A DNA stretch of 64,000 bases, from assembly GCF_016863275.1 (NCBI RefSeq), contig NZ_BOOO01000005.1:1-64000 (forward strand), in the 5' to 3' direction. Position 1 is the first letter of the stretch; every line of letters begins with the position of its first letter. This stretch comes from Planotetraspora mira. GTDB taxonomy: Bacteria; Actinomycetota; Actinomycetes; Streptosporangiales; Streptosporangiaceae. The notes below the pieces were generated by a model that saw nothing but the letters and a program-made list of their open reading frames with translations, did no database searches and was not told where the DNA came from. This document shows, piece by piece, positions 1 through 64,000 of the stretch. The position numbers and the translations under genes are program-made.

Positions 1-163
1 CCGTGGTCTTGCCCGCCCCGTTGGAGCCGAGCAGGGCGAAGATGCTGCCCCGCGCCACGTCGAAGTCCACACCGCGCAGCACCTGCAGCGTCTTGTACGA
101 CTTCTCCAGGCCCTGCACATGGATCGCGGGCGCCTGGAGATCGGCTGTTGGAGAAATGCTCAT
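1..163 (-). CDS. ABC transporter ATP-binding protein (N-terminal part)
   Basis: Only the first 54 codons lie in the window; the gene runs off the left edge on the minus strand. It starts at the ATG complementary to 161-163. The reading frame gives an N-terminal tail, the usual first beta strand (IHVQGLEKSYKTLQVLRGV) and then a Walker A loop (GSNGAGKTT) at the edge, diagnostic of an ABC ATPase that would couple ATP hydrolysis to transport at the inner face of the membrane. The type resembles drug or multidrug exporter ATPases (DrrA-like), but the signature motif and partner permease are outside the window, so the substrate is unknown. A MerR-like dyad lies just upstream, suggesting inducible expression. 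Confidence 0.9.
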   Translation of the reverse strand, partial: MSISPTADLQAPAIHVQGLEKSYKTLQVLRGVDFDVARGSIFALLGSNGAGKTT

Positions 164-181
164 GACAGCCACGATGGAGGG

Positions 182-202
182 TTGACGCTGCGTCAAGGTC
201 AA
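182..202 (-). promoter_or_regulatory. MerR-type operator/promoter candidate upstream of the ABC ATPase gene
   Basis: A perfect dyad TTGACGC-T-GCGTCAA (182-196) lies 18 bp upstream of the ATPase start. On the minus strand it directly follows a TTGACC box (complement of 197-202) that could be the -35 element. A dyad between the -35 and -10 boxes is the geometry of MerR-family activation. The -10 is weak and no merR gene is visible here, so this is inference. Confidence 0.45.
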
Positions 203-282
203 GCCCGCAGGGCGGATTCGATTCGTCGCCGGTGCGCTAATTGTGTTGCCCGGCGATCGCCGGGTTCGGCACCGTAGCGGCC

Positions 283-885
283 ATGAACATCCCCTATCGG
301 CAGATCCGTGCCGCGTACTCCGAGGAGTCCATCACCGTCTACCAGGCCTATGATCCGGCCGTCGCGGGACCCGCCGTCGCCGCGCAGCGGTTCGTCCCCC
401 CGTTCAAGCGAGAACGGATGACCTGGATCAAGCCGTCCTTCCTCTGGATGATGTACCGCTGCGGCTGGGCCACCAAGGCCGGGCAGGGCCGCGTCCTGGC
501 GATCGACATCACGCGCGCGGGGTTCGAGTGGGCGCTCGGCCGTTCGTGCCTGAGCCACCCGGCCCACGGCGCCGACCAGGCGGACTGGGCGGCGCGGCTG
601 CGGCGGTCTCCGGTCCGCGTCCAGTGGGACCCCGAACGCGACCCGCACCACAACGCGTTGCCGTACCGGTCGATCCAGATCGGCCTGTCCGGCGAGGCCG
701 TCGACCGCTACCTGGACGAGTGGACCGTGGCGATCACCGACATCACCGACCTGGTCCGCACCGCCCACGCGGTCGTCAGGAGCGGTCAGGATCCCGCCGG
801 GCTGCTTCCCGTCGAGCGGCCGTACCCGATCAGCGCGGGCCTCGCCTCGATCATCGAGGCGACGACGGAGGCGGACGTCGTCTGA
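283..885 (+). CDS. DUF4291 family protein
   Basis: A 200-residue protein whose sequence matches the DUF4291 family: the opening IPYRQIRAAYSEESITVYQAY, then FKRERMTWIKPSFLWMMYRCGWATK and the later RSIQIGL. The biochemical function of the family is not established. The ATG at 283 is preferred over the ATG at 241 because the family begins directly with the RQIRA segment and the 14 extra residues look like non-coding sequence. There is no signal peptide or membrane segment, so it should be cytoplasmic. It stands alone between the divergent ABC gene and an MBL hydrolase on the same strand. Confidence 0.85.
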   Translation: MNIPYRQIRAAYSEESITVYQAYDPAVAGPAVAAQRFVPPFKRERMTWIKPSFLWMMYRCGWATKAGQGRVLAIDITRAGFEWALGRSCLSHPAHGADQADWAARLRRSPVRVQWDPERDPHHNALPYRSIQIGLSGEAVDRYLDEWTVAITDITDLVRTAHAVVRSGQDPAGLLPVERPYPISAGLASIIEATTEADVV

Positions 886-933
886 GCCGCCCTCGGCGCA
901 GATGGGTCGGGTGAAGGTGAATAGTCTGGCGGG

Positions 934-1479
934 ATGGCGACAGTTCATGTGCTGACCGAAGGCTACGTCGGAGACCGGGTGGCCGGCACGGTGACCCTCA
1001 TCAGGGACGGGTCGACGATCGCCGTCGTGGATCCCGGAATGGTGGCGGACCGGCGCCTGATCCTCGATCCGATCGAGGCGCTCGGCCTGACTCCCGCGGA
1101 CGTGACCGACGTGGTGTTCTCGCACCACCATCCCGACCACACGCTCAACGCGGCGCTGTTCTCCGAGGCCCGCTTCCACGACCACTGGGCGATCTACCAG
1201 GGCGACCGCTGGGACGACCGGGACGCGGACGGCTTCGCGCTCTCCGAGTCCGTACGGCTGATGCGCACCCCCGGCCACAGCCCGGAGGACATCACCACCC
1301 TCGTGGAGACGGACGACGGACTGGTCGCGCTCACCCACCTGTGGTGGAACGCCGACGGCCCGGCCGAGGACCCGCTCGCCGTGGACGGCGCCCTGCTTCT
1401 CACGTCGCGCGAACGCCTGCTCGGCCTCTCCCCCGCCTTGATCGTCCCCGGCCACGGAGCACCGTTCTCCGTGCGCTGA
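934..1479 (+). CDS. MBL-fold metallo-hydrolase (MBLAC1-like)
   Basis: A 181-residue metallo-beta-lactamase-fold hydrolase. The metal motif HxHxDH is present as H64-H-H66-P-D68-H69 (SHHHPDH). Further ligand-type residues follow in HDHWA, in PGHSPED and in PGHG near the C terminus. Short length and layout resemble the MBLAC1 group of small thioesterase or nuclease-like MBL proteins; the substrate cannot be deduced. No export signal. A TAGTCT box about 7 bases before the ATG suggests a possibly leaderless transcript. It follows the DUF4291 gene by 48 bp. Confidence 0.85.
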   Translation: MATVHVLTEGYVGDRVAGTVTLIRDGSTIAVVDPGMVADRRLILDPIEALGLTPADVTDVVFSHHHPDHTLNAALFSEARFHDHWAIYQGDRWDDRDADGFALSESVRLMRTPGHSPEDITTLVETDDGLVALTHLWWNADGPAEDPLAVDGALLLTSRERLLGLSPALIVPGHGAPFSVR

Positions 1480-1559
1480 CCGCCCGAAGCGAGCGGGTTC
1501 GTGTTCGGTGTCCGGGCATGGCATCGTAGGTCCTCATTTGCCGCGGATGAGGAGTTTTT

Positions 1560-3428
1560 GTGACGCCAGCACCGGAGGGCATGGGAGACCGCCGCATGGA
1601 GGCAGAAGGCGAGCTGAGCATGGCCCGCCTGGCCCTCGACGACGGTGAACGGCAGCACGCGGCGGAGCACATCGCGAACGCCCTGGTCTGCGATCCCACG
1701 CTGCCGGACGCCCATGAGCTGCTGACGGTGCTCACCGCACGCTCGAAGGACCGCCTCGACCTGTTCCCGGTCGAGCAGCCGGCCTTCCTCGGCGCGGTCG
1801 TCGCCCGCGCGCACGTGCTGGCCGCCGACGGGGAGCACGACGAGGCCCTCGGCCTGCTCGTGTCGGCTCAGTGCCATCAACCGGCGGGCCGGTGGGCGGA
1901 CGTCCCCTGGGTGCTCGACGGCGCGCTCGCCACCCGGGTGCCGCCGGACGACCTGTGCGCCCTGGCCGCCCGGCTGCTCCGGGTGCTTCCCGACCCGATC
2001 CCGCGCGACATGCGGCCCGGCGTCCAGCCGTACCTCTCGCTGGTGCGCAACTCGGCCGGTCTGTGGCCGGAACACGCCGGGATCCTGTGGGTCACGTCCG
2101 TGCTGTCCCGCCGCATGGAGTTGTGGGACGAGGCGCTCGACACGGCTCTGCGCTCGGAGAAGGCGGCCCCTTCGCTGCAGGCGTCGGTGGCCGTGGCGTA
2201 CGCCTACCGGAGCATGAAGCGCTGGGCCGAGGCCGAGCGGGCCTTCCTGCGCGCCCTGGAGCACGATCCCGGCAACGCCGCGGTGGAGACCGACATCGCG
2301 GAACTGCTCGCGACGAGCGGACGCGCCGAGGACGGGCTCGTCTGGGTGGAACGCGTCCTCGAACGCGAGCCGCACCAGGAGAACGCCTTCCCCACGGCGT
2401 GCGGCATGCGCTTCGCACGCGACGGCGACGTGCGCCACTTGATCGACCTCGCCGACCACCTGCGCGAACACCCCGACAATTCGCACGCCGAGGGCGTGCT
2501 GACGTCCTGGTCCCAGCGTCGTTTCTGGCTCGGCCCGGTGCCGGCGCCCTCAGAGTCGGTCGTCAACGTGCTGTCCCAGGTGCTGGAGGCGGAGGAGAAG
2601 CCGAGCGGGGGAACGTTGACCGTCTCGGCGCCGGAGCCGCCGAGCGCCCTGCTGGCCTTCAAACGCTCTCTCGCGGACTTCACGCTGACGATCGACGGCG
2701 TTCCCGACCCCGACCCGCGGTCGCCTGTTCCTGATGTGTTCGCGGCGGGCCCGGTCCGCTCGATCGGCAGAAGGGTGTGGGACTACGAGGGAACCGAGGC
2801 CCGGCCGTCGGCCGCCCCGCCGTCACCCGAGGCTGCCCGCGCGCTGCAGGACATCGCCCAGGAGGGATGGCCGCATCTCCTCGCCGCCTACGATCACGCG
2901 GTGCGCCTGTCGGGTCTGCCCCTCGACGACCTCCTCGGCGTTCTGGTCCACCCGCCGGCGCCGCTGAAGGACGACGCGGCCACCTGGCCGGAGTGGATCC
3001 GCTCGGTCCAGGCGTGGGCCTGCCTCGGCATCGCCCATCATCGGGCGGACCAGCCCTGGGCCGCCTCCGACCGGCGGGCGGTGCTCATCGATCTGGCATA
3101 CGGGCCGGAGGACTGGGTGACCGAGACGGCCCTGCTGGGGCTGGTCGCGACGGCGTGGGTGACGCCTGACACCCGTGCCGACGTCGCCGAACTGGTCGGA
3201 TGGCGCTTCATCGCGGCGATGGAGGCGAGCCGCACGCGCCCCGTCACCCTCCTGGAGTCGCTGGCGCTGCTGACGCTGGCGACCCCGGAGATGAATCCCG
3301 ACGTCCGGGCCCTGGCCTCACGAGTCCTGACGCCCGACGACGGCGATGAGCCGCCTCGCGCGACCGGGGAGATCAAGCCTCGCTGGTGGCGCCGCGTCGT
3401 GCCGCGGCGACGCCGTGGCGGGTCCTGA
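1560..3428 (+). CDS. Tetratricopeptide-repeat protein
   Basis: A 622-residue, mainly alpha-helical protein rich in Ala, Leu and Arg. TPR-like helix pairs are clear around residues 195-270 (WDEALDTALRSEKAAPS, WAEAERAFLRALEHDPGN, GLVWVERVLEREPHQ). The C-terminal 270 residues are helical and end in a very basic tail. It is probably a scaffold for protein contacts; no catalytic motif and no signal peptide are seen. The GTG start at 1560 is chosen because GAGGAG lies 5-6 bases upstream; later in-frame ATG codons (for example 1581) lack such a site. The partner is unknown. Confidence 0.75.
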   Translation: MTPAPEGMGDRRMEAEGELSMARLALDDGERQHAAEHIANALVCDPTLPDAHELLTVLTARSKDRLDLFPVEQPAFLGAVVARAHVLAADGEHDEALGLLVSAQCHQPAGRWADVPWVLDGALATRVPPDDLCALAARLLRVLPDPIPRDMRPGVQPYLSLVRNSAGLWPEHAGILWVTSVLSRRMELWDEALDTALRSEKAAPSLQASVAVAYAYRSMKRWAEAERAFLRALEHDPGNAAVETDIAELLATSGRAEDGLVWVERVLEREPHQENAFPTACGMRFARDGDVRHLIDLADHLREHPDNSHAEGVLTSWSQRRFWLGPVPAPSESVVNVLSQVLEAEEKPSGGTLTVSAPEPPSALLAFKRSLADFTLTIDGVPDPDPRSPVPDVFAAGPVRSIGRRVWDYEGTEARPSAAPPSPEAARALQDIAQEGWPHLLAAYDHAVRLSGLPLDDLLGVLVHPPAPLKDDAATWPEWIRSVQAWACLGIAHHRADQPWAASDRRAVLIDLAYGPEDWVTETALLGLVATAWVTPDTRADVAELVGWRFIAAMEASRTRPVTLLESLALLTLATPEMNPDVRALASRVLTPDDGDEPPRATGEIKPRWWRRVVPRRRRGGS

Positions 3429-3452
3429 CCCGCGACTCTGTACCGTGCGCTC

Positions 3453-4241
3453 TCACTCCGAGCGGCCACGCGGCCGCGCCGGCGGAGCGACGGCGGTCTG
3501 GTAGGCCCGGGCGATGCCGCCGGTGGCCGCCAGGAGCGGGTCGACCAGGCGCGGCAACTCCCGCACACGCCGCGACGAGACGACGATCCCCACCGCCGCC
3601 ACCGGCACGCCGTCCGCGATGATCGGCGCGGCCGCGGAGCATGAGCCGAGCGTCATCTCCTCATGGGTGACGGCGTATCCGCGGGCTCGGATCTGGGCGA
3701 GCTCCCGCGACAGCCGTCCCGGCTCGGTGACCGTGTGCGGGGTGAACCGCTCCAGCGGACGCGACAGGAAGGACGTCACGAACCAGCCGGGCTCGAACGC
3801 GAGGAGCGCCTTGCCGACGCCGGTGCAGTGCATGGGCAGGCGGCCTCCGGTGTGCGAGACGATCGGCACCGCGCGCTTGCCGAACACCCGGTCCACGTAG
3901 AGCACCTCGACGCCCTCGCGGATCGCCAGGTGGACGTTCTCCCCCGTGCTGCCGAACAGCTCCTGCAGCCAGGGATGCGCGACCGCCTGCAAGGAGTCGG
4001 GGGCGAGTTGCCCGAGCTCCCACAACCGGATCCCGATGTGGTAGCTCCCGTCCGCCGTGCGGCGCAGCGCCTGCCACTCCTCGAGCTCGCCGACCAGCCG
4101 GTGGACGGTGCTCAGGGCCATCCCGCTGCGGGCCGCGATCTCGCTCAGTGTCAGCCGGGAGTGATCGACGTCGAAGGCGTCGAGGATCGCCAGGACACGC
4201 GAGGTGACCGAACGTCCCGGATCGCGCGCGCCCCCGGCCAT
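3453..4241 (-). CDS. IclR family transcriptional regulator of the pob/pca genes
   Basis: A 262-residue IclR regulator. The N-terminal winged helix (SVTSRVLAILDAFDVDHSRLTL, IAARSGMALSTVHRLVGELE) is followed by the IclR effector-binding domain (GVEVLYVDRV, MHCTGVGKALLAF, EEMTLGSCSAAAPI). IclR proteins such as PcaR, PcaU and PobR control protocatechuate and 4-hydroxybenzoate genes, and this gene is divergent from pobA, so it very likely senses an intermediate of that pathway. The ATG at 4241 is used rather than an upstream in-frame start at 4304, which would run through the shared promoter and its dyad. Whether it activates or represses cannot be told from sequence. Confidence 0.88.
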   Translation of the reverse strand: MAGGARDPGRSVTSRVLAILDAFDVDHSRLTLSEIAARSGMALSTVHRLVGELEEWQALRRTADGSYHIGIRLWELGQLAPDSLQAVAHPWLQELFGSTGENVHLAIREGVEVLYVDRVFGKRAVPIVSHTGGRLPMHCTGVGKALLAFEPGWFVTSFLSRPLERFTPHTVTEPGRLSRELAQIRARGYAVTHEEMTLGSCSAAAPIIADGVPVAAVGIVVSSRRVRELPRLVDPLLAATGGIARAYQTAVAPPARPRGRSE

Positions 4242-4257
4242 CCGCCTCACCACCGAA

Positions 4258-4273
4258 AATCGTTCGGGCGATT
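4258..4273. promoter_or_regulatory. Candidate IclR operator between regulator and pobA
   Basis: Imperfect palindrome AATCG-TTCGGG-CGATT in the 89-bp divergent intergenic region. Size and position fit an operator controlling both the regulator and pobA. Assigned from symmetry and context only. Confidence 0.4.
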
Positions 4274-4330
4274 CCACTGAGTAGAAGCAAAGACTACGCT
4301 CCACCCCCCGCGCTCCCGAATGCTCGTCTC

Positions 4331-5503
4331 ATGCGAACCAAGGTCGGGATCATCGGAGCGGGGCCGGCGGGCCTGCTGCTCTCCCACCTGCTCCACATAC
4401 GCGGCATCGACTCGGTGGTGCTGGAACGACGCTCACGGGCGTACGTGGAGCAGCGGATACGGGCAGGCGTGCTGGAACAGGGCACGGTGGACACCCTCGT
4501 CGCCTCGGGGGTGGGCGAGCGCCTGCTCAGGGAGGGGCTGCCCCACCAGGGCATCGAGTTGCGGTACGGCGGCGCGGGCCACCGCATCGCGTTCGAGAAG
4601 CTGGTGCCGGGACGGGCCATCACGGTGTACGGCCAGCAGGAGGTCGTCAAGGACCTCATCGCCGCCCGGCTCGCGGCGGGCGGAGACGTCCGGTTCGAGG
4701 TCGACGACGTGGCCGTGCACGACATCGGCACGGACCGGCCGTACGTGACCTTCGGAGACGAGCGCCTGGACTGCGACGTCATCGCGGGGTGCGACGGCTT
4801 CCACGGGGTCTGCCGGCCCTCGATCCCCGAAGGGACGCTGACCGAGTTCCGGCGCGACTACCCCTTCGCCTGGCTGGGCATCCTGGCCAGGGTCACCCCG
4901 TCGGCCGACGAGCTCATATACGCGCGCACCGACCGCGGCTTCGCCCTGCACAGCATGCGCTCCCCCGAGATCAGCAGGTTCTACCTGCAGGTGGCGGCCG
5001 ACGACCACATCGACGCGTGGCCGGACGAGCGGATCTGGGCGGAGCTCAGGACGCGTCTGGAGACCGTGCCGGGCTTCACACTCGCCACCGGCGAGATCAT
5101 CGAGAAGGGGATCACCCCGATGCGCAGCTTCGTGGCCGAGCCCATGCAGTACGGCCGGCTCTTCCTCACGGGGGACGCCGCGCACATCGTGCCGCCCACC
5201 GGGGCCAAGGGGCTGAACCTCGCGGTGGCCGATGTGCGGGTGCTGACCGAGGCACTGGGCGCCTTCTTCGCGGACGGCTCGACCGGCCCGCTCGACGACT
5301 ACTCCCGCGCCTGCCTCACCCGGGTGTGGCGGGCCCAGCACTTCTCCTGGTGGATGACCACGCTGCTGCACACCTTCGACTCCGACGACGAGTACGGCAG
5401 GCGGCTGCAGACCTCTTATCTCGACTACGTGACCACCTCCGAGGCGGCGGCCACGACGCTCGCGGAGAACTACGTGGGCCTGCCGTACGGGGAGGAGGGA
5501 TGA
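4331..5503 (+). CDS. pobA: 4-hydroxybenzoate 3-monooxygenase
   Basis: A 390-residue FAD monooxygenase that hydroxylates 4-hydroxybenzoate to protocatechuate with NAD(P)H and oxygen. Visible are the dinucleotide fold G9-x-G11-x-x-G14, the substrate-domain segment SRFYLQVAADDHIDAW typical of PobA, and the second FAD motif GRLFLTGDAAHIVPPTGAKG followed by LNLA. Length equals that of Pseudomonas PobA (about 394). It is first in the pob-pca operon, overlaps pcaI by ATGA, and is transcribed divergently from the IclR gene. The upstream ribosome-binding site is weak, but the start fits the family exactly. Confidence 0.96.
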   Translation: MRTKVGIIGAGPAGLLLSHLLHIRGIDSVVLERRSRAYVEQRIRAGVLEQGTVDTLVASGVGERLLREGLPHQGIELRYGGAGHRIAFEKLVPGRAITVYGQQEVVKDLIAARLAAGGDVRFEVDDVAVHDIGTDRPYVTFGDERLDCDVIAGCDGFHGVCRPSIPEGTLTEFRRDYPFAWLGILARVTPSADELIYARTDRGFALHSMRSPEISRFYLQVAADDHIDAWPDERIWAELRTRLETVPGFTLATGEIIEKGITPMRSFVAEPMQYGRLFLTGDAAHIVPPTGAKGLNLAVADVRVLTEALGAFFADGSTGPLDDYSRACLTRVWRAQHFSWWMTTLLHTFDSDDEYGRRLQTSYLDYVTTSEAAATTLAENYVGLPYGEEG

Positions 5504-6243
5504 GCAAGCTGGTGGCCGGAGCCCATGACGCCGTGGCGGACGTCGGCGACGGCGCATCGCTGGCAGTGGGCGGCTTCGGGTTGTCCGGCGTGCCGTCCGT
5601 GCTCGTCCACGCCCTGCTCGAACGCGGCGTCAGCGGCCTGCACGTCGTCTCCAACAACTGCGGCACCAACGGACGCGGGCTCGGCGAGTTGCTGGCGGCC
5701 GGCCAGATCGCCCGCGTGACCGGCTCCTACGTCGGAGACAACAAGGAGTTCGCCCGGCAGTACCTCGCGGGTGAGGTGGAGTTGGAGCTGATCCCGCAGG
5801 GCACGCTGGCCGAGCGCCTGCGGGCGGGCGGTTGCGGCATCCCCGCCTTCTACACGCCCGCGGGAGTGGGCACGCTCGTCGCGGAGGGCGGGCTCCCGTG
5901 GCGGTACAACCCGGACGGCAGCGTCGCGGTCGCCTCCCCTCCCAAGGAGGTCCGCGAGTTCGACGGGACGCCGTACGTCCTGGAGCGCGCGATCGTCACC
6001 GACTTCGCGCTGGTCCGCGCGTGGAAGGGCGACGTGCACGGCAACCTCGTCTTCCACGCCTCCGCGCGCAACTTCAACCCCCTCGCCGCGATGGCGGGAC
6101 GCGTGACGATCGCCGAGGTCGAGGAGATCTGCGACCTGGACCCCGGCGAGGTGCACCTTCCCGGGGTGTTCGTGCAGCGCGTGCTCGCCCTCGGCCCCGA
6201 CGAGGCGGCCGACAAGCCGATCGAGAAGCGGACGGTGCGCTGA
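5500..6243 (+). CDS. pcaI: 3-oxoadipate CoA-transferase subunit A
   Basis: A 247-residue alpha subunit of the succinyl-CoA:3-oxoadipate CoA transferase, which activates beta-ketoadipate for thiolysis. Family motifs: [11 protein letters not shown] (CoA-binding glycine loop), [20 protein letters not shown], and [13 protein letters not shown]. The start is the ATG inside GGAGGGATGA, overlapping the pobA stop by 4 bp and carrying its own GGAGG ribosome-binding site. It overlaps pcaJ by one base (TGATG), as expected for subunits made in equal amounts. Confidence 0.95.
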
Positions 6244-6866
6244 TGTCCTGGAGCAGGGAGCAGATGGCGGCTCGAGCGGCCGACGAACTGCCCGACGGCG
6301 GCTACGTCAACCTCGGCATCGGCCTGCCCACGCTCATCCCCGGCCATCTGAACGGCAGGCCCGTCGTCGTCCATTCGGAGAACGGCGTGCTGGGCGTCGG
6401 GCCCTACCCGGAGCCGGACGAGGTCGACCCCGACCTGATCAACGCGGGCAAGGAGACCGTCACGGTGCTCCCCGGGGCGTCGTTCTTCGATTCCGCGTTG
6501 TCGTTCGGCATGATCCGCGGAGGGCACATCGACGTTGCGGTTCTCGGCGCGATGCAGGTGTCGGCCCGGGGGGATCTGGCCAACTGGGCCGTCCCCGGAA
6601 AGATCGTCAGAGGAATGGGCGGAGCGATGGACCTCGTCCACGGCGCGAAGAAGGTGATCGTCCTCATGGAGCACACGGCCAGGGACGGCACACCCAAGAT
6701 CGTGCCCGAGTGCACGCTTCCCCTGACGGGCCGGGCCTGTGTGCACCGGATCATCACCGACCTGGCCGTCATCGACGTGACCGGCGAGGGGTTGCGCCTG
6801 GTGGAGACCGCCTCCGGCGTCACGGCCGAGGACGTACGAGCGAAGACGGGAGCCGACCTGTGGTGA
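6243..6866 (+). CDS. pcaJ: 3-oxoadipate CoA-transferase subunit B
   Basis: A 207-residue beta subunit partnering PcaI. The catalytic glutamate that forms the enzyme-CoA thioester is E46 in HSENGVLG; the glycine-rich [10 protein letters not shown] and the later [15 protein letters not shown] segments are typical. The ATG shares its A with the pcaI stop and the stop codon overlaps the pcaF start, so pcaI-J-F are translationally coupled. Confidence 0.95.
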
Positions 6867-8044
6867 GAGACGTCTACATCGCGGCCGCGGTCCGCACGCC
6901 GATCGGCAGGTACGGCGGAGCGCTCGCCGGGGTGCGCCCCGACGATCTGGCCGCCGACGCGATCCGCGCGCTGCTGGACCGGGCCCCCGGTCTCGATCCG
7001 GAGAGGATCGACGACGTGGTCTTCGGCGCGGCGAACGGCGCCGGCGAGGACAACCGCAACGTGGGCCGGATGGCCGCCCTGCTGGCCGGGCTGCCCGTCT
7101 CCGTGCCGGGCGCCACCGTCAACCGGCTCTGCGCCTCGGGCCTCGAGGCGGTCGTCCAGGCGGCCAGGGCCGTGGCCTGCGGCGACGCCTCCGTCGTGGT
7201 GGCGGGCGGCGTCGAGTCGATGAGCCGCGCGCCCTGGGTGCTGCCCAAACCCGAGCGCGGTTTCCCCCGCGGGCACGAGCAGTTGTACTCCACGACGCTC
7301 GGCTGGCGGATGGTCAATCCCCGGATGCCGGAACAGTGGACGGTCTCCCTCGGCGAGGCGACCGAGATGCTCGGGAAGCGGTACGGCGTCAGCCGCGACG
7401 CCCAGGACGCCTGGGCCGCGCGCAGCCACCGGCTGGCCGCCGCCGCGTGGAAGGACGGCCTGTTCGACGCCGAGGCCGTCGTCACGCAGGACGGGCTCGA
7501 CCGCGACGAGTCGATCAGGGAGGACACCTCCCCCGAAGCGCTGTCGCGGCTCCGGCCGGCCTTCGCCCCCGACGGCACCATCACGGCGGGCAACTCCTCG
7601 CCGCTGAACGACGGCGCCGCCGCCGTGCTGGTCACCGACTCCGACGGCCTGGCCGAGCATGACCTGCGGCCGCTCGCCCGCGTGGTGTCGACCGGTGTCG
7701 CGGGCACGGACCCGGTCGACTTCGGCATCGGGCCCGTCCAGGCCGTCGCCAGGGCCCTCGGCCGGGCGCGGATCGGCCTCGGCGACCTCGACGCGGTCGA
7801 GCTGAACGAGGCGTTCGCCGCGCAGGTGCTCGCCTGCCTCGCCGAGTGGCCCGACCTCGACCCCGGGGTCGTCAACCCGCAGGGCGGGGCCATCGCGCTC
7901 GGGCACCCGCTCGGCTGCTCGGGCGCCCGGCTGGCCGGAACCCTGGCCCACCAGCTGTCGCGCCGCGGCCGCGGCTACGGCGTCGCCACGTTGTGCGTCG
8001 GCGTCGGGCAGGGACTCGCGCTCGTCCTCGAAGGAACCTCATGA
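6863..8044 (+). CDS. pcaF: 3-oxoadipyl-CoA thiolase (acetyl-CoA acyltransferase)
   Basis: A 393-residue thiolase that splits 3-oxoadipyl-CoA into succinyl-CoA and acetyl-CoA. The nucleophilic cysteine is C90 in NRLCASGLE; the C-terminal [10 protein letters not shown] and LCVGVGQG supply the catalytic His and second Cys. The start is a GTG overlapping the pcaJ stop (a GTG-GTG pair begins at 6860; either is possible). A motif near the N terminus, [14 protein letters not shown], is typical of PcaF/PaaJ. It overlaps pcaH by 4 bp. Confidence 0.95.
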
Positions 8045-8709
8045 CGCACCCCCCTTATCTGAGTCCCGCCTACCGCAGCACCCTCCTGCGGGCCCCCTCC
8101 CGCCCGCCTCTGCTGCTCAAGGCCGATCCGGACACGATCGAGCTGACCAGCCCCGTGTTCGGCCATCACGAGGTGGCGGAGCACGAGGCGGACCTCACCC
8201 GGCAGCACTCAGGTGAGCCGCTGGGTGAGCGCATCACCGTCTCCGGCCGGATCCTCGACGCCGCGGGCCGCCCCGTGAGGAACACGCTGGTGGAGATCTG
8301 GCAGACCAACGCGGCCGGACGCTACGCCCACCCGGTCGACCGGCATCCCGCGCCGCTCGATCCCAACTTCACCGGCGCGGGACGCTGTCTCACCGACGAC
8401 GACGGCCGCTACCGCTTCGTCACGATCAAGCCGGGCGCCTACCCCTGGCGCAACCACCACAACGCCTGGCGCCCCGCCCACATCCACTTCTCCGTCTTCG
8501 GCACCGCTTTCACCCAGCGCCTGGTCACGCAGATGTACTTCCCCGGCGACCCCCTGTTCCCCTTCGACCCGATCTTCCAGTCGGTTCCCGACCCCGCCGC
8601 CCGCGAACGGCTGATCGCCGCGTTCGACATCGACGCGACCGAGCCGGAATGGGCCCTCGGCTACCGGTTCGACGTCACGCTGGGACGCACCCCCATGGAG
8701 GACTCATGA
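8041..8709 (+). CDS. pcaH: Protocatechuate 3,4-dioxygenase beta subunit
   Basis: A 222-residue catalytic subunit of the intradiol dioxygenase that opens the protocatechuate ring to 3-carboxy-cis,cis-muconate. The four Fe(III) ligands appear with the exact family spacing: Y95, Y134, H147 and H149 (the last two in RPAHIHFSV). EIWQTNAAGRY and PGAYPWRNHHNAWRPAHIHF are hallmark segments. It overlaps pcaF and pcaG by ATGA. Confidence 0.97.
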   Translation: MTHPPYLSPAYRSTLLRAPSRPPLLLKADPDTIELTSPVFGHHEVAEHEADLTRQHSGEPLGERITVSGRILDAAGRPVRNTLVEIWQTNAAGRYAHPVDRHPAPLDPNFTGAGRCLTDDDGRYRFVTIKPGAYPWRNHHNAWRPAHIHFSVFGTAFTQRLVTQMYFPGDPLFPFDPIFQSVPDPAARERLIAAFDIDATEPEWALGYRFDVTLGRTPMEDS

Positions 8710-9197
8710 CGACCCCGTCCCAGACGGTCGGTCCCTTCTTCGGCTACGCCCTGCCGTACGAACGGGGCTGGGAACTCGTCCCCGAGGACCACGCCGGGGC
8801 GATCACGGTGACCGGCCGGGTGCTCGACGGCGCGGGCGAGCCGGTCCCCGACGCGCTGCTGGAGTTGTGGCTGGGCGAGACGGGGACCCGTGGCGCGCTC
8901 GACCGCCGGGGCCCCGGCGTCTCGGGCTTCGGGCGCTGCCCCACCGCGCCGGACGGCGGCTATCGGTTCCGTACGGCCCGGCCCGCCACGCCGTACCTCG
9001 CGCTGCTGGTCTTCGCCCGGGGCCTGCTCAGGCCGGTGCTGACCCGTGTCTACCTCGAGGACGTGCCGGACCCGTTGCTGGACTCCCTCGAACCGGCCCT
9101 GCGGGCCACGCTGGTCGCGCGGGCCGAAGGAATCGGCACCTACCGGTTCGACGTCCGACTGCAGGGCGAAGGGGAGACGGCCTTCCTTGAGTTCTGA
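8706..9197 (+). CDS. pcaG: Protocatechuate 3,4-dioxygenase alpha subunit
   Basis: A 163-residue non-iron partner of PcaH. It has the characteristic start SQTVGPFFGYALPY, the beta-sandwich core (ITVTGRVLDGAGEPVPDALLELW) and the C-terminal YRFDVRLQGEGETAFLEF. Iron ligands are absent, as expected for the alpha subunit. Slightly shorter than the usual ~190-200 residues. It overlaps pcaH by 4 bp. Unusually for this operon, 54 non-coding bases follow before the next gene, where pcaB would be expected. Confidence 0.95.
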   Translation: MTTPSQTVGPFFGYALPYERGWELVPEDHAGAITVTGRVLDGAGEPVPDALLELWLGETGTRGALDRRGPGVSGFGRCPTAPDGGYRFRTARPATPYLALLVFARGLLRPVLTRVYLEDVPDPLLDSLEPALRATLVARAEGIGTYRFDVRLQGEGETAFLEF

Positions 9198-9251
9198 CCT
9201 TCGCTCCCCCTTCACGGCACACCCCGGCGACGGCCGGCGGACGGGAACCAC

Positions 9252-10019
9252 ATGATGCTGCACCACCGTTTCGACGGACCGTCCGAGGCCCCTGTCGTGG
9301 TCCTCGGCCCCTCCCTCGGGACCTCCCTCGCCCTCTGGGAGTCTCAACTGCCCGCGCTCACCCGCCGCTGGCGCGTGCTGCGCTACGACCTGCCCGGGCA
9401 CGGCGACTCCCCCACCTCCGGCCTCACCATGGACGGCCTCACCATGGACGACCTCGCCGGGATGGTCCTGGCCGTCCTGGACCGGCACGGCCTGGACGTG
9501 GTGGCCTACGCGGGCGTCTCGCTGGGCGGGGCCATCGGCACCACGCTCGCCGTCACCGCGCCCGGACGCGTCGGCAGCCTGGTGCTCTGCTGCACCTCCG
9601 CGTCCTTCGGCCCACCGGAGCCCTGGCGCGAACGGGCCGCGCTCGTGCGGCGCGAGGGGATGGAGCCGGTCGCTCAGGCCACGGCGGCCCGGTGGTTCAC
9701 CCCCGGGTTCGCCGGGGCCGAGCCGTACCTCGCCATGGTGCGCCACGCGGATCCGCAGGGATACGCCGCCTGTTGCGAGGCGATCGGCGCCTTCGACATA
9801 CGGGACCGGCTGCACCTGGTCGGGGCGCCGACACTGGTCATCGCGGGAGCACAGGACCCCGCCACGCCGCCGGACCACGGACGTGTGCTCGCCGACGGCA
9901 TCCCGGACGCGGAACTCCTCGTGGTCCCTGAGGCCGCGCATCTCGCCAACGTCGAGCGGCCGGACGTCGTCACCGGCGCACTCACCGCCCACTTCGAATC
10001 CCCCTGGAGGACCCCATGA
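9252..10019 (+). CDS. pcaD: 3-oxoadipate enol-lactonase
   Basis: A 255-residue alpha/beta hydrolase that opens beta-ketoadipate enol-lactone to beta-ketoadipate. The nucleophile elbow is GVSLGG (S90); the acid is probably D in AGAQDPATPP and the base H in EAAHLANVERP. The oxyanion region LGPSLGTSLALWE is typical of PcaD. It is separate from pcaC rather than fused as in PcaL. It contains a perfect 15-bp tandem duplication (9420-9449) that repeats the residues GLTMD. It is separated from pcaG by 54 bp and overlaps pcaC by 4 bp. Confidence 0.93.
   Translation: MMLHHRFDGPSEAPVVVLGPSLGTSLALWESQLPALTRRWRVLRYDLPGHGDSPTSGLTMDGLTMDDLAGMVLAVLDRHGLDVVAYAGVSLGGAIGTTLAVTAPGRVGSLVLCCTSASFGPPEPWRERAALVRREGMEPVAQATAARWFTPGFAGAEPYLAMVRHADPQGYAACCEAIGAFDIRDRLHLVGAPTLVIAGAQDPATPPDHGRVLADGIPDAELLVVPEAAHLANVERPDVVTGALTAHFESPWRTP
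9420..9449. repeat. 15-bp in-frame tandem duplication inside pcaD
   Basis: Two adjacent identical copies of GGCCTCACCATGGAC code for GLTMD twice between the first hydrolase strands and the nucleophile elbow. It keeps frame and adds five residues to a surface segment, consistent with recent replication slippage. Confidence 0.9.
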
Positions 10020-10390
10020 GCTCGTACGACGAGGGCGAGAAGGTGCGGCGCGAGGTGCTGGGCGACGCACACGTGGACCGCGCGGCGGCGGCCACGACCG
10101 GCTTCACGGCCGACTTCCAGGACCTCATCACCCGCTATGCCTGGGGCGAGATCTGGACCCGCCCCGGCCTGGACCGGCGGACCCGCAGTTGCATAACGCT
10201 CACCGCGCTGGTGGCGCGCGGTCATCTGGAGGAACTGGCCCTGCACGTGCGGGCGGCACTGCGCAACGGGCTGACCCCCGACGAGATCAAGGAGGTCCTG
10301 CTGCAGACGGCCGTCTACTGTGGCGTCCCCGCGGCGAACTCCGCCTTCGCCGTCGCCCAGCGCGTCCTCTCCGAGAACGGAGACGTCTAG
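10016..10390 (+). CDS. pcaC: 4-carboxymuconolactone decarboxylase
   Basis: A 124-residue member of the carboxymuconolactone decarboxylase family, which converts gamma-carboxymuconolactone to beta-ketoadipate enol-lactone. Typical segments: FQDLITRYAWGEIWTRPGLD, TLTALVARGHLEELALHVRA and IKEVLLQTAVYCGVP. It starts with ATGA overlapping pcaD and closes the operon. Product and substrate link directly to the neighbouring PcaD. Confidence 0.94.
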   Translation: MSSYDEGEKVRREVLGDAHVDRAAAATTGFTADFQDLITRYAWGEIWTRPGLDRRTRSCITLTALVARGHLEELALHVRAALRNGLTPDEIKEVLLQTAVYCGVPAANSAFAVAQRVLSENGDV

Positions 10391-10400
10391 AGTCGGCCAT

Positions 10401-11708
10401 GTGAGACGTGGAGACACCCCCGCCGCCTACCTGCTGGCCACCCACGACGCGCAGTTACGAGGGCGGGTCCCGGAAGATCCGCCCGTGGGTGCGGTGATCG
10501 AGCAAGACGGCCCGGTCGTGCGAACCCATTACGGCACACATGGGTCCGTCGATCATGGGGACCTGACCGGCGTCGACATCGGTGCCTTGGTCCGCCGGCA
10601 GCGGGACGTCTTCGCCGAACGGGGCGAAGCTGCCCGATGGACGGTGCACTCCCACGACTCACCGAGTCTGGACGAGCACCTGCGAGCCGAGGGTTTCACC
10701 CGAGGATGGGACCGGTCTGTGCTGGTGGCGACACTCGACACGATCCCGCCCCCACCTCGGGTCCCCTCACATAAGCGCAGAGTTCGGCCGCTGTCGGGCG
10801 ACGGACGCGAGTACGAGGACGTTCGCCGCCTGGCCGCCGAAGCCGGGCCGCAGCGGACCCCGCTCGCCGAGTTGGAAGCTGACGGCCTCGCCTGGGACAT
10901 GCAGGTGTTGGTGCTGGAAGGCCGTTCCGGGCTCCTGGGCGCCGGTTGGGCCGAGGTGGTGCAGGACACCGAGTTCGTGTCGCTGGGTGGGATGACCGCC
11001 CCTCACCCCGAACTCGTGGAGGGGTTGGCCGAATGGGCGCGGCAACCTAAGCATCGATATGCGCCCTCCCCGGCCCGTCACCCTCGCTATCTGATCGCGG
11101 AGGCCGACGGCGATCATCGGACCGCGCTGCGCGAGATCGGTTTCTGCGAGATCACCCAAGCGACGTCCTACCAGTGGAACCCGCCCGTGACGCCCCCGGC
11201 CACTCGGCCGGTCACGCTGCTGTTCGGCGAGCCTGAGCACAACGAGATCTGGGACGCCTTCGAAAAACGCTTCGCGTTCAAGCCGAGCACTACACGCTAT
11301 CCGGGGATCGCAGAGCCGCCCGTGTCCGCCACCTGGGACCTCACCGCTCTGAAAGGCGAACGGGACACCCTCGTCGAGGCGATCCAGGCCATCGTCGAGC
11401 GTGGGCTGGTCGCCTGCACGCGGCCGGGCGAGTTCCTCTATTGGCTGGACTGGAACCACGCGGGTTATCGGTTCGACCCCCACCGGGTCTCAGGTCCCGG
11501 TCGCCCCCGATGGCCCGGTGCGGTCGACCCTGATGGCGACTACTACCTCTACCTCACCTCGGATCTTCGTCTCGGCACGTTCGGGCATCCCTGGGAGGAC
11601 ACCCTGTGCGTCTTCGGCGAGGATCTGCTGGCCGAGGTCGAAATGAAGCTCACCGAGGTGCTCGGCCCCGTTCTACGTCGTGGCGGTCGCACTTCCGGCG
11701 GCGGCTAG
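10401..11708 (+). CDS. GNAT-like / DUF2716 two-domain protein
   Basis: A 435-residue protein. The first ~270 residues resemble a GNAT-type acyltransferase layout (LDEHLRAEGFTRGWDRSVLVATL, WAEVVQDTEFVSLGGMTAPHPEL, ALREIGFCEI). The C-terminal ~145 residues match DUF2716 (EIWDAFEKRFAFKPSTTRYP, FLYWLDWNHAGYRFDPHRV, DGDYYLYLTSDLRLGTFGHPW). Function unknown; the acceptor substrate cannot be inferred. A GTG at 10401 is the likely start; extending further upstream would enter pcaC. It sits 10 bp after pcaC but is probably unrelated to aromatic catabolism. A strong hairpin follows downstream. Confidence 0.75.
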   Translation: MRRGDTPAAYLLATHDAQLRGRVPEDPPVGAVIEQDGPVVRTHYGTHGSVDHGDLTGVDIGALVRRQRDVFAERGEAARWTVHSHDSPSLDEHLRAEGFTRGWDRSVLVATLDTIPPPPRVPSHKRRVRPLSGDGREYEDVRRLAAEAGPQRTPLAELEADGLAWDMQVLVLEGRSGLLGAGWAEVVQDTEFVSLGGMTAPHPELVEGLAEWARQPKHRYAPSPARHPRYLIAEADGDHRTALREIGFCEITQATSYQWNPPVTPPATRPVTLLFGEPEHNEIWDAFEKRFAFKPSTTRYPGIAEPPVSATWDLTALKGERDTLVEAIQAIVERGLVACTRPGEFLYWLDWNHAGYRFDPHRVSGPGRPRWPGAVDPDGDYYLYLTSDLRLGTFGHPWEDTLCVFGEDLLAEVEMKLTEVLGPVLRRGGRTSGGG

Positions 11709-11793
11709 GGCGCGCCGTCGAAATCCAACAAGATCAGCCGAAGAGACGGCCCGATCCTAGGGAACGGCGCCATCCGCGTAAACAGTCGGAACG

Positions 11794-11820
11794 CGGCCGC
11801 CGGCGTTGTGCCGGCGGCCG
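11794..11820. terminator. Bidirectional GC-rich hairpin between convergent genes
   Basis: Perfect 11-bp stem CGGCCGCCGGC / GCCGGCGGCCG with a 5-base loop, located between the convergent DUF2716 gene and the NicO gene. No U-tract is present, as is usual for actinomycete terminators. Confidence 0.7.
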
Positions 11821-11833
11821 GATCTCCAGCAGG

Positions 11834-13453
11834 TCAGACGGCTCCGGTGAGGCTGCGTACCGCAAGGCCCAGGCCGAGCACGATGACCACGCAGGCGGTC
11901 GCGATCGGCGCCAGCGCCGACCAGTGGGCCGCCAGGCCGCGGCTCCTCACGGCGATCCGGTCGAGCGATCCTGCCAGCCTGACCAGGAGCAGTCCGCTGG
12001 CGGTGAGGGAGGCGGCCATGCCGATGCCGTAGGCGAGCACGAGGGCGATCCCGAACCAAGTGCGGCCGAGTGCGATCGCGCCGAGCAGGACGACGAGCGC
12101 GGAAGGGCTGGGCACCAGGCCTCCGGCCACTCCCATGCCGACCAGCCCGCCTCGCGATCGCCCCTTTCGGAGGGGAGCGACGCGCTCCCGCTCCAGCAGC
12201 GCCACCTGGCCGCCCTCCCGAGTCTCGTGTCCGTCGCCGTGCTCATGGCCGTGTCCGTGCTCATGCCCGTGTCCGTGCCCATGCCCGTGACCGTGCCCAT
12301 GCCCGTGACCGTGCCCATGCCCGTGACCGTGTCCGTGGCCGTGGCCGTGGCCGTGGCCGTGGCCGTGAGGCTCACCGCCGTTCCGGGCGTTCCACGCGGA
12401 CCTCAGGAGACCCGCGCCGACGACGGTGATCAGCAGGCCGCTTGCCAGGCCCAGCCAGCCGAGTACGGATTCTCCGGTGAGCGTGGAGAAAACGGTCAGC
12501 AGCAGCCCGGCGACGAGAACGCCGAGCGTGTGGGTGACGGTCACGGTGGCGCCGATGACCAGCGCGTCACGTGGACGCCCCCTTCGCCCGGCCAGGTAGG
12601 CGGCCATGATGGTCTTGCCGTGCCCCGGAGCGAGAGCGTGGCCGGCGCCGAGCAGAGCGGCCAGAAGGACGGCCAGCAGGCCCAGCGGCACGGTCAGGGA
12701 GCCGGTGCCGATCAGCCTGGTGAATGTGCCGTCCAGAGCGGCCAGCACCTCCTCGACCGGCCCGCCGGACACCAGGGGCGACGCGACCGCCACGGATCCG
12801 GGCCCCGGAGCGACGCTCAGCTCCGCGGTGCGCTGGTCGAGCGGGCTCGCCAGCAGGTCGCCCGGATAGCCTCGCAGTTCGTGGCTGACGCTGACGCCGG
12901 GAACCGACGATTGTGCCAGCCGCACCCCGCCCGTGGACACCGCGGTGATCTCCCGCCAGCCCAGCCGGTCGGCGAGGAAGCCGTCGCTGAACCCGACCTT
13001 TCCCTGCGTGGCCACGGACACCGACAGCCGGCACGTCAGGCGGCTGACCTGCAGCCCGCCCTGCCCTGGCTCGTAAACGAAGCGGGCCTCGGAGAGCCGC
13101 CACGGCGTGGCGGTCGCGTTCACCGTCAGGCGCTGCGCGGCGGCGAGTTCGCCGCACCGGGCGGTGCCGTACGACGATCGTTCGGCGTCGGAGACCGTTC
13201 CCGACCGGTCGGCGTCCACCGTGGAACGGGCCTGGAGGGTGGGCAGCTCGGCGCTGTCCACGATCGCCAGGTTCTCCACTCTGTCCGGAGCGATCCGCAG
13301 GCCGTTGTAGTGGTTGACGGTGAAGTTGCCCAGGGGGTGCATGATCGCGGTCTGGGCGGCGGCGGGATCGGCGGGCAGCAGGACCGTCACGCACACCGCC
13401 ATCCCGGACACGACCGCGGCGGCCGCCGTCCTGACGACCCTTCCGAGCATCAT
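11834..13453 (-). CDS. NicO-family nickel/cobalt-type transporter with His-Gly loop
   Basis: A 539-residue membrane protein. A signal peptide (residues 1-34) leads an extracytoplasmic domain of about 200 residues containing an EF-hand-like loop (DADRSGTVSDAE). The hydrophobic NicO domain follows, with GAGHALAPGHGKTIMAAYLAG (about residues 270-290) and the later GGLVPSPSALVVLLGAIALGR, the two hallmark metal-site helices. Between them lies a tract of some 23 His in alternating HG/HE order (encoded at about 12227-12371), probably a metal buffer or sensor. Likely role: membrane flux of Ni, Co or another divalent metal. It overlaps the upstream TPR gene by ATGA and is third in the DUF4331-TPR-NicO cluster. 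Confidence 0.88.
   Translation of the reverse strand: MMLGRVVRTAAAAVVSGMAVCVTVLLPADPAAAQTAIMHPLGNFTVNHYNGLRIAPDRVENLAIVDSAELPTLQARSTVDADRSGTVSDAERSSYGTARCGELAAAQRLTVNATATPWRLSEARFVYEPGQGGLQVSRLTCRLSVSVATQGKVGFSDGFLADRLGWREITAVSTGGVRLAQSSVPGVSVSHELRGYPGDLLASPLDQRTAELSVAPGPGSVAVASPLVSGGPVEEVLAALDGTFTRLIGTGSLTVPLGLLAVLLAALLGAGHALAPGHGKTIMAAYLAGRRGRPRDALVIGATVTVTHTLGVLVAGLLLTVFSTLTGESVLGWLGLASGLLITVVGAGLLRSAWNARNGGEPHGHGHGHGHGHGHGHGHGHGHGHGHGHGHGHGHGHEHGHGHEHGDGHETREGGQVALLERERVAPLRKGRSRGGLVGMGVAGGLVPSPSALVVLLGAIALGRTWFGIALVLAYGIGMAASLTASGLLLVRLAGSLDRIAVRSRGLAAHWSALAPIATACVVIVLGLGLAVRSLTGAV
12227..12371 (-). repeat. Low-complexity His-Gly coding repeat in NicO gene
   Basis: The coding strand is a run of alternating GGN and CAY codons (6-bp period with occasional GAG), giving (GH)n with a few E and D. 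CAC and CAT are mixed, so the repeat is not freshly expanded at every unit, but length variation by slippage is expected. Confidence 0.9.
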
Positions 13454-14742
13454 GAGAACCTCGCCAGTGCGGGAAGATCGGGTGAGAAGGAGGGGTCTGC
13501 GTCGCGAACCCTGGCCGCGGATCTGCGGGCTTCCTCGTCCATCCCGAGCGAGCGCTCGATCTCCGCGCGGTGGTGGTGGAGCAGCGCGTTGCGCCAGCCC
13601 GTGGCGGTGGCCTTCCGGGCGTACGGCAGCGCCTCCTGGTCGTGCCCGTCGCGGTGCAGGGCCCAGGCCAGGGCGTCGGCGGCGACCACGTTGGGATTGC
13701 GGGCGTACTCGGCCCTGGCGTGTTCCACAGCGAGCGCGGGAGAGCCGTGATCGGCCTCATACTCGGCCCAGGTCAGGTCGTCCTTGACCCCGGACTCCTT
13801 CATCAGGTCCCGCTGCGCGCGCAGCAGCGCCCACTGGTCCGCCGGGTCCCTGCCCGCCGATGACAGCACCTCGGCGTACTCGGTGACGTACTGGGCCAGC
13901 GGCAGCCGGGCGACCACGGTGCCGTAGAGGTCGGCCGCCTCCGCCGACCGGCCACTGAGCGCGGCGGCCCTGGCGGTTCCGGCGAGGGCCGGGGTGAAGT
14001 CGGGAGCGGCCTTCAGCGCGAGGCGGTACTGCTCGGTCGCACGCTTCAGATCACCGGAGTGCAGGGCCAGCTCTCCCAGGTAGTAGCGGCAGTAGGCGAT
14101 GTCGGAGGGCGCGAAGGCGTCGTCGAGGGCGCGCTCCAGCATGCGGCGCGCCGTGGTGTGGTCACCATGGAGCTCGGCGTCGTAGGACGCCCGGGTGAAG
14201 GCCCCGACGCCGGGGTGCAGCGCCATCATCCTGTCGATCGCCCGCGTGGCCTCGCCGTACCGGCCGAGCTGGGTGTAGGCGTCGGCGAGCACAGCCTGGG
14301 CGCCCTGGCCGTACGGGTTGGCGGCCTCCGACAGCCGGGCCAGCCGTACGGCCTCGGCGAAGTCGTGGCGGCCGGCGGCGAGCGCGGCCTGGCCGGTCAG
14401 CGCGGCGAAGTCGCCGGGACGCAGCGCGAGGGAACGGGCCAGCGCCTGCTCGGCCCGGGGGTAGAAGGACGGGTCGGCGGTCAGTCGTGCCTGCTGGACA
14501 TAGGCGGAACCGAGCTGGGCCCAGGCCTGGTAGTCGCGGGGCAGGCGCTGGAGCCGGGTGGTGAGTGCCCGGATCGTGTCCTTGACCGAGGTGGCGGAGA
14601 CCGGGATCTCGCCGGCGGCCTGAGACATGCCGGTGACGGCCGGTGACGGCCGCTCGCCGGGGATGAGTGCGGCACCCAGGGTCAGGACGGCGGCCGTGCC
14701 CAGCACGGCGGCGGCGATCCGGACTGTGGCGGAAGTCTTCAC
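13450..14742 (-). CDS. Secreted or membrane-anchored TPR protein
   Basis: A 430-residue protein with an N-terminal signal or anchor (VRIAAAVLGTAAVLTLGAAL), then about eight TPR-like repeats (YQAWAQLGSAYVQQARL, YPRAEQALARSLALRPGDFAAL, YGEATRAIDRMMALHPG, KRATEQYRLALKAAPDFTPAL, ALPYARKATATGWRNALLHH). It should act outside or on the membrane as a docking scaffold. It sits between the DUF4331 and NicO genes, overlapping NicO by 4 bp; a strong hairpin separates it from DUF4331. Its role is unknown but the fixed order of the trio suggests a common pathway. Confidence 0.82.
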   Translation of the reverse strand: MKTSATVRIAAAVLGTAAVLTLGAALIPGERPSPAVTGMSQAAGEIPVSATSVKDTIRALTTRLQRLPRDYQAWAQLGSAYVQQARLTADPSFYPRAEQALARSLALRPGDFAALTGQAALAAGRHDFAEAVRLARLSEAANPYGQGAQAVLADAYTQLGRYGEATRAIDRMMALHPGVGAFTRASYDAELHGDHTTARRMLERALDDAFAPSDIAYCRYYLGELALHSGDLKRATEQYRLALKAAPDFTPALAGTARAAALSGRSAEAADLYGTVVARLPLAQYVTEYAEVLSSAGRDPADQWALLRAQRDLMKESGVKDDLTWAEYEADHGSPALAVEHARAEYARNPNVVAADALAWALHRDGHDQEALPYARKATATGWRNALLHHHRAEIERSLGMDEEARRSAARVRDADPSFSPDLPALARFS

Positions 14743-14762
14743 GATGATCCCCTCAGGACCGG

Positions 14763-14793
14763 GCGCGGGACCCGGGAGGACCGGGTCCCGCGC
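14763..14793 (-). terminator. Intra-cluster hairpin between DUF4331 and TPR genes
   Basis: Perfect 13-bp stem (14763-14775 with 14781-14793, starting GCGCGGGACCCGG) and a 5-base loop, 7 bp after the DUF4331 stop. It could terminate most transcripts so that DUF4331 is made in excess over TPR-NicO, or protect the DUF4331 mRNA 3' end. Confidence 0.6.
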
Positions 14794-14799
14794 GTCGGA

Positions 14800-16182
14800 T
14801 CAGCCGGCGTTGACGGACGTGTTGCCGGGCAGCGGGATGTACGGGAACTGCACGCTGAACGGCCTGTCGTTCTTGTTCACCTTGTCGCCGGCGGCCAGGG
14901 GGCCGACGAGCTTGCCCGTCTGAGCGGCGCCGGCCATCGCCTGGAGGGCGATGTCGATCACGTCGTCTCCGAGGCGGCGGCCGTTCGGGAAGCCCTGCAG
15001 GTCACCGGCGAGTACGCCGAGCCGGTTCGGGCTCGCGGCGGGAGGGATGGCCATGTTCAGCCGCAGCATCTCCGAGGGACGCAGCTTGCCCGCGTCCTTG
15101 TTGAGGCTCTGCGAGTTGAGGTCGGCCTTGATCGGGCCGTTGGCCTTGGCGATGCCGGTGAGGAAGATCTCGACCAGGTCGTTGCGCGGAGTCTTGGGCG
15201 CCTTGAGTCCGTAGATGGACTGGAGCAGCTTCGGCACCTCGGGGTTGGTGACGCGCTTGACCACGGCCGGGACGTCCGCGTCCTTCGCCGGAGGCAGCGC
15301 GTTGAACGCGTCCTTCAGCGCGGCCGGGACGACGACCTCGTTGACCAGGGGCTGACCCAGTCGGGAGACCTGGACGTAGCCCCTCGGGCTCCACTTGTCC
15401 ACGGTCGACCAGACGCCGATGACCGGGTTGCGACCGGCGTTCCCGCGCAGCGCGACGTCCTTCTTGGGCACCTGCAGGGCCAGGCTGTGCACGTTGTAGC
15501 CCTTGAAGGTGTCCTGGCCGACCTCGGACAGGTTGCCGCCGTAGAGCAGGTCGAAGACCCGCAGGTCAGCGAAGAACGCCTCGTCGGCCTGGCCGGCGAA
15601 CGCCTTGCTGCCACCGGGCAGCCACTTGATCGACTGCGCGCGCAGCACGGAGTACATCGGCATCGAGGCGGGTCCGCTGTTGCTCGGCGCCACGATCCCG
15701 TCGGAGACCAGGGTCCGCGTCCCCGCATGCGTGATCTTCTTGAGCGTGTAACGCTGCTTGAACAGCAGGTTCTTGTCGGTCAGCGAGGTGACGGGACCGT
15801 TGTTGTAGAGGAAGGTCCCGGTGCCGCGCCTGTCCTCGTTGCGGAAGACCCACTGGTAGGTGACGTCGGGCTTCGCGTCGCCGTCGTTGTCGATCTTGAT
15901 GTTGTACCGCGAGTTCGTGTCGAACTGGTAGAAGTTCGGCCCGCCGTTCGGCTCCTGGAACGGGATGAAGTTGGCCATCAGGGTGACGGTGTCGGGCCTG
16001 TCCGGGCTGACGAAGGCGTACACGTCGGTGTTGTCGTTCCGGGGGTCGCCCGCGATCATGGGTGCTTCGCGGTGCGAGGACGCCACGCCGGCCTCCGGCC
16101 GTAGCAGGGCGAGAGACGACACGGCCACCGCGCCCGTCAGGCCGAGGGCGATGAGGTTGCGCCGGTTGGTTCGCAGCTCCAT
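14800..16182 (-). CDS. DUF4331 family secreted protein
   Basis: A 460-residue protein with an N-terminal export signal (RRNLIALGLTGAVAVSSLALL; RR in the n-region allows Tat export) followed at once by the family hallmark SHREAPMIAGDPRNDNTDVYAFVSPD. The DUF4331 core continues with NFIPFQEPNGGPNFYQFD and DGDAKPDVTYQWVF. Biochemical function is not established. It is the first gene of the cluster with a TPR protein and a NicO transporter, so a link to divalent metal handling outside the cell is plausible but inferred. Its upstream region holds a hairpin 24 bp before the start. Confidence 0.9.
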   Translation of the reverse strand: MELRTNRRNLIALGLTGAVAVSSLALLRPEAGVASSHREAPMIAGDPRNDNTDVYAFVSPDRPDTVTLMANFIPFQEPNGGPNFYQFDTNSRYNIKIDNDGDAKPDVTYQWVFRNEDRRGTGTFLYNNGPVTSLTDKNLLFKQRYTLKKITHAGTRTLVSDGIVAPSNSGPASMPMYSVLRAQSIKWLPGGSKAFAGQADEAFFADLRVFDLLYGGNLSEVGQDTFKGYNVHSLALQVPKKDVALRGNAGRNPVIGVWSTVDKWSPRGYVQVSRLGQPLVNEVVVPAALKDAFNALPPAKDADVPAVVKRVTNPEVPKLLQSIYGLKAPKTPRNDLVEIFLTGIAKANGPIKADLNSQSLNKDAGKLRPSEMLRLNMAIPPAASPNRLGVLAGDLQGFPNGRRLGDDVIDIALQAMAGAAQTGKLVGPLAAGDKVNKNDRPFSVQFPYIPLPGNTSVNAG

Positions 16183-16205
16183 TGTCTGCTGGGTCCTTTC
16201 GGCTC

Positions 16206-16225
16206 CCGGCCACGCGAGTGGCCGG
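16206..16225 (-). promoter_or_regulatory. 5' leader hairpin of the DUF4331 gene
   Basis: Perfect 8-bp stem CCGGCCAC / GTGGCCGG with a GCGA-type tetraloop, 24-43 bp upstream of the DUF4331 start and just before GAAAGGA, its likely ribosome-binding site. It may stabilise the mRNA or affect translation. Confidence 0.4.
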
Positions 16226-16369
16226 TCGGGGACGTTCGGGAAAGGATCCGGCCGGATTCCTGTCTCTCATTCGTCGCCGGTCGACTCACGGATTGCCCTG
16301 ATTTCCGATAAATCCGGACAGCAATCAGCCCCCGAACCCATGCAGGTCCGGGGGCCGTTCACCTGTCGT

Positions 16370-19051
16370 CTAGTTGGCCAATTGGACGGTGGCGATCTCC
16401 CATGCGCGCAGGGGCAGGCGGACGACGCCGGAGCCGGCCTCGATCGAATCGCCGGGGCGGCCACGGAGGTCGGCGTACCGGGCGCGGGTGAAGGCACCCT
16501 CGATGACCGCCTCCGTGTCCGTGTCCGACAGGGCCACGACGCGCAACTCCCGCCAGTCGTCCCTGGCGCGCAGCGAGGTCATCACGACGCCGTCGCCGGT
16601 GACCGCCAGCCCGGAGGCCGCCGGGGGCAGGTCGAGCGAGGTCGGACCCGTTCCGGGCACCGCGAGCAGGTCGTGGCGGAATGTCTCCGCCGCGGGCGGG
16701 ACGGCCGCCCAGGATCCGCCGTACGGCATGAGCGCCAGGCCGACCGAACGCAGCCCCCGCACCTGGGCGGCCGGGGTCGCGAGCTGCGGCCCGGCGGGTT
16801 CTGGCCGCATGGCGTGCAGGTTGCGCGACAGGTAGCCGACCGAGCGCAGCAGCGTGAGCGCCAGCTCGGTCCCGTCGTTCACCAGCTCGTACTCGGTGAC
16901 ATGCTCGAGCAGCGCCGCCACTCCCCCGGCGGCCACCCACGAGGAGGCGGGGAAGGTCGGCAACGGCTCCTCGCCGCACCCGCCCTCCGCGGTGAGGCCG
17001 CGGGTGACGACGGCGAACTGCCCCTCGGCGTGCGAGGCCGCCGCCGGTGCGGGCAGTGGCACATGCAGCCGGACCCGGTGGTCGGAACACCGGTTGTCGA
17101 ACTCGACGTGGAGCCTGACGTACGGCTCGCCTGCCCGGAGCTCGACCCGGGTGCCGACGACGATCTCCTCGGTGGCCTCGGTCCTCGACGCCGCGGGGAT
17201 CTCCGGGATGCCCTTTACGCCATCGCCCGCGGCGGGCCACCGGTAGGTGCGGACCACGTCGAACGCGGCCACCAGCGGCCCCGAGCCGACGACCGACACC
17301 TCGACCGACGAGGGCTCGGAGACGATCCGGTCGATGGCCGGAGGCGCGTAGTTGTAGGTGTCCCCCACGTCGCCGCCGTCGACGATGCGGCCCGCGCCTG
17401 TCAGCGTGGTGCCGTCCGCCCCGGTGAGGGTCAAGGTGCCGTCGTCCGCCACCTCCACGCGGAGCAGCCCGTTGTCCAGGACCCGGTCGCGGGCGCGTAC
17501 TCCGGCGAACGGGGCCGGCGCCCGGTGGGCGTCGCCGTGCGCCTCCGGCCGCACACTGGTGTGCCCCAGCGGCGGCGCGTCGACGAGTGCGGCCACGGTA
17601 CGGCGGGGCTCGGCGACGATGCGCACCCTGGTGACCCCGTCGAGCGCTTCGCGCACCTCGGCCACGTCGAACGCCGCCGAGGAGACCTTCGCCACGGTGA
17701 AGGTGAGCGTGTCGCCGGCCACCTCCCAGCCGACGATGTGCCGGCCGTACAGCTCGGTTCCGTGGATGAAGGTCAGCGCGGTGGCCGGGTCCATCTCGGC
17801 GTCGAGCAGAACTGTGGGCGCGTGCTCCAGTGTCTGGGCGGGGACCCGGGCGCCTGTCGAATCGACCAGCGGGTCAAGCCCGGCCACGTCCATCAGCACG
17901 ATGCCGCGCCGCCGGGTGGGCGTCGGGTTGACGACCAGCACGCCGTCCGCGGGCACCACGGCGGCCAGGCCGGCGGTGACCATGTCGCGGACGGCCTGAC
18001 CGAGGTGTTCGGCCTCGGCGATGCGAGCCGCCACCTGCTGGGCCGTGTCGTCGACGCCGCAGCCGGTCACCGAGTCATGGCCGCCGGCGTCCACCAGCCG
18101 CCACCATGCCATGTCGAGGAAGCGGCCCGGCCAGCGGTCGCCCCACAAGGTGGCCAGCGGTTCGGCGTAGCGCTCCACCATCCGCTCGGCGCGGCCCATG
18201 GCCTGTTTGACGTGCGCGCGGACCGAGATGACGCCGGGCAGGATGTTGGCGCGGGCGTGTGACCGCAACTCCCCGGACACCCGGGGCAGCCCGTCCACCT
18301 CCCCCGGATAGGCGCCGATATAACCGGACAACGTGTCCATGCGGGCGCCGATGCCTGCCACCATCTGCGGCAGGCCGCGCACCGGCGCGGAATGGTCGGC
18401 GCCGTACATCGCCAGCAGCGCGCCCTCGGAATCGTGCCACTCCCGCATCCGCGCGGTGAAGTCCGCGGCGCGCTCGGCCAGGTGCGCGGGGTCCTCGAAC
18501 AGGTGGGCGCCGTTGCCGTATCCCCCGAGGGGCAGGTACTGGGTCCGCAACGCCGTTCCGTCGGGGGCGACCCAGGCGAACGCGTCCGTCACCACGGACG
18601 ACGGCACCCCCCGGTAGACGCACGCGTGCAGCAGGCCCGCCCGCTTGAGGATCTGCGGCATCTGCGCGATGTGCCCGAACATGTCCGGCAGGTAGCCCAC
18701 CGGCATGGCGCCGCCGAGTTCGTCGGCCCGGCCCATGCCGAGCTCCAGGTTGCGGATGACGTTCTCACCCGAGCAGAGGAACTCGTCGAGCAGGATCTGC
18801 CACGGCCCCGCCGCGAGCCGCCCGGACTCGACCAGCGCGGCGACGCGGTCCCGGTTCTCCGGCCGCACCTCCAGGTAGTCGTCGACGCAGGCGAACTGTC
18901 CGTCGAGGGTGAAGTGGTAGCCGGGCTCGCGCTCCATCGTGTCGAGCACCTCGTCGAGCAGCGCCACCAGCCTCAGGCGGAAGCGCTGGAACGGCTCGTA
19001 CCACTCGCGGTCCCAATGGGTGTGCGGGACCACGACGATCTCGGCGGTCAT
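16370..19051 (-). CDS. Alpha-mannosidase, glycoside hydrolase family 38 (copy 1)
   Basis: An 893-residue GH38 enzyme that removes alpha-linked mannose. The N-terminal zinc motif is PHTHWDREWYEPFQ (H12 and D14) and the nucleophile is very probably D123 in GYLPDMFGHIAQMP; SVTGCGVDDT supplies the later His/Asp region. C-terminal beta domains follow. No signal peptide, so it acts in the cytoplasm on imported oligosaccharides. The start at 19051 begins exactly with the conserved first strand. It is last in an operon of binding protein, two permeases, ATPase and PHP hydrolase, 55 bp after the PHP gene. A paralogue lies at 27.9-30.6 kb. The exact linkage (alpha-1,2/1,3/1,6) cannot be told. Confidence 0.93.
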   Translation of the reverse strand: MTAEIVVVPHTHWDREWYEPFQRFRLRLVALLDEVLDTMEREPGYHFTLDGQFACVDDYLEVRPENRDRVAALVESGRLAAGPWQILLDEFLCSGENVIRNLELGMGRADELGGAMPVGYLPDMFGHIAQMPQILKRAGLLHACVYRGVPSSVVTDAFAWVAPDGTALRTQYLPLGGYGNGAHLFEDPAHLAERAADFTARMREWHDSEGALLAMYGADHSAPVRGLPQMVAGIGARMDTLSGYIGAYPGEVDGLPRVSGELRSHARANILPGVISVRAHVKQAMGRAERMVERYAEPLATLWGDRWPGRFLDMAWWRLVDAGGHDSVTGCGVDDTAQQVAARIAEAEHLGQAVRDMVTAGLAAVVPADGVLVVNPTPTRRRGIVLMDVAGLDPLVDSTGARVPAQTLEHAPTVLLDAEMDPATALTFIHGTELYGRHIVGWEVAGDTLTFTVAKVSSAAFDVAEVREALDGVTRVRIVAEPRRTVAALVDAPPLGHTSVRPEAHGDAHRAPAPFAGVRARDRVLDNGLLRVEVADDGTLTLTGADGTTLTGAGRIVDGGDVGDTYNYAPPAIDRIVSEPSSVEVSVVGSGPLVAAFDVVRTYRWPAAGDGVKGIPEIPAASRTEATEEIVVGTRVELRAGEPYVRLHVEFDNRCSDHRVRLHVPLPAPAAASHAEGQFAVVTRGLTAEGGCGEEPLPTFPASSWVAAGGVAALLEHVTEYELVNDGTELALTLLRSVGYLSRNLHAMRPEPAGPQLATPAAQVRGLRSVGLALMPYGGSWAAVPPAAETFRHDLLAVPGTGPTSLDLPPAASGLAVTGDGVVMTSLRARDDWRELRVVALSDTDTEAVIEGAFTRARYADLRGRPGDSIEAGSGVVRLPLRAWEIATVQLAN

Positions 19052-19106
19052 GCGGCCTCCCAGCCGATCGGGTCCAGGCCCTTGGCGCGCATCAGGCCGG
19101 CGCGTG

Positions 19107-20300
19107 TCACCCGCATATGGCCATGACCTCGTTCTCATACGTTTCCAGCCGATGCCGCCCCTCACCCGCCGGGACGAGCACCCGCTCACCGCGGATCACC
19201 TGCCGGTCGCCACCGGGACGGACCAGGATCAGCCCGTCGGCATCGAGCGCCAGCAGTTCGTCGCCGAGCCTGACGAGCAGCGGCTCGCCGGGGCCCGCCG
19301 AGATCGCGGTGCGTCCGGCGGCCAGCGCCTCGAAGATCGAGCCGGTGTCCTCGGCCAGCACCCACGTGGTGGGCTGACCGGGAAGCCCGTCCTCGCCGAC
19401 CTTGTGGAAGTCGCTGGCGCCGATCGCCACCAGGTCGGGGCGCCAGGCGTCGGCCCAGGCCAGGGGCGCGCCCCAGCGCCGGTCCCACCAGCCGGAATGC
19501 CACACCTCGGCGATGCGCGGCCGCTCGGTCACCGGCTGGAGCCAGGCGCAGTCGCCCCCGAGTGGGTGATTGATCGAGATGAGGCCGCCCTCGCGGGCCG
19601 CGTGCCGCATCCAGGAGTCGACCGGCTCCCGGAAGTCGACCCAGCCCACGTCGCCGAACACGTTGGCGTGGCCGCGGTCGGTGGTGACCTCCTGGCCGGG
19701 CAGCAGCGTGATGCCCCGGTCCTTGCCGACACCGGCCAGATACGGGTGGTGGCTGGTGGTGTTGTGGTCGGTGACCGTGAGGAAGTCGAGCCCCCGGGAG
19801 GCGGCCAGCTCGGCCAGCGCGGGGATGGTCAGCGAGCCGTCGCTGTGCAGGGTGTGGGCGTGGAAGTCCCCCGCGAACCAGCGCAGGCCGTCCACATCGG
19901 GGACGTCACGGCGCGCAGGACGCTCTCCGAGAGGCGGCTCCTCGGCGACCGGCTGCGCCGGAACGGCCGTCGCGGTGGTGATCTCCAGCGAGTAGTCGAG
20001 TCCCTGCGGCGGCACCCGGTGCAGCCGCAACCACACCTGCCAGGTGCCGTCCTCCAGCGAGCCCGGCAAATAGCCGGGCGTCGCCCACTCCTCGGTGATC
20101 GTGTACTCGTCGCGCGCCCCGCCGGACCAGCCGCGGAAGCCGTCCGGAGAGGCGCACCCGAGGTCGAGCACCCCGAGCGACCTGTCGAAGCGCAGCTTGA
20201 CGGTCACCGCCCGAGTCCCGGCGGGCACCTCGAACGGCACCTCGCGCAGGATCCGCTCCAGTCTGTCGTCGAGGCTCCAGTGCCCGCGGATCACGGTCAC
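19107..20300 (-). CDS. CehA/McbA-type PHP metallohydrolase
   Basis: A 397-residue protein. Residues 1-125 form a beta-sandwich-like region (VPAGTRAVTVKLRFDRS, GTWQVWLRLHRVP). The PHP domain follows: GDFHAHTLHSDGS (metal His pair), LDFLTVTDHNTTSHH, LLPGQEVTT, ISINHPLGGDC and ASDFHKVG, together giving the metal site expected for phosphoesterases or amidohydrolases of this fold. No signal peptide. The GTG start overlaps the ATPase stop (GTGA), so the gene is part of the sugar operon; it may cleave a phosphodiester or ester substituent from the imported glycan, an inference from context. Confidence 0.85.
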   Translation of the reverse strand: MTVIRGHWSLDDRLERILREVPFEVPAGTRAVTVKLRFDRSLGVLDLGCASPDGFRGWSGGARDEYTITEEWATPGYLPGSLEDGTWQVWLRLHRVPPQGLDYSLEITTATAVPAQPVAEEPPLGERPARRDVPDVDGLRWFAGDFHAHTLHSDGSLTIPALAELAASRGLDFLTVTDHNTTSHHPYLAGVGKDRGITLLPGQEVTTDRGHANVFGDVGWVDFREPVDSWMRHAAREGGLISINHPLGGDCAWLQPVTERPRIAEVWHSGWWDRRWGAPLAWADAWRPDLVAIGASDFHKVGEDGLPGQPTTWVLAEDTGSIFEALAAGRTAISAGPGEPLLVRLGDELLALDADGLILVRPGGDRQVIRGERVLVPAGEGRHRLETYENEVMAICG

Positions 20301-21367
20301 GCCGACACCAGCTCGCCGTCGCGGTAGATCAGGGCCCGGTCACGCCGTGGCAGCGCGTAACCCTCGTCGCCGATCGCCGGCTCGTGACCCTCAGGCACGA
20401 CGGCCTGGACGAGCACCCCGTTGACGTCCAGAGTCACCAGATAGGACGCCCCCAGGTTCTCCACGATCGACACGTTTCCGCCCAGCGAGCCGTCCACGGG
20501 CTCGGCCGAGTAGACGTTGTACTCGGGACGCACGCCGTAAACGATCTTCTCTCCGTCGTGCAGCAGGCCCTCGGCCGACTGCGGGACCGCCAGCTTGCAG
20601 CCCGTCACCTCCAGGGTGTCGGCACGGACGACCCCGTCGAGCAGGTTCATCGGAGTCGAGCCGATGAACCCGGCGACGAAGGTGTTCGCGGGACGCTGGA
20701 ACACCTCGGCGGGGGTGCCGATCTGGCGGATGTGCCCGGACTCCATGACGGCCATCCGGTCGGCCATGGCCAGGGCCTCGGCCTGGTCGTGGGTGACGAA
20801 GACGGTGGTCACGCCGAGTTCGTGCTGGAGCTTCTTGAGGAACGTGCGCGCCTCGAGGCGCAGCCTGGCGTCCAGGTTGGACAGCGGCTCGTCGAACAGG
20901 AACGCCTGTGCCTGTGTCGCCATGACGCGGGCCAGCGCGACGCGCTGCTGCTGACCGCCGGACAGCTGGCCGGGGCGCCGGTCCATGAGTTGCTCCAGGC
21001 CGAGCCTGGCGCCGACCTCGGCGGCCTTCTGCTGGCGGGCCGCCCTGCCGACCTTCTTGATGCGCAGCGGATAGGCGATGTTGTCCGTGACGTTCATGTG
21101 CGGGAACAGCGCATAGTCCTGGAAGACCATGGCGATGTCCCTGGCGCCCGGCTGGAGACCGGTTACGTCGCGGTCGCCGATGACGACGGCCCCTCCCGTG
21201 GCGGTCTCGAGACCGGCGATCGTGCGCAGCAACGTGGTCTTGCCGCATCCGGACGGGCCGAGCAGGGCGAAGAACTCGCCGTCGGGGATGGCCAGGTCCA
21301 GCGAGTCGAGCGCCTTCACTCCCCCGGGATAGACCTTGGTCAGGCCCCGCAGTTCGATTGCGGACAT
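20297..21367 (-). CDS. ABC sugar transporter ATPase (MsmK/UgpC type)
   Basis: A 356-residue ATPase that powers sugar import. Walker A is GPSGCGKT (37-44), the signature LSGGQQQRVALARV, Walker B FLFDEPLSNLD, H-loop VFVTHDQAEA, and a C-terminal OB-fold regulatory region typical of MalK/MsmK/UgpC. The start at 21367 overlaps the permease stop by ATGA; upstream extension has no family similarity. It is the only sugar ATPase in the two linked import operons, so it may also serve the second permease pair at 30.7-32.5 kb, which lacks one. Confidence 0.93.
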   Translation of the reverse strand: MSAIELRGLTKVYPGGVKALDSLDLAIPDGEFFALLGPSGCGKTTLLRTIAGLETATGGAVVIGDRDVTGLQPGARDIAMVFQDYALFPHMNVTDNIAYPLRIKKVGRAARQQKAAEVGARLGLEQLMDRRPGQLSGGQQQRVALARVMATQAQAFLFDEPLSNLDARLRLEARTFLKKLQHELGVTTVFVTHDQAEALAMADRMAVMESGHIRQIGTPAEVFQRPANTFVAGFIGSTPMNLLDGVVRADTLEVTGCKLAVPQSAEGLLHDGEKIVYGVRPEYNVYSAEPVDGSLGGNVSIVENLGASYLVTLDVNGVLVQAVVPEGHEPAIGDEGYALPRRDRALIYRDGELVSA

Positions 21368-22185
21368 CAGCGCTTGATCCCTCCGTGGAAGCGGAAGCCG
21401 TACTTCTTGCTTACGAACAGGTACATGAGCACCACAGGCACCGAGTAGAGCAGGCCGAATGTGGCCAGCAGCTTGATGTTGGCCTGACCGCCCTCGGTGT
21501 ACAGCGTGTACATGATGACCGCGGCAGGCTGCTTGTCCACGTCGCTGAGCAACAGATACGGCATCAGGAAGTTGCCCCACACGTTGGCCACGGCCCAGAC
21601 GGCGATGGTGGCCAGGCCCGGCCGTACGAGGGGGACGACGACGTGACGGACGATCTGCAGCGGCGAGGCCCCGAAGACGCGGGCCGACTCCTCGTAGGAC
21701 TTCGGCGTCGAGTCCATGAAGTCCTTCATCATGAAGATGGCCGCCGGCAGCAGGCCGCCGGTCATGATGAGGATCAGCCCGAGTTGCGAGTCGATCAGAT
21801 GGAGCTCGACCGCCAACTGGAACAGCGGCACCATGGCGGCCGTTCCCGTGATGATCGACGAGAGCAGCAGCAGCGTGTAGAGCAGCGCGTCACGGCCCGG
21901 CAGGTGGACCCGGCTGAGCGCGTACGCGGCCAGGGCCGCGAACACGACCACGAGTACGGCGGTGCCCGCGGCCAGCAGGACCGAGTTCCACAGCGAGCCG
22001 AGGGCGTAAGGGTTGTCGAGAATCGCCCGGAAGTTCTCGGACGTGAAGTCGGGCAACCGCACCTTGTACGTCGGGTCCGACGTGAATGGCGCGGATGCCA
22101 GCCACAGCAGCGGAACGGTGAAGAAGGCCAGCAGCACGGCGATCAGTACGTAGAAGCCGATCCGGTGCAGCACGAACCGTGTCAT
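21367..22185 (-). CDS. ABC sugar transporter permease (MalG-like)
   Basis: A 272-residue inner-membrane protein with six predicted hydrophobic segments, beginning FVLHRIGFYVLIAVLLAFF. The cytoplasmic EAA loop that docks the ATPase reads EESARVFGASPLQIVRHVVV. It forms the channel with the neighbouring MalF-like permease, which it overlaps by 4 bp, and feeds the alpha-mannosidase pathway. Confidence 0.92.
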   Translation of the reverse strand: MTRFVLHRIGFYVLIAVLLAFFTVPLLWLASAPFTSDPTYKVRLPDFTSENFRAILDNPYALGSLWNSVLLAAGTAVLVVVFAALAAYALSRVHLPGRDALLYTLLLLSSIITGTAAMVPLFQLAVELHLIDSQLGLILIMTGGLLPAAIFMMKDFMDSTPKSYEESARVFGASPLQIVRHVVVPLVRPGLATIAVWAVANVWGNFLMPYLLLSDVDKQPAAVIMYTLYTEGGQANIKLLATFGLLYSVPVVLMYLFVSKKYGFRFHGGIKR

Positions 22186-23108
22186 TTCTTACTCCGCAAC
22201 AGCCGCAGGTAGAACACCGCCACGACCAGATTGATCAGCAGGATGACGGTGGAGACGGCGGCGCCGTAGCCCAGCTCGCCGCCTTGCAGCGCCACCTGGT
22301 AGACGTGGACGGCCAGCACCTCGGTCTTGCCGTCGGGCCCGCCGGCGGTGAGCAGGAACGGTGTGAAGTCGTTGAACGTCCACAGGCTGATCAGCAGCAG
22401 GTTGGTCAGCACGTGTCCCCTGATGTGCGGGAACACCACGTCACGGAGCTGCTGCCAGCCGGAGGCCCCGGCCAGCCGGGCGCTTTCCAGATGGGAGGGC
22501 GGCACGTTGCCGAGCGCCGCGCCGTACAACATCATCGAGAAGGCGGCACCGCGCCAGATGTTGAAGATGATGATCGACAACATCGGGTGGTCGAGCAGCG
22601 GCGCGAAGTCCTGCGAGTGGAGCAGCGTGTTGAGGGTGCCGTCGTCACGGTCGAGCAGAGCCACCCACAGAAACGAGACGACGGCGCTGGGCAGGATCCA
22701 CGCGAGGATGACCAGCCCCTCGACGATCCGCTTGAGCGGGCCGGTGCGGTCACGCATGATCCAGGCGAGCAGGAAGCCGAGCACGACCTGCCCGATGACG
22801 GCCGAGCCGAGCACGAACTCGAACGTCAGCCAGGTCGAATTCCAGAACTCCGGGTCCGTCAGAGCCTTGACGAAGTTGTCGAACCCGACCAACTGGGGCG
22901 CGGCGGCGGCCGCGCCGGTGAGGCGGTAGTTCGACAGGCCGAGGTAGAGCACCCAGAGCGCGGGGAACACGAGGAAGAGCGAGATGAGCGCCAGAGCCGG
23001 CGCGACGAACGCGCCCGCCCTCAGCCTGCCCAGGCCCGCCGCGTCCGCGCTGTAGCGGCGGGCCTTCGCGTCGTCGAGGACCTCAGGAGGCAACGTTGCC
23101 TGCGCCAC
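22182..23108 (-). CDS. ABC sugar transporter permease (MalF-like)
   Basis: A 308-residue membrane protein with about six hydrophobic segments (LRAGAFVAPALALISLFLVFP, VLGSAVIGQVVLGFLLAWI). The EAA loop is ESARLAGASGWQQLRDVVFP. It partners the MalG-like permease. Its start lies 26 bp inside the end of the binding-protein gene, so the two are translationally coupled; a slightly later start is possible. Confidence 0.9.
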   Translation of the reverse strand: MAQATLPPEVLDDAKARRYSADAAGLGRLRAGAFVAPALALISLFLVFPALWVLYLGLSNYRLTGAAAAAPQLVGFDNFVKALTDPEFWNSTWLTFEFVLGSAVIGQVVLGFLLAWIMRDRTGPLKRIVEGLVILAWILPSAVVSFLWVALLDRDDGTLNTLLHSQDFAPLLDHPMLSIIIFNIWRGAAFSMMLYGAALGNVPPSHLESARLAGASGWQQLRDVVFPHIRGHVLTNLLLISLWTFNDFTPFLLTAGGPDGKTEVLAVHVYQVALQGGELGYGAAVSTVILLINLVVAVFYLRLLRSKK

Positions 23109-24477
23109 CGACGATTCCTTCGAGCTTCGCCTGGTAGTCGGCGGCGGCCTGGTCGGGCGTCTTGCCGCTGACCACTTCGGCGGTGGCCTCCTGGAGCGCC
23201 ACGGACACCTGCGTGTAGGCGGCGACCGGCGGCCGGAAGGCCGTGAGCGGCACCACCTTGTCGGAGATGTAGGTCAGGAGCGGCTCGCTCGAGAGGATCT
23301 CCTTGTTGACGTCGGTGCGCGGGGTGATGCGCACGTTGCCGTTCTTGGTCTCCTCCTTCAGCCCGTCGGGCGACAGCGTGAACGCCGCCAACTCGAACGC
23401 CTCCTTCGGGTGGGCGCTGTTCGGGTTGACCGCGCGCAGCGCGCCGCCCGACATGCTCACGAAGTCCTGGCCGTTGATGCCCTTGCCGGGCTCCTCGGCC
23501 GGGATGAGCGCGTAGCCGACGCTCTGGTCCCGGTCGGCCATCTTGGCCACGCCGGTCTCAGGGTTGAGCACGCCGCGCCAGAGGTAGTCGCTCTCCAGCA
23601 GGATGCCGATCTCGTTGCCGGCGAACTGCTGGAAGGACTTGTCGCGGCCCTTGGCCTCCTGCTGGAGCTTGGGGTCGCCGAGGCCGCTGCCGCCGTAGAT
23701 CTTCTGGTAGAAGCCGAGGGCGTCCTTGAGCGGCTGGGACGCGCCGGTCCACTTGCCGTCCTGCTGCAACTGGCCGCCCGCGCCCGCGAGGAGCGGGAGG
23801 ACGCCCTGCATGGTGGTGGCCTCGCCCATCGCGGTGCCGGCGTTGATCTGAATCGGCACCGGAACGCCGGCCGCCTTCAGCTTGTTGCCGGCGTCGAGGA
23901 TCTCCTGCCAACTCTTGGGCTGCCAGTCGGCCGGCAGTCCGGCCTTCTGGAAGAGGGTCTTGTTGAAGTAGAGGACCCGCCCGTCGGTGCCGACCGGCAG
24001 GGCGTACTTCTTGCCGTTGTAGGTGGCCAACCCCTGGACGGACTGAGGAATCTGCGCCCAGCCGTCCCAGTTGTCGGCGTCGGCGCCGACAACGTCGGAC
24101 AGCGGCTTGAGGTAGCCGGCCTCGGCGAACTCACCGGCCCAAATGCCGTCGAGGTCGAAGACGTCCGCGCCCTTGCCCGACTTGAGGTCGAGGGAGAGCT
24201 TGGTCTTGTACTGCTCGTCGTCGACACCGCTCGGGACGAACTTGACCGTGACGTTCTTTCCCTTGGCCTTCTCGGCGGCCTCGAACTTCGGAATCACCCA
24301 GTTGGTGATGTAGTCCGCCGCGGCCGCGTTCTTGCCACCCGAGATGGAGTTCTGAGCGATCGTGAGCTCGATCGTGTCCCCGCTGCCGCCATCGGACGAC
24401 TGACCGCAACCGGTGAGCCCCAACCCTGACGCGACGACGACCACGGCCGCGCCCATCAACCTATTCCGTAACCTCAT
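23083..24477 (-). CDS. Sugar ABC transporter substrate-binding lipoprotein
   Basis: A 464-residue family 1 solute-binding protein. The signal MRLRNRLMGAAVVVVASGL ends in a lipobox LTGC (C24), so it is anchored outside the membrane. The ligand domain shows GKGADVFDLDGIWAGEFAEAG and the conserved ALPVGTDGRVLYFNKTLFQKAGL segment. The ATG at 24477 has a perfect GGAGG at 6-base spacing, which decides the start over an upstream in-frame codon at 24522. It opens the downstream sugar operon; the ligand is probably a mannose-containing oligosaccharide, inferred from the GH38 gene. Confidence 0.92.
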   Translation of the reverse strand: MRLRNRLMGAAVVVVASGLGLTGCGQSSDGGSGDTIELTIAQNSISGGKNAAAADYITNWVIPKFEAAEKAKGKNVTVKFVPSGVDDEQYKTKLSLDLKSGKGADVFDLDGIWAGEFAEAGYLKPLSDVVGADADNWDGWAQIPQSVQGLATYNGKKYALPVGTDGRVLYFNKTLFQKAGLPADWQPKSWQEILDAGNKLKAAGVPVPIQINAGTAMGEATTMQGVLPLLAGAGGQLQQDGKWTGASQPLKDALGFYQKIYGGSGLGDPKLQQEAKGRDKSFQQFAGNEIGILLESDYLWRGVLNPETGVAKMADRDQSVGYALIPAEEPGKGINGQDFVSMSGGALRAVNPNSAHPKEAFELAAFTLSPDGLKEETKNGNVRITPRTDVNKEILSSEPLLTYISDKVVPLTAFRPPVAAYTQVSVALQEATAEVVSGKTPDQAAADYQAKLEGIVGGAGNVAS

Positions 24478-24525
24478 GTAACGCCTCCGACGCATCCCAT
24501 ATCCCAGGAGGAACTTTGCCAATAT

Positions 24526-24544
24526 GTCATGTCATATTCATGAC
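24526..24544. promoter_or_regulatory. Operator candidate upstream of sugar operon 1
   Basis: Inverted repeat GTCATG-TCATATT-CATGAC, 49-67 bp upstream of the binding-protein start, in an AT-rich stretch. It resembles a sugar-operon repressor site, but its regulator is unknown (the nearby ROK protein is one candidate). Confidence 0.45.
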
Positions 24545-24744
24545 GTGAAGACTTGTCATAATCGGTTGCACAGCTGAAACTCACATGCAACAGAGAAGAA
24601 ATCTTCCGCTCCTGACGGGCAGTCTTCTTAGAAGCGCCACCACCCACATTCGCCCAGCTCATAAGCCATTCATCAAACCTCCGGACCGCTGAATCACGCC
24701 GGTGACACGGTGCCCCGCCGGGTTACGAGTGCGTGACTCCGGCG

Positions 24745-24788
24745 GACATCGATGCCACCGATGTCACGGCGGCCGCGGCCGCCGTGAC
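24745..24788 (-). terminator. Nested hairpins after the beta-galactosidase gene
   Basis: A 26-bp perfect palindrome (24763-24788, arms of 13 bp beginning GTCACGGCGGCCG) overlaps a second stem GACATCG-N7-CGATGTC (24745-24765). They could be alternative structures; placed 108 bp after the GH2 stop they probably terminate that operon. Confidence 0.6.
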
Positions 24789-24896
24789 GGTTCCCTGCCG
24801 CGGTCGAGCGGACGCGGACGTCTCATCCGGGTGCCGCAGGACGGTGTCGTCCGGCCTCGCGATCGGGCGCCGGAATGGAGGGAGTGAACTGCGCGG

Positions 24897-30640
<5,744 letters not shown>

Positions 30641-30690
30641 GAGGAGAGAGGACCTTCTTTTGATGGGACGTGGGAGAGCGAACAGACGGG

Positions 30691-31548
30691 TTACTTGATC
30701 GAGCCGGACGCGAGCCCGGTGCGCCAGAACCGCTGCAGGAGGATGAACACGATGATCACGGGCACGATCGAGACCAGCGCGCCGGTGATCACAGATTCCT
30801 GAAGGAGCGAGACCCGGGCGGTCTGACCGTTCCACTCGTAGAGGCCGAGCGTGATCGGGAAGAGCGACTCCTTCTGCAGCATCACCATCGGCAGGAAGAA
30901 GTTGTTCCAGATGCCGACGAACTGGAACAGGAAGATCGTCACCAGCGAGGGCGTCAGCAGCTTGAGCGCCACCGAGAAGAACGTGCGGAACTCGCCGGCG
31001 CCGTCCAGGCGCGCCGACTCGAGGATCTCCTCGGGGACGGCGGCGGCGGTGAAGATGCGGGCGAGGTAGACGCCGAACGGGCTGACGATGCTGGGCAGGA
31101 ACACCGCGAGGTAGGTGTTGACGATCCCGGTGGCCGAGAACAGAAGGAACAGCGGGAGCGCGAGCGCGGTGGTGGGAACCAGGACGCCGCCGAGGATGAC
31201 GGAGAACAGGAACTCGCGGCCCCGGAACTTGAACTTGGCCAGCGCGTAGCCGCACAGCGCGGAGATCAGGGTTCCCACGGCCGCGCCCAGCACCGCGTAG
31301 ATCACGCTGTTCAGGGCCCACCGGCCGAAGATGCCGTCGCTGCGGCTGAACAGGGTGCCCAGATTCTTGAACAGGTCGAAGTGCGAGAACGCCAGCCCGA
31401 AGGTGGAGGCGAGGTCGCCCTGCGGTTTCGTCGCCGCGACGATCAGGAAGTAGATCGGCAGCAGGAAGTAGATCGCCAGGAGGAACATCAGAGCCATGAC
31501 GGCCGTACGGCTGACGCGGCTTTCGCGCATCGCGGTCTGGTTGCTCAC
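30691..31548 (-). CDS. ABC sugar transporter permease (MalG-like), second system
   Basis: A 285-residue membrane protein with six hydrophobic segments (VMALMFLLAIYFLLPIYFLI; FLFSVILGGVLVPTTALALP). The EAA loop reads ILESARLDGAGEFRTFFSVA. The GTG start overlaps the preceding permease stop (GTGA). It works with the MalF-like partner and the binding protein upstream; no ATPase gene follows, unlike the other operon. Confidence 0.92.
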   Translation of the reverse strand: MSNQTAMRESRVSRTAVMALMFLLAIYFLLPIYFLIVAATKPQGDLASTFGLAFSHFDLFKNLGTLFSRSDGIFGRWALNSVIYAVLGAAVGTLISALCGYALAKFKFRGREFLFSVILGGVLVPTTALALPLFLLFSATGIVNTYLAVFLPSIVSPFGVYLARIFTAAAVPEEILESARLDGAGEFRTFFSVALKLLTPSLVTIFLFQFVGIWNNFFLPMVMLQKESLFPITLGLYEWNGQTARVSLLQESVITGALVSIVPVIIVFILLQRFWRTGLASGSIK

Positions 31549-32492
31549 AGTCCGGCCCTCTTCGAGGTCAGTCGCATGAACCCGAAGCTCAAGACGAAGG
31601 TGATGACGGCGATGACCACGGAGATCGCCGCCGCCTGCTGGTAGTTGTTCCCGGAGGCCACCGCATACGCGAGCATGTTCGGTGTGAACGTGCTCGAGAT
31701 GTTCGAGGAGATCTGGCGCAGCACGGCCGGCTCGGCGTAGAGCTGCAGCGTGCCGATGATCGAGAACACCGTGGTGAGGATGATCGACGGGGCGATGATC
31801 GGGACCTTGATCTTCCACGCGATCGCCCAGTTGCTCGCACCGTCGAGCTTGGCGGCTTCGTAGAGCTCCTGCGGGATCGCCTGCAGCGCCGAGAACATGA
31901 TCAGCATGTTGTAGCCGGTCCACAGCCAGGTGGAGACGTTCGCCGCCGACCACAACACGGCACCCGGGCCGAGGAAGTCGGGCTGGAGGCCGATGGCTTT
32001 CAGCAGGTCGACGACGGGGCTGAGCTGCGGCGAGTAGAGGAACGACCACATGATCGCGGCGATGACGCCGGGCACGGCGTACGGCATGAACGCCGCGATG
32101 CGGAAGAACGCCTTCAGCTTCAGCAACGGAGTGTCGAGCAGCAGCGCCATGATCAGCGCGACGAACAGCATGACCGGCACCTGCACGATGCCGAACAGTC
32201 CGATACGCCCGATGCTGGACCAGAACTCCGTGTTCTGGAACACCTGCACGTACTGGTCGAAACCGCCGAAGGTCGTGTACGAGGTGCCGTACTGGCCACC
32301 GGTGCGGCGCACGACGAGGAAGCTCTGCCCGATCGCGTAGGCGATCGGCACCAGGTAGAACAGCACGAACGGAAGGAAGAACGGGATCAGGAACGCGGCG
32401 ATGGTGCCCGCCCGGGGGCCGCCGCCGTTGTGACGACTGCGGCCTCCGGTCGTTGCCACCACGCGGGTCCCGCGGGTTGCGATGTCAGTCAT
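31545..32492 (-). CDS. ABC sugar transporter permease (MalF-like), second system
   Basis: A 315-residue membrane protein. After a basic, Gly-rich cytoplasmic tail the first segment is IAAFLIPFFLPFVLFYLVPIA; the EAA loop is LYEAAKLDGASNWAIAWKIK. It starts 7 bp after the binding-protein stop and overlaps the next permease by 4 bp. Confidence 0.92.
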   Translation of the reverse strand: MTDIATRGTRVVATTGGRSRHNGGGPRAGTIAAFLIPFFLPFVLFYLVPIAYAIGQSFLVVRRTGGQYGTSYTTFGGFDQYVQVFQNTEFWSSIGRIGLFGIVQVPVMLFVALIMALLLDTPLLKLKAFFRIAAFMPYAVPGVIAAIMWSFLYSPQLSPVVDLLKAIGLQPDFLGPGAVLWSAANVSTWLWTGYNMLIMFSALQAIPQELYEAAKLDGASNWAIAWKIKVPIIAPSIILTTVFSIIGTLQLYAEPAVLRQISSNISSTFTPNMLAYAVASGNNYQQAAAISVVIAVITFVLSFGFMRLTSKRAGL

Positions 32493-32499
32493 GCTGAGG

Positions 32500-33852
32500 T
32501 CAGTTGCCCGCGACAGCCGGGATCGCCTGATCCTGCATCGACTTCAGCGCGGCCGCCTGGGCGGCCGTGAGCGCGTCGGCGAGCTTGCCGTCGCCGGCCG
32601 TCGCCTTGGCCAACGCATCCTGAAGCGCCAGGTTCACCGTCTTCTGGGTGGGCCCCCAGGTGAAGCTGGTGTCGATGTTCTTGGACGAGTCGGCGAAGAC
32701 GTCGAAGATCTTCTCGTTGTTGTAGTACGGGACGCCCTCAGCGAGCGCGGGAAGCGCCGAGCCGGCGGTGGCCGCCGGGTAGAGGCCGCCCAGCTTGTTC
32801 TCCAGCGCGAGCGCTTCCGGGTCGGTGTTCAGCCAGGAGTTGAACTTGACCGACTCGTACAGGTGCGTGTTGCCCTTCATGAACGCGACGGTGGATCCGC
32901 CCCAGTCGCCCGACGCGGCGCTCGAACCCCACGTCGGCATCGGGACGATCGTCCACTTGCCGGACTGGTCGGGCAGGTTGTCGCGGAACATGCTGTAGCC
33001 CCAGGCGGCGCCGACGTAGGTGGCGATCTGGTTCTTCTGGTACGCGGCGTACATCGGGGTCGAACCGTGGGCGAGGTCGGTGCGGACGAGCTTGGCGTCG
33101 ATCAGCTTCTGCCAGTACTCGGCGACCTGCTTGCTCTGGTCGGACTCGACCGTGACATGCCACTTGTCGCCGGCGTAGCCGTACATCTCGGCGTTGTTCT
33201 GCCAGAGGAGCCCGTTGAACCACTCGGCGTTGTTCGGGTCGAAGAACGTGATGCTGAGGTTGGGGTCCGCGTCGTGCAGCTTCTGCGCGTCCGCCGCGTA
33301 CTCGTCCCAGGTCTTGGGGATCTCGAGGTCGTGCTTCTTGAAGATGTCGCTGCGCACGTAGAGGGCCATCGGGCCGGTGTCCTGCGGGAAGGCGAACACG
33401 CCGGTGTCGCCGAAGCTGGTCTGCGACCAGGTCCACGGCACGAACTTCGACTTGGCCGCGGTGGCGTCCGCGCAGGCCGAGGCGTCCACGAAGGCGTTCT
33501 GGGTGCGCAGGTCGGGGAGCTCGTCGTAACCGACCTGAGCCAGCTCCGGCGCCTTGCCCGCCTTGAGGGCGTTGCCGATGGTGCCGTACTGGTCGTTGGA
33601 GATGTTCTTCATCTCCACCTGGATGTTCGGGTTGTTCTTGTTCCACAGGGCGACGACCTGGTCCATGCCCGGAACGGTGTTCCAGTACTGGAGGGTGACG
33701 TTGCCCTTCGCCGGCTCACAGGCGGCTGCGGGTGCGGCTGCGGCCGCGTCACCCGACGGAGCGGGCGACGAGCACGCGGCGAGTCCGGCGATACTGGCTG
33801 CCGCGGCGACGACGGCACCCGCGATGCGGATGCGCGTGGCTGTGTTGCTCAT
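32500..33852 (-). CDS. Sugar ABC transporter substrate-binding lipoprotein, second system
   Basis: A 450-residue family 1 binding protein. A signal peptide ends in LAAC (lipobox). An Ala/Pro linker precedes the ligand domain with VTLQYWNTVPGMDQVVALWN, ELAQVGYDELPDL and FAFPQDTGPMALYVRSDIF, the classical sugar-binding-protein landmarks. It is the first gene of the ROK-linked operon with permeases, GH38 and GH2; the ligand is probably a mannose- or galactose-containing oligosaccharide (inference). Confidence 0.92.
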   Translation of the reverse strand: MSNTATRIRIAGAVVAAAASIAGLAACSSPAPSGDAAAAAPAAACEPAKGNVTLQYWNTVPGMDQVVALWNKNNPNIQVEMKNISNDQYGTIGNALKAGKAPELAQVGYDELPDLRTQNAFVDASACADATAAKSKFVPWTWSQTSFGDTGVFAFPQDTGPMALYVRSDIFKKHDLEIPKTWDEYAADAQKLHDADPNLSITFFDPNNAEWFNGLLWQNNAEMYGYAGDKWHVTVESDQSKQVAEYWQKLIDAKLVRTDLAHGSTPMYAAYQKNQIATYVGAAWGYSMFRDNLPDQSGKWTIVPMPTWGSSAASGDWGGSTVAFMKGNTHLYESVKFNSWLNTDPEALALENKLGGLYPAATAGSALPALAEGVPYYNNEKIFDVFADSSKNIDTSFTWGPTQKTVNLALQDALAKATAGDGKLADALTAAQAAALKSMQDQAIPAVAGN

Positions 33853-33977
33853 ATTTTCCTCAGAGAACGACTAGCGACGGCGCTAGACGGGTCGACGTTG
33901 ACACCTCAGACAAGTGGATGCCATCCGGTTGGACAGGACGCAACGGTGCCGGTTCGAGCGCCGAGCTCCGTGGCGGG

Positions 33978-34002
33978 AATTAGCAAATCATGTTGTCTAA
34001 TT
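33978..34002. promoter_or_regulatory. ROK-type operator candidate upstream of sugar operon 2
   Basis: Dyad AATTAG-N13-CTAATT, centred at 33990, in an AT-rich pocket 126-150 bp upstream of the binding-protein start. Length and TTAG/CTAA ends resemble sites of ROK (NagC/XylR-like) regulators, and a ROK gene lies immediately upstream. Confidence 0.5.
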
Positions 34003-34011
34003 GCCCGCAAC

Positions 34012-34029
34012 ACTTTGTGAGGACAAAGT
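34012..34029. promoter_or_regulatory. Palindrome just after the ROK gene
   Basis: Perfect ACTTTGT-GAGG-ACAAAGT, 3 bp beyond the ROK stop and 10 bp from the AATTAG dyad. It may be a second operator half or a short terminator hairpin for the ROK transcript; both readings are possible. Confidence 0.45.
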
Positions 34030-34032
34030 TGC

Positions 34033-35289
34033 TCACTCCGCCGCGAGGAGCAGGGCGGACGGCCGGGGCGAGAAGGTGTTGTCGAGCACCAGAGTCGCTG
34101 CTCCGACGGCGGCGACGTCGACGGGGATCGCGGACTGGGCGAACCGGATGGGGTGCGGCGGGATCAGGGCGGGATCGCTCCGCACCGCGTCCGGCAGCGC
34201 ATCGAGGATCACCGGGGAGACGCGCGCCCAGAACGGCCCGCCGAAGATGACCTCGTCGATGTCGAGAAGGTTCACGATCACCACGATCGCGCGCGCCAGA
34301 GAACGTGCGGCGTCGGTCAGAATCGCGTTCGCTTCGGGGTTCCCAGTGGCGGCGAGGTCCGCCAGTCTGCTGAACGCCGCATCCACGTCGACCATGTGTT
34401 CGAGGTTGCCGGCCTCGGCCACCGAGAGCACGCCGTCGAGCACCGCGCGTTCGACGAGCGCCCGCGGAACGGTGATGTACCCGACGCAGCCGCGCCGGCC
34501 GCAGGTGCACACCGGACCTTCGGGGTCGACGGTGATGTGGCCCGCGTCGCCCGCATTGGAGCTGATGCCGCGAACGACCTCACCCGACACCGACAGGCCG
34601 GTGCCGAGACCGGTGCCGTAGTACATGAACGCGAAGTCGCGACTGCTGCCGGGCCCCGCGAACCACAACTCGGCGACGACCGCGGCCGTCGTGTCCTTCT
34701 CCAGCAGCACGGGCAGGCCGGTCGCCTCGGCGAGGGCGCGCCGCAAGGCCACCCGATGCCAGTTGGGCATCATCGGCGGGTTCAAGAGCACGCCGTCGTC
34801 GACGTTCACCGGACCGGGCGACGCGATGCCGATGCCGAGGATGCGGGACCTGTCGACGGCGGAACCCGCGATGAGCGCCTCGATCGCGTTCGCCATCTCG
34901 TCGATGATCGCGCTCGGGTCTCCCGCGGTCGGCGTGCCGGTGCGTGAGTGGTCCCTGACCGTGCCGGACAGGTCGACGAGGACGTAGGTCACCGCTGCGG
35001 GATCGATGTGCACCCCGACCGCGAAACCGCCGCTCGGGTTCAGTTTGACGACCGCCGCCGGCTTGCCGGGACCGCTCGTGCGGGTGCCGTGCTCGTCGAC
35101 GAGACCGGCATCGAGAAGGCGCCGGCAGACCTTCGTCACCGTCATTCCGCTCAGGGCGGTCAGGGCTGCGAGTTCGGACCGGGTGATCCCCTCCGGGCGC
35201 CGGCGGATGGCGTCGAGAACGACCGTCTGGTTGTACTCACCGACGGCGGGAAGGTTTGTTCCCGTGCGATCCAAGGCTGATCTCCCCAC
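34033..35289 (-). CDS. ROK family transcriptional regulator
   Basis: A 418-residue regulator: N-terminal winged helix (ITRSELAALTALSGMTVTKVCRRL), then a ROK sugar-kinase-like domain with GVHIDPAAVTYVLVDLSG, GIASPGPV, ASP-loop MYYGTGLGTGL and the zinc motif CTCGRRGC. ROK repressors bind DNA until a sugar or sugar phosphate is sensed. It is transcribed toward the binding-protein gene 180 bp away and most likely represses that operon and perhaps itself. Confidence 0.9.
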   Translation of the reverse strand: MGRSALDRTGTNLPAVGEYNQTVVLDAIRRRPEGITRSELAALTALSGMTVTKVCRRLLDAGLVDEHGTRTSGPGKPAAVVKLNPSGGFAVGVHIDPAAVTYVLVDLSGTVRDHSRTGTPTAGDPSAIIDEMANAIEALIAGSAVDRSRILGIGIASPGPVNVDDGVLLNPPMMPNWHRVALRRALAEATGLPVLLEKDTTAAVVAELWFAGPGSSRDFAFMYYGTGLGTGLSVSGEVVRGISSNAGDAGHITVDPEGPVCTCGRRGCVGYITVPRALVERAVLDGVLSVAEAGNLEHMVDVDAAFSRLADLAATGNPEANAILTDAARSLARAIVVIVNLLDIDEVIFGGPFWARVSPVILDALPDAVRSDPALIPPHPIRFAQSAIPVDVAAVGAATLVLDNTFSPRPSALLLAAE

Positions 35290-35511
35290 GCGCTGTGGCC
35301 CGTCGAAAGCCTAGCGGTTTGTACTGAGTGGAAATCGAACGCTACGTCGCGATGACGATTGGTTTCACCCTCGACGGCGTGCCCTCCCCCGACATGTCTC
35401 GCCGTCTCACCGCGGCAGGCATCCACACCGGCGCCTCAGCAGTCGCCTCCGCCCGCTGTGACGCGGCGGGCCGGTGGAGTCGGCCCGGAAGCCCGGTCCG
35501 ATGGTGCGGCC

Positions 35512-36348
35512 TCATCCGCCGATCTGGTCGGCGTAGTCGCGGGCGAACTGGGCGAACGTCCTGCCCGGACGGCCGGTCACGGCGGTGAACGTGGGCGTGG
35601 TGTAGTCGCCCCAGCCCGCGTCGTAGGCCTTCAGGTATTCCTTGGTGACCTCCGCGTCCCACTCCTTCATCCCGGCCTTCAGCAGCACGGGGTAGGCGTC
35701 GTCCGGGCTCAGCGGCTGGTAGGTGATCGGCCTGCCGTACACCTCCGACAGCGTGTCCGTCATGTCCCGCAGTCTGACCGCCTCCGGTCCGGTGACCGTG
35801 TAGGTCTCCCCCTGGTGGCGCCCGGGGTCACGGAGCACGACGGCGGCGAAGTCGGCGATGTCCCGCACATCGATCATGCCGACCCGGCCCTCCCCGGGTG
35901 CACCGTAGAAGGTGTCGCCGTTGACCGCGCCGAGAATGTTCTGCATGAAGTACGCCGGGCGGATGACGGTCCAGCCGAGGCCCGAGGCCGCGAGCTCGAT
36001 GTCCGACAGGACGTGCAGCCGTCCGTTGCGGGTCGGTGCGTCGTGCCCCGCGCCGATGGCCGACATGCGGACGATGTGCCGCACGCCCGCCTTCTTGGCC
36101 GCCCAGAGTGCGTTGCTGCTGGCGTGCGGGGAGTCCGGGCCCATGGCGGTCAGCTGCCACACCGTGTCCACACCCTCGAACGCCTGGTCCAGCGTCTCCG
36201 GGTGGTGGAGGTCGCCGACGGCCACCTCGACATCTGACGGCGCCTTGGCCCTGTCACGTACCAGCACCCGCAGGTCCGCTGTGCCCCGCAGCGAGCGCAG
36301 CACCTCTTTGGAGACGGTGCCGTTGGCACCGGTGATCAGGATGGTCAT
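35512..36348 (-). CDS. NmrA-like NAD(P)-binding oxidoreductase
   Basis: A 278-residue atypical short-chain dehydrogenase. The Rossmann motif is TGANGTVSKEVL (GxxGxxG) near residue 6; later PAYFMQNILGAV and GMIDVRDIADFAAVVL are typical of NmrA/SDR-a5 (quinone- or nitroreductase-like) proteins. It lacks a clear YxxxK catalytic pair. The start at 36348 is the conserved first strand; it overlaps the upstream monooxygenase by ATGA. Both are divergent from a MarR gene and probably under its control, suggesting a redox or electrophile stress role. Confidence 0.85.
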   Translation of the reverse strand: MTILITGANGTVSKEVLRSLRGTADLRVLVRDRAKAPSDVEVAVGDLHHPETLDQAFEGVDTVWQLTAMGPDSPHASSNALWAAKKAGVRHIVRMSAIGAGHDAPTRNGRLHVLSDIELAASGLGWTVIRPAYFMQNILGAVNGDTFYGAPGEGRVGMIDVRDIADFAAVVLRDPGRHQGETYTVTGPEAVRLRDMTDTLSEVYGRPITYQPLSPDDAYPVLLKAGMKEWDAEVTKEYLKAYDAGWGDYTTPTFTAVTGRPGRTFAQFARDYADQIGG

Positions 36349-36632
36349 CGCAATGTCCCCTCTTCCGTGGAAACGAGTTCGTCGATCAAGGCGAAGAAGG
36401 CCTGGATCCCGGGCAGATTGCCGCCCTTGGTGCGCGAGGCCGCGAAGTCGGCCGGCAAGCGCCACTCCACGATGTCCAGCCATTCGCCGTCGGGCAGCTG
36501 AACGAGCTTGGCGCCGAGAAACCCGTCCCGGTCGGCCTGGAAGTCCGCGATCATCCCGCCACGGGCGGCCAGGAGCTCCGCCGTGTGCTCGGGAGAGACC
36601 CGGAACCTGGTGATTTCTACTGTCGTCGTCAT
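36345..36632 (-). CDS. Antibiotic biosynthesis monooxygenase (ABM)-type small protein
   Basis: A 95-residue ferredoxin-like-fold protein: VEITRFRVSPEHTAELLAAR, GFLGAKLVQLPDGEWLDIVEWRL and a C-terminal helix match the ABM dimeric alpha-beta barrel family, which includes quinol monooxygenases. It is the first gene of the two-gene operon with the NmrA-like oxidoreductase and faces the MarR regulator across 62 bp. Confidence 0.75.
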   Translation of the reverse strand: MTTTVEITRFRVSPEHTAELLAARGGMIADFQADRDGFLGAKLVQLPDGEWLDIVEWRLPADFAASRTKGGNLPGIQAFFALIDELVSTEEGTLR

Positions 36633-36657
36633 GCCATGACGATATAGTAATAATCAG

Positions 36658-36680
36658 TGACGGTCAAAATTAGTGACTAA
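36658..36680. promoter_or_regulatory. MarR operator candidate in divergent promoter
   Basis: Two small dyads in the 62-bp divergent region: TGAC-G-GTCA (36658-36666) and TTAGT-G-ACTAA (36670-36680). Symmetric AT-rich sites of this kind are typical MarR operators; both flank the probable promoters of the two directions. Confidence 0.5.
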
Positions 36681-36694
36681 ATGCGAGGCGTGCA

Positions 36695-37147
36695 GTGCGT
36701 AGGAGCGAGCGCAAGCGTGAGGTGCCCGACTTGGGGATCCTGTCCAGCCGGACGCTGTTCAGCGTGCAGAAGGAGTTGTTCTCCCGGCTGTCGGAGACAG
36801 GGCACTCACAGGTCAGGCCGCGGCACGGGGCCGTGCTGGCCTACCTGGACGTGGAGGGGAGCCGGGCCTCCGACCTGGCCGCGCAGTCGGGCCAGCACAA
36901 GCAGGTGATCGGCACCCTGGTGGACGAACTCGTGGCGCTCGGCTACGTGGAGCGCCGGCCTGATCCCGCCGACCGCAGGGCCAAACTCATCGTGCCCACC
37001 GAACTGGGCCGCGATCACATGGTGAAGTCGGACGCCCTCCTCGTGGAGATGGAGGCCGAGCACGCGCGGGCGGTCGGCGAGGAGGCGTACGCGGAGTTCA
37101 AGCGCGTCTTCCGACTGGTCGCCGAGCGCCAGACCAGGACGAAGTGA
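36695..37147 (+). CDS. MarR family transcriptional regulator
   Basis: A 150-residue MarR protein. The winged helix is clear: RPRHGAVLAYLDVEGSRASDLA, QSGQHKQVIGTLVDELVALG, YVERRPDPADRRAKLIVPTELG (wing with D-x-R). GTG start at 36695. It is divergent from the ABM/NmrA-like operon and probably represses it until a phenolic or quinone-type ligand binds (family knowledge). Two GC hairpins follow its stop. Confidence 0.88.
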   Translation: MRRSERKREVPDLGILSSRTLFSVQKELFSRLSETGHSQVRPRHGAVLAYLDVEGSRASDLAAQSGQHKQVIGTLVDELVALGYVERRPDPADRRAKLIVPTELGRDHMVKSDALLVEMEAEHARAVGEEAYAEFKRVFRLVAERQTRTK

Positions 37148-37154
37148 CCATTAC

Positions 37155-37231
37155 TGACCCCGCCGCGGGTCAGGTCCGGCGGAGGGGCATCACCAGGTAG
37201 TGGAGGGCCGGCTGGGCCGGCCGGCCCAGCC
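37155..37231 (+). terminator. Tandem hairpins after the MarR gene
   Basis: First stem TGACCC-CGCCGC-GGGTCA (37155-37172), then a perfect 22-bp palindrome with 11-bp arms GGCTGGGCCGG / CCGGCCCAGCC (37210-37231). Together they form a likely factor-independent stop for the MarR transcript. Confidence 0.6.
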
Positions 37232-37298
37232 CGGACCGACTGAGGTGCCGAGGACCTCGCGGTGGCGCCGGCGCCGTCCTCGGCATACCGGTTCGGGG

Positions 37299-37333
37299 TT
37301 GTAAGCGCACCCAAAATCGGTATGGTGGTACCG
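37299..37333 (+). promoter_or_regulatory. Promoter with dyad upstream of the flavoenzyme gene
   Basis: TTGTAA (37299-37304), 16-bp spacer, TATGGT (37321-37326). The dyad CGGTA-TGGTGG-TACCG (37318-37333) overlaps the -10. The same TATGGTxx(TAC) sequence recurs in the promoter of the tetR gene downstream, suggesting joint control by that TetR protein. Confidence 0.45.
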
Positions 37334-37520
37334 TATTGTTATGCTGATCGCGTAGCGGTCGGCTTGAACAAGACGCAGGGCGGTCGACAAGGACTGCGGA
37401 TCGCATGCCGGGCGGCCTCCACACATTCGCCGGGCAGTAGACGACTGCCTCCGACGCGCCTGCGGTCATCGGCACCCGGCTCGTACCGGCTCCGCGAGTC
37501 ACGATCAGAAAGACATCACC

Positions 37521-38903
37521 ATGCCCCTCCGTTCGAGTTCCTTGCTGCTCTCCTCCGTCAAAGGGCCCGTCCTCTTCCCGGAAGACGACGGTTTCGCCGA
37601 CGAGGCGTCGGTGTTCAACATGTCCGTCGCTCATCACCCGCATGTGATCGTCGGCGCCACCGACGTTGCGGACGTCCAGGCGGCGGTGCACTTCGCCAGG
37701 GACCAGGATCTCCCCGTCGCGGTCCTCAACACCGGGCATGGTCCTTCCGTGTCCGTTCCCGGAGAAGCCGTCATGATCACCACGCGTCGTATGACGGAGG
37801 TGAGCATCGACAGTGCGACAAGGACCGCACGGGTCGAAGCCGGCGTCCGCTGGGGTCAGGTGGTGCAAGAGGCAGCCAAGGTCGGACTCGCGCCTCTCGC
37901 CGGCTCCTCACCGCAGGTCGGCGTCGTCGGTTACACGCTCGGCGGCGGGGTGAGCATCGCGTTGGGGCGGGCCTTCGGCTACGCGGCCGACCATGTCCTG
38001 GCGATCGACGTCGTGACCGCGGACGGCCGGCTCCGCCATGTCACACCGCATTCCGACGCGGAGTTGTTCTTCGCCCTGCGCGGCGGGAAGGGCAACTTCG
38101 GCGTCGTCACCGCGATGGAGTTCAGCCTGTTCCCCGTGACGGAACTGTACGCCGGGGCGCTGCACTTCCCGGGTGAGAACGCACGCGCCGTGCTCCATGC
38201 CTACCAGCGGTTCACTGCCACGGCGCCCGATGAGGTGACCTCGTCGATCGTCTTCCTGCGCGCGCCCGACCTGCCGTTCATCCCCGACTTCATGCGCGGG
38301 AAGCTCACCGTCACCATACGGATCTCCTACCTGGGTTCGGCAGACGACGGTGAAGAACTGGTCGCCCCGTTGCGGGCGGCTGCGCCGGTACTCGCCGACA
38401 CCATGGCCATGATGCCCGCCGCGCACATCGCCGCCATCACCAATGATCCGACCGAGCCGGGCGCCGCCGTGGAGCATTTCGCCATGCTCGACGCATGGTC
38501 CCCGTCAGCCACGGAAACGATCCTGGAGGTCGCCGGACCGGATTCCGGCTCGGATATCACCATGGTCAACCTGACGCATCTCGGCGGCGCACTCGGAAAG
38601 GCTCCGGAGCAGGCCAACGCGGTGGGACGGCGTGACGCCGCTTACGCCGCGTTCGCGTTGACAGCGGTCATGCCCGGCGATGACGGCGGCCACAAGGACA
38701 TGGGCCTGGAACTGATCGACAGGCTCAGTGCGTCCGAAGGCGGCCGGAAACACCCCAGTTACCTCTCGCCGGCCGACGCCTCCGTCGAGAGCGTACGGCT
38801 GGCGTACGACGAGCCGACCTATGAGCGGCTGCAGGCGGCGAAGACCGCGTACGACCCGCGCAACGTGTTCCGCTACAACCACAACATCCCGCCCCTGGCA
38901 TAG
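37521..38903 (+). CDS. FAD-linked oxidase, berberine-bridge-enzyme-like
   Basis: A 460-residue flavoenzyme of the PCMH-FAD/BBE type. The FAD domain shows IVGATDVADVQAAVHFARD, NTGHGP, GSSPQVGVVGYTLGGGVS and the C-terminal BBE tail DPRNVFRYNHNIPPL. Classical members bind FAD through both a His and a Cys; here the Cys position in the GxCPxVG motif is Ser (S130), while H73 could still link. Thus probably mono- or non-covalent FAD. Substrate unknown. Start ATG 37521 with a purine-rich AGAAAG upstream. Followed by a TetR gene, likely its regulator. Confidence 0.85.
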   Translation: MPLRSSSLLLSSVKGPVLFPEDDGFADEASVFNMSVAHHPHVIVGATDVADVQAAVHFARDQDLPVAVLNTGHGPSVSVPGEAVMITTRRMTEVSIDSATRTARVEAGVRWGQVVQEAAKVGLAPLAGSSPQVGVVGYTLGGGVSIALGRAFGYAADHVLAIDVVTADGRLRHVTPHSDAELFFALRGGKGNFGVVTAMEFSLFPVTELYAGALHFPGENARAVLHAYQRFTATAPDEVTSSIVFLRAPDLPFIPDFMRGKLTVTIRISYLGSADDGEELVAPLRAAAPVLADTMAMMPAAHIAAITNDPTEPGAAVEHFAMLDAWSPSATETILEVAGPDSGSDITMVNLTHLGGALGKAPEQANAVGRRDAAYAAFALTAVMPGDDGGHKDMGLELIDRLSASEGGRKHPSYLSPADASVESVRLAYDEPTYERLQAAKTAYDPRNVFRYNHNIPPLA

Positions 38904-38928
38904 TCGCGGAACGCCTGCTCGCGGGTTT

Positions 38929-38963
38929 TGACCGCCGTCAGGCACAAAAGTATGGTACGGCCA
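38929..38963 (+). promoter_or_regulatory. Leaderless promoter of the tetR gene
   Basis: TTGACC (38929-38934), 16-bp spacer, TATGGT (38951-38956), then the ATG at 38963, where transcription would be expected to start. No ribosome-binding site precedes the ATG. GTATGGTACGG repeats part of the dyad upstream of the flavoenzyme gene, fitting autoregulation. Confidence 0.5.
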
Positions 38964-39589
38964 TGCCTATAGCGAACCGGAAAAGGCGTGCGGGCGGGGA
39001 GAAACGGACTCTCGCCCTGGACGCGGTGACAGACGTCCTCGCCGAACGCGGCTATGAAAACACCCGTTTCGCCGACGTGTCGGCTGCCAGCGGTGTCGCG
39101 ATCAGCACGCTGCAGAACTACTTCGGTTCGCGTGAGGACATGGTCATCGAGGCCATGGGGCTTTCCGTCGATCGGGAGGTGGCAGCCCTGGAAGCAGTGG
39201 CCGCCGCTGAACGTGATCCATGGGAGCGGCTGGTCGCCATGATCGATCGGAGCCTGGATCATTCCGATCGCACGCGCCGGATGCTCGTCGAATTCTGGCG
39301 GTCCGCCATGCGGGACGACGAGCTTCACGCGTACAGCACGACAGTGCAACAGCGCTACCGGGCGCCCTTTCTGGCCGCCGTAAGGGAAGGCGGTGAGCAG
39401 GGTGAGTTCACCCTCACCCATGAACCCGACGACGTGACGGACTTCCTGCTCTCCGCCCTGACCGGAGCCGTCGTCTCCCGGGTCCTGCACCATCCCACGC
39501 CGGCGCCCGCCGACTACCGTGGTGTTCTGCTGGCCCAACTCCGCGTGATGCTGGGACTCCATGGTGCGAGCCCCGCATCTCGCCGGTGA
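38963..39589 (+). CDS. TetR family transcriptional regulator
   Basis: A 208-residue TetR protein. The N-terminal DNA-binding domain reads TLALDAVTDVLAERGYENTRFA, VSAASGVAISTLQNYFGSREDM, with the usual helix-turn-helix and YFGSRED cap. The C-terminal ligand/dimer domain is not assignable. It lies between the flavoenzyme and an SGNH esterase on the same strand and probably represses one or both. Confidence 0.9.
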   Translation: MPIANRKRRAGGEKRTLALDAVTDVLAERGYENTRFADVSAASGVAISTLQNYFGSREDMVIEAMGLSVDREVAALEAVAAAERDPWERLVAMIDRSLDHSDRTRRMLVEFWRSAMRDDELHAYSTTVQQRYRAPFLAAVREGGEQGEFTLTHEPDDVTDFLLSALTGAVVSRVLHHPTPAPADYRGVLLAQLRVMLGLHGASPASRR

Positions 39590-39629
39590 GAAACTCCACA
39601 GCTCACGCGAGGATGAAAGAGCAGCGAGC

Positions 39630-40733
39630 ATGATTTGGACGGCCGGCTTCCGCACCGCAGTGATCAGTCCTTATGGGCGGATCCAGTTCGCCGAACCGCG
39701 CGGCTTCGCCGACCAGACGGTGCGTCAGGTGCTTCACATGGCCGGCGGAGGAGAACTTCTCCGTGTACGCCTGACGAACCGCTACGGCCGCACGCCCTTG
39801 ACCATCGCCGCCGCGACGGCCGCCACCGAGCACGGGCAGGCCGACCTCACCGTCGACGGATCCGCGAGGCTCACCATCCCGCCGGGAGAAGAGACCGTCA
39901 GTGATCCGATGGATCTGCCCATCGCCTCCGGCGACGACCTGTTCCTCAGCCTCTATCTCCCTGAGGAGACAGGTCCGGCCACCTATTCCCACATGCCGAT
40001 GGAGACCGCTCACATAGTCGGCGGCAACCACGTCACGTCTCCCGCGCTGCCTAAGGCTGAGCGGGTGGGCGCCAGGTTCTACGTCTCAGGCGTGGACGTG
40101 CTCACCTCGGACCACACCCCGATCGCCGTGGCGTTCGGAGACTCCTGGTTCGAAGGGGTCGGCACGACGACCGGCGCGAACAATCGCTCCGTGGACTTCC
40201 TCAACCGGCGCCTGAAGCGGGGATGGGTCGTCAACCAGGGCATCGCCGGGAACCGCCTCCTGAGGAACGAGGTCGGCGAGCACGCACTGGCGCGCTTCGA
40301 CCGCGACGTTCTCTCGATTCCGGGCCTGACCCACGTCCTGGTGCACTTCGGCATCAACGACCTCGGCCTCCCCGGCCTGTCCGGCGAGCCTCCCGCCACC
40401 CCCGAGGCGCTCATCGAGGGCTTCAAGGCCCTGGCCCACCGCGCTCACCGGGCCGACCTGAAAATCCTCGCCGCCACCATCGGCCCCTTCGCGGGTGCCG
40501 TCCCTCCCGGGTTCAGCACCCCCGAGGGCCTCGCCGCTCGACGCCAGGTGAACGACTGGATCCGTGCCACCGACACCTTCGACGCCGTCTTCGACGTGGC
40601 CCGAGCCGTCGAGAACCCCGAAGACCCCGACTACATCCACCCCGCCCTGGACAGCGGCGACGGCATGCACCTCAACGACAAGGGCGCCCAGGCCATGGCC
40701 GACGCCGTAGACCTGGAGACCCTCGCCCTCTAG
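39630..40733 (+). CDS. SGNH/GDSL hydrolase (esterase)
   Basis: A 367-residue protein. About 160 N-terminal residues form a beta-rich domain (VRQVLHMAGGGELLRVRLTNRYG). The SGNH hydrolase follows: block I VAFGDSWFEG (nucleophile S172), block III FGINDLG, and block V with D and H in DGMHLNDKG. The fold with this N-terminal domain is common among actinomycete secreted or intracellular carbohydrate esterases, but no signal peptide is visible from the ATG at 39630. An in-frame start at 39561 would overlap tetR. It is ended by a large hairpin. Confidence 0.88.
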   Translation: MIWTAGFRTAVISPYGRIQFAEPRGFADQTVRQVLHMAGGGELLRVRLTNRYGRTPLTIAAATAATEHGQADLTVDGSARLTIPPGEETVSDPMDLPIASGDDLFLSLYLPEETGPATYSHMPMETAHIVGGNHVTSPALPKAERVGARFYVSGVDVLTSDHTPIAVAFGDSWFEGVGTTTGANNRSVDFLNRRLKRGWVVNQGIAGNRLLRNEVGEHALARFDRDVLSIPGLTHVLVHFGINDLGLPGLSGEPPATPEALIEGFKALAHRAHRADLKILAATIGPFAGAVPPGFSTPEGLAARRQVNDWIRATDTFDAVFDVARAVENPEDPDYIHPALDSGDGMHLNDKGAQAMADAVDLETLAL

Positions 40734-40807
40734 AAACCTCGTCCTTCGCCCACTGAGGACGATGCCGATCACGTGCGGCACATCCCCGCCACGTCACCGC
40801 AATGACG

Positions 40808-40850
40808 GGCGGGACCGGGCACGGTGTCGGCCACCGCGCCCGGCCCCGCC
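40808..40850. terminator. Bidirectional terminator hairpin
   Basis: Long imperfect stem: GGCGGGACCGGGC (40808-40820) with GCCCGGCCCCGCC (40838-40850), one mismatch, and an inner CGGTG/CACCG stem. It stands between the convergent SGNH and phospholipase genes. Confidence 0.7.
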
Positions 40851-40895
40851 TGCCGTACGGTCAGACCCGCCGTACGGCCACAAGGCGGTGGACGG

Positions 40896-42872
40896 TCAGA
40901 CCTGGTGCACGGTGCCCGCGTAGCGCTGGGCGAAGCGGGTGCCGGTGCTCGCGCTGACGGTGAAGTCGTACCGGCCGTCATCGGTCCGCCACGTCGTCTC
41001 GGCGTGCCGGCCGGGCCCGACCCAGACCGTCTGCGCCTTGCCGTCGAAGTCGTTCGGCGTGATCGTGAAGGCGACCTCGGTGCCGCCGTCGTTGACCAGC
41101 TTCAGCTCGATCGAGGCCTTCTCCGGGCGCCCCATGTGCCGCAGCTTCGCCTCCACGGACGGCACCGCCACGTCGTCCTGGCCGTCCCGGACGACCGTGC
41201 CGGAGAAGCGCCGGACGAAGCCGTCGGCCCCCTGCACGGTGAAGTCGTACCGGCCGTCGGTCTTCGTGGTGTCCCACACGTAGGTGCGCGAAGAGCGCGG
41301 CGGGACCGTGAACGGCGTGCCGACGAAGGGCAGCGCGATGTTCGGGAGCACGGTGAAGTGGAAGCCGACCGTGCCGCTGTTGGTCAGCTTGCAGCTGACC
41401 TTGCCGCTCGCCCGGTCCACCGAGACGTCCGCCCAGGGCAGGTAGGGCAGCGGACGGTGCGGACGGTCCCCCGGCTCCTGTACGGCCATGGCCTGCTGGC
41501 CGGCCGCGGGGACCTTCACCCCGGGCAGCGAGTTGTTCGCGTCGGCCTTGGCCATGAGCGCCACCGTGTCGGGCAGCCGCGGGATGCTGTAGTCGGGCTT
41601 GCTGAAGTCGAAGCAGCTCGTCAGGTCGCCGCAGACGGTGCGCCGCCAGTCGGAGATGTTCGGCTCCTTCACCCCGGTGATCCGCTCGAGGAATCGCAGC
41701 ACCGAGGTGTGGTCGAAGACCTGGGAATTGACCCAGCCACCACGCGACCACGGCGAGACGGCCCACAGCGGAACCCGGCTGCCCAGTCCGATGGACTTCC
41801 CGCCGGCGAACTCGTCCGGCGTGCCCGGCTCGGGGAACGGCGGGATGACGTGGTCGAAGTACCCGTCGTTCTCGTCGTACATCAGCAGGAAGACGGTGTG
41901 CTTCCACACCTCGGGGTTGGAGAACAGCGACTGCAGCGCGGTGTTCACCCAGTGGGCGCCGTAGTCGGGGCTGGCCGCCGGGTGCTCACAGAACAGGTAC
42001 GGCGCCACCAGCCACGAGACCGTGGGCAGGGTGCCGTCCTTGCAGTGCTGGTCGAACGCGGTCAGGTCCCACTTCGTCATCGCGTTGATGTACCGCGGGT
42101 CGTCCTTCGGGAACGCGTGGAACTGCTTGAAGTACGACAGGGCGTTGTCGTCGTAGTCGCCGTTGCGGTCGTCCGAGCCGTCCGGGTTGTGGTAGACGCG
42201 CCAGGTGACGCCGGCCTCTTCCAGCCGCTCGGCGTACGTCGTCCAGTCGGCCACCGGGTTGTCCGTGACCGGCGTGTTGTCGGTCCAGGGGCCGGTGGTG
42301 CCGTCCACGCCGGGGCCGGCCGTGCCGGTCCACAGGTAGAGCCGGTTGGGGTCGGTGGGCCCGTTCTGGGAGCAGAAGTAGCCGTCGGCCAGGGTGAAGG
42401 CGTCGGCCAGCGCGTACTGGTAGGGGATGTCCTCACGGGTGAAGTACCCCATGGTCCGCTCGCCCTTGGCGTTGACCCACTTGTCCATGGCGCCGCCGTC
42501 GACGGCCGTGTGACCGGTGTCCCAGTCGTGCGGGAGGCCGCCGGCGTTCTGCGCGTTGTACTTGGTGGTGTCCATCCGGAAGGGCAGCAGATGCCCCTCT
42601 GGGCGCCCTCTGTCGGGCTGCTGGAACACCGAATCGCCGTTGGGGAAGACCAGCGCCTGGCGGTCGCCGAAGCCCCGCGCCCCGCTCAGGGTGCCGAAGT
42701 AGTGGTCGAAGCTGCGGTTCTCCTGCATCAGGATCACGACGTGCTTCACGTCGGCGATGCTTCCGTGTTCGTGGTCGGAGGCTTCGGCCGTGCCCGTCAT
42801 GGCGGGCAGGGCCGCCACCGCTCCGGCCGCCGCGGTTGCGCCGATGAAGGCGCGACGACTGATGTCACTCAT
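40896..42872 (-). CDS. Phospholipase C (phosphocholine-specific type), Tat-exported
   Basis: A 658-residue member of the bacterial phospholipase C/acid phosphatase superfamily. A Tat signal SRRAFIGATAAAGAVAALPAM comes first, then HVVILMQENRSFDHYFGTL (metal/nucleophile region), SQNGPTDPNRLYLWTGT, FLLMYDENDGYFDHV, and two C-terminal domains of the DUF756 type (each ending in a RRFSGTV/ RYAGTV-like strand). It would hydrolyse phosphatidylcholine or sphingomyelin outside the cell, feeding phosphate and choline. It follows the EEP-family gene by 22 bp on the same strand, likely one phosphate- or membrane-scavenging operon. Confidence 0.92.
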   Translation of the reverse strand: MSDISRRAFIGATAAAGAVAALPAMTGTAEASDHEHGSIADVKHVVILMQENRSFDHYFGTLSGARGFGDRQALVFPNGDSVFQQPDRGRPEGHLLPFRMDTTKYNAQNAGGLPHDWDTGHTAVDGGAMDKWVNAKGERTMGYFTREDIPYQYALADAFTLADGYFCSQNGPTDPNRLYLWTGTAGPGVDGTTGPWTDNTPVTDNPVADWTTYAERLEEAGVTWRVYHNPDGSDDRNGDYDDNALSYFKQFHAFPKDDPRYINAMTKWDLTAFDQHCKDGTLPTVSWLVAPYLFCEHPAASPDYGAHWVNTALQSLFSNPEVWKHTVFLLMYDENDGYFDHVIPPFPEPGTPDEFAGGKSIGLGSRVPLWAVSPWSRGGWVNSQVFDHTSVLRFLERITGVKEPNISDWRRTVCGDLTSCFDFSKPDYSIPRLPDTVALMAKADANNSLPGVKVPAAGQQAMAVQEPGDRPHRPLPYLPWADVSVDRASGKVSCKLTNSGTVGFHFTVLPNIALPFVGTPFTVPPRSSRTYVWDTTKTDGRYDFTVQGADGFVRRFSGTVVRDGQDDVAVPSVEAKLRHMGRPEKASIELKLVNDGGTEVAFTITPNDFDGKAQTVWVGPGRHAETTWRTDDGRYDFTVSASTGTRFAQRYAGTVHQV

Positions 42873-42894
42873 TGGGGAGATTTCCTTAGGTCGG

Positions 42895-44661
42895 TCAGCC
42901 GCGGGCGGCGTTGAGGGAGAAGGTGACGACGGCCGCGGCGTGGTCGGACGGCCAGCCGTTGGCGGCGGTACCGGGCACGGGCTGCGGCCAGCCGGTGAAC
43001 AGGGAGTGGGCCTCGACGACCTTGAGCGATCCCCGGTACTGGACCTGGTCGACGCGGTCCTGCGGTTCCGCCTTCCCGCCCTCGTTGGTCGGCCGCACCG
43101 GCGACCAGGTGATGCCGGGGTCCTTCGCGGGGTTCGAGTTGACGTCGCGGAAGGCGTCGGTCAGACCGCCATGCTGGAGCGCGTCTGTGACGGGCCAGCG
43201 GAGCTTGCCCACGCCCCCGTGCGCGGAAGCCGTACGGGACGTCCAGTCCAGGTGGGACGGCGAGGCGAGGCCCGCCGCGAGGACGACCGGGACGTCGGAG
43301 GCGAGGTCGTGCTTCATCGCGGCCAGCAGGGCCTGAACCTGCTTGTAGCGGAGCGTCAGCTTCTCCGCGGCCTCCACCTGCGCCGCCGTCTTGCCGGCCG
43401 ACAACGCGTACGGGCCGTAGTCGGCCTCGTCGAGCTGGGCCGTCCACAGCCGGATCGTGCGGCGGCCGGGCAGGGTGACCGTGACCGCCGCGGCGGGCAG
43501 GGCGGCCGTGGGGGCCACGACGGAGCCGAGCGGATAGCGGCTGACGATGCCGAGGCTGCCGTCGCTCTGGTAGGACTGCCAGCCCAGCGCCTTGGCGAGC
43601 GCCTGTGCGACGGTGCCGCCGGTCTCCTGCAGCGCGAGGACGTCCAGGCCCTGGGTGAGCACGACGCGCATCAGCTTCTCCAGGAAGCCGTCGACGTGCG
43701 ATCCGCCGTCCCAGACGTTCAAGCTGGCGATCTTGACCTGGACCCGGTCGTCGCCCCCGCGCACCGGCACCTGAACCCTGAGGGTGTCGCTGCCGATCAC
43801 GCTGTCCTGCACGCCGACCACGAGTTGCCCCGGCGTCCTCAGCGGGAGGACGGGCGCGGTGCCGGTGACGTCTCCGCCGGCGGTGACGGACAACCAGGAG
43901 GGGCCGCTGATGCGGCGGAAGGCGGCGGAACCGGCCGCATTGCCCTCCGGTCTGATCCAGAGCCCGCCCAGGTGGAGGGAGACCGCCGAGCCGGCCGTCT
44001 GCGGGGCGGCGGTGACGGCGTCGACCACCGCGTGGGGGCGCGGGATGACCGGGCGGACGCCGAAGCTGAACGGGCTGGTGCGGGCGAGGATGCCGTAGCC
44101 GTCCTTGGCCAGCAGGTAGGCGGTGTAGGGACCGCCGCTCAGGCCGGAGGTGTCCAGGGTCATGTCGCCGGAGGCGCCGGGGGTGTACTCCCACACGATC
44201 GAGCCGCCGTTGCCGGGCTGCCGGTCGCCGTCGTAGATCCCGATCCAGTTGGTGGGGTCAGGGGTCTCGGTGGTCCAGTGGAAGGTCAGCTTGTCGCCCT
44301 CGAGCGGGGCCGTCGGCGACGTGAGCACGATGGTGTCGGTCTGCGGGCCGGCGAAGCTGAACGGGGCGCTCTGCGCGAGGATGCCGTAGCCGTCCTTGGC
44401 CAGCAGGTAGGCGGTGTACGGCCCGCCGCTCAGTTTCGAGGTGTCCAGCGTGAGGTCACCGGAGTCTCCGGGGACGTAGGCCCACACGGGCGCGGTGCCG
44501 GTGCCCGGCTTCCGGTCGCCGTCGTAGATTCCGATCCAGTTCTTCGAGTCGGGTGCGTCCGTGGTCCAGTGGAAGGTCAGCCGGTCGCCCTTCTGAGGGT
44601 TGGCCGGAGAAGTGAGCGTGACGGAGTTCCCGCCGGTCACGGCACGTGAGAGGGGTGACAC
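42895..44661 (-). CDS. Endonuclease/exonuclease/phosphatase-family protein with tandem N-terminal repeats
   Basis: A 588-residue protein. Two ~85-residue beta-rich repeats (each with GDxLTFHWTT, NWIGIYDGDR and AYLLAKDGYGIL) make residues 1-180. A bacterial Ig-like stretch follows, then an EEP domain: ASLNVWDGGSHVDG, LALQETGG (metal Glu), VVLAAGLASPSHLDW, DRVDQVQYRG and a final SDHAAAVVTF (catalytic DH). The canonical GDxN is replaced by AAGLAS. It may be a nuclease, sphingomyelinase or phosphatase. The GTG at 44661 with GAGAGG upstream is chosen; no classical signal peptide is visible from it, which is odd next to a Tat phospholipase. Confidence 0.8.
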   Translation of the reverse strand: MSPLSRAVTGGNSVTLTSPANPQKGDRLTFHWTTDAPDSKNWIGIYDGDRKPGTGTAPVWAYVPGDSGDLTLDTSKLSGGPYTAYLLAKDGYGILAQSAPFSFAGPQTDTIVLTSPTAPLEGDKLTFHWTTETPDPTNWIGIYDGDRQPGNGGSIVWEYTPGASGDMTLDTSGLSGGPYTAYLLAKDGYGILARTSPFSFGVRPVIPRPHAVVDAVTAAPQTAGSAVSLHLGGLWIRPEGNAAGSAAFRRISGPSWLSVTAGGDVTGTAPVLPLRTPGQLVVGVQDSVIGSDTLRVQVPVRGGDDRVQVKIASLNVWDGGSHVDGFLEKLMRVVLTQGLDVLALQETGGTVAQALAKALGWQSYQSDGSLGIVSRYPLGSVVAPTAALPAAAVTVTLPGRRTIRLWTAQLDEADYGPYALSAGKTAAQVEAAEKLTLRYKQVQALLAAMKHDLASDVPVVLAAGLASPSHLDWTSRTASAHGGVGKLRWPVTDALQHGGLTDAFRDVNSNPAKDPGITWSPVRPTNEGGKAEPQDRVDQVQYRGSLKVVEAHSLFTGWPQPVPGTAANGWPSDHAAAVVTFSLNAARG

Positions 44662-44707
44662 AGGTACGGTCCTCTCTGCCCGGACACCGCGTGTGCGATG
44701 CCGGGAG

Positions 44708-44735
44708 TGAGCAAGTTGTCTATATAACTTGCTCA
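44708..44735. promoter_or_regulatory. 28-bp palindrome in divergent promoter region
   Basis: Perfect 10-bp arms TGAGCAAGTT and AACTTGCTCA with an 8-bp AT-rich spacer (GTCTATAT), 47-74 bp upstream of the EEP gene start and 39-66 bp upstream of the divergent small gene. Its size and symmetry are those of a strong repressor operator; the inner TATATAAC could be a -10 element. The regulator is not encoded nearby. Confidence 0.65.
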
Positions 44736-44773
44736 AGTAAGCCCGCTCCGGACGGCGTGCTCGTGAACGTCGG

Positions 44774-45169
44774 GTGACGATTATCTTGGGACTGGTGGAA
44801 GAGAATCGGGCACGGCGGGTCGTGGACGCGCTTCGTGAGCGCGGCATCAACGGAACTCTCGCCAGAGTCGGCGTCTACCAGTTCGGGATTCGGGTGTCCC
44901 TGCCGGACGGCCGGGAGGCCGAATGGGACACCGACGGCACGGCCGGCCTCGAGGCCCAGGTCATGCGCAACGGCATGCTGGTGGGGTTCGTCCCCGTGAT
45001 CGAAGGGTCGGAGGACTTCGACGAGCATCAGGTCGTCGACGCCATCGCGCGGACCGACTACGACCAGCCCATCGCCAGGCAGCGTCCGGTGGCGCCGCCC
45101 CCCGGCGAGCCCCTGCCGCGTGTGGGCGGGCTCTTCAGGCGGTTCCTGGACGGCTTCCGCTACCGCTGA
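44774..45169 (+). CDS. Hypothetical 131-residue protein
   Basis: I do not recognise this family. It begins LGLVEENRARRVVDALRERG, followed by a short beta-rich part (RVGVYQFGIRVSLPDGREAEW), an acidic EGSEDFDEHQVVDAI helix, a proline-rich linker and a basic C-terminal helix. Cytoplasmic by sequence. GTG start at 44774 (another GTG at 44795). It is divergent from the EEP gene across the palindrome, so co-regulation is likely. A stem-loop follows its stop. Confidence 0.65.
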   Translation: MTIILGLVEENRARRVVDALRERGINGTLARVGVYQFGIRVSLPDGREAEWDTDGTAGLEAQVMRNGMLVGFVPVIEGSEDFDEHQVVDAIARTDYDQPIARQRPVAPPPGEPLPRVGGLFRRFLDGFRYR

Positions 45170-45171
45170 CC

Positions 45172-45220
45172 GGCGCGGCCTCCCGGCCGCGCCAGAGCAA
45201 GCCTGAGGGCAGGCCTCAGG
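45172..45220. terminator. Two hairpins between convergent genes
   Basis: GGCGCGGCC-TCCC-GGCCGCGCC (45172-45193) and CCTGAGG-GCAGG-CCTCAGG (45202-45220). The second covers the stop codon of the M1 peptidase gene. Confidence 0.65.
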
Positions 45221-46526
45221 GCAGGAAGGGCAGCCGGGAGTCGTACAGCCAGGTCCACAGGAACGTGTCGAGCGGCCGGGTGGCATAGCGCTGGACATGG
45301 TCGGCGAACGCGTCGGTGCTCACCACGCCGTGCCGATGCCTGGCCGTCCAGTCGCGCAACATCGGGAAGAACGCGGCGTCGCCCAGCGTCCGCCGCAGGG
45401 CGTGCAGAGTCAGGGCGCCGCGCTTGTAGACGCGGTCGTCGAAGATCCGGTCCGGGCCGGGATCGGCGAGCACCAGGTCCTGGGGCATGGCCGCGAGCCT
45501 GCGGTGCCACCGTTGTGCGTGCTCGTGCGCGTGATCGCCGCCCGAGTCCTCCGACCACAACCACTCCGCGTACGCGGCGAACCCCTCATGCAGCCAGATG
45601 TCGCGCCAGTCGGCCAGCGTCAGGCTGTTGCCGTACCACTGGTGCGCGAGTTCGTGGGCGACGAGCCGTTCGTAACGGCGGCGGCCGTCCACGTGGTTGG
45701 CGCCGAAGACCGACATTCCGTGCGCCTCGATCGGGATCTCCAGTTCGTCGTCCACGACGACGACGGTGTAGTCGCGGAACGGGTAGGGCCCGAACCGCTC
45801 CGTGAAGACGGCCAGCATCTGCGCCTGGCGGCCGAAGTCGTATCGCACCTGGGCGGCCAGCCGGACGGGGTGGGCCAGGTGCTGAGGGACCGGTCCCGGC
45901 AGCTCGGCCCGCTGGTAACGCCCGATCTGAACGCCCACCAGGTACGTCGCCATCGGCTCGTCCTGCTCGTACACCCAGGTCGTGCCGGAAGCCGCCCGGC
46001 GCTTGGACACCAGATGGCCGTTGGCGACGACCTGGTAGGCCGCGGCCGCGGTCACCGAGATCCGGTACGTGGCCTTGTCACCCGGCCGGTCGTTGCAGGG
46101 GAACCACGACGGCGCGCCGGTCGGCTGGCTGGCCACGAGGGCGCCGTCGGTCAGCTCCTCCCATCCGAGCCCGCCCCAGTGACTCCGCACGGGGCGGGGG
46201 GTTCCGGCGTAGCGGACCTCGACGGTGACCGGTTCGCCCGGCGGCAGCGACCGGCCGGGCGTGATCCGGAGCTTGCCGTCGCGGTGGGTGTACGGCAGGC
46301 GCTCCCCGTCGATCAGGACCTGGGTGACCCGGAAGACGCCGAGATCCAGCGTGAGCCGGTCAAGCGGCTCCACGGCCGTCACCGTGAGCCGGGCGACGCC
46401 GCCGAGCCTGTTGGAGGCTATGCGGTAGTCCAGCGTGAGGTCGTAATGGTCGACCCGGTAGCTCTCGTCGCCGTGTTCGGGGAAATAGGGGTGGTGCACG
46501 CTCACGTTCCGTTTGGTTCCCAGCAT
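45216..46526 (-). CDS. M1 family zinc metallopeptidase
   Basis: A 436-residue aminopeptidase-like enzyme with the M1 N-terminal beta domain (residues ~20-200), then the zinc site HELAHQWYGN (H291, E292, H295) and third ligand E314 in WLHEGFAAYAEW, with exact HExxH-x18-E spacing. The usual GAMEN exopeptidase loop is replaced by IPIEAHGMSVFG. The usual C-terminal helical domain is missing, so this is a compact form. No signal peptide. The ATG overlaps the stop of the Pls/PosA synthetase gene (ATGA). This coupling suggests that it trims or degrades the synthetase product, in line with the zinc peptidase that I recall beside poly-lysine synthetase in Streptomyces albulus. Confidence 0.88.
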   Translation of the reverse strand: MLGTKRNVSVHHPYFPEHGDESYRVDHYDLTLDYRIASNRLGGVARLTVTAVEPLDRLTLDLGVFRVTQVLIDGERLPYTHRDGKLRITPGRSLPPGEPVTVEVRYAGTPRPVRSHWGGLGWEELTDGALVASQPTGAPSWFPCNDRPGDKATYRISVTAAAAYQVVANGHLVSKRRAASGTTWVYEQDEPMATYLVGVQIGRYQRAELPGPVPQHLAHPVRLAAQVRYDFGRQAQMLAVFTERFGPYPFRDYTVVVVDDELEIPIEAHGMSVFGANHVDGRRRYERLVAHELAHQWYGNSLTLADWRDIWLHEGFAAYAEWLWSEDSGGDHAHEHAQRWHRRLAAMPQDLVLADPGPDRIFDDRVYKRGALTLHALRRTLGDAAFFPMLRDWTARHRHGVVSTDAFADHVQRYATRPLDTFLWTWLYDSRLPFLP

Positions 46527-49500
46527 CAGTCGGCCGGAGCCCACGCCACGATCGGGTTGCCGAACCAGCGGGTCTGGGACGGCACGGACTCGCCGCGCAT
46601 CACCAGTGACGCCGGGCCGACGGTGGTGTCCGCCCCGACCGTGGCCGCGGGCAGGACGACCCCGTGCGGGCCGAGCGTCGCTCCCTTGTGCAGGACCACC
46701 GTATCGATGCTCATGACCCGGTCGTGGAACAGATGGGTCTGAAGCACGCAGCCGCGGTTGACGCACGAGCCGTCGCCCAGCTCGATCAGGTCCGCTTCGG
46801 GGAGCCAGTAGGTGTTGCAGGTCACACCGCGGCCGATCCGGGCCCCCAGCGAGCGGAGCCACAGGTTCAGCGGGGCGGTGCCCAGCCACGGCTCGGCGAA
46901 CCACGGCGCGGCCAGCACCTCGACGAAGTTGTCGGCCAGCTCGTTGCGCCACACGAACGAGCTCCACAGGGGGCGGTTGCCCGCGGTGATCCGGCCGACG
47001 ATCATCCACTTGGCCAGGCTCGCGACCGCCGCCGCGGCGACTCCGGCGCCGAGCAGGACCACCCCGCCCAGCAGGGCCGCGACGCCGAAGCCGTACGACA
47101 CGGCGAGCTGTTCGAGGGCCGCCAGGACCAGCACGGCGAGCGCCACCGTGGCCATGGCGGGGACGATCCGGCACAGCTCGACGGCCGCGCGCGCGACCTT
47201 CAGCCGCCGGGGCGGGTCGTAGGTGCGGCTGCGGTCTCCGCCCTCGACCGTACGGCGGAGCCTGACCGGCGGCATGCCCAGGTAGGACGAGCCGACCTTG
47301 GCCTTCTTCGGGGTCGCGGACAACACTCCGACCAGGCCGTCCTTGGGGACCTTCCGGCCGGGGGCGGTCATCCCCGAGTTGCCGAGGAAGGCCCGCTTGC
47401 CGATGCGCGCGTTCGCGACCCGCAGCCGCCCGCCTTCCAGCTCGTACGGGGCGACCATGGTGTCGTCGGCGAGGAAGGCGCCGTCGCCGATGGAGGTCAT
47501 CGACGGCAACGCCAGGACGGTCGACAGCTCGACGTCACGCCCGATCTTCATGCCGAGGGCGCGCAGCCACGACGGCGTGAGGACGCTCGCGTAGAGCGGG
47601 AACAGCCAGACGCGGGCCATCGCCATCAGATGACCGCTCGCCCACGCCTGCCAGGCCTGGCGGCTGTGCACGGGATGACTGCCCTCGCGCAGGCCGACCG
47701 CGAGCAGCCGGACGCAGACGAAGATTGCCAGGGCGAACGCGGCCATCGAGACGAGCGTCGCGAGCGGCACGGCGTACATGGCGGAGACCAGCGGCGACGT
47801 GCTGTGCCGCAGGAAGGCGGCCAGGACGGCGAGGCCCGGGACCGCGGCGGCCACCGGGAGCAGGCTCAGGACCAGAGCGGACACGCCGTAGCCCGCGACC
47901 CAGCGCCGCGTGCGCGCGGGACGCTCCTCGGGCTTGCGTGCCTTGCCCTGCCGTACGGCGGGAGCCCCCGCCCAGCGCTCGCCGGACGGAACCGTGCCGA
48001 TCACCGCGGATCCCGGGGCGATCTGGGCGTTCTTGCCGATCTTGACGCCGGGAAGCAGGGTCGAGCGCGAGCCGACGGTCGCTCCGGGGCCGACGCGGAT
48101 CTCACCGACGCGGACGAGGTCTCCGTCGTGCCAGTAGCCGCTCAGGTCGACCTCGGGCTCGATGGCGGCGTTCGCGCCGAGCCGGAGCAGCCCGGTGATC
48201 GGAGGCAGGGAGTGGAGATCGGCGTCCTTGCCGATCCTCGCACCGAGCGCCCTGGCGTAGTAGGTGACCCACGGAGCGCCCGAAAGTCCGGGGACGCCCA
48301 GGCGGGCGGCGAGTTGCTCGGCGAACCAGAGCCGCAGGTGCACGTGGCCACCGCGCGGGTAGCTGCCCGGCCCCACTCCGCGCAGGAGCAGCCGGGCGCC
48401 CCCGGCGGCGAGGGCCATCCGCCCGGCGGGTGAGAAGAACAGCAGCCACCCGGCCAGCACCCATCCCCACGAGACGGTGGGAGCCCAGGGCAGGGAGACG
48501 ACGTTGTTGATCGTGGCCAGCGCGGTCAGCCAGCGCAGCGCGCCGATGGTGAGGAGCGGCAGCATGAGCGCCGCCTGCGCGACCGCCGCCCGCCGGGGCA
48601 TCGGGGTGACGACGCGGTCGGTGGTCGCGATCCGCCCGGTGTCCGACGCGGACAGACGGGCCGCCAGCCCGCCCAGCGTCGGATGGTCGTAGATGTCGCC
48701 GACGGCCGCGGCCGGATATTCGGCACGCAGCGCGGAGACCAGCCGGGCCGCGGCCAGGCTGGTGCCGCCCTCGGTGAAGAAGTCCGCGGCGGGGTGGTCG
48801 GGGGTGACGCCGAGGACGTCGCCCCAGCGCTCCGCCAGCCACAGCTCCGCGCCGGACAGCTCGACGTCCGGTGCCCTCTCCCCCGATGTGGTGGTGGGAA
48901 GCGGCCAGGGAAGCGCGTCACGGTCGATCTTGCCGGAGGTCCGGGTGGGCAGCGCGTCCACCGTCGCGAGGCGGGGGACGAGCGCGGCGGGCAGCGACTC
49001 CCTCAGCAGGCTCGTCGCCAGATCTTGGTCGAAGCCCTCGCCGGGGACCAGGTAACCGATCAGGAGCTGGTTGCCCGCGCCGGCCGTGCGGACCGCCGCC
49101 GCGGCTCCGGCGACTCCCGGGAGCGCCTGCAGCGCGGCGTCGACCTCACCGAGCTCGATGCGCCGGCCGCCCAGTTTGATCTGCTCGTCGGCCCGGCCGT
49201 TGAAGATGAGGCCTTCGGCCTCGGCGCGCACCAGGTCGCCGCTGCGGTAGGCCCGCTCCCAGCCGAGCGACGGAAGCGGGGCGTACTTCTCCGCGTCCTT
49301 GACCGGGTCGAGATAGCGGGCGAGCCCGACGCCGCCGATCACGAGCTCACCGGTCTCCCCCATGGAGACCGGCTCACCGTTACGGTCGACGACGGCCAGG
49401 TCCCACCCGTCGAGCGGGAGGCCGATCCGGACCGGGCCCTCCCCCGACATCCGGGCGGCGCAGGCGACGACGGTGGCCTCGGTGGGCCCATAGGTGTTCC

Positions 49501-50392
49501 AGACCTCCCGGCCCGGCACGGCGAGGCGCTCCGCCAGCTCGGGCGGGCAGGCCTCGCCGCCGAAGATCAGCAGGCGGACGCGGTCGAGCGTCTCGACGGG
49601 CCAGAGGGCAGCCAGCGTCGGCACCGTGGACACGATCGTGATGCCCCTGTCGATCAGCCAGGGCCCGAGGTCCATACCGGTCCGCACGAGGGCGCGGGGG
49701 GCGGCCACGAGGCAGCCGCCGTGCCGCCACGCCAGCCACATCTCCTCACAGGACGCGTCGAACGCCACGGACAGGCCGGCGAGGACCCGGTCGCCGGGGC
49801 CGATGGGCCGGTCGGAGAGGAACAGCCGTGCCTCCGCGTCCACGAACGCCGCCGCGCTGCGGTGGGTCACCGCGACGCCCTTGGGCTTGCCCGTGGACCC
49901 GGACGTGAAGATCATCCAGGCGTCGTCGTCCAGGCCGGGAGGTCCCGTACGGCCCAGCGGAGCGCCCGTGACGTCGAGCACCTCCCCGAGGACCGCGCAG
50001 ACGCCCGCCTCGGAGAAGACCAGCTCGGCCCGCTCGTCCGGGTCGTCGGCGTCGACGGGGACGTAGGCGGCGCCGGCCGCCAGGACGGCCAGGATCGCGA
50101 CATAGAGCCCGGCCGTGCCGGACGGGCGGCGGACCCCGACGCGGTCGCCGGGGCCGATGCCCACGGCACGCAACTCGTCCGCCATCCGGTCGACTTCGGC
50201 GCGCAGGCCGAGGTAGTCGAGACGGGTGTGACCGTCGTCGAGCGCGAGCGCGTGCGGATGACGCCGTGCCGTGCCTTCGAGGATGTCGATCAACGTCCTC
50301 GGCCGGGGAGCGGCCCCGCCCGACAGGAAGACGGCGCGGGTGTCCCACAGAAGATCGGCGTCGTGGCCTGGCTCGGCGATGAAAGGACGCAA
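46526..50392 (-). CDS. Pls/PosA-type single-module non-ribosomal peptide synthetase
   Basis: A 1288-residue membrane synthetase. Adenylation domain at ~30-500: FTSGSTGKPKGV (core A3), FDASCEEMW (A4), NTYGPTE (A5), RSGDLVR (A7) and TSGKIDRDALP (A10, K488). Carrier domain at ~510-580 with S545 in EGGTSLAAARL. Then about six hydrophobic segments alternate with left-handed beta-helix acyltransferase-like domains (VRVGEIRVGPGATVGSRS), the architecture of epsilon-poly-lysine synthetase. No condensation or thioesterase domain. Aligned by hand with GrsA, the pocket residues are D212 A213 E216 S255 I276 G278 T300 V308 V309 K488, close to the lysine code DAESIGSVCK. TTG start at 50392 has AAGGAG 7 bases upstream; upstream codons lack a site. 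Confidence 0.9.
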   Translation of the reverse strand: MRPFIAEPGHDADLLWDTRAVFLSGGAAPRPRTLIDILEGTARRHPHALALDDGHTRLDYLGLRAEVDRMADELRAVGIGPGDRVGVRRPSGTAGLYVAILAVLAAGAAYVPVDADDPDERAELVFSEAGVCAVLGEVLDVTGAPLGRTGPPGLDDDAWMIFTSGSTGKPKGVAVTHRSAAAFVDAEARLFLSDRPIGPGDRVLAGLSVAFDASCEEMWLAWRHGGCLVAAPRALVRTGMDLGPWLIDRGITIVSTVPTLAALWPVETLDRVRLLIFGGEACPPELAERLAVPGREVWNTYGPTEATVVACAARMSGEGPVRIGLPLDGWDLAVVDRNGEPVSMGETGELVIGGVGLARYLDPVKDAEKYAPLPSLGWERAYRSGDLVRAEAEGLIFNGRADEQIKLGGRRIELGEVDAALQALPGVAGAAAAVRTAGAGNQLLIGYLVPGEGFDQDLATSLLRESLPAALVPRLATVDALPTRTSGKIDRDALPWPLPTTTSGERAPDVELSGAELWLAERWGDVLGVTPDHPAADFFTEGGTSLAAARLVSALRAEYPAAAVGDIYDHPTLGGLAARLSASDTGRIATTDRVVTPMPRRAAVAQAALMLPLLTIGALRWLTALATINNVVSLPWAPTVSWGWVLAGWLLFFSPAGRMALAAGGARLLLRGVGPGSYPRGGHVHLRLWFAEQLAARLGVPGLSGAPWVTYYARALGARIGKDADLHSLPPITGLLRLGANAAIEPEVDLSGYWHDGDLVRVGEIRVGPGATVGSRSTLLPGVKIGKNAQIAPGSAVIGTVPSGERWAGAPAVRQGKARKPEERPARTRRWVAGYGVSALVLSLLPVAAAVPGLAVLAAFLRHSTSPLVSAMYAVPLATLVSMAAFALAIFVCVRLLAVGLREGSHPVHSRQAWQAWASGHLMAMARVWLFPLYASVLTPSWLRALGMKIGRDVELSTVLALPSMTSIGDGAFLADDTMVAPYELEGGRLRVANARIGKRAFLGNSGMTAPGRKVPKDGLVGVLSATPKKAKVGSSYLGMPPVRLRRTVEGGDRSRTYDPPRRLKVARAAVELCRIVPAMATVALAVLVLAALEQLAVSYGFGVAALLGGVVLLGAGVAAAAVASLAKWMIVGRITAGNRPLWSSFVWRNELADNFVEVLAAPWFAEPWLGTAPLNLWLRSLGARIGRGVTCNTYWLPEADLIELGDGSCVNRGCVLQTHLFHDRVMSIDTVVLHKGATLGPHGVVLPAATVGADTTVGPASLVMRGESVPSQTRWFGNPIVAWAPAD

Positions 50393-50690
50393 AACAAGTC
50401 TCCTTCGATGTCCGCGTACCTGGCAGTGGCTCCCCAGTGGGGATCGCGCGTACCGCGCGGGCATCGAGCCCTTCGCCGTGATCGTTCGTACTGTTCAGAA
50501 CAGCCAACAATATCGATCTATTCCATGAACATAACGGAAACGCCCGGGATCGCCGCAACCTGCGGGCCTGCGGCGACGGCCCGGACGCCGTCGTCGGGCG
50601 GGACGACCTTCTGCACCAGAAGATCGGCGAGGTCGCGTGAGGCGAGCCGATCCGGCGCCTTCCGAAGTCCTCTCAGCGTCGACCGAACGC

Positions 50691-50729
50691 GTCGGCCGAA
50701 TGGGTCGGCCGCAAGGGTCGGCCGTAGGG
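50691..50729. repeat. Three tandem 13-bp repeats
   Basis: GTCGGCCGAATGG, GTCGGCCGCAAGG and GTCGGCCGTAGGG follow one another without gaps about 120 bp upstream of the epimerase start. The conserved core is GTCGGCCG; they could be spaced regulator half-sites or slippage. Confidence 0.8.
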
Positions 50730-50752
50730 GGCGGCTTTGTGTCGCAGCCGAT

Positions 50753-50764
50753 ATATCTAGATAT
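50753..50764. promoter_or_regulatory. Palindrome ATATCTAGATAT upstream of the epimerase gene
   Basis: Perfect 12-bp palindrome in GC-rich surroundings, 86-97 bp before the epimerase start. ATAT-rich palindromes of this form are often PadR-family operators in actinomycetes; no padR gene is in the window. Confidence 0.45.
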
Positions 50765-50849
50765 GGCCCCCTGGATCGGCCGTGGCGGATGATTGTCGCG
50801 AGAGTATCCGTGGGCCCCTGAACCCTCATGAACCACCGCAGGAGGAATG

Positions 50850-51689
50850 ATGGCGAGGATCTGCGTCACCGGAGCGAGCGGGAAGCTCGGCCGGAGCGTG
50901 GTGCGTGACCTGCTCGAACACGGCTTCGACGTGGTGGCGACCGATGTCAGGCCAGGGCCGCAGGACCTCGGGGTCCAGGTGCTCGTCGCGGACCTGACCG
51001 AATACGGCCAGGCGGTCGAGGTTCTGCAGGGCGTCGACGCCGTCGTCCATCTGGCCAACATCCCGGCGCCGGGTCTCAGGACCCCGTCGGAGACCTTCAA
51101 CGACAACACGGTGATGAACTCGAACGTGTTCCTCGCCGCGGCACAGCTGAAGATCGGCCGGGTCGTCTGGGCCTCCAGCGAGACGACTCTCGGCCTGCCG
51201 TTCGACGTGCCTCCGCTCTACGCCCCCGTCGACGAGGCGCACTATCCCTTTCCGACCTCGACGTACGCGCTGTCGAAGGTGGTCACGGAGACCCTTGCCG
51301 GGCACGTCGCCGAGTGGTCGGGCATCCCGTTCGTGGCGCTGCGCTTCTCGAACATCCTCGGCCCCGACGACTACCGGGCGTTCCCCGGTTTCTGGGACGA
51401 CCCGCGGCTGCGCCGGTGGAACCTGTGGGGGTACATCGACACCCGGGACGCCGCCGCCTCCTGCCGGCTGGCCCTGGAGGCACCCGTGCAGGGAGCCCGA
51501 AGCTTCGTCATCGCGGCCGCCGACACCGTGATGAACCGGCCGTCGGCGGACCTGATGAAGGAGGTCTTCCCCGGCGTGGAGATCACGCGCGAGATCGGGG
51601 AGTTCGAGACGCTCCTCGCCATCGACAGCGCCCGGGAGGTCCTCGGCTTCGTCCCGCAGCATTCCTGGCGCGATCACATCGCGTCATAG
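50850..51689 (+). CDS. NAD-dependent epimerase/dehydratase family protein
   Basis: A 279-residue extended SDR. The NAD motif is VTGASGKLGRSV (GxxGxxG); the acidic VVATDV end of strand 2; HLANIPAPG; and the catalytic Y-x3-K in STYALSKVV. It lacks signs of a particular sugar nucleotide specificity; sugar epimerase, reductase or uronate dehydrogenase are possible. Two adjacent ATG codons exist (50847, 50850); the GGAGG at 50841-50845 fits the second better. Its stop codon lies in a 26-bp tandem duplication. Confidence 0.85.
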   Translation: MARICVTGASGKLGRSVVRDLLEHGFDVVATDVRPGPQDLGVQVLVADLTEYGQAVEVLQGVDAVVHLANIPAPGLRTPSETFNDNTVMNSNVFLAAAQLKIGRVVWASSETTLGLPFDVPPLYAPVDEAHYPFPTSTYALSKVVTETLAGHVAEWSGIPFVALRFSNILGPDDYRAFPGFWDDPRLRRWNLWGYIDTRDAAASCRLALEAPVQGARSFVIAAADTVMNRPSADLMKEVFPGVEITREIGEFETLLAIDSAREVLGFVPQHSWRDHIAS

Positions 51690-51720
51690 CGCGGCGCGAT
51701 CACGTCGCGTCATAGCGCGG
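51669..51720. repeat. 26-bp tandem duplication across the epimerase stop codon
   Basis: Copies at 51669-51694 and 51695-51720 differ at one base. The first encodes the native C terminus RDHIAS and stop; the second repeats the same codons (RDHVAS, stop) outside the gene. A recent slippage event. Confidence 0.9.
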
Positions 51721-51734
51721 CGGGGAGCGGCCTC

Positions 51735-51769
51735 GGCGCCCGTGACACGGCGGGAGCGGTCACGGCGCC
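51735..51769. terminator. Hairpin between convergent epimerase and RibD-like genes
   Basis: GGCGCC(C)GTGAC (51735-51746) pairs with GTCACGGCGCC (51759-51769), one bulged base, 12-base loop. Probable bidirectional terminator. Confidence 0.65.
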
Positions 51770-51787
51770 GGCGACGGGCGCGTCCCG

Positions 51788-52501
51788 TCAGCGGGCGCGT
51801 TCCTTGGGCGAATAGCGGAGCAGGACGACGTCGCCGATCGGCCGCGCCTCGAGCAGCCGCATGCGGGCGAGGGGGCCCCCGGGATAGTCCGCGGGGCCCA
51901 GGAACCTCGGCGCCTGCGGCTGTCCCACCAGCAGAGGGGCGACGGCCACGTGCACCTCGTCCGCCAGGTTCGCGGACATGAGCTGCGTGTGGACGGAGCC
52001 GCCGCCCTCGACCATGAGGCGCCTGACGCCGCGGTGGCCGAGTTCGTCGAGGACGGCGGGCCACTCGAGTGCCGGCCCGGTGCTGACCACGTCGGCCAGG
52101 GATCCGATCGTGTCGAGCAGCTTCGCCACCGCGGAGTCGACCGTGAAGACCAGTTTGTCGCCCCCGCAGTGCCACAGCGCGAGGGAGGCGTCCAGGTCGC
52201 CGGAGCCGGTGACCACGACCTTCATCGGATATTCGGGCAGGCCCCTCGCGACCCGGGCGGCCCGGCGCTCCTGCGAGCCGACCAGCAGGCGGGGGTTGTC
52301 GCGGCGCACGGCCGTGGCCCCGAGGAGGATGGCGTCGACACCGGCGCGGACGTCGTCGACCCGGTCGAAGTCCAGCGCGTTGGACAGGAGCAGCCGCTCG
52401 GGGCCCGTGTCGTCCAGGTAGCCGTCGACGCTCACCGCGGCGGAGAGCAGCACGTACGGACGGGGGTTGTCCGCCTGGGGGATGTTCGCCGTGTTCGCCA
52501 T
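51788..52501 (-). CDS. RibD C-terminal-domain reductase (DHFR-like)
   Basis: A 237-residue protein equal to the reductase half of RibD, which uses NADPH to reduce the ribosylamino-pyrimidine made after GTP ring opening. Motifs: VLLSAAVSVDGYLDD (DHFR-like first strand), GVDAILLGATAVRRDNPRLLV (RDNP), VVVTGSGDLDA, and LMVEGGGSVHTQLM. The deaminase half of RibD is absent. The ATG at 52501 begins just before the first strand. It is 25 bp after ribA on the same strand, so it most likely works on the RibA product or a derivative, for riboflavin, F420-like or another pterin/pyrimidine product. Confidence 0.85.
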   Translation of the reverse strand: MANTANIPQADNPRPYVLLSAAVSVDGYLDDTGPERLLLSNALDFDRVDDVRAGVDAILLGATAVRRDNPRLLVGSQERRAARVARGLPEYPMKVVVTGSGDLDASLALWHCGGDKLVFTVDSAVAKLLDTIGSLADVVSTGPALEWPAVLDELGHRGVRRLMVEGGGSVHTQLMSANLADEVHVAVAPLLVGQPQAPRFLGPADYPGGPLARMRLLEARPIGDVVLLRYSPKERAR

Positions 52502-52526
52502 GGCTCCGGTCTTCCCGTTCTCGGCG

Positions 52527-53159
52527 TCAGCTCGCGAGTCCGGTGAGGGCGATGGTGTGTCCCGTACGGTCGATCTTCGCGCGCAGGTAGCGCATGTTGC
52601 TCTCGGTCGCGAACACCCCGGTGGGCACCCGGCGGCGGACGGCCACGCCGAGGCCGGATAACTGGCGCGCCTTGTCGGGGTTGTTCGAGAGCAGGTCGAT
52701 CGTGCCGATGCCCAGCACACCGAGCATCTGGGCGGCGACGGTGTAGTCCCGCCCGTCCTCCGGCAGCCCGAGTGCCGCGTTGGCCGCGTAGGTGTCCAGG
52801 CCCTCGTCCTGCAGGGCGTACGCGTCGAGCTTGTTGTACAGGCCGATGCCGCGGCCTTCCTGGCGCAGATAGAGCAGGACCCCGCCGGCCACGGACACGC
52901 GCTCGACGGCCTCGCGCAACTGCTGGCCGCAGTCGCAGCGCGCGGACCCGAACACGTCGCCCGTGAGGCATTCCGAATGCAGGCGGACCAGCGGGATCTC
53001 CCCCACGGCAAGCTCACCGAACACCATGGCGACGTGTTCGCCGCCATCGGCCAGACCCCGGAAGGTGACGGCCTCGGCCGTGACGCTGAAGCCGTCGGCG
53101 AAGCGCAAGGGGATGCTGACCTTGGTTCGAACGGCGGCTTCCGCTGGCGTGGAGGTCAT
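52527..53159 (-). CDS. ribA: GTP cyclohydrolase II
   Basis: A 210-residue stand-alone RibA that converts GTP to the 2,5-diamino-6-ribosylamino-pyrimidinone phosphate, formate and pyrophosphate. The zinc cysteines C64, C75 and C77 appear in HSECLTGDVFGSARCDCG with correct spacing; LRQEGRGIGLYNKL and RTGHTIALTGLA are further hallmarks. It is not fused to RibB, unlike many housekeeping actinomycete RibBA enzymes. Two copies of a 14-bp palindrome flank its promoter and a third lies before the marR gene, implying MarR repression. Confidence 0.95.
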   Translation of the reverse strand: MTSTPAEAAVRTKVSIPLRFADGFSVTAEAVTFRGLADGGEHVAMVFGELAVGEIPLVRLHSECLTGDVFGSARCDCGQQLREAVERVSVAGGVLLYLRQEGRGIGLYNKLDAYALQDEGLDTYAANAALGLPEDGRDYTVAAQMLGVLGIGTIDLLSNNPDKARQLSGLGVAVRRRVPTGVFATESNMRYLRAKIDRTGHTIALTGLAS

Positions 53160-53181
53160 GCTGGTCTCCGATCGAATGGGT

Positions 53182-53230
53182 GTTCAAACTCGAACAGGGG
53201 TAGACCGTACTCTTTGCTTCGAATTCGAAC
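53182..53230. promoter_or_regulatory. Twin MarR operators at the ribA promoter
   Basis: GTTCAAACTCGAAC (53182-53195) and CTTCGAATTCGAAC (53217-53230), centres 35 bp apart. The second contains the perfect palindrome TTCGAATTCGAA. Both match the motif before the marR start (GTTCGAACCCGAAC), giving a consensus of GTTCrAAyyCGAAC. Confidence 0.7.
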
Positions 53231-53287
53231 AACCCCCTCGGACCACTCCCCGTGACAGGTGACATTCACTGGGTGTGCCGTCGGCCG

Positions 53288-53767
53288 TCAGTCGACGTGG
53301 GCGTACAGCCGGCCGAGCAGTGCCGACAGCCCTGCGGCGAAACCGGCGAACTCCTCCCGGCTGAGGCCGCTGACGAACAGTTCACGGACCAAGGCGGCAT
53401 GGCCGGGCGCCGCCGCGCGGAGCGCGGCCCATCCCTCGTCGGTGAGCGAGGCGATGACCCCCCGGACATCGGTGGGGCAGGCCCGCCGCCGGACCAGGCC
53501 CGCCTTCTCCAACTGGGCGACCTGATAGGTCAGGCCACTCTTCGAGGTGAACGCGGCGCCGGCGAGTTCGGTCATCCGCAGCTCTCCGTCGGTCGCGTCC
53601 GCCAGCCGGACCAGGACCTCGTACTGCGAGTGGGACAGGCCCGAGTCATCCTTGAGCTGCTGCTCGACCAGGCGGTTGATGATGGCGCCCGTCGCGAGGA
53701 ATGCCTGCCAGGCGCTCAACTCGTGCTCGTCGAGCCACGCGGGTTCGTCCATGCCCTCACGGTACAA
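53288..53767 (-). CDS. MarR family transcriptional regulator (likely ribA repressor)
   Basis: A 159-residue MarR protein: QQLKDDSGLSHSQYEVLVRLAD, LRMTELAGAAFTSKSGLTYQV, LEKAGLVRRRACPTDVRGVIAS (wing). It lies upstream of ribA on the same strand, separated by 128 bp that contain two operator-like palindromes; a third copy of the motif sits 7 bp before its own ATG. This pattern implies autorepression plus control of ribA and the RibD-like gene. The ligand is unknown; a flavin or a pathway intermediate is possible. Confidence 0.9.
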   Translation of the reverse strand: MYREGMDEPAWLDEHELSAWQAFLATGAIINRLVEQQLKDDSGLSHSQYEVLVRLADATDGELRMTELAGAAFTSKSGLTYQVAQLEKAGLVRRRACPTDVRGVIASLTDEGWAALRAAAPGHAALVRELFVSGLSREEFAGFAAGLSALLGRLYAHVD

Positions 53768-53773
53768 CCAGTT

Positions 53774-53787
53774 GTTCGAACCCGAAC
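53774..53787. promoter_or_regulatory. Third MarR operator, before marR itself
   Basis: GTTCGAACCCGAAC, 7 bp upstream of the marR ATG; same consensus as the two sites at the ribA promoter. A leaderless or very short leader transcript would be blocked by binding here. Confidence 0.65.
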
Positions 53788-53874
53788 CAACCCCCCGGGA
53801 CCGCGCGCCGCCGGCGGCCTCGATCTCTTGGTCGCCGACAGGGCCGTCGCCTGGGTGCCGCCTAGACTCCGGCT

Positions 53875-54525
53875 GTGAAGAGCGACGACCTTGAGTCGAT
53901 GAGCATGCTCGCCGATCCCGTGCGGCGGGAGTTGTACCGCTTCGTCGCCGCGCAGGGGCGGGACGTCGGGCGGAACGAGGCGGCGGAAGCGATCGGCGTT
54001 CAGCGCACGCTCGCCGCGTTCCATCTCGACAAGCTGGTCGAAGCGGGACTGCTGGAGGCGGATTTCCGTCGGCTCAACGACCGGACGGGCCCGGGGAGCG
54101 GCCGGCCGGCGAAGGTCTATCGCAGAGGCGGGCCGGAGCGGATGGTGAGCCTGCCGCCCCGGGACTACCGGACCCTCGCGCTCGTCCTGGCCGAGGTGGT
54201 CGATCAACTCGACGGCGACGAGCAGGCGGAGAAGGCCGCCCGCCGTACGGGAGAGCGCCTGGCGGCCGCGAGCCACGAGACCGGGCTGACAGACGTCCTC
54301 GTCGAGCGTGGCTACGAGCCGTACGAGGAGGAAGGCCGGATCAGGTTGCGGAACTGCCCGTTCCACGTCCTGGCCGAGACGCACCCCGTGCTCGTCTGCT
54401 CGATGAACCTCGCCATGTGCGAGGGCATGCTTCGCGGCCTGGGCGAAGACCGGATCGCGGCGGCGCTCGACCCACGTCCCGGTGAGTGTTGCGTCGCGTT
54501 CATCGCGAAGGACGTCTCCGAGTAG
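53875..54525 (+). CDS. ArsR/SufR-like transcriptional regulator with C-terminal cysteines
   Basis: A 216-residue protein. The N-terminal winged helix reads MSMLADPVRRELYRFVAAQ, NEAAEAIGVQRTLAAFHLDKL, VEAGLLEADF, with a basic loop SGRPAKVYRR. A helical middle precedes a C-terminal domain with C161, C175, C182 and C205-C206 (NCPFHVLAETHPVLVC). Such cysteines in SufR-like regulators can hold an Fe-S cluster or sense oxidants. GTG start at 53875. It is alone on its strand, divergent from marR; target genes unknown. Confidence 0.82.
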   Translation: MKSDDLESMSMLADPVRRELYRFVAAQGRDVGRNEAAEAIGVQRTLAAFHLDKLVEAGLLEADFRRLNDRTGPGSGRPAKVYRRGGPERMVSLPPRDYRTLALVLAEVVDQLDGDEQAEKAARRTGERLAAASHETGLTDVLVERGYEPYEEEGRIRLRNCPFHVLAETHPVLVCSMNLAMCEGMLRGLGEDRIAAALDPRPGECCVAFIAKDVSE

Positions 54526-54573
54526 CCCTCGAAGACCTTCTAAAAACAATCACGGCTGACATAGACTCCAGCC

Positions 54574-55050
54574 ATGCATCTCGCCCAACTGAACGTCGCG
54601 CATCTCATCGCCCCCATCGACGCCCCCGAGTTGGCGGATTTCGTCGCAGCCCTCGAGCCCATCTACGCCGTCTCCGACTCCGCGCCCGGGTTCGTCTGGC
54701 GCATGATGGAGAGCGACGACCCCACCGAGGTCATCACCCACCAGTACGGTGACGACCTGCTGGTCAACGTATCGGTCTGGGAGTCGCGCGAGGCGTTGTG
54801 GAATTTCGTCTACCGCAGCGCGCATCTGGAGATCCTGCGCCGCCGCCGCGAATGGTTCGTTCGCACGGCCGTGCCGTACACGCTGATGTGGTGGGTGCCC
54901 GAAGGACACACGCCGACGCTCGGCGAGGCGATGGAGCGTCTCGCGCTGATCCGCGCCCAAGGGCCGGGGCCGGAGGCGTTCACCTTCAAGGAGTTCTACG
55001 AACCGGGTGCATCGGCGGCCTCCCCTCCCATCGCGGGAGTTCCGCACTGA
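54574..55050 (+). CDS. DUF3291 family protein
   Basis: A 158-residue protein matching DUF3291: it begins LAQLNVAHLIAPIDAPELADF and contains NVSVWESREALWNFVYRSAHLEILRRR and YTLMWWVPEGHTPTLGEAMERL. The family has a dimeric alpha-beta-barrel look (ABM-like) with an unknown substrate. It follows the SufR-like gene by 48 bp on the same strand, possibly co-transcribed. Confidence 0.88.
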   Translation: MHLAQLNVAHLIAPIDAPELADFVAALEPIYAVSDSAPGFVWRMMESDDPTEVITHQYGDDLLVNVSVWESREALWNFVYRSAHLEILRRRREWFVRTAVPYTLMWWVPEGHTPTLGEAMERLALIRAQGPGPEAFTFKEFYEPGASAASPPIAGVPH

Positions 55051-55135
55051 CCTCGCCTCCCGTCTGGGGGTCCCGCACCGACCCTCACGTGCGGCCGCGA
55101 TGACCCTCTCAGCCGGGACACGGGCAGCCCGGATC

Positions 55136-55723
55136 TCAGCCGCCCGCGCCGACCTCGTTGTTCGGAGCACCGTCACCTGCGGTCGGCAGGTCTCCTCGTT
55201 GGACCGGCGTCCGCGGCGGCTCCGGAGTTCCGCTCCCGTCGCTCACCGCATGCCGCGCCCCGGCGACGGCGGCCTTCAGCGCGTCCCGGCTCACCTCGGT
55301 CACACGCCCGTTGAGCGTCAGGAGGCGATCCCCCTGGACCGACACGTACTCATGGCGGTCGCCGGCCACCCGGTACCAGCCCGCGTCATCCCGCTCACAC
55401 GTCACCCGCGCGTCCGGCGGCGTGGCGTTGTGGACCGGAACGCCTTGGCAGACGTCGTCGCCGAAAGCGCCGTGGTCCACCCGCAACTCGACCTGCCGCC
55501 CCTCGGGTGAGGCGTAGACGGCGCCGAACCCCTCCTCGTTGATCACACCCATGGACTGCTCGGCGAGCTCATATCCCGGCAGGTCGACCAGATAGACGAG
55601 ATCCGGGGCCACACCCTGCGCGCGGAGCCGCTCCATCTCCGCGCCGCTGACCGCCGCGTCGGAACCACATCCGGACAGGACGACGAGACCGAGGGCCACG
55701 AACAGGATCAATCGGCTCACCAC
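55136..55723 (-). CDS. Predicted lipoprotein of unknown function
   Basis: A 195-residue secreted protein. The N terminus SRLILFVALGLVVLSGC is a lipoprotein signal with lipobox LSGC. The mature part has a beta-rich domain (GVAPDLVYLVDLPGYELAEQ, RQVELRVDHGAFGDDVCQG, EYVSVQGDRLLTLNGRV) with two cysteines that could pair, then a Pro/Gly-rich tail. GTG-GTG start (55723/55720) with AGGA upstream. No known family recognised. Convergent with the DUF3291 gene. Confidence 0.7.
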   Translation of the reverse strand: MVSRLILFVALGLVVLSGCGSDAAVSGAEMERLRAQGVAPDLVYLVDLPGYELAEQSMGVINEEGFGAVYASPEGRQVELRVDHGAFGDDVCQGVPVHNATPPDARVTCERDDAGWYRVAGDRHEYVSVQGDRLLTLNGRVTEVSRDALKAAVAGARHAVSDGSGTPEPPRTPVQRGDLPTAGDGAPNNEVGAGG

Positions 55724-55769
55724 GTGATCATCCTGTCGTACGGCCGGCCTCAATGCGACAATCGGCGGC

Positions 55770-56019
55770 ATGGCCGCTTTCAAGCGACTCACCGTCGAGG
55801 AAGCACGCACCCTCAGCCGCGACCAACTCCTGCCGCGTCGAAACCGAACAGCAGCACTGGGACCAGCTCATCTCACGTGGGCAGATTCGCGTCGGCGAGG
55901 ACGAGGCCTACAAGACCTTCATCCAGATCGTGCACGTCGTCATCGACCCCATGGCCGAGGAAGAACACCACGACCCGGACTTCTGGACGAAACCGCTCGG
56001 CGAACTCGGCGACCTCTGA
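55770..56019 (+). pseudogene. Frameshifted small hypothetical gene
   Basis: The ATG frame at 55770 begins MAAFKRLTVEEARTLSRDQL and then turns into Arg-rich nonsense; the overlapping frame continues VETEQQHWDQLISRGQ, AYKTFIQIVHVVIDPMAEE and ends at the stop at 56017-56019. Together they make one coherent ~83-residue protein, so a small indel lies near 55831-55842 (around CTCCTGCCGCGTC). Either a recent inactivation or a sequencing error. The family is not recognised. Confidence 0.6.
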
Positions 56020-56166
56020 GCCGCGGCCCGCGCATCACGGAACCGAGAACGTCCCAGGAGAGGTGGCCGCCTCGGCCGCAGCGAGGCTCGGGGTGCGGAG
56101 GCCGGCAGGTGCATCTCGGGCGCCCTCACCGATAGCGTTAGTCGACACTTACGCTTGGAGGGCTCA

Positions 56167-56436
56167 ATGAAGTACGTGATGTTCTACGACTCAGGGGACG
56201 ACGTCGCATCGAAGGCGCCCGCCCACTTCCCCGCCCACCGCGCCCGGCTCGACGACTTCCACGCCCAGGGCACGCTCCTGATGGTCGGCACCTTCGGCGA
56301 CCCGCAGAACGAAGGCTCGATGGCCGTCTTCACCACCCGCGAAGCGGCCGAGGAGTTCGCCAAGGAGGATCCCTTCGTCCTGAACGGCGTCGTCCGCAAC
56401 TGGTACGTCCGCGAGTGGAATGAAATCTTCGGATGA
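56167..56436 (+). CDS. YciI family protein
   Basis: An 89-residue small alpha-beta protein: KYVMFYDSGDDVASKAPAHFPAHRARL, QGTLLMVGTFGDPQNEGSMAVF and EEFAKEDPFVLNGVV fit the YciI fold (His and Asp of the family active site in AHRARLDDF). Function unknown. ATG at 56167 with GGAGGG 4 bases upstream. No operon partner. Confidence 0.88.
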   Translation: MKYVMFYDSGDDVASKAPAHFPAHRARLDDFHAQGTLLMVGTFGDPQNEGSMAVFTTREAAEEFAKEDPFVLNGVVRNWYVREWNEIFG

Positions 56437-56503
56437 CCTCGGGCCGAACACCGATGACGATCCGAGGCGGGCACTTTCGGCCGGCGGCGTGACAAGGCCG
56501 GCG

Positions 56504-56537
56504 GCGTTATGAAGCAGCCAGCGTTATGAGGCAGCCG
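56504..56537. repeat. Tandem pair of 17-bp near-repeats
   Basis: GCGTTATGAAGCAGCCA is followed directly by GCGTTATGAGGCAGCCG (15 of 17 identical), with a related GGCGGCGTGACAAGG just before. Likely slippage; no coding potential. Confidence 0.75.
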
Positions 56538-56596
56538 GCGAAGGTATGACCACGGCGCGCGCACCGGCCGCCTGCGGGGAAGGGCACCCGCGCACT

Positions 56597-56641
56597 TTTC
56601 GATCCTCACGGAATCCTGAGCGACTTCCGTGAGGATCGAAA
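56597..56641. terminator. Strong inverted repeat (17-bp perfect arms)
   Basis: TTTCGATCCTCACGGAA (56597-56613) pairs perfectly with 56625-56641 around an 11-base loop. T-rich and A-rich ends make it a plausible bidirectional terminator for the YciI gene, 160 bp upstream; alternatively a large regulator-binding site. Confidence 0.6.
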
Positions 56642-56740
56642 CCCGACGCAGTGCAGGAGCCCGGGGCAGGATCTGTTCTCCGTCCGAGCCGGCCGGATTC
56701 ACCGTGCGCGCGCTGATCGACTTTCTGGCGCGGAACGCGC

Positions 56741-56771
56741 TTGAGTCTCCAGTAAGGGGAGGCGCGAGAGT
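56741..56771 (+). promoter_or_regulatory. MerR-type promoter, probably leaderless
   Basis: TTGAGT (56741-56746), 19-bp spacer carrying the dyad CTCC-AGTAAG-GGGAG, then GAGAGT (56766-56771), 7 bases before the ATG. A 19-bp spacer with an embedded dyad is the classical MerR arrangement, and the RNA would start at or next to the start codon. Confidence 0.55.
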
Positions 56772-56778
56772 GGGGGGC

Positions 56779-57720
56779 ATGGACGGCGACGCGCTCTACT
56801 CGATCGGTGATCTGGCCCGGCGGACCGGGCTGACGGTCAAGGCCATTCGGTTCTACTCCGACTGCGGAATCGTGCCGCCGACCGACCGCAGCCCGGGAGG
56901 CTACCGCCTCTACGACATCGACGCCGTCGCGCGCCTGGACCTCGTGCGGACGCTGCGCGACCTCGGAGTGGACCTTCCCACGATCCGGAAGGTCGTGGAC
57001 CGGGAGAGCTCGCTCCCCGACGTCGCCGCAGCGCACGCCGAGGCACTGGCGGTGCAGATCCGAACGCTGCGCCTGCGGCGTGCGGTGCTGACGGCGGTGG
57101 CCAGACGCGGATCAACCCCTGAGGAGATGGATCTCATGCACAAACTGGCCAAGCTCTCCGAGGACGAGCGTCGACGTCTGATCGGCGAGTTCCTCGACAC
57201 CGCCTTCGACGGCCTGGACCCCGACGCCGAATTCGTGGGGATCAGGCGCTCGATGACCCCCGAACTGCCCGACGATCCCGCGGCCGAGCAGGTCGAGGCA
57301 TGGGTGGAGTTGGCCGAACTGTCCCAGGACCCGGATTTTCGCGCCGGCATGCGGCGCACGGCTGAGCAGCACGCGACCGAGCGTGCCCAGGGCGACACCA
57401 CGACCCTGCGGCGCGACTCGGCCGCGATGGTCCGTGACCACGCCGGCCCGGCCCTGGCAGCGGGCATCGACCCGGCCTCGCCCCAGGCCGATCCGGTTGT
57501 CGCGGCGGTCACGGCCCAGTACGCGCGCGTCTTCGACTGCCCCGACGACATCGCGCTCCGGCGCCGGCTGCTGACCCGGCTGGAGCAGGCGAACGACCCT
57601 CGCAGGGAGCGATACCTCCAGCTGCTGGCAGTGATCAACGGCTGGCCGGCCCCGGAAAGCCTGGCGCCGGTGCTGGACTGGTTCATCCCGGCCCTGCGCG
57701 CCCGCATACCTGGACGTTGA
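56779..57720 (+). CDS. MerR family transcriptional regulator
   Basis: A 313-residue MerR protein. The N-terminal domain is YSIGDLARRTGLTVKAIRFYSD, then GIVPPTDRSPGGYRLYDIDAVARLDLV and a coiled helix to residue ~125. The long C-terminal domain (~185 residues, helical, with MHKLAKLSEDERRRLIGEFLD) is a ligand-sensing type of unknown specificity. ATG at 56779 fits the domain start; a frame open from 56629 runs through the promoter. It probably controls itself; no obvious target gene adjoins. Confidence 0.88.
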   Translation: MDGDALYSIGDLARRTGLTVKAIRFYSDCGIVPPTDRSPGGYRLYDIDAVARLDLVRTLRDLGVDLPTIRKVVDRESSLPDVAAAHAEALAVQIRTLRLRRAVLTAVARRGSTPEEMDLMHKLAKLSEDERRRLIGEFLDTAFDGLDPDAEFVGIRRSMTPELPDDPAAEQVEAWVELAELSQDPDFRAGMRRTAEQHATERAQGDTTTLRRDSAAMVRDHAGPALAAGIDPASPQADPVVAAVTAQYARVFDCPDDIALRRRLLTRLEQANDPRRERYLQLLAVINGWPAPESLAPVLDWFIPALRARIPGR

Positions 57721-57822
57721 CACGGCAGTGCAAACGCGGCGCCGCCAGGAGGTCGGCGCCGCCGCCTTCCGCCGAGGTCGGCTGCTCTCCCGTCACATCC
57801 GCCGGCCTGGCATACTTCGCGC

Positions 57823-58590
57823 GTGATCTTCACTCTCGGGCCCACTACCTCGGACGGAACCTCGACCAGGGTTGGCATTCCTCGGCCGCACGTGGGTCTA
57901 TGGCGCAGCCTCCGCACGGCTACCGCCCTCATGGTTGTAATGACCACTTTCGGCTGTTCTCAGGCCGCTCTGGGTAAGGGCGGACCAACCCGGGTGAACC
58001 AGTTGTCGTTCACGTTTCACCGGATCAATCCGTCCGGATACATGGATCAGACGCTCGAGATCGTCAACAGGGGGCCGTCGGCCGTCATACCGACACTGGA
58101 GATCACGGCGGTGGACCGCACCGGTGCGGCGCTGCCGGGAGTCACCGTGAGTACAGCCTTCGGAACCGACCGAGCGGAAATGGTTGCGCCGGCTCGAGAA
58201 GCGTCATACGACGTTCTCGCCTTCACTGGCAGTGACGCCGCGAGCGTGGCGGACGTCCGGGTGACCGTCCGTGGAATGGCCGATGTGGCATTTCCTGTTG
58301 CGCCCCAAGAGGTGGAGGCACAAACAGTCGATGAAGCGGAGCAGCCGACGACGAAGTTCGGACCGTTTGACGCAGTCATTCTCACCAATCCGAATCGCGG
58401 GAAGGTCTCCGTCGGGGTCGTCTGCATCTTCTGGGAGCAGCCCACTGACGGGCAGCCACAACAAGCGCGAGCGGTCATCCCCGTCGGCGTCACAGCGGTC
58501 GCGGGAGACGGCTCCGCTACCATCCACGCTTCCGGGGAAACGAGAAGCGGCTGCGACAGCCTCAAGGTCTACTTCTCCTCGCCGATCTAG
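57823..58590 (+). CDS. Predicted lipoprotein of unknown function
   Basis: A 255-residue protein. A cytoplasmic-type lead of ~30 residues precedes a hydrophobic signal (TALMVVMTTFGC) with a lipobox-like FGC. The mature part is beta-rich: VNQLSFTFHRINPSGYMDQTLEIVN, IPTLEITAVDRTGAALPGV and VGVVCIFWEQPTDG, ending in a Cys-containing strand; it resembles Ig-like secreted domains. GTG start at 57823; a CATACT box ~6 bases before may be a leaderless -10. Codon use is less GC-biased than the neighbours (for example many GTT, TCA), a hint of acquisition. Confidence 0.65.
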   Translation: MIFTLGPTTSDGTSTRVGIPRPHVGLWRSLRTATALMVVMTTFGCSQAALGKGGPTRVNQLSFTFHRINPSGYMDQTLEIVNRGPSAVIPTLEITAVDRTGAALPGVTVSTAFGTDRAEMVAPAREASYDVLAFTGSDAASVADVRVTVRGMADVAFPVAPQEVEAQTVDEAEQPTTKFGPFDAVILTNPNRGKVSVGVVCIFWEQPTDGQPQQARAVIPVGVTAVAGDGSATIHASGETRSGCDSLKVYFSSPI

Positions 58591-58654
58591 AAGACCGTCC
58601 AGGGAACGTTGCTCCTGCCGGACGTGTGACCGCACGCGAAGCCGTCCACCTGCG

Positions 58655-59008
58655 TCATTTCCGGGTGGCGTCGATGAGCTTCATGGCGCCCTGGTGGAGC
58701 AGGTCGGCCGCGACGCGGGAGCCGAGCGTCGCAGGGTCGGACGGGTCGCCCCATGCGTGGGAGCGGACGAACGCGCTGCCGTCCCGTTTGAACACCATCC
58801 CGAACAGGCTCATCCGCCCGTCCGGGGTGGTGTCGGCGTAGCCCGCGATCGGGCTGTTGCAGTGGCCGCGCAACATGTGGAGCATGGTCCGCTCGGCCAG
58901 GATGTGCGCGGCCGTGGCCGGGTGGTTGAGCTCGTCGAGCATGCGCATGACGGGGCTGTCCGCCGTCCGGGCCTGGGTGCCGATGGCTCCGGCCCCGACC
59001 GGGAGCAC
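58655..59008 (-). pseudogene. C-terminal fragment of hydroxymethylbilane synthase
   Basis: The 117 codons match only the last third of HemC (porphobilinogen deaminase, ~310 residues): LPVGAGAIGTQARTADS corresponds to the VGQGA segment, and ELNHPATAAHILAER plus LRGHCNSPIAGYA carries the Cys (C50 of the fragment) that holds the dipyrromethane cofactor. AADLLHQGAMKLI ends the domain. The N-terminal two domains with the catalytic Asp are missing, and the fragment begins 22 bp after the acyl-CoA dehydrogenase stop. It cannot make a working HemC alone; either a truncated relic or a small protein reusing the cofactor domain. An intact hemC is expected elsewhere. Confidence 0.8.
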
Positions 59009-59030
59009 AACCCATTGACCTGCGGGACCG

Positions 59031-60257
59031 CTACCGGACGGGCAGGCCGGTGACGGCGCGGCCGATGATGAGGCGCTGGATCTCCGAAGTGCCTTCGAAG
59101 ATCGTGAAGATCTTGCTGTCCCGGTGGAAGCGTTCCACCGGGTGCTCGCGGGTGTAGCCGGCACCGCCCAGGATCTGGATGGCCTGCTCGCTCACCCACA
59201 CCGCCGTCTCGCTCGCCACGAGCTTGCTCATGGAACCCTCGGCGTGGTCGAGCGGACGACCGTGCCTGGCCATCCACGCCGCCCGCCAGGTCATCAGCCG
59301 CGCCGCGTCGATCCGGGTGGCCATGTCAGCGAGCAGGAACGCGACCGCCTGGTTCTCGCCGATCTTCCGGCCGAACTGCTCGCGTTCCCCGGCGTAGTCC
59401 CGGGCGTACTCGAACGACGCCCGGGCCAGGCCGACGGCCATGGCGGCGACCAGCGGCCTGGTCGACTCGAACGTGCGCATGGCGGCCTGCTCGCCGCTCT
59501 TGGCCCCGCTGCGCACCCGGGCCAGCCGCGCGTCCAGCTTGTCCTTGCCGCCGAGCAGGCACGAGCCGGGGATCCGGACGTGGTCGAGGACGACCTCGGC
59601 GGTGTGGGAGGCGCGGATGCCGTGCTTCTTGAACTTCTGTCCCTGGGACAGGCCCGGCGTGCCCGGCGGGATCACGAAGGAGGCCTGGCCACGGGTGCCG
59701 AGCGAGGGGTCTACCGAGGCGACGACCACGTGCACGTTGGCGATGCCGCCGTTGGTCACCCAGGTCTTGACGCCGTTCAGCTCCCATTCGTCCGACGCTT
59801 CGTCGTAGACGGCGCGCGTCCGGATCGAGCCGACGTCGCTGCCCGCGTCGGGCTCGGAGGCGCAGAAGGCGCCCAGCTTGATGTCGTCGACGGAGCCGAA
59901 CATCTGGGGCAGCCACTCCCCCATCTGCTCGGGCGTGCCGTTCGAGGCGAGGGACGCCGCGGCGAGGCCGGTGCCGACGATCGACAGGCCGATGCCCGCG
60001 TCGCCCCAGAACAGCTCCTCGAAGGTCGCCGGCAGGCCGAGTCCGGACTCCTCGAACCACTGCGTGGCGAAGAAGTCGAGCGAGTAGAGACCGATCTTGG
60101 CCGCCTCCTGCAGGACCGGCCAGGGAGTCTCCTCCCGCTCGTCCCATTCCGCTCCGGCCGGACGGATGACGTCACGAGCGAACTCGCGCGCCCAGTCACG
60201 CACCTCGCGAACGTCGTCACTCAGCTCGGGGTTGAAGCCCGTCGTGTTGTCGGTCAT
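59031..60257 (-). CDS. Acyl-CoA dehydrogenase
   Basis: A 408-residue FAD enzyme oxidising an acyl-CoA to the enoyl-CoA. Segments: AGIGLSIVGTGLAAASLASNGTPEQM, AFCASEPDAGSDVGSIRTRA (substrate/FAD loop), VKTWVTNGGIA, KIGENQAVAFLLADMATRIDAARLM and ILGGAGYTREHPVERFHRDSKI with FEGTSEIQRLIIGR. The start at 60257 has AGGA upstream. A TAC-CGACCAG-TAA-like site lies 52-65 bp upstream, resembling TetR-type lipid-catabolism operators. Chain-length specificity cannot be read. Confidence 0.93.
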   Translation of the reverse strand: MTDNTTGFNPELSDDVREVRDWAREFARDVIRPAGAEWDEREETPWPVLQEAAKIGLYSLDFFATQWFEESGLGLPATFEELFWGDAGIGLSIVGTGLAAASLASNGTPEQMGEWLPQMFGSVDDIKLGAFCASEPDAGSDVGSIRTRAVYDEASDEWELNGVKTWVTNGGIANVHVVVASVDPSLGTRGQASFVIPPGTPGLSQGQKFKKHGIRASHTAEVVLDHVRIPGSCLLGGKDKLDARLARVRSGAKSGEQAAMRTFESTRPLVAAMAVGLARASFEYARDYAGEREQFGRKIGENQAVAFLLADMATRIDAARLMTWRAAWMARHGRPLDHAEGSMSKLVASETAVWVSEQAIQILGGAGYTREHPVERFHRDSKIFTIFEGTSEIQRLIIGRAVTGLPVR

Positions 60258-60308
60258 CGAGTCCTGTCCATGGGGAAAGCCGAAAGGGGGGATCAATGGA
60301 GAGGAATG

Positions 60309-60322
60309 CTACCGACCAGTAA
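60309..60322. promoter_or_regulatory. TetR-type operator candidate of the acyl-CoA dehydrogenase gene
   Basis: CTACCGACCAGTAA, an imperfect palindrome with TTAC/GTAg ends when read on the minus strand (TTACTGGTCGGTAG), 52-65 bp before the start codon. Similar sites often precede beta-oxidation genes of actinomycetes under TetR repressors; none is encoded here. Confidence 0.4.
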
Positions 60323-60353
60323 CAGTCACCGATAATTCACCCCCGGGTTAGAA

Positions 60354-61307
60354 CTACAACCCCCGGCCGGCGTACTGCGGGACGGTCACCATGGGTGGCC
60401 GCTCGGCGACCGTGACGTCCCTGACCAGCGGATCATGACCGTACAGTCCCCGACGGAACTGGGTCACCTGGGCCGACGGGACATGCAGAGACACGATCTT
60501 GCCCTGCCGTTCGAGGCGGGACCAGGCCGTGTGCATGATCTGCCCGGCCATCCCGCCGAGCGCCTCGGTCGACTGGTGGGAGTGCACTCTCCTGCCCAGG
60601 TCCACCTGGGCCAGGGCGTCGAGCCCCGCGAACTCGAGCAGGTCGATCAGCAGGGCCATCTCGACGCCGTACCCGCTCACGAAGGGGACCCGCTCCAGGG
60701 CGCTGCGCCGTCCGGCGTACTCCCCCGAGAGCGGTTGGACGAAGCCGGCGAGCAGCGGCCAGTGCAGGTTGAGCAGCGGCCGCGCGACGAGTTCGGTGAC
60801 CCGTCCGCCCGCGCCCTGCACCCCCGACAGCGGCCTGTCGTAGCAGCCCTTCACGTACGCGACCGAGGGGTCCAGCAGGAGCGGCCCGAGGAGCCCGGTC
60901 ACGAACGAGGTGCGGAACTCCCGCAGGTCGGCGTCGACGAAGACGATGAGGTCCCCCGTCGTCACCGCGAGCGACTTCCACAACGCCTCGCCCTTGCCGT
61001 CGAGCGGTTCCAGTTCGCACAGGATCTCGTCCTGCGCGAAGACCTTCGCCCCGGCCTGTACGGCCTGCGCCGCGGTGTCGTCGGTCGACCGGGAGTCGAT
61101 GACGATGAGTTCGTCGACGAGCGGCACCGACTCGACGAGGTCGCGCCGGATCGCGCCGACGATCTCCCCCACGGTCTCGGCCTCGTCGCGCGCCGGGAGG
61201 ACCACACTGATCCGCGTGGTCCCCTTGGCAGCCATCAGGGTGCCGATCGGCCAGTCGGCGGAGGATGTGGTGCGGCTGCGCAGCCAGGCTTCGACCTCAG
61301 GCAGCAC
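60354..61307 (-). CDS. gpgS: Glucosyl-3-phosphoglycerate synthase
   Basis: A 317-residue GT81-type glycosyltransferase that joins glucose from NDP-glucose to 3-phosphoglycerate, the first step toward glucosylglycerate or methylglucose lipopolysaccharide. The nucleotide-sugar fold begins ISVVLPARDEAETVGEIVGAIR; the metal site is VDADLREF (DxD); QPLSGEYAGRRSALERVPF, GYGVEMALLIDL and GRRVHSHQSTEALG are characteristic of GpgS. The GTG at 61307 with GAGGA six to seven bases upstream is preferred to the ATG at 61322. Transcribed toward the acyl-CoA dehydrogenase, 96 bp apart. Confidence 0.92.
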   Translation of the reverse strand: MLPEVEAWLRSRTTSSADWPIGTLMAAKGTTRISVVLPARDEAETVGEIVGAIRRDLVESVPLVDELIVIDSRSTDDTAAQAVQAGAKVFAQDEILCELEPLDGKGEALWKSLAVTTGDLIVFVDADLREFRTSFVTGLLGPLLLDPSVAYVKGCYDRPLSGVQGAGGRVTELVARPLLNLHWPLLAGFVQPLSGEYAGRRSALERVPFVSGYGVEMALLIDLLEFAGLDALAQVDLGRRVHSHQSTEALGGMAGQIMHTAWSRLERQGKIVSLHVPSAQVTQFRRGLYGHDPLVRDVTVAERPPMVTVPQYAGRGL

Positions 61308-61401
61308 GCATGATCCTCTCATCGACCTCTGAGTCCACGGCCATCACCCTACGGTGCGCCGGACGGCCCCTGGAGCCCCGGGGGACCTGACGAGGGTGCG
61401 G

Positions 61402-62871
61402 TCAGGAGGCCGCATGGCGGTCGAGGAAGGCGTAGACGTCCGCCTCGTCGACGCCGGGGAACGAACCCGGCGGCAGCGCGGCCAGGATGTGCGAGTTGGC
61501 CAGGACCGAGGGCCAGGCGTACCCCTCCCACCGCTGCGCCAGGTCGGCGGGCGGCCGCCGGCAACACTCCCCGTTCGGGCAGTTCGACTTGGTCCTGCTG
61601 GTGGTCTCCCTGCCGCGGAACCAGCGCGACTCCCGGTACGGCACGCCGAGCGTGATCGCGAAGTCCTTCTCCTGCGACGGGTCGACGTGGGCCACGCAGA
61701 AGTAGGTCCCCGTCGGGGTGTCCGAGTACTGGTAGTACAGCGAGAACCGGTCGGGCGACTGGAACACCTGACGGCCGGACCACCGCAGGCAGAGCCGCTG
61801 GCCCTCGATGGCCCCCTGCTCGTCGGCGGGGAAGACGATCCCGTCGTTCTCGTAGGCCTTGTAGATGATCCCGCCCGCGTCGTTGCGCACGAAGTGGCAC
61901 ACGAGGTCGAGGTGGCGGGTGGCGAGGTTGGTGAACCGGTGGGCCGCCATCTCGTAGGAGACCCCGAAGACGTCTCTGAGGTCCTCCACGGACAGTGCCT
62001 TGTCCTGCTTCGCCTCCTGCAGGAACGGCACGGCCGCCGTCTCCGGGACCAGGACGGCCGCCGCGAAGTAGTTCGCCTCGACCCGCTGGCGCAGGAAGTC
62101 GGCGAAGTCGCGGGGCTTGTGGTGCTGGAGCGCGAAGTGGCCGAGGGTCTGCAGCAGGATCGTGCGGGGGGTGTGCATCCCCAGTTGCTCGCGTTTGAGG
62201 TAGATCCGCCGGTTCCTGAGATCGGTCACCGACCGGGCGGATCGGGGCAGGTCCTGGGCCTGGTGGACGGTGAACCCGAAGTGCGAGACCAGCGCCTGGA
62301 CGGTGCTCTCCGACAGCGGGCCCATCCGGTAGCCCACCGCCGCGAGGGCCTCGGCGGCCGCCTGCTCGATGTCCTCGAAGTAGTTGCCGAGCTCCCGCTG
62401 CTCGCGCCGCAGGTCGGCGTTCGCCGCGCGGGCCTCCTCCGGAGTGGCCGTGCCCTTGGCCTCGCGCGCCTTCAGCTCGTCGAACAGGCCGAGGATGTGC
62501 TCGAGCACGTCGTTCGGCACCCGCGCGGAGACCTTGAGCCGGCTCAGCCCGAGGCTCGTGTACAGCGGATCGCGCTGAGCCTCTTCCAGGGCGATCTCCA
62601 GCTGCGCCCGCCGGTTGGGCGCCTGCCTGCGGAGCAGTTCCTCGATGGGGACGCTCAACGCGGCGGCCAGGGCCTTCAGCAGCGACAGCTTCGGCTCGCG
62701 TTTGCCGTTCTCCAGGAGGGAGAGCTGGCTGGGCGCGCGTCCCACCCGCTCACCGAGCTCGGAGAGGGTGAGCCCACGTTGCCTCCGCAGGTGCTTGAGG
62801 CGTTGGCCGAAGGCCAGGAGGTCCAGCTCCTGTGTCAAAGACAGTGGTTCTTCACCCAGCAAGGACGGCAT
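61402..62871 (-). CDS. ramB: RamB-type regulator of acetate/glyoxylate metabolism
   Basis: A 489-residue XRE-type regulator. HTH at ~20-75: [41 protein letters not shown]. The large middle and C-terminal ScfR/RamB domain includes [32 protein letters not shown] (an ImmA-like helix) and the cysteine group NCPNGECC, perhaps a ligand or metal site. RamB regulates acetate genes, including isocitrate lyase, in Corynebacterium and Mycobacterium. Here it is divergent from aceA across 243 bp, strong support for the assignment. Confidence 0.92.
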
Positions 62872-62975
62872 GGCTCGATCCTAGGCGGAATTTCCACCCT
62901 TCTTCCAGCCTCCCGTGCACCGGCTCGCAGGGATTGGTCTAGTCCATGCGGAAACATCGACGATTCTTCTCTCCA

Positions 62976-62998
62976 GAATACTGGCAAGTATTCGAATA
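62976..62998. promoter_or_regulatory. RamB operator candidate between ramB and aceA
   Basis: GAATACT-GGCA-AGTATTC (62976-62993) overlaps a second palindrome TATTCGAATA (62989-62998), followed by GGAATATC. The AT-rich cluster lies in the shared ramB-aceA promoter; on the minus strand it contains ACTTGCCAGT, similar in style to the ACTTTGCAAA core reported for RamB. Confidence 0.5.
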
Positions 62999-63114
62999 TT
63001 TGGAATATCTTCCATTTTTGCGCTCAGATTCGCCTTGTTGATCTCTGCCACCGGGAACAAACTCGGAACAAGCACCCAGGTGACGGCAGAGCACGCAACG
63101 AGGGAGTGACGGAC

Positions 63115-64000
63115 ATGTCAGACCGAATCGCCGCTGAGGCCGAGCAACTACGCCACGAATGGGAGACCGACCCCCGCTGGAAGGACATCGAGCGGACCTA
63201 CACGGCAGAGGACGTGGTCCGGCTCCGCGGCTCGGTGCAGGAGGAGCACACGCTGGCCCGGCTCGGCGCCGACCGGCTCTGGAAGCTGCTCACCTCGCAG
63301 GACTACGTCCACGCTCTCGGCGCGCTGACCGGCAACCAGGCGGTCCAGCAGGTGAAGGCGGGCCTCAAGGCGATCTACCTGTCCGGCTGGCAGGTCGCCG
63401 CCGACGCCAACCTGGGCGGGCAGACCTACCCCGACCAGAGCCTCTACCCCGCCAACTCGGTTCCCGCCGTGGTCCGCCGCATCAACAACGCGCTGCTGCG
63501 CGCCGACCAGATCACCTGGTCGGAGGGCGACGACAAGGCCCCGCACTGGCTGGCGCCCATCGTGGCCGACGCGGAGGCCGGCTTCGGCGGCGTGCTCAAC
63601 GCGTTCGAGCTGATGAAGGGCATGATCGCCGCAGGTGCGGCGGGCGTGCACTGGGAGGACCAGCTCGCCTCGGAGAAGAAGTGCGGCCACCTCGGCGGCA
63701 AGGTGCTGATCCCGACCGGGCAGCACATCAAGACCCTCAACGCGGCCCGCCTGGCGGCCGACGTCTGCGGAGTCTCCACACTGGTCATCGCGCGGACCGA
63801 CGCTCAGGCCGCGACGCTGCTGACCAGCGACGTCGACCCCCGCGACCGCGCCTTCGCGACCGGCGACCGCACGGCCGAGGGCTTCTACCGCGTCCGCAAC
63901 GGCGTCGACGCGTGCATCGCCCGGGGCCTGGCCTACGCGCCCCACTCGGACCTGCTGTGGATGGAGACCTCCACTCCGGACCTCGACGTGGCGCGCGAGT
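63115..64000 (+). CDS. aceA: Isocitrate lyase (partial at right edge)
   Basis: The first 295 codons of isocitrate lyase, which splits isocitrate to succinate and glyoxylate for growth on acetate or fatty acids. Family landmarks are all present: [46 protein letters not shown], the catalytic loop KKCGHLGGK (C190) and [20 protein letters not shown]. The start codon ATG at 63115 follows GAGGGAG. It continues beyond the window. Product fits the neighbouring ramB and, more distantly, the acyl-CoA dehydrogenase and pca genes, which deliver acetyl-CoA. Confidence 0.97.

Follow-up and report, generated by a model that had tools for sequence, protein, structure and literature searches.

Two overlapping genes on the minus strand of the 64,000-nucleotide stretch of Planotetraspora mira DNA analysed here (the window) probably encode an epsilon-poly-L-lysine synthetase and a dedicated, unexported peptidase that together serve internal turnover of the polymer. 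Judged from sequence, the pairing of pls with a peptidase gene occurs in two kinds, with and without a twin-arginine-type leader on the peptidase, a distinction that is new; the window peptidase falls in a sister clade to the S. albulus-type enzymes, with no recognisable export signal and a changed active-site motif. The model for this peptidase derives from S. albulus, and the natural role of epsilon-polylysine is described as unclear (PMC9606270).

We first describe the synthetase. The pls gene (46526 to 50392, minus strand) encodes 1288 residues from a TTG at 50392, upstream of which lies GAAGGAGA, a ribosome-site-like stretch; an alternative ATG at 50464 would give 1312 residues, and the stop end of the frame is at 46526. 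The protein matched TIGR02353 at 735.8 bits (cut-off 423.1), and Pfam recognised AMP-binding, PP-binding and Hexapep domains; the overall order is A-T-TM-C1-TM-C2-TM-C3. One adenylation (A) and one carrier (T) domain, with no condensation or thioesterase domain found in the Pfam scan, make the protein Pls-like. The A domain (approximately residues 21-500; 48892 to 50332, minus strand) was delimited by alignment to the solved S. albulus synthetase 7WEW, by PF00501 and by TIGR01733 (322.1 bits, cut-off 317.4). The T domain (approximately 48652 to 48841, minus strand) was placed by PF00550 (42.0 bits) and by its GGTSL motif at residues 542-546.

The remainder of the protein (46526 to 48592, minus strand) is a membrane part, in which hydropathy and an AlphaFold model place pairs of transmembrane segments and three domains (C1-C3) of the hexapeptide, left-handed beta-helix type. 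On the single sequence, hydropathy shows C2 and C3 each preceded by a clear pair and C1 by one region; two further peaks within the A domain were taken as non-membrane. Averaging over an alignment added a segment at 633-670 and merged the last pair into one stretch. In the AlphaFold model of residues 615-1288 (pLDDT 88.5), a set of helices leading into a short-strand coil, as is typical of a left-handed beta-helix, occurs three times. Together these analyses count about six membrane segments, the first pair being the weakest, alongside three acetyltransferase-like domains. By sequence, this part has only weak matches to hexapeptide proteins in the PDB, and its Foldseek matches reach TM scores of just 0.10-0.16 of the query, low values that support the local fold only. 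Within C3, His1220 and Asp1224 are conserved in all 41 Pls-type rows of alignment A4. A first-pass annotation, made from the letters alone, had proposed a single A plus carrier module lacking condensation and thioesterase domains, six or so membrane segments and the positions of both genes; all of this agrees with the profile matches, the two hydropathy analyses and the structural model.

The binding pocket points to lysine. The window A domain is identical to 7WEW at 335 of 472 positions (71%), and the alignment gives the pocket DAESIGTVVK, as first proposed by hand, with the same ten residues in 7WEW. PosA, the delta-poly-L-ornithine synthetase of Acinetobacter baumannii, is of the same family and architecture but has the pocket DMEHNGTVSK and sits in a single-gene operon; at the second position Ala fits lysine and Met fits ornithine (PMC10522769). 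The DFE-type synthetases of the same family have Phe at this position. The window A domain has Ala and so lacks the Met or Phe that marks PosA and the diaminobutyrate and diaminopropionate synthetases. The initial proposal of a basic homo-poly(amino acid) can be narrowed to epsilon-poly-lysine, since the pocket matches Pls in full and is unlike those of PosA and the DFE-type enzymes; the S. albulus model of a cell-surface, self-protecting peptidase does not carry over. Pocket codes predict imperfectly and an epsilon-poly-beta-lysine synthetase exists (PMC10522769), so the true monomer might be another diamino acid such as beta-lysine or ornithine, but we consider this highly improbable given the complete pocket identity, the second-position Ala and the lack of any recognised aminomutase in the 20 neighbouring frames scanned. 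When pocket strings were instead read out by regular expression, a few rows contained gaps ('?') and two loci (L281 and L282) were printed as DAESVSTVVK.

Directly after pls lies a gene for a two-domain M1 zinc peptidase of 436 residues (45216 to 46526, minus strand), matching PF01433 at 98.8 bits and PF17900 at 55.2 bits. It retains HELAH, the second Glu, the GxMEN-type Glu and Tyr367 in alignment, with PIEAHG in place of GxMEN. These features bear out the compact M1 zinc peptidase proposed beside pls, and the literature agrees with the first-pass annotation that such a gene stands next to pls in S. albulus, where pls and pldII form a coupled pair (PMC9223678, PMC4361855, PMC8117764). The proposed ATGA overlap does not stand: the junction is TGATG (46524 to 46528, minus strand), in which the pls stop and the peptidase ATG (46526-46524) share one base, whereas the S. 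albulus overlap is reported as 4 nt (PMC4361855). An M1 zinc peptidase directly after pls, in an overlapping gene, is nonetheless a mark of PldII that the window carries. The peptidase model (pLDDT 93.9) has a TM score of 0.90 to 6koz, a two-domain M1 enzyme of Deinococcus radiodurans (6a8z, 6koz) that shares the fold but is 34% identical and had no link to a polymer synthetase in the material examined here. Rfam gave no match above the gathering threshold at 40000-56000.

We then asked how closely the two genes are associated. The pair is present in all 80 named relatives; these loci come from at least 591 relatives matching the peptide patterns ASCEEMW and WNTYGPTE and were retained for similarity to the window, a selection that by itself accounts for part of their pocket agreement, and no S. 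albulus-type copy is among them. Across the phylum, in 296 sampled genomes, a peptidase lies beside each of 14 Pls-type genes. Across 150 genomes of the window's family, all 28 such peptidases adjoin a Pls-type gene (pocket read in 26 of them) and, among the matches listed, score 589-717 bits versus at most 424 for other M1s. This strict pairing would also suit a cytosolic peptidase that guards against polymer, its own or foreign, entering or re-entering the cytosol rather than recycling it; epsilon-polylysine is described as crossing mammalian cell membranes and spreading in the cytosol (PMC9606270). A guard against foreign polymer, however, should occur without pls too, while 28 of 28 in the family sample stand beside it, and we regard a guarding role as quite unlikely.

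The peptidase is not strictly needed, as 6 of 158 Pls loci (three S. albulus-type and the three most divergent) have none within about 1.8-2.6 kb downstream. Since Pls has no thioesterase and the genes overlap, the peptidase could conceivably be the missing release or length-setting factor, clipping chains off the synthetase. This is very unlikely: C. variabile, which has a pls-peptidase operon, supplied a Pls that, placed in S. coelicolor without the peptidase, made epsilon-polylysine chains 26 to 35 residues long (PMC8117764), and loss of PldII in S. albulus reportedly had no effect on chain length (review PMC8506220), although repression of pldII gave longer chains (PMC9223678). No third conserved operon gene was found in the 80 loci, where the commonest other neighbour family reached 15 of 80, and no Pls-peptidase fusion, which would fix the location of the peptidase, was found in the 20 loci searched.

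Export separates the two kinds of pair. Where the Pls is S. albulus-like, its partner peptidase carries an ENQ motif together with a leader of the twin-arginine type (21 of 21). In the remaining peptidases, that of the window among them, the motif is PxEAQ-like, and 0 of 114 combine twin arginines with an uncharged core of mean hydropathy at least 1.4. By core threshold, 1.8 is passed by 13 of 21 S. albulus-type leaders versus 1 of 114 others (L093, whose start lies far upstream), and 1.4 by 21 of 21 versus 2 of 114 (L093 and L190). These export calls come from a script that scores hydropathy and twin Arg rather than from SignalP, and leaderless export is possible. A later set of 20 loci was chosen for spread, for long open frames and for low identity, with one locus of high identity (81% to 7WEW) added on purpose; that locus had signal and ENQ, and all 16 others with a peptidase lacked such a leader. 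A signal-like core (at least 1.82) was present in 20 of 20 stand-alone M1s of the family, hand-picked one per genome among lower-scoring matches, versus 0 of the 28 Pls-linked enzymes; these 28 overlap with the 114 loci, in that L170 and L173-L176 of the latter (L173 being the window) belong to both. Among 95 Pls carriers sampled across the class, 1 was of the S. albulus kind. In open-licence papers we found no statement that export is missing from the common pldII-like peptidase.

Phylogeny follows the same division. In the peptidase tree, S. albulus-type enzymes form one clade (99) and all remaining ones another (95). The A-domain tree places the window's kind of Pls on one side of a supported branch (99) and 7WEW on the other, but there the S. 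albulus kind fails to group as a single clade (2 changes), and the window's kind may lie within it. Because of this, and because the outgroup branches are long (as the tool warned), we refrain from treating the S. albulus form as derived. The net charge of the peptidases does not tell the clades apart.

The S. albulus pair resembles the window's in domain order, pocket residues, the peptidase directly after pls and its Pls-linked residues, yet the window peptidase has no twin-arginine-type leader and carries PIEAHG, not PVENQT. It is 49-52% identical to three S. albulus-clade enzymes; identity to the copy at L227 (A domain 96% identical to 7WEW) is 49%. This similarity could favour a secreted, S. 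albulus-like system, with a self-protecting peptidase outside the cell despite lacking a recognisable signal: S. albulus PldII activity is located on the cell surface according to a review (PMC9205021), and repression lowers tolerance (PMC9223678). Given leaders in 21 of 21 S. albulus-type enzymes and signal-like cores in the 20 stand-alone M1s, but none in the window's clade, we find such a system unlikely. Tyr253, Pro265, Asn277-His278 and Ala337, common to both Pls-linked clades and absent from stand-alone M1s, suggest a shared substrate, putatively the polymer; the change of N to A in the motif, with Q to H in the window, could instead mean a different one.

Under the preferred reading of internal turnover, Pls would activate lysine as the adenylate and load its own carrier domain; joining of lysines through the side-chain amine would fall to the three membrane-tethered hexapeptide domains. 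Synthesis would take place on the cytoplasmic face, where the peptidase, made from the overlapping gene, would remain. Every residue of epsilon-polylysine has a free alpha-amine next to the scissile bond, so an aminopeptidase-type site can act at any point of the chain; the GxMEN-type Glu would hold this amine and the open two-domain M1 enzyme would cut within the chain. Trimming, clearance or recycling to lysine would thus precede secretion of the polymer or replace it.

On the distribution of leaders, S. albulus would be the exception, and the common pair appears to keep its peptidase inside. More tentatively, in most carrier actinobacteria epsilon-polylysine may be an internal, turned-over polymer (a lysine and nitrogen reserve, or a regulated polycation) handled by a two-gene cassette at the inner face, much as cyanophycin is made and degraded by its own synthetase and hydrolase, with the secreted S. 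albulus form rare. If true, this would explain the large number of pls carriers that have no record as producers. Secretion screens do not look inside cells, where a common-type carrier stripped of its peptidase is predicted to hold polymer. The internal reading fits C. variabile, whose Pls made epsilon-polylysine once moved without its peptidase but which itself yielded none; it also had no detectable Pls protein, however, and non-expression alone can explain the missing product (PMC8117764). In C. glutamicum expressing Pls, the protein was seen and still no epsilon-polylysine (PMC8117764). For polymer production, moving pls along with its own peptidase appears inadvisable.

Both genes proposed in the first-pass annotation proved real. 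The synthetase gene, pls (46526-50392, minus strand), is confirmed by a TIGR02353 score of 735.8 bits (cut-off 423.1; "Pls/PosA family" in NCBI naming), and Pfam finds AMP-binding, PP-binding and hexapeptide domains only. It overlaps the M1 zinc peptidase gene (45216-46526, minus strand) as proposed, although the stop and start codons share one base (TGATG) and the "ATGA" given for the overlap was slightly off. The 9.03-Mb genome, whose contig C5 opens with the 64 kb of the window, holds this single TIGR02353 match. Five of five genomes of the genus have a match over the cut-off, and the nearest named relatives among the matches listed are Streptosporangiaceae (Streptosporangium, Sphaerisporangium, Planobispora, Nonomuraea), which makes membership of this family probable.

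The A domain shares 335 of 472 aligned residues with 7WEW, the solved A domain of the S. albulus epsilon-poly-lysine synthetase, and the alignment bore out the pocket DAESIGTVVK read earlier by hand, all ten residues being alike. PosA is reported to carry DMEHNGTVSK, Met versus Ala at the second position tuning ornithine versus lysine, and Phe there to mark diaminobutyrate and diaminopropionate synthetases (PMC10522769); other TIGR02353 members in the window's family read DFE.... Since the window's pocket is that of 7WEW, and PosA (Met) and the DFE-type (Phe) differ, L-lysine is the best-supported monomer on sequence grounds.

The pairing of peptidase and pls is strong. Among the matches listed, the peptidase lies downstream on the same strand in 80/80 named relatives; a gap of 0.3-2.1 kb separates the genes in L093, L102 and L113 (two Williamsia loci and a Tsukamurella locus), and other neighbours vary freely among loci. 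Across 296 genomes sampled from the phylum, the peptidase accompanies 14 of 14 Pls-type genes. A peptidase profile run on 150 genomes of the window's family gave 28 matches (589-717 bits; next best M1, 424 bits), all 28 beside a Pls-type synthetase. For a divergent lysine-pocket gene in this family sample (genome G039, L029/L169), no partner was found in the assembly, nor any M1 match at E 1e-40. This gene (L169, G039:C599) is chimaera-like, joining a DAESIGTVV A domain to a C-terminal part resembling non-Pls members, and stands at 39% overall against the window synthetase.

The 436-residue peptidase is modeled as a two-domain M1 fold (pLDDT 93.9), close to the Deinococcus M1 enzyme 6koz (TM 0.90). 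His291, Glu292, His295, Glu314, Tyr367 and Glu267 are invariant in 48/48 alignment rows, and likewise in 105 rows of the window's kind.

PldII, the S. albulus epsilon-polylysine-degrading peptidase, is reported to act at the cell surface (PMC9205021, PMC9223678), yet the start of the window peptidase, MLGTKRNVSVHHPYFP, lacks a hydrophobic stretch and any recognizable leader; we therefore compared the kinds of peptidase across 142 loci. Both a Pls A domain and a peptidase were present in 135; four of the others had no A domain matching 7WEW at 1e-60, and three carried an S. albulus-type Pls with no peptidase in about 2 kb. An ENQ motif occurs in 21 of the 135 peptidases, at the loci whose A domains are closest to 7WEW, and the other 114 read P-x-E-A-Q or close variants. 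In 21/21 ENQ-type peptidases (e.g., MTRCSRRALIRGAALLPLAAT) and 0/114 others, a possible start gives a twin Arg and, after it, an uncharged core averaging at least 1.4 in hydropathy. With the core alone, the counts were 21/21 versus 2/114 at a threshold of at least 1.4 and 13/21 versus 1/114 at 1.8 or above; the two core-passing exceptions are L093, where the start in question lies a long way before the domain, and L190. Twenty further loci were read afterwards: 16 had a leaderless peptidase, and one picked for 81% identity to 7WEW had both leader and ENQ. The remaining three of the twenty, the most divergent Pls-type loci of the class sample (L277, L278, L279; 59-65% identity), lacked a peptidase over the roughly 2.5 kb downstream. 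As a control, 20/20 stand-alone M1s of the window's family showed a signal-like core (1.82-2.85), versus 0/28 Pls-linked peptidases. Besides the long aminopeptidase-N-like L123 (motif GAMEN), the window's genome holds four other short M1s (L124, L126, L127, L128), and these four open with hydrophobic leaders by eye.

Class-wide, 95/394 genomes carry a Pls-type A domain, one of them with at least 75% identity to 7WEW. In the genus of genome G331, taken as Streptomyces on the grounds that it clusters with named Streptomyces loci, 167/392 genomes carry one; 24 reach 75% identity and seven have two matches. These 24 loci comprise 21 with an ENQ-type peptidase and three with none. One two-copy genome (G691) holds both kinds of pair (L239 and L240), and thus the two can co-exist. 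The pair itself is of an already known type; what we did not find described in the literature searched is the variant in which a leaderless peptidase is the common form and S. albulus the exception.

The two kinds were placed in quick trees with SH-aLRT support only. Among 82 peptidases, support is 99 for a clade of the twin-arginine kind and 95 for a clade of the leaderless kind, the two standing jointly apart from stand-alone M1s (92); they differ at position 268, Asn or Ala, and in the residues flanking it. In the A-domain tree (76 Pls sequences), a branch with support 99 divides the window's kind from 7WEW. The S. albulus kind does not form a single clade in this tree, and so could be the older grade. 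The peptidase residues Tyr253, Pro265, Asn277-His278, Ala337 and others are common to both Pls-linked clades and not to stand-alone M1s, which suggests one polymer as the target of both; shared descent by itself would produce this pattern too.

The hydropathy profile of the synthetase has membrane segments ahead of each of three soluble repeats, which puts every soluble part on a single side of the membrane; we infer that this side is cytoplasmic if the ATP-using A domain lies there. The predicted structure of the C-terminal 674 residues (mean pLDDT 88.5) contains three repeats, each of helices and a short-strand coil. Its best PDB matches, at low TM, are serine, maltose and galactoside acetyltransferases, in agreement with the description of C1-C3 as "acetyltransferase-related" (PMC8117764). 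C3 residues His1220 and Asp1224 are kept in 41/41 Pls-type rows (4/5 and 5/5 in the remaining rows), and we propose His1220, by analogy, as putative catalytic base.

Epsilon-polylysine would then be made on the cytoplasmic face, and the peptidase, the product of the overlapping gene, lacks a recognizable exit route. Each residue of epsilon-polylysine has a free alpha-amine next to the scissile bond, so that an aminopeptidase-type site could cleave the chain internally, in keeping with the endo-type action that is reported for PldII (PMC9223678). The proposed outcome would be intracellular turnover of the polymer by the pair. C. variabile pls cloned without the peptidase is reported to yield polymer in S. 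coelicolor, and intact C. variabile none (PMC8117764). This fits internal turnover, with a peptidase that may be of either kind; a silent gene explains it equally well, and Pls protein is reported as not detected in intact C. variabile (PMC8117764).

In one genus of the window's family (L159, L160, L161, L162), a DFE-type synthetase, probably for diaminobutyrate or diaminopropionate, is followed about 780 nt downstream by a different, signal-bearing M1 peptidase (4/4 genomes read), as if the pairing had arisen a second time. Carrier-TIGR02353 proteins without an A domain occur at L181:4392-6983 and L186:4188-6698; at L181 a separate A-T gene (2031-4346) adjoins, making a split synthetase. The window also encodes a phosphocholine-specific phospholipase C (40896-42872, minus strand; TIGR03396 696.3 bits, cut-off 580.25) beside an Exo_endo_phos family gene (42895-44850), and overlapping minus-strand frames at 51788-53159, matching GTP cyclohydrolase II and the RibD C-terminal domain, are possibly a riboflavin-type side gene.
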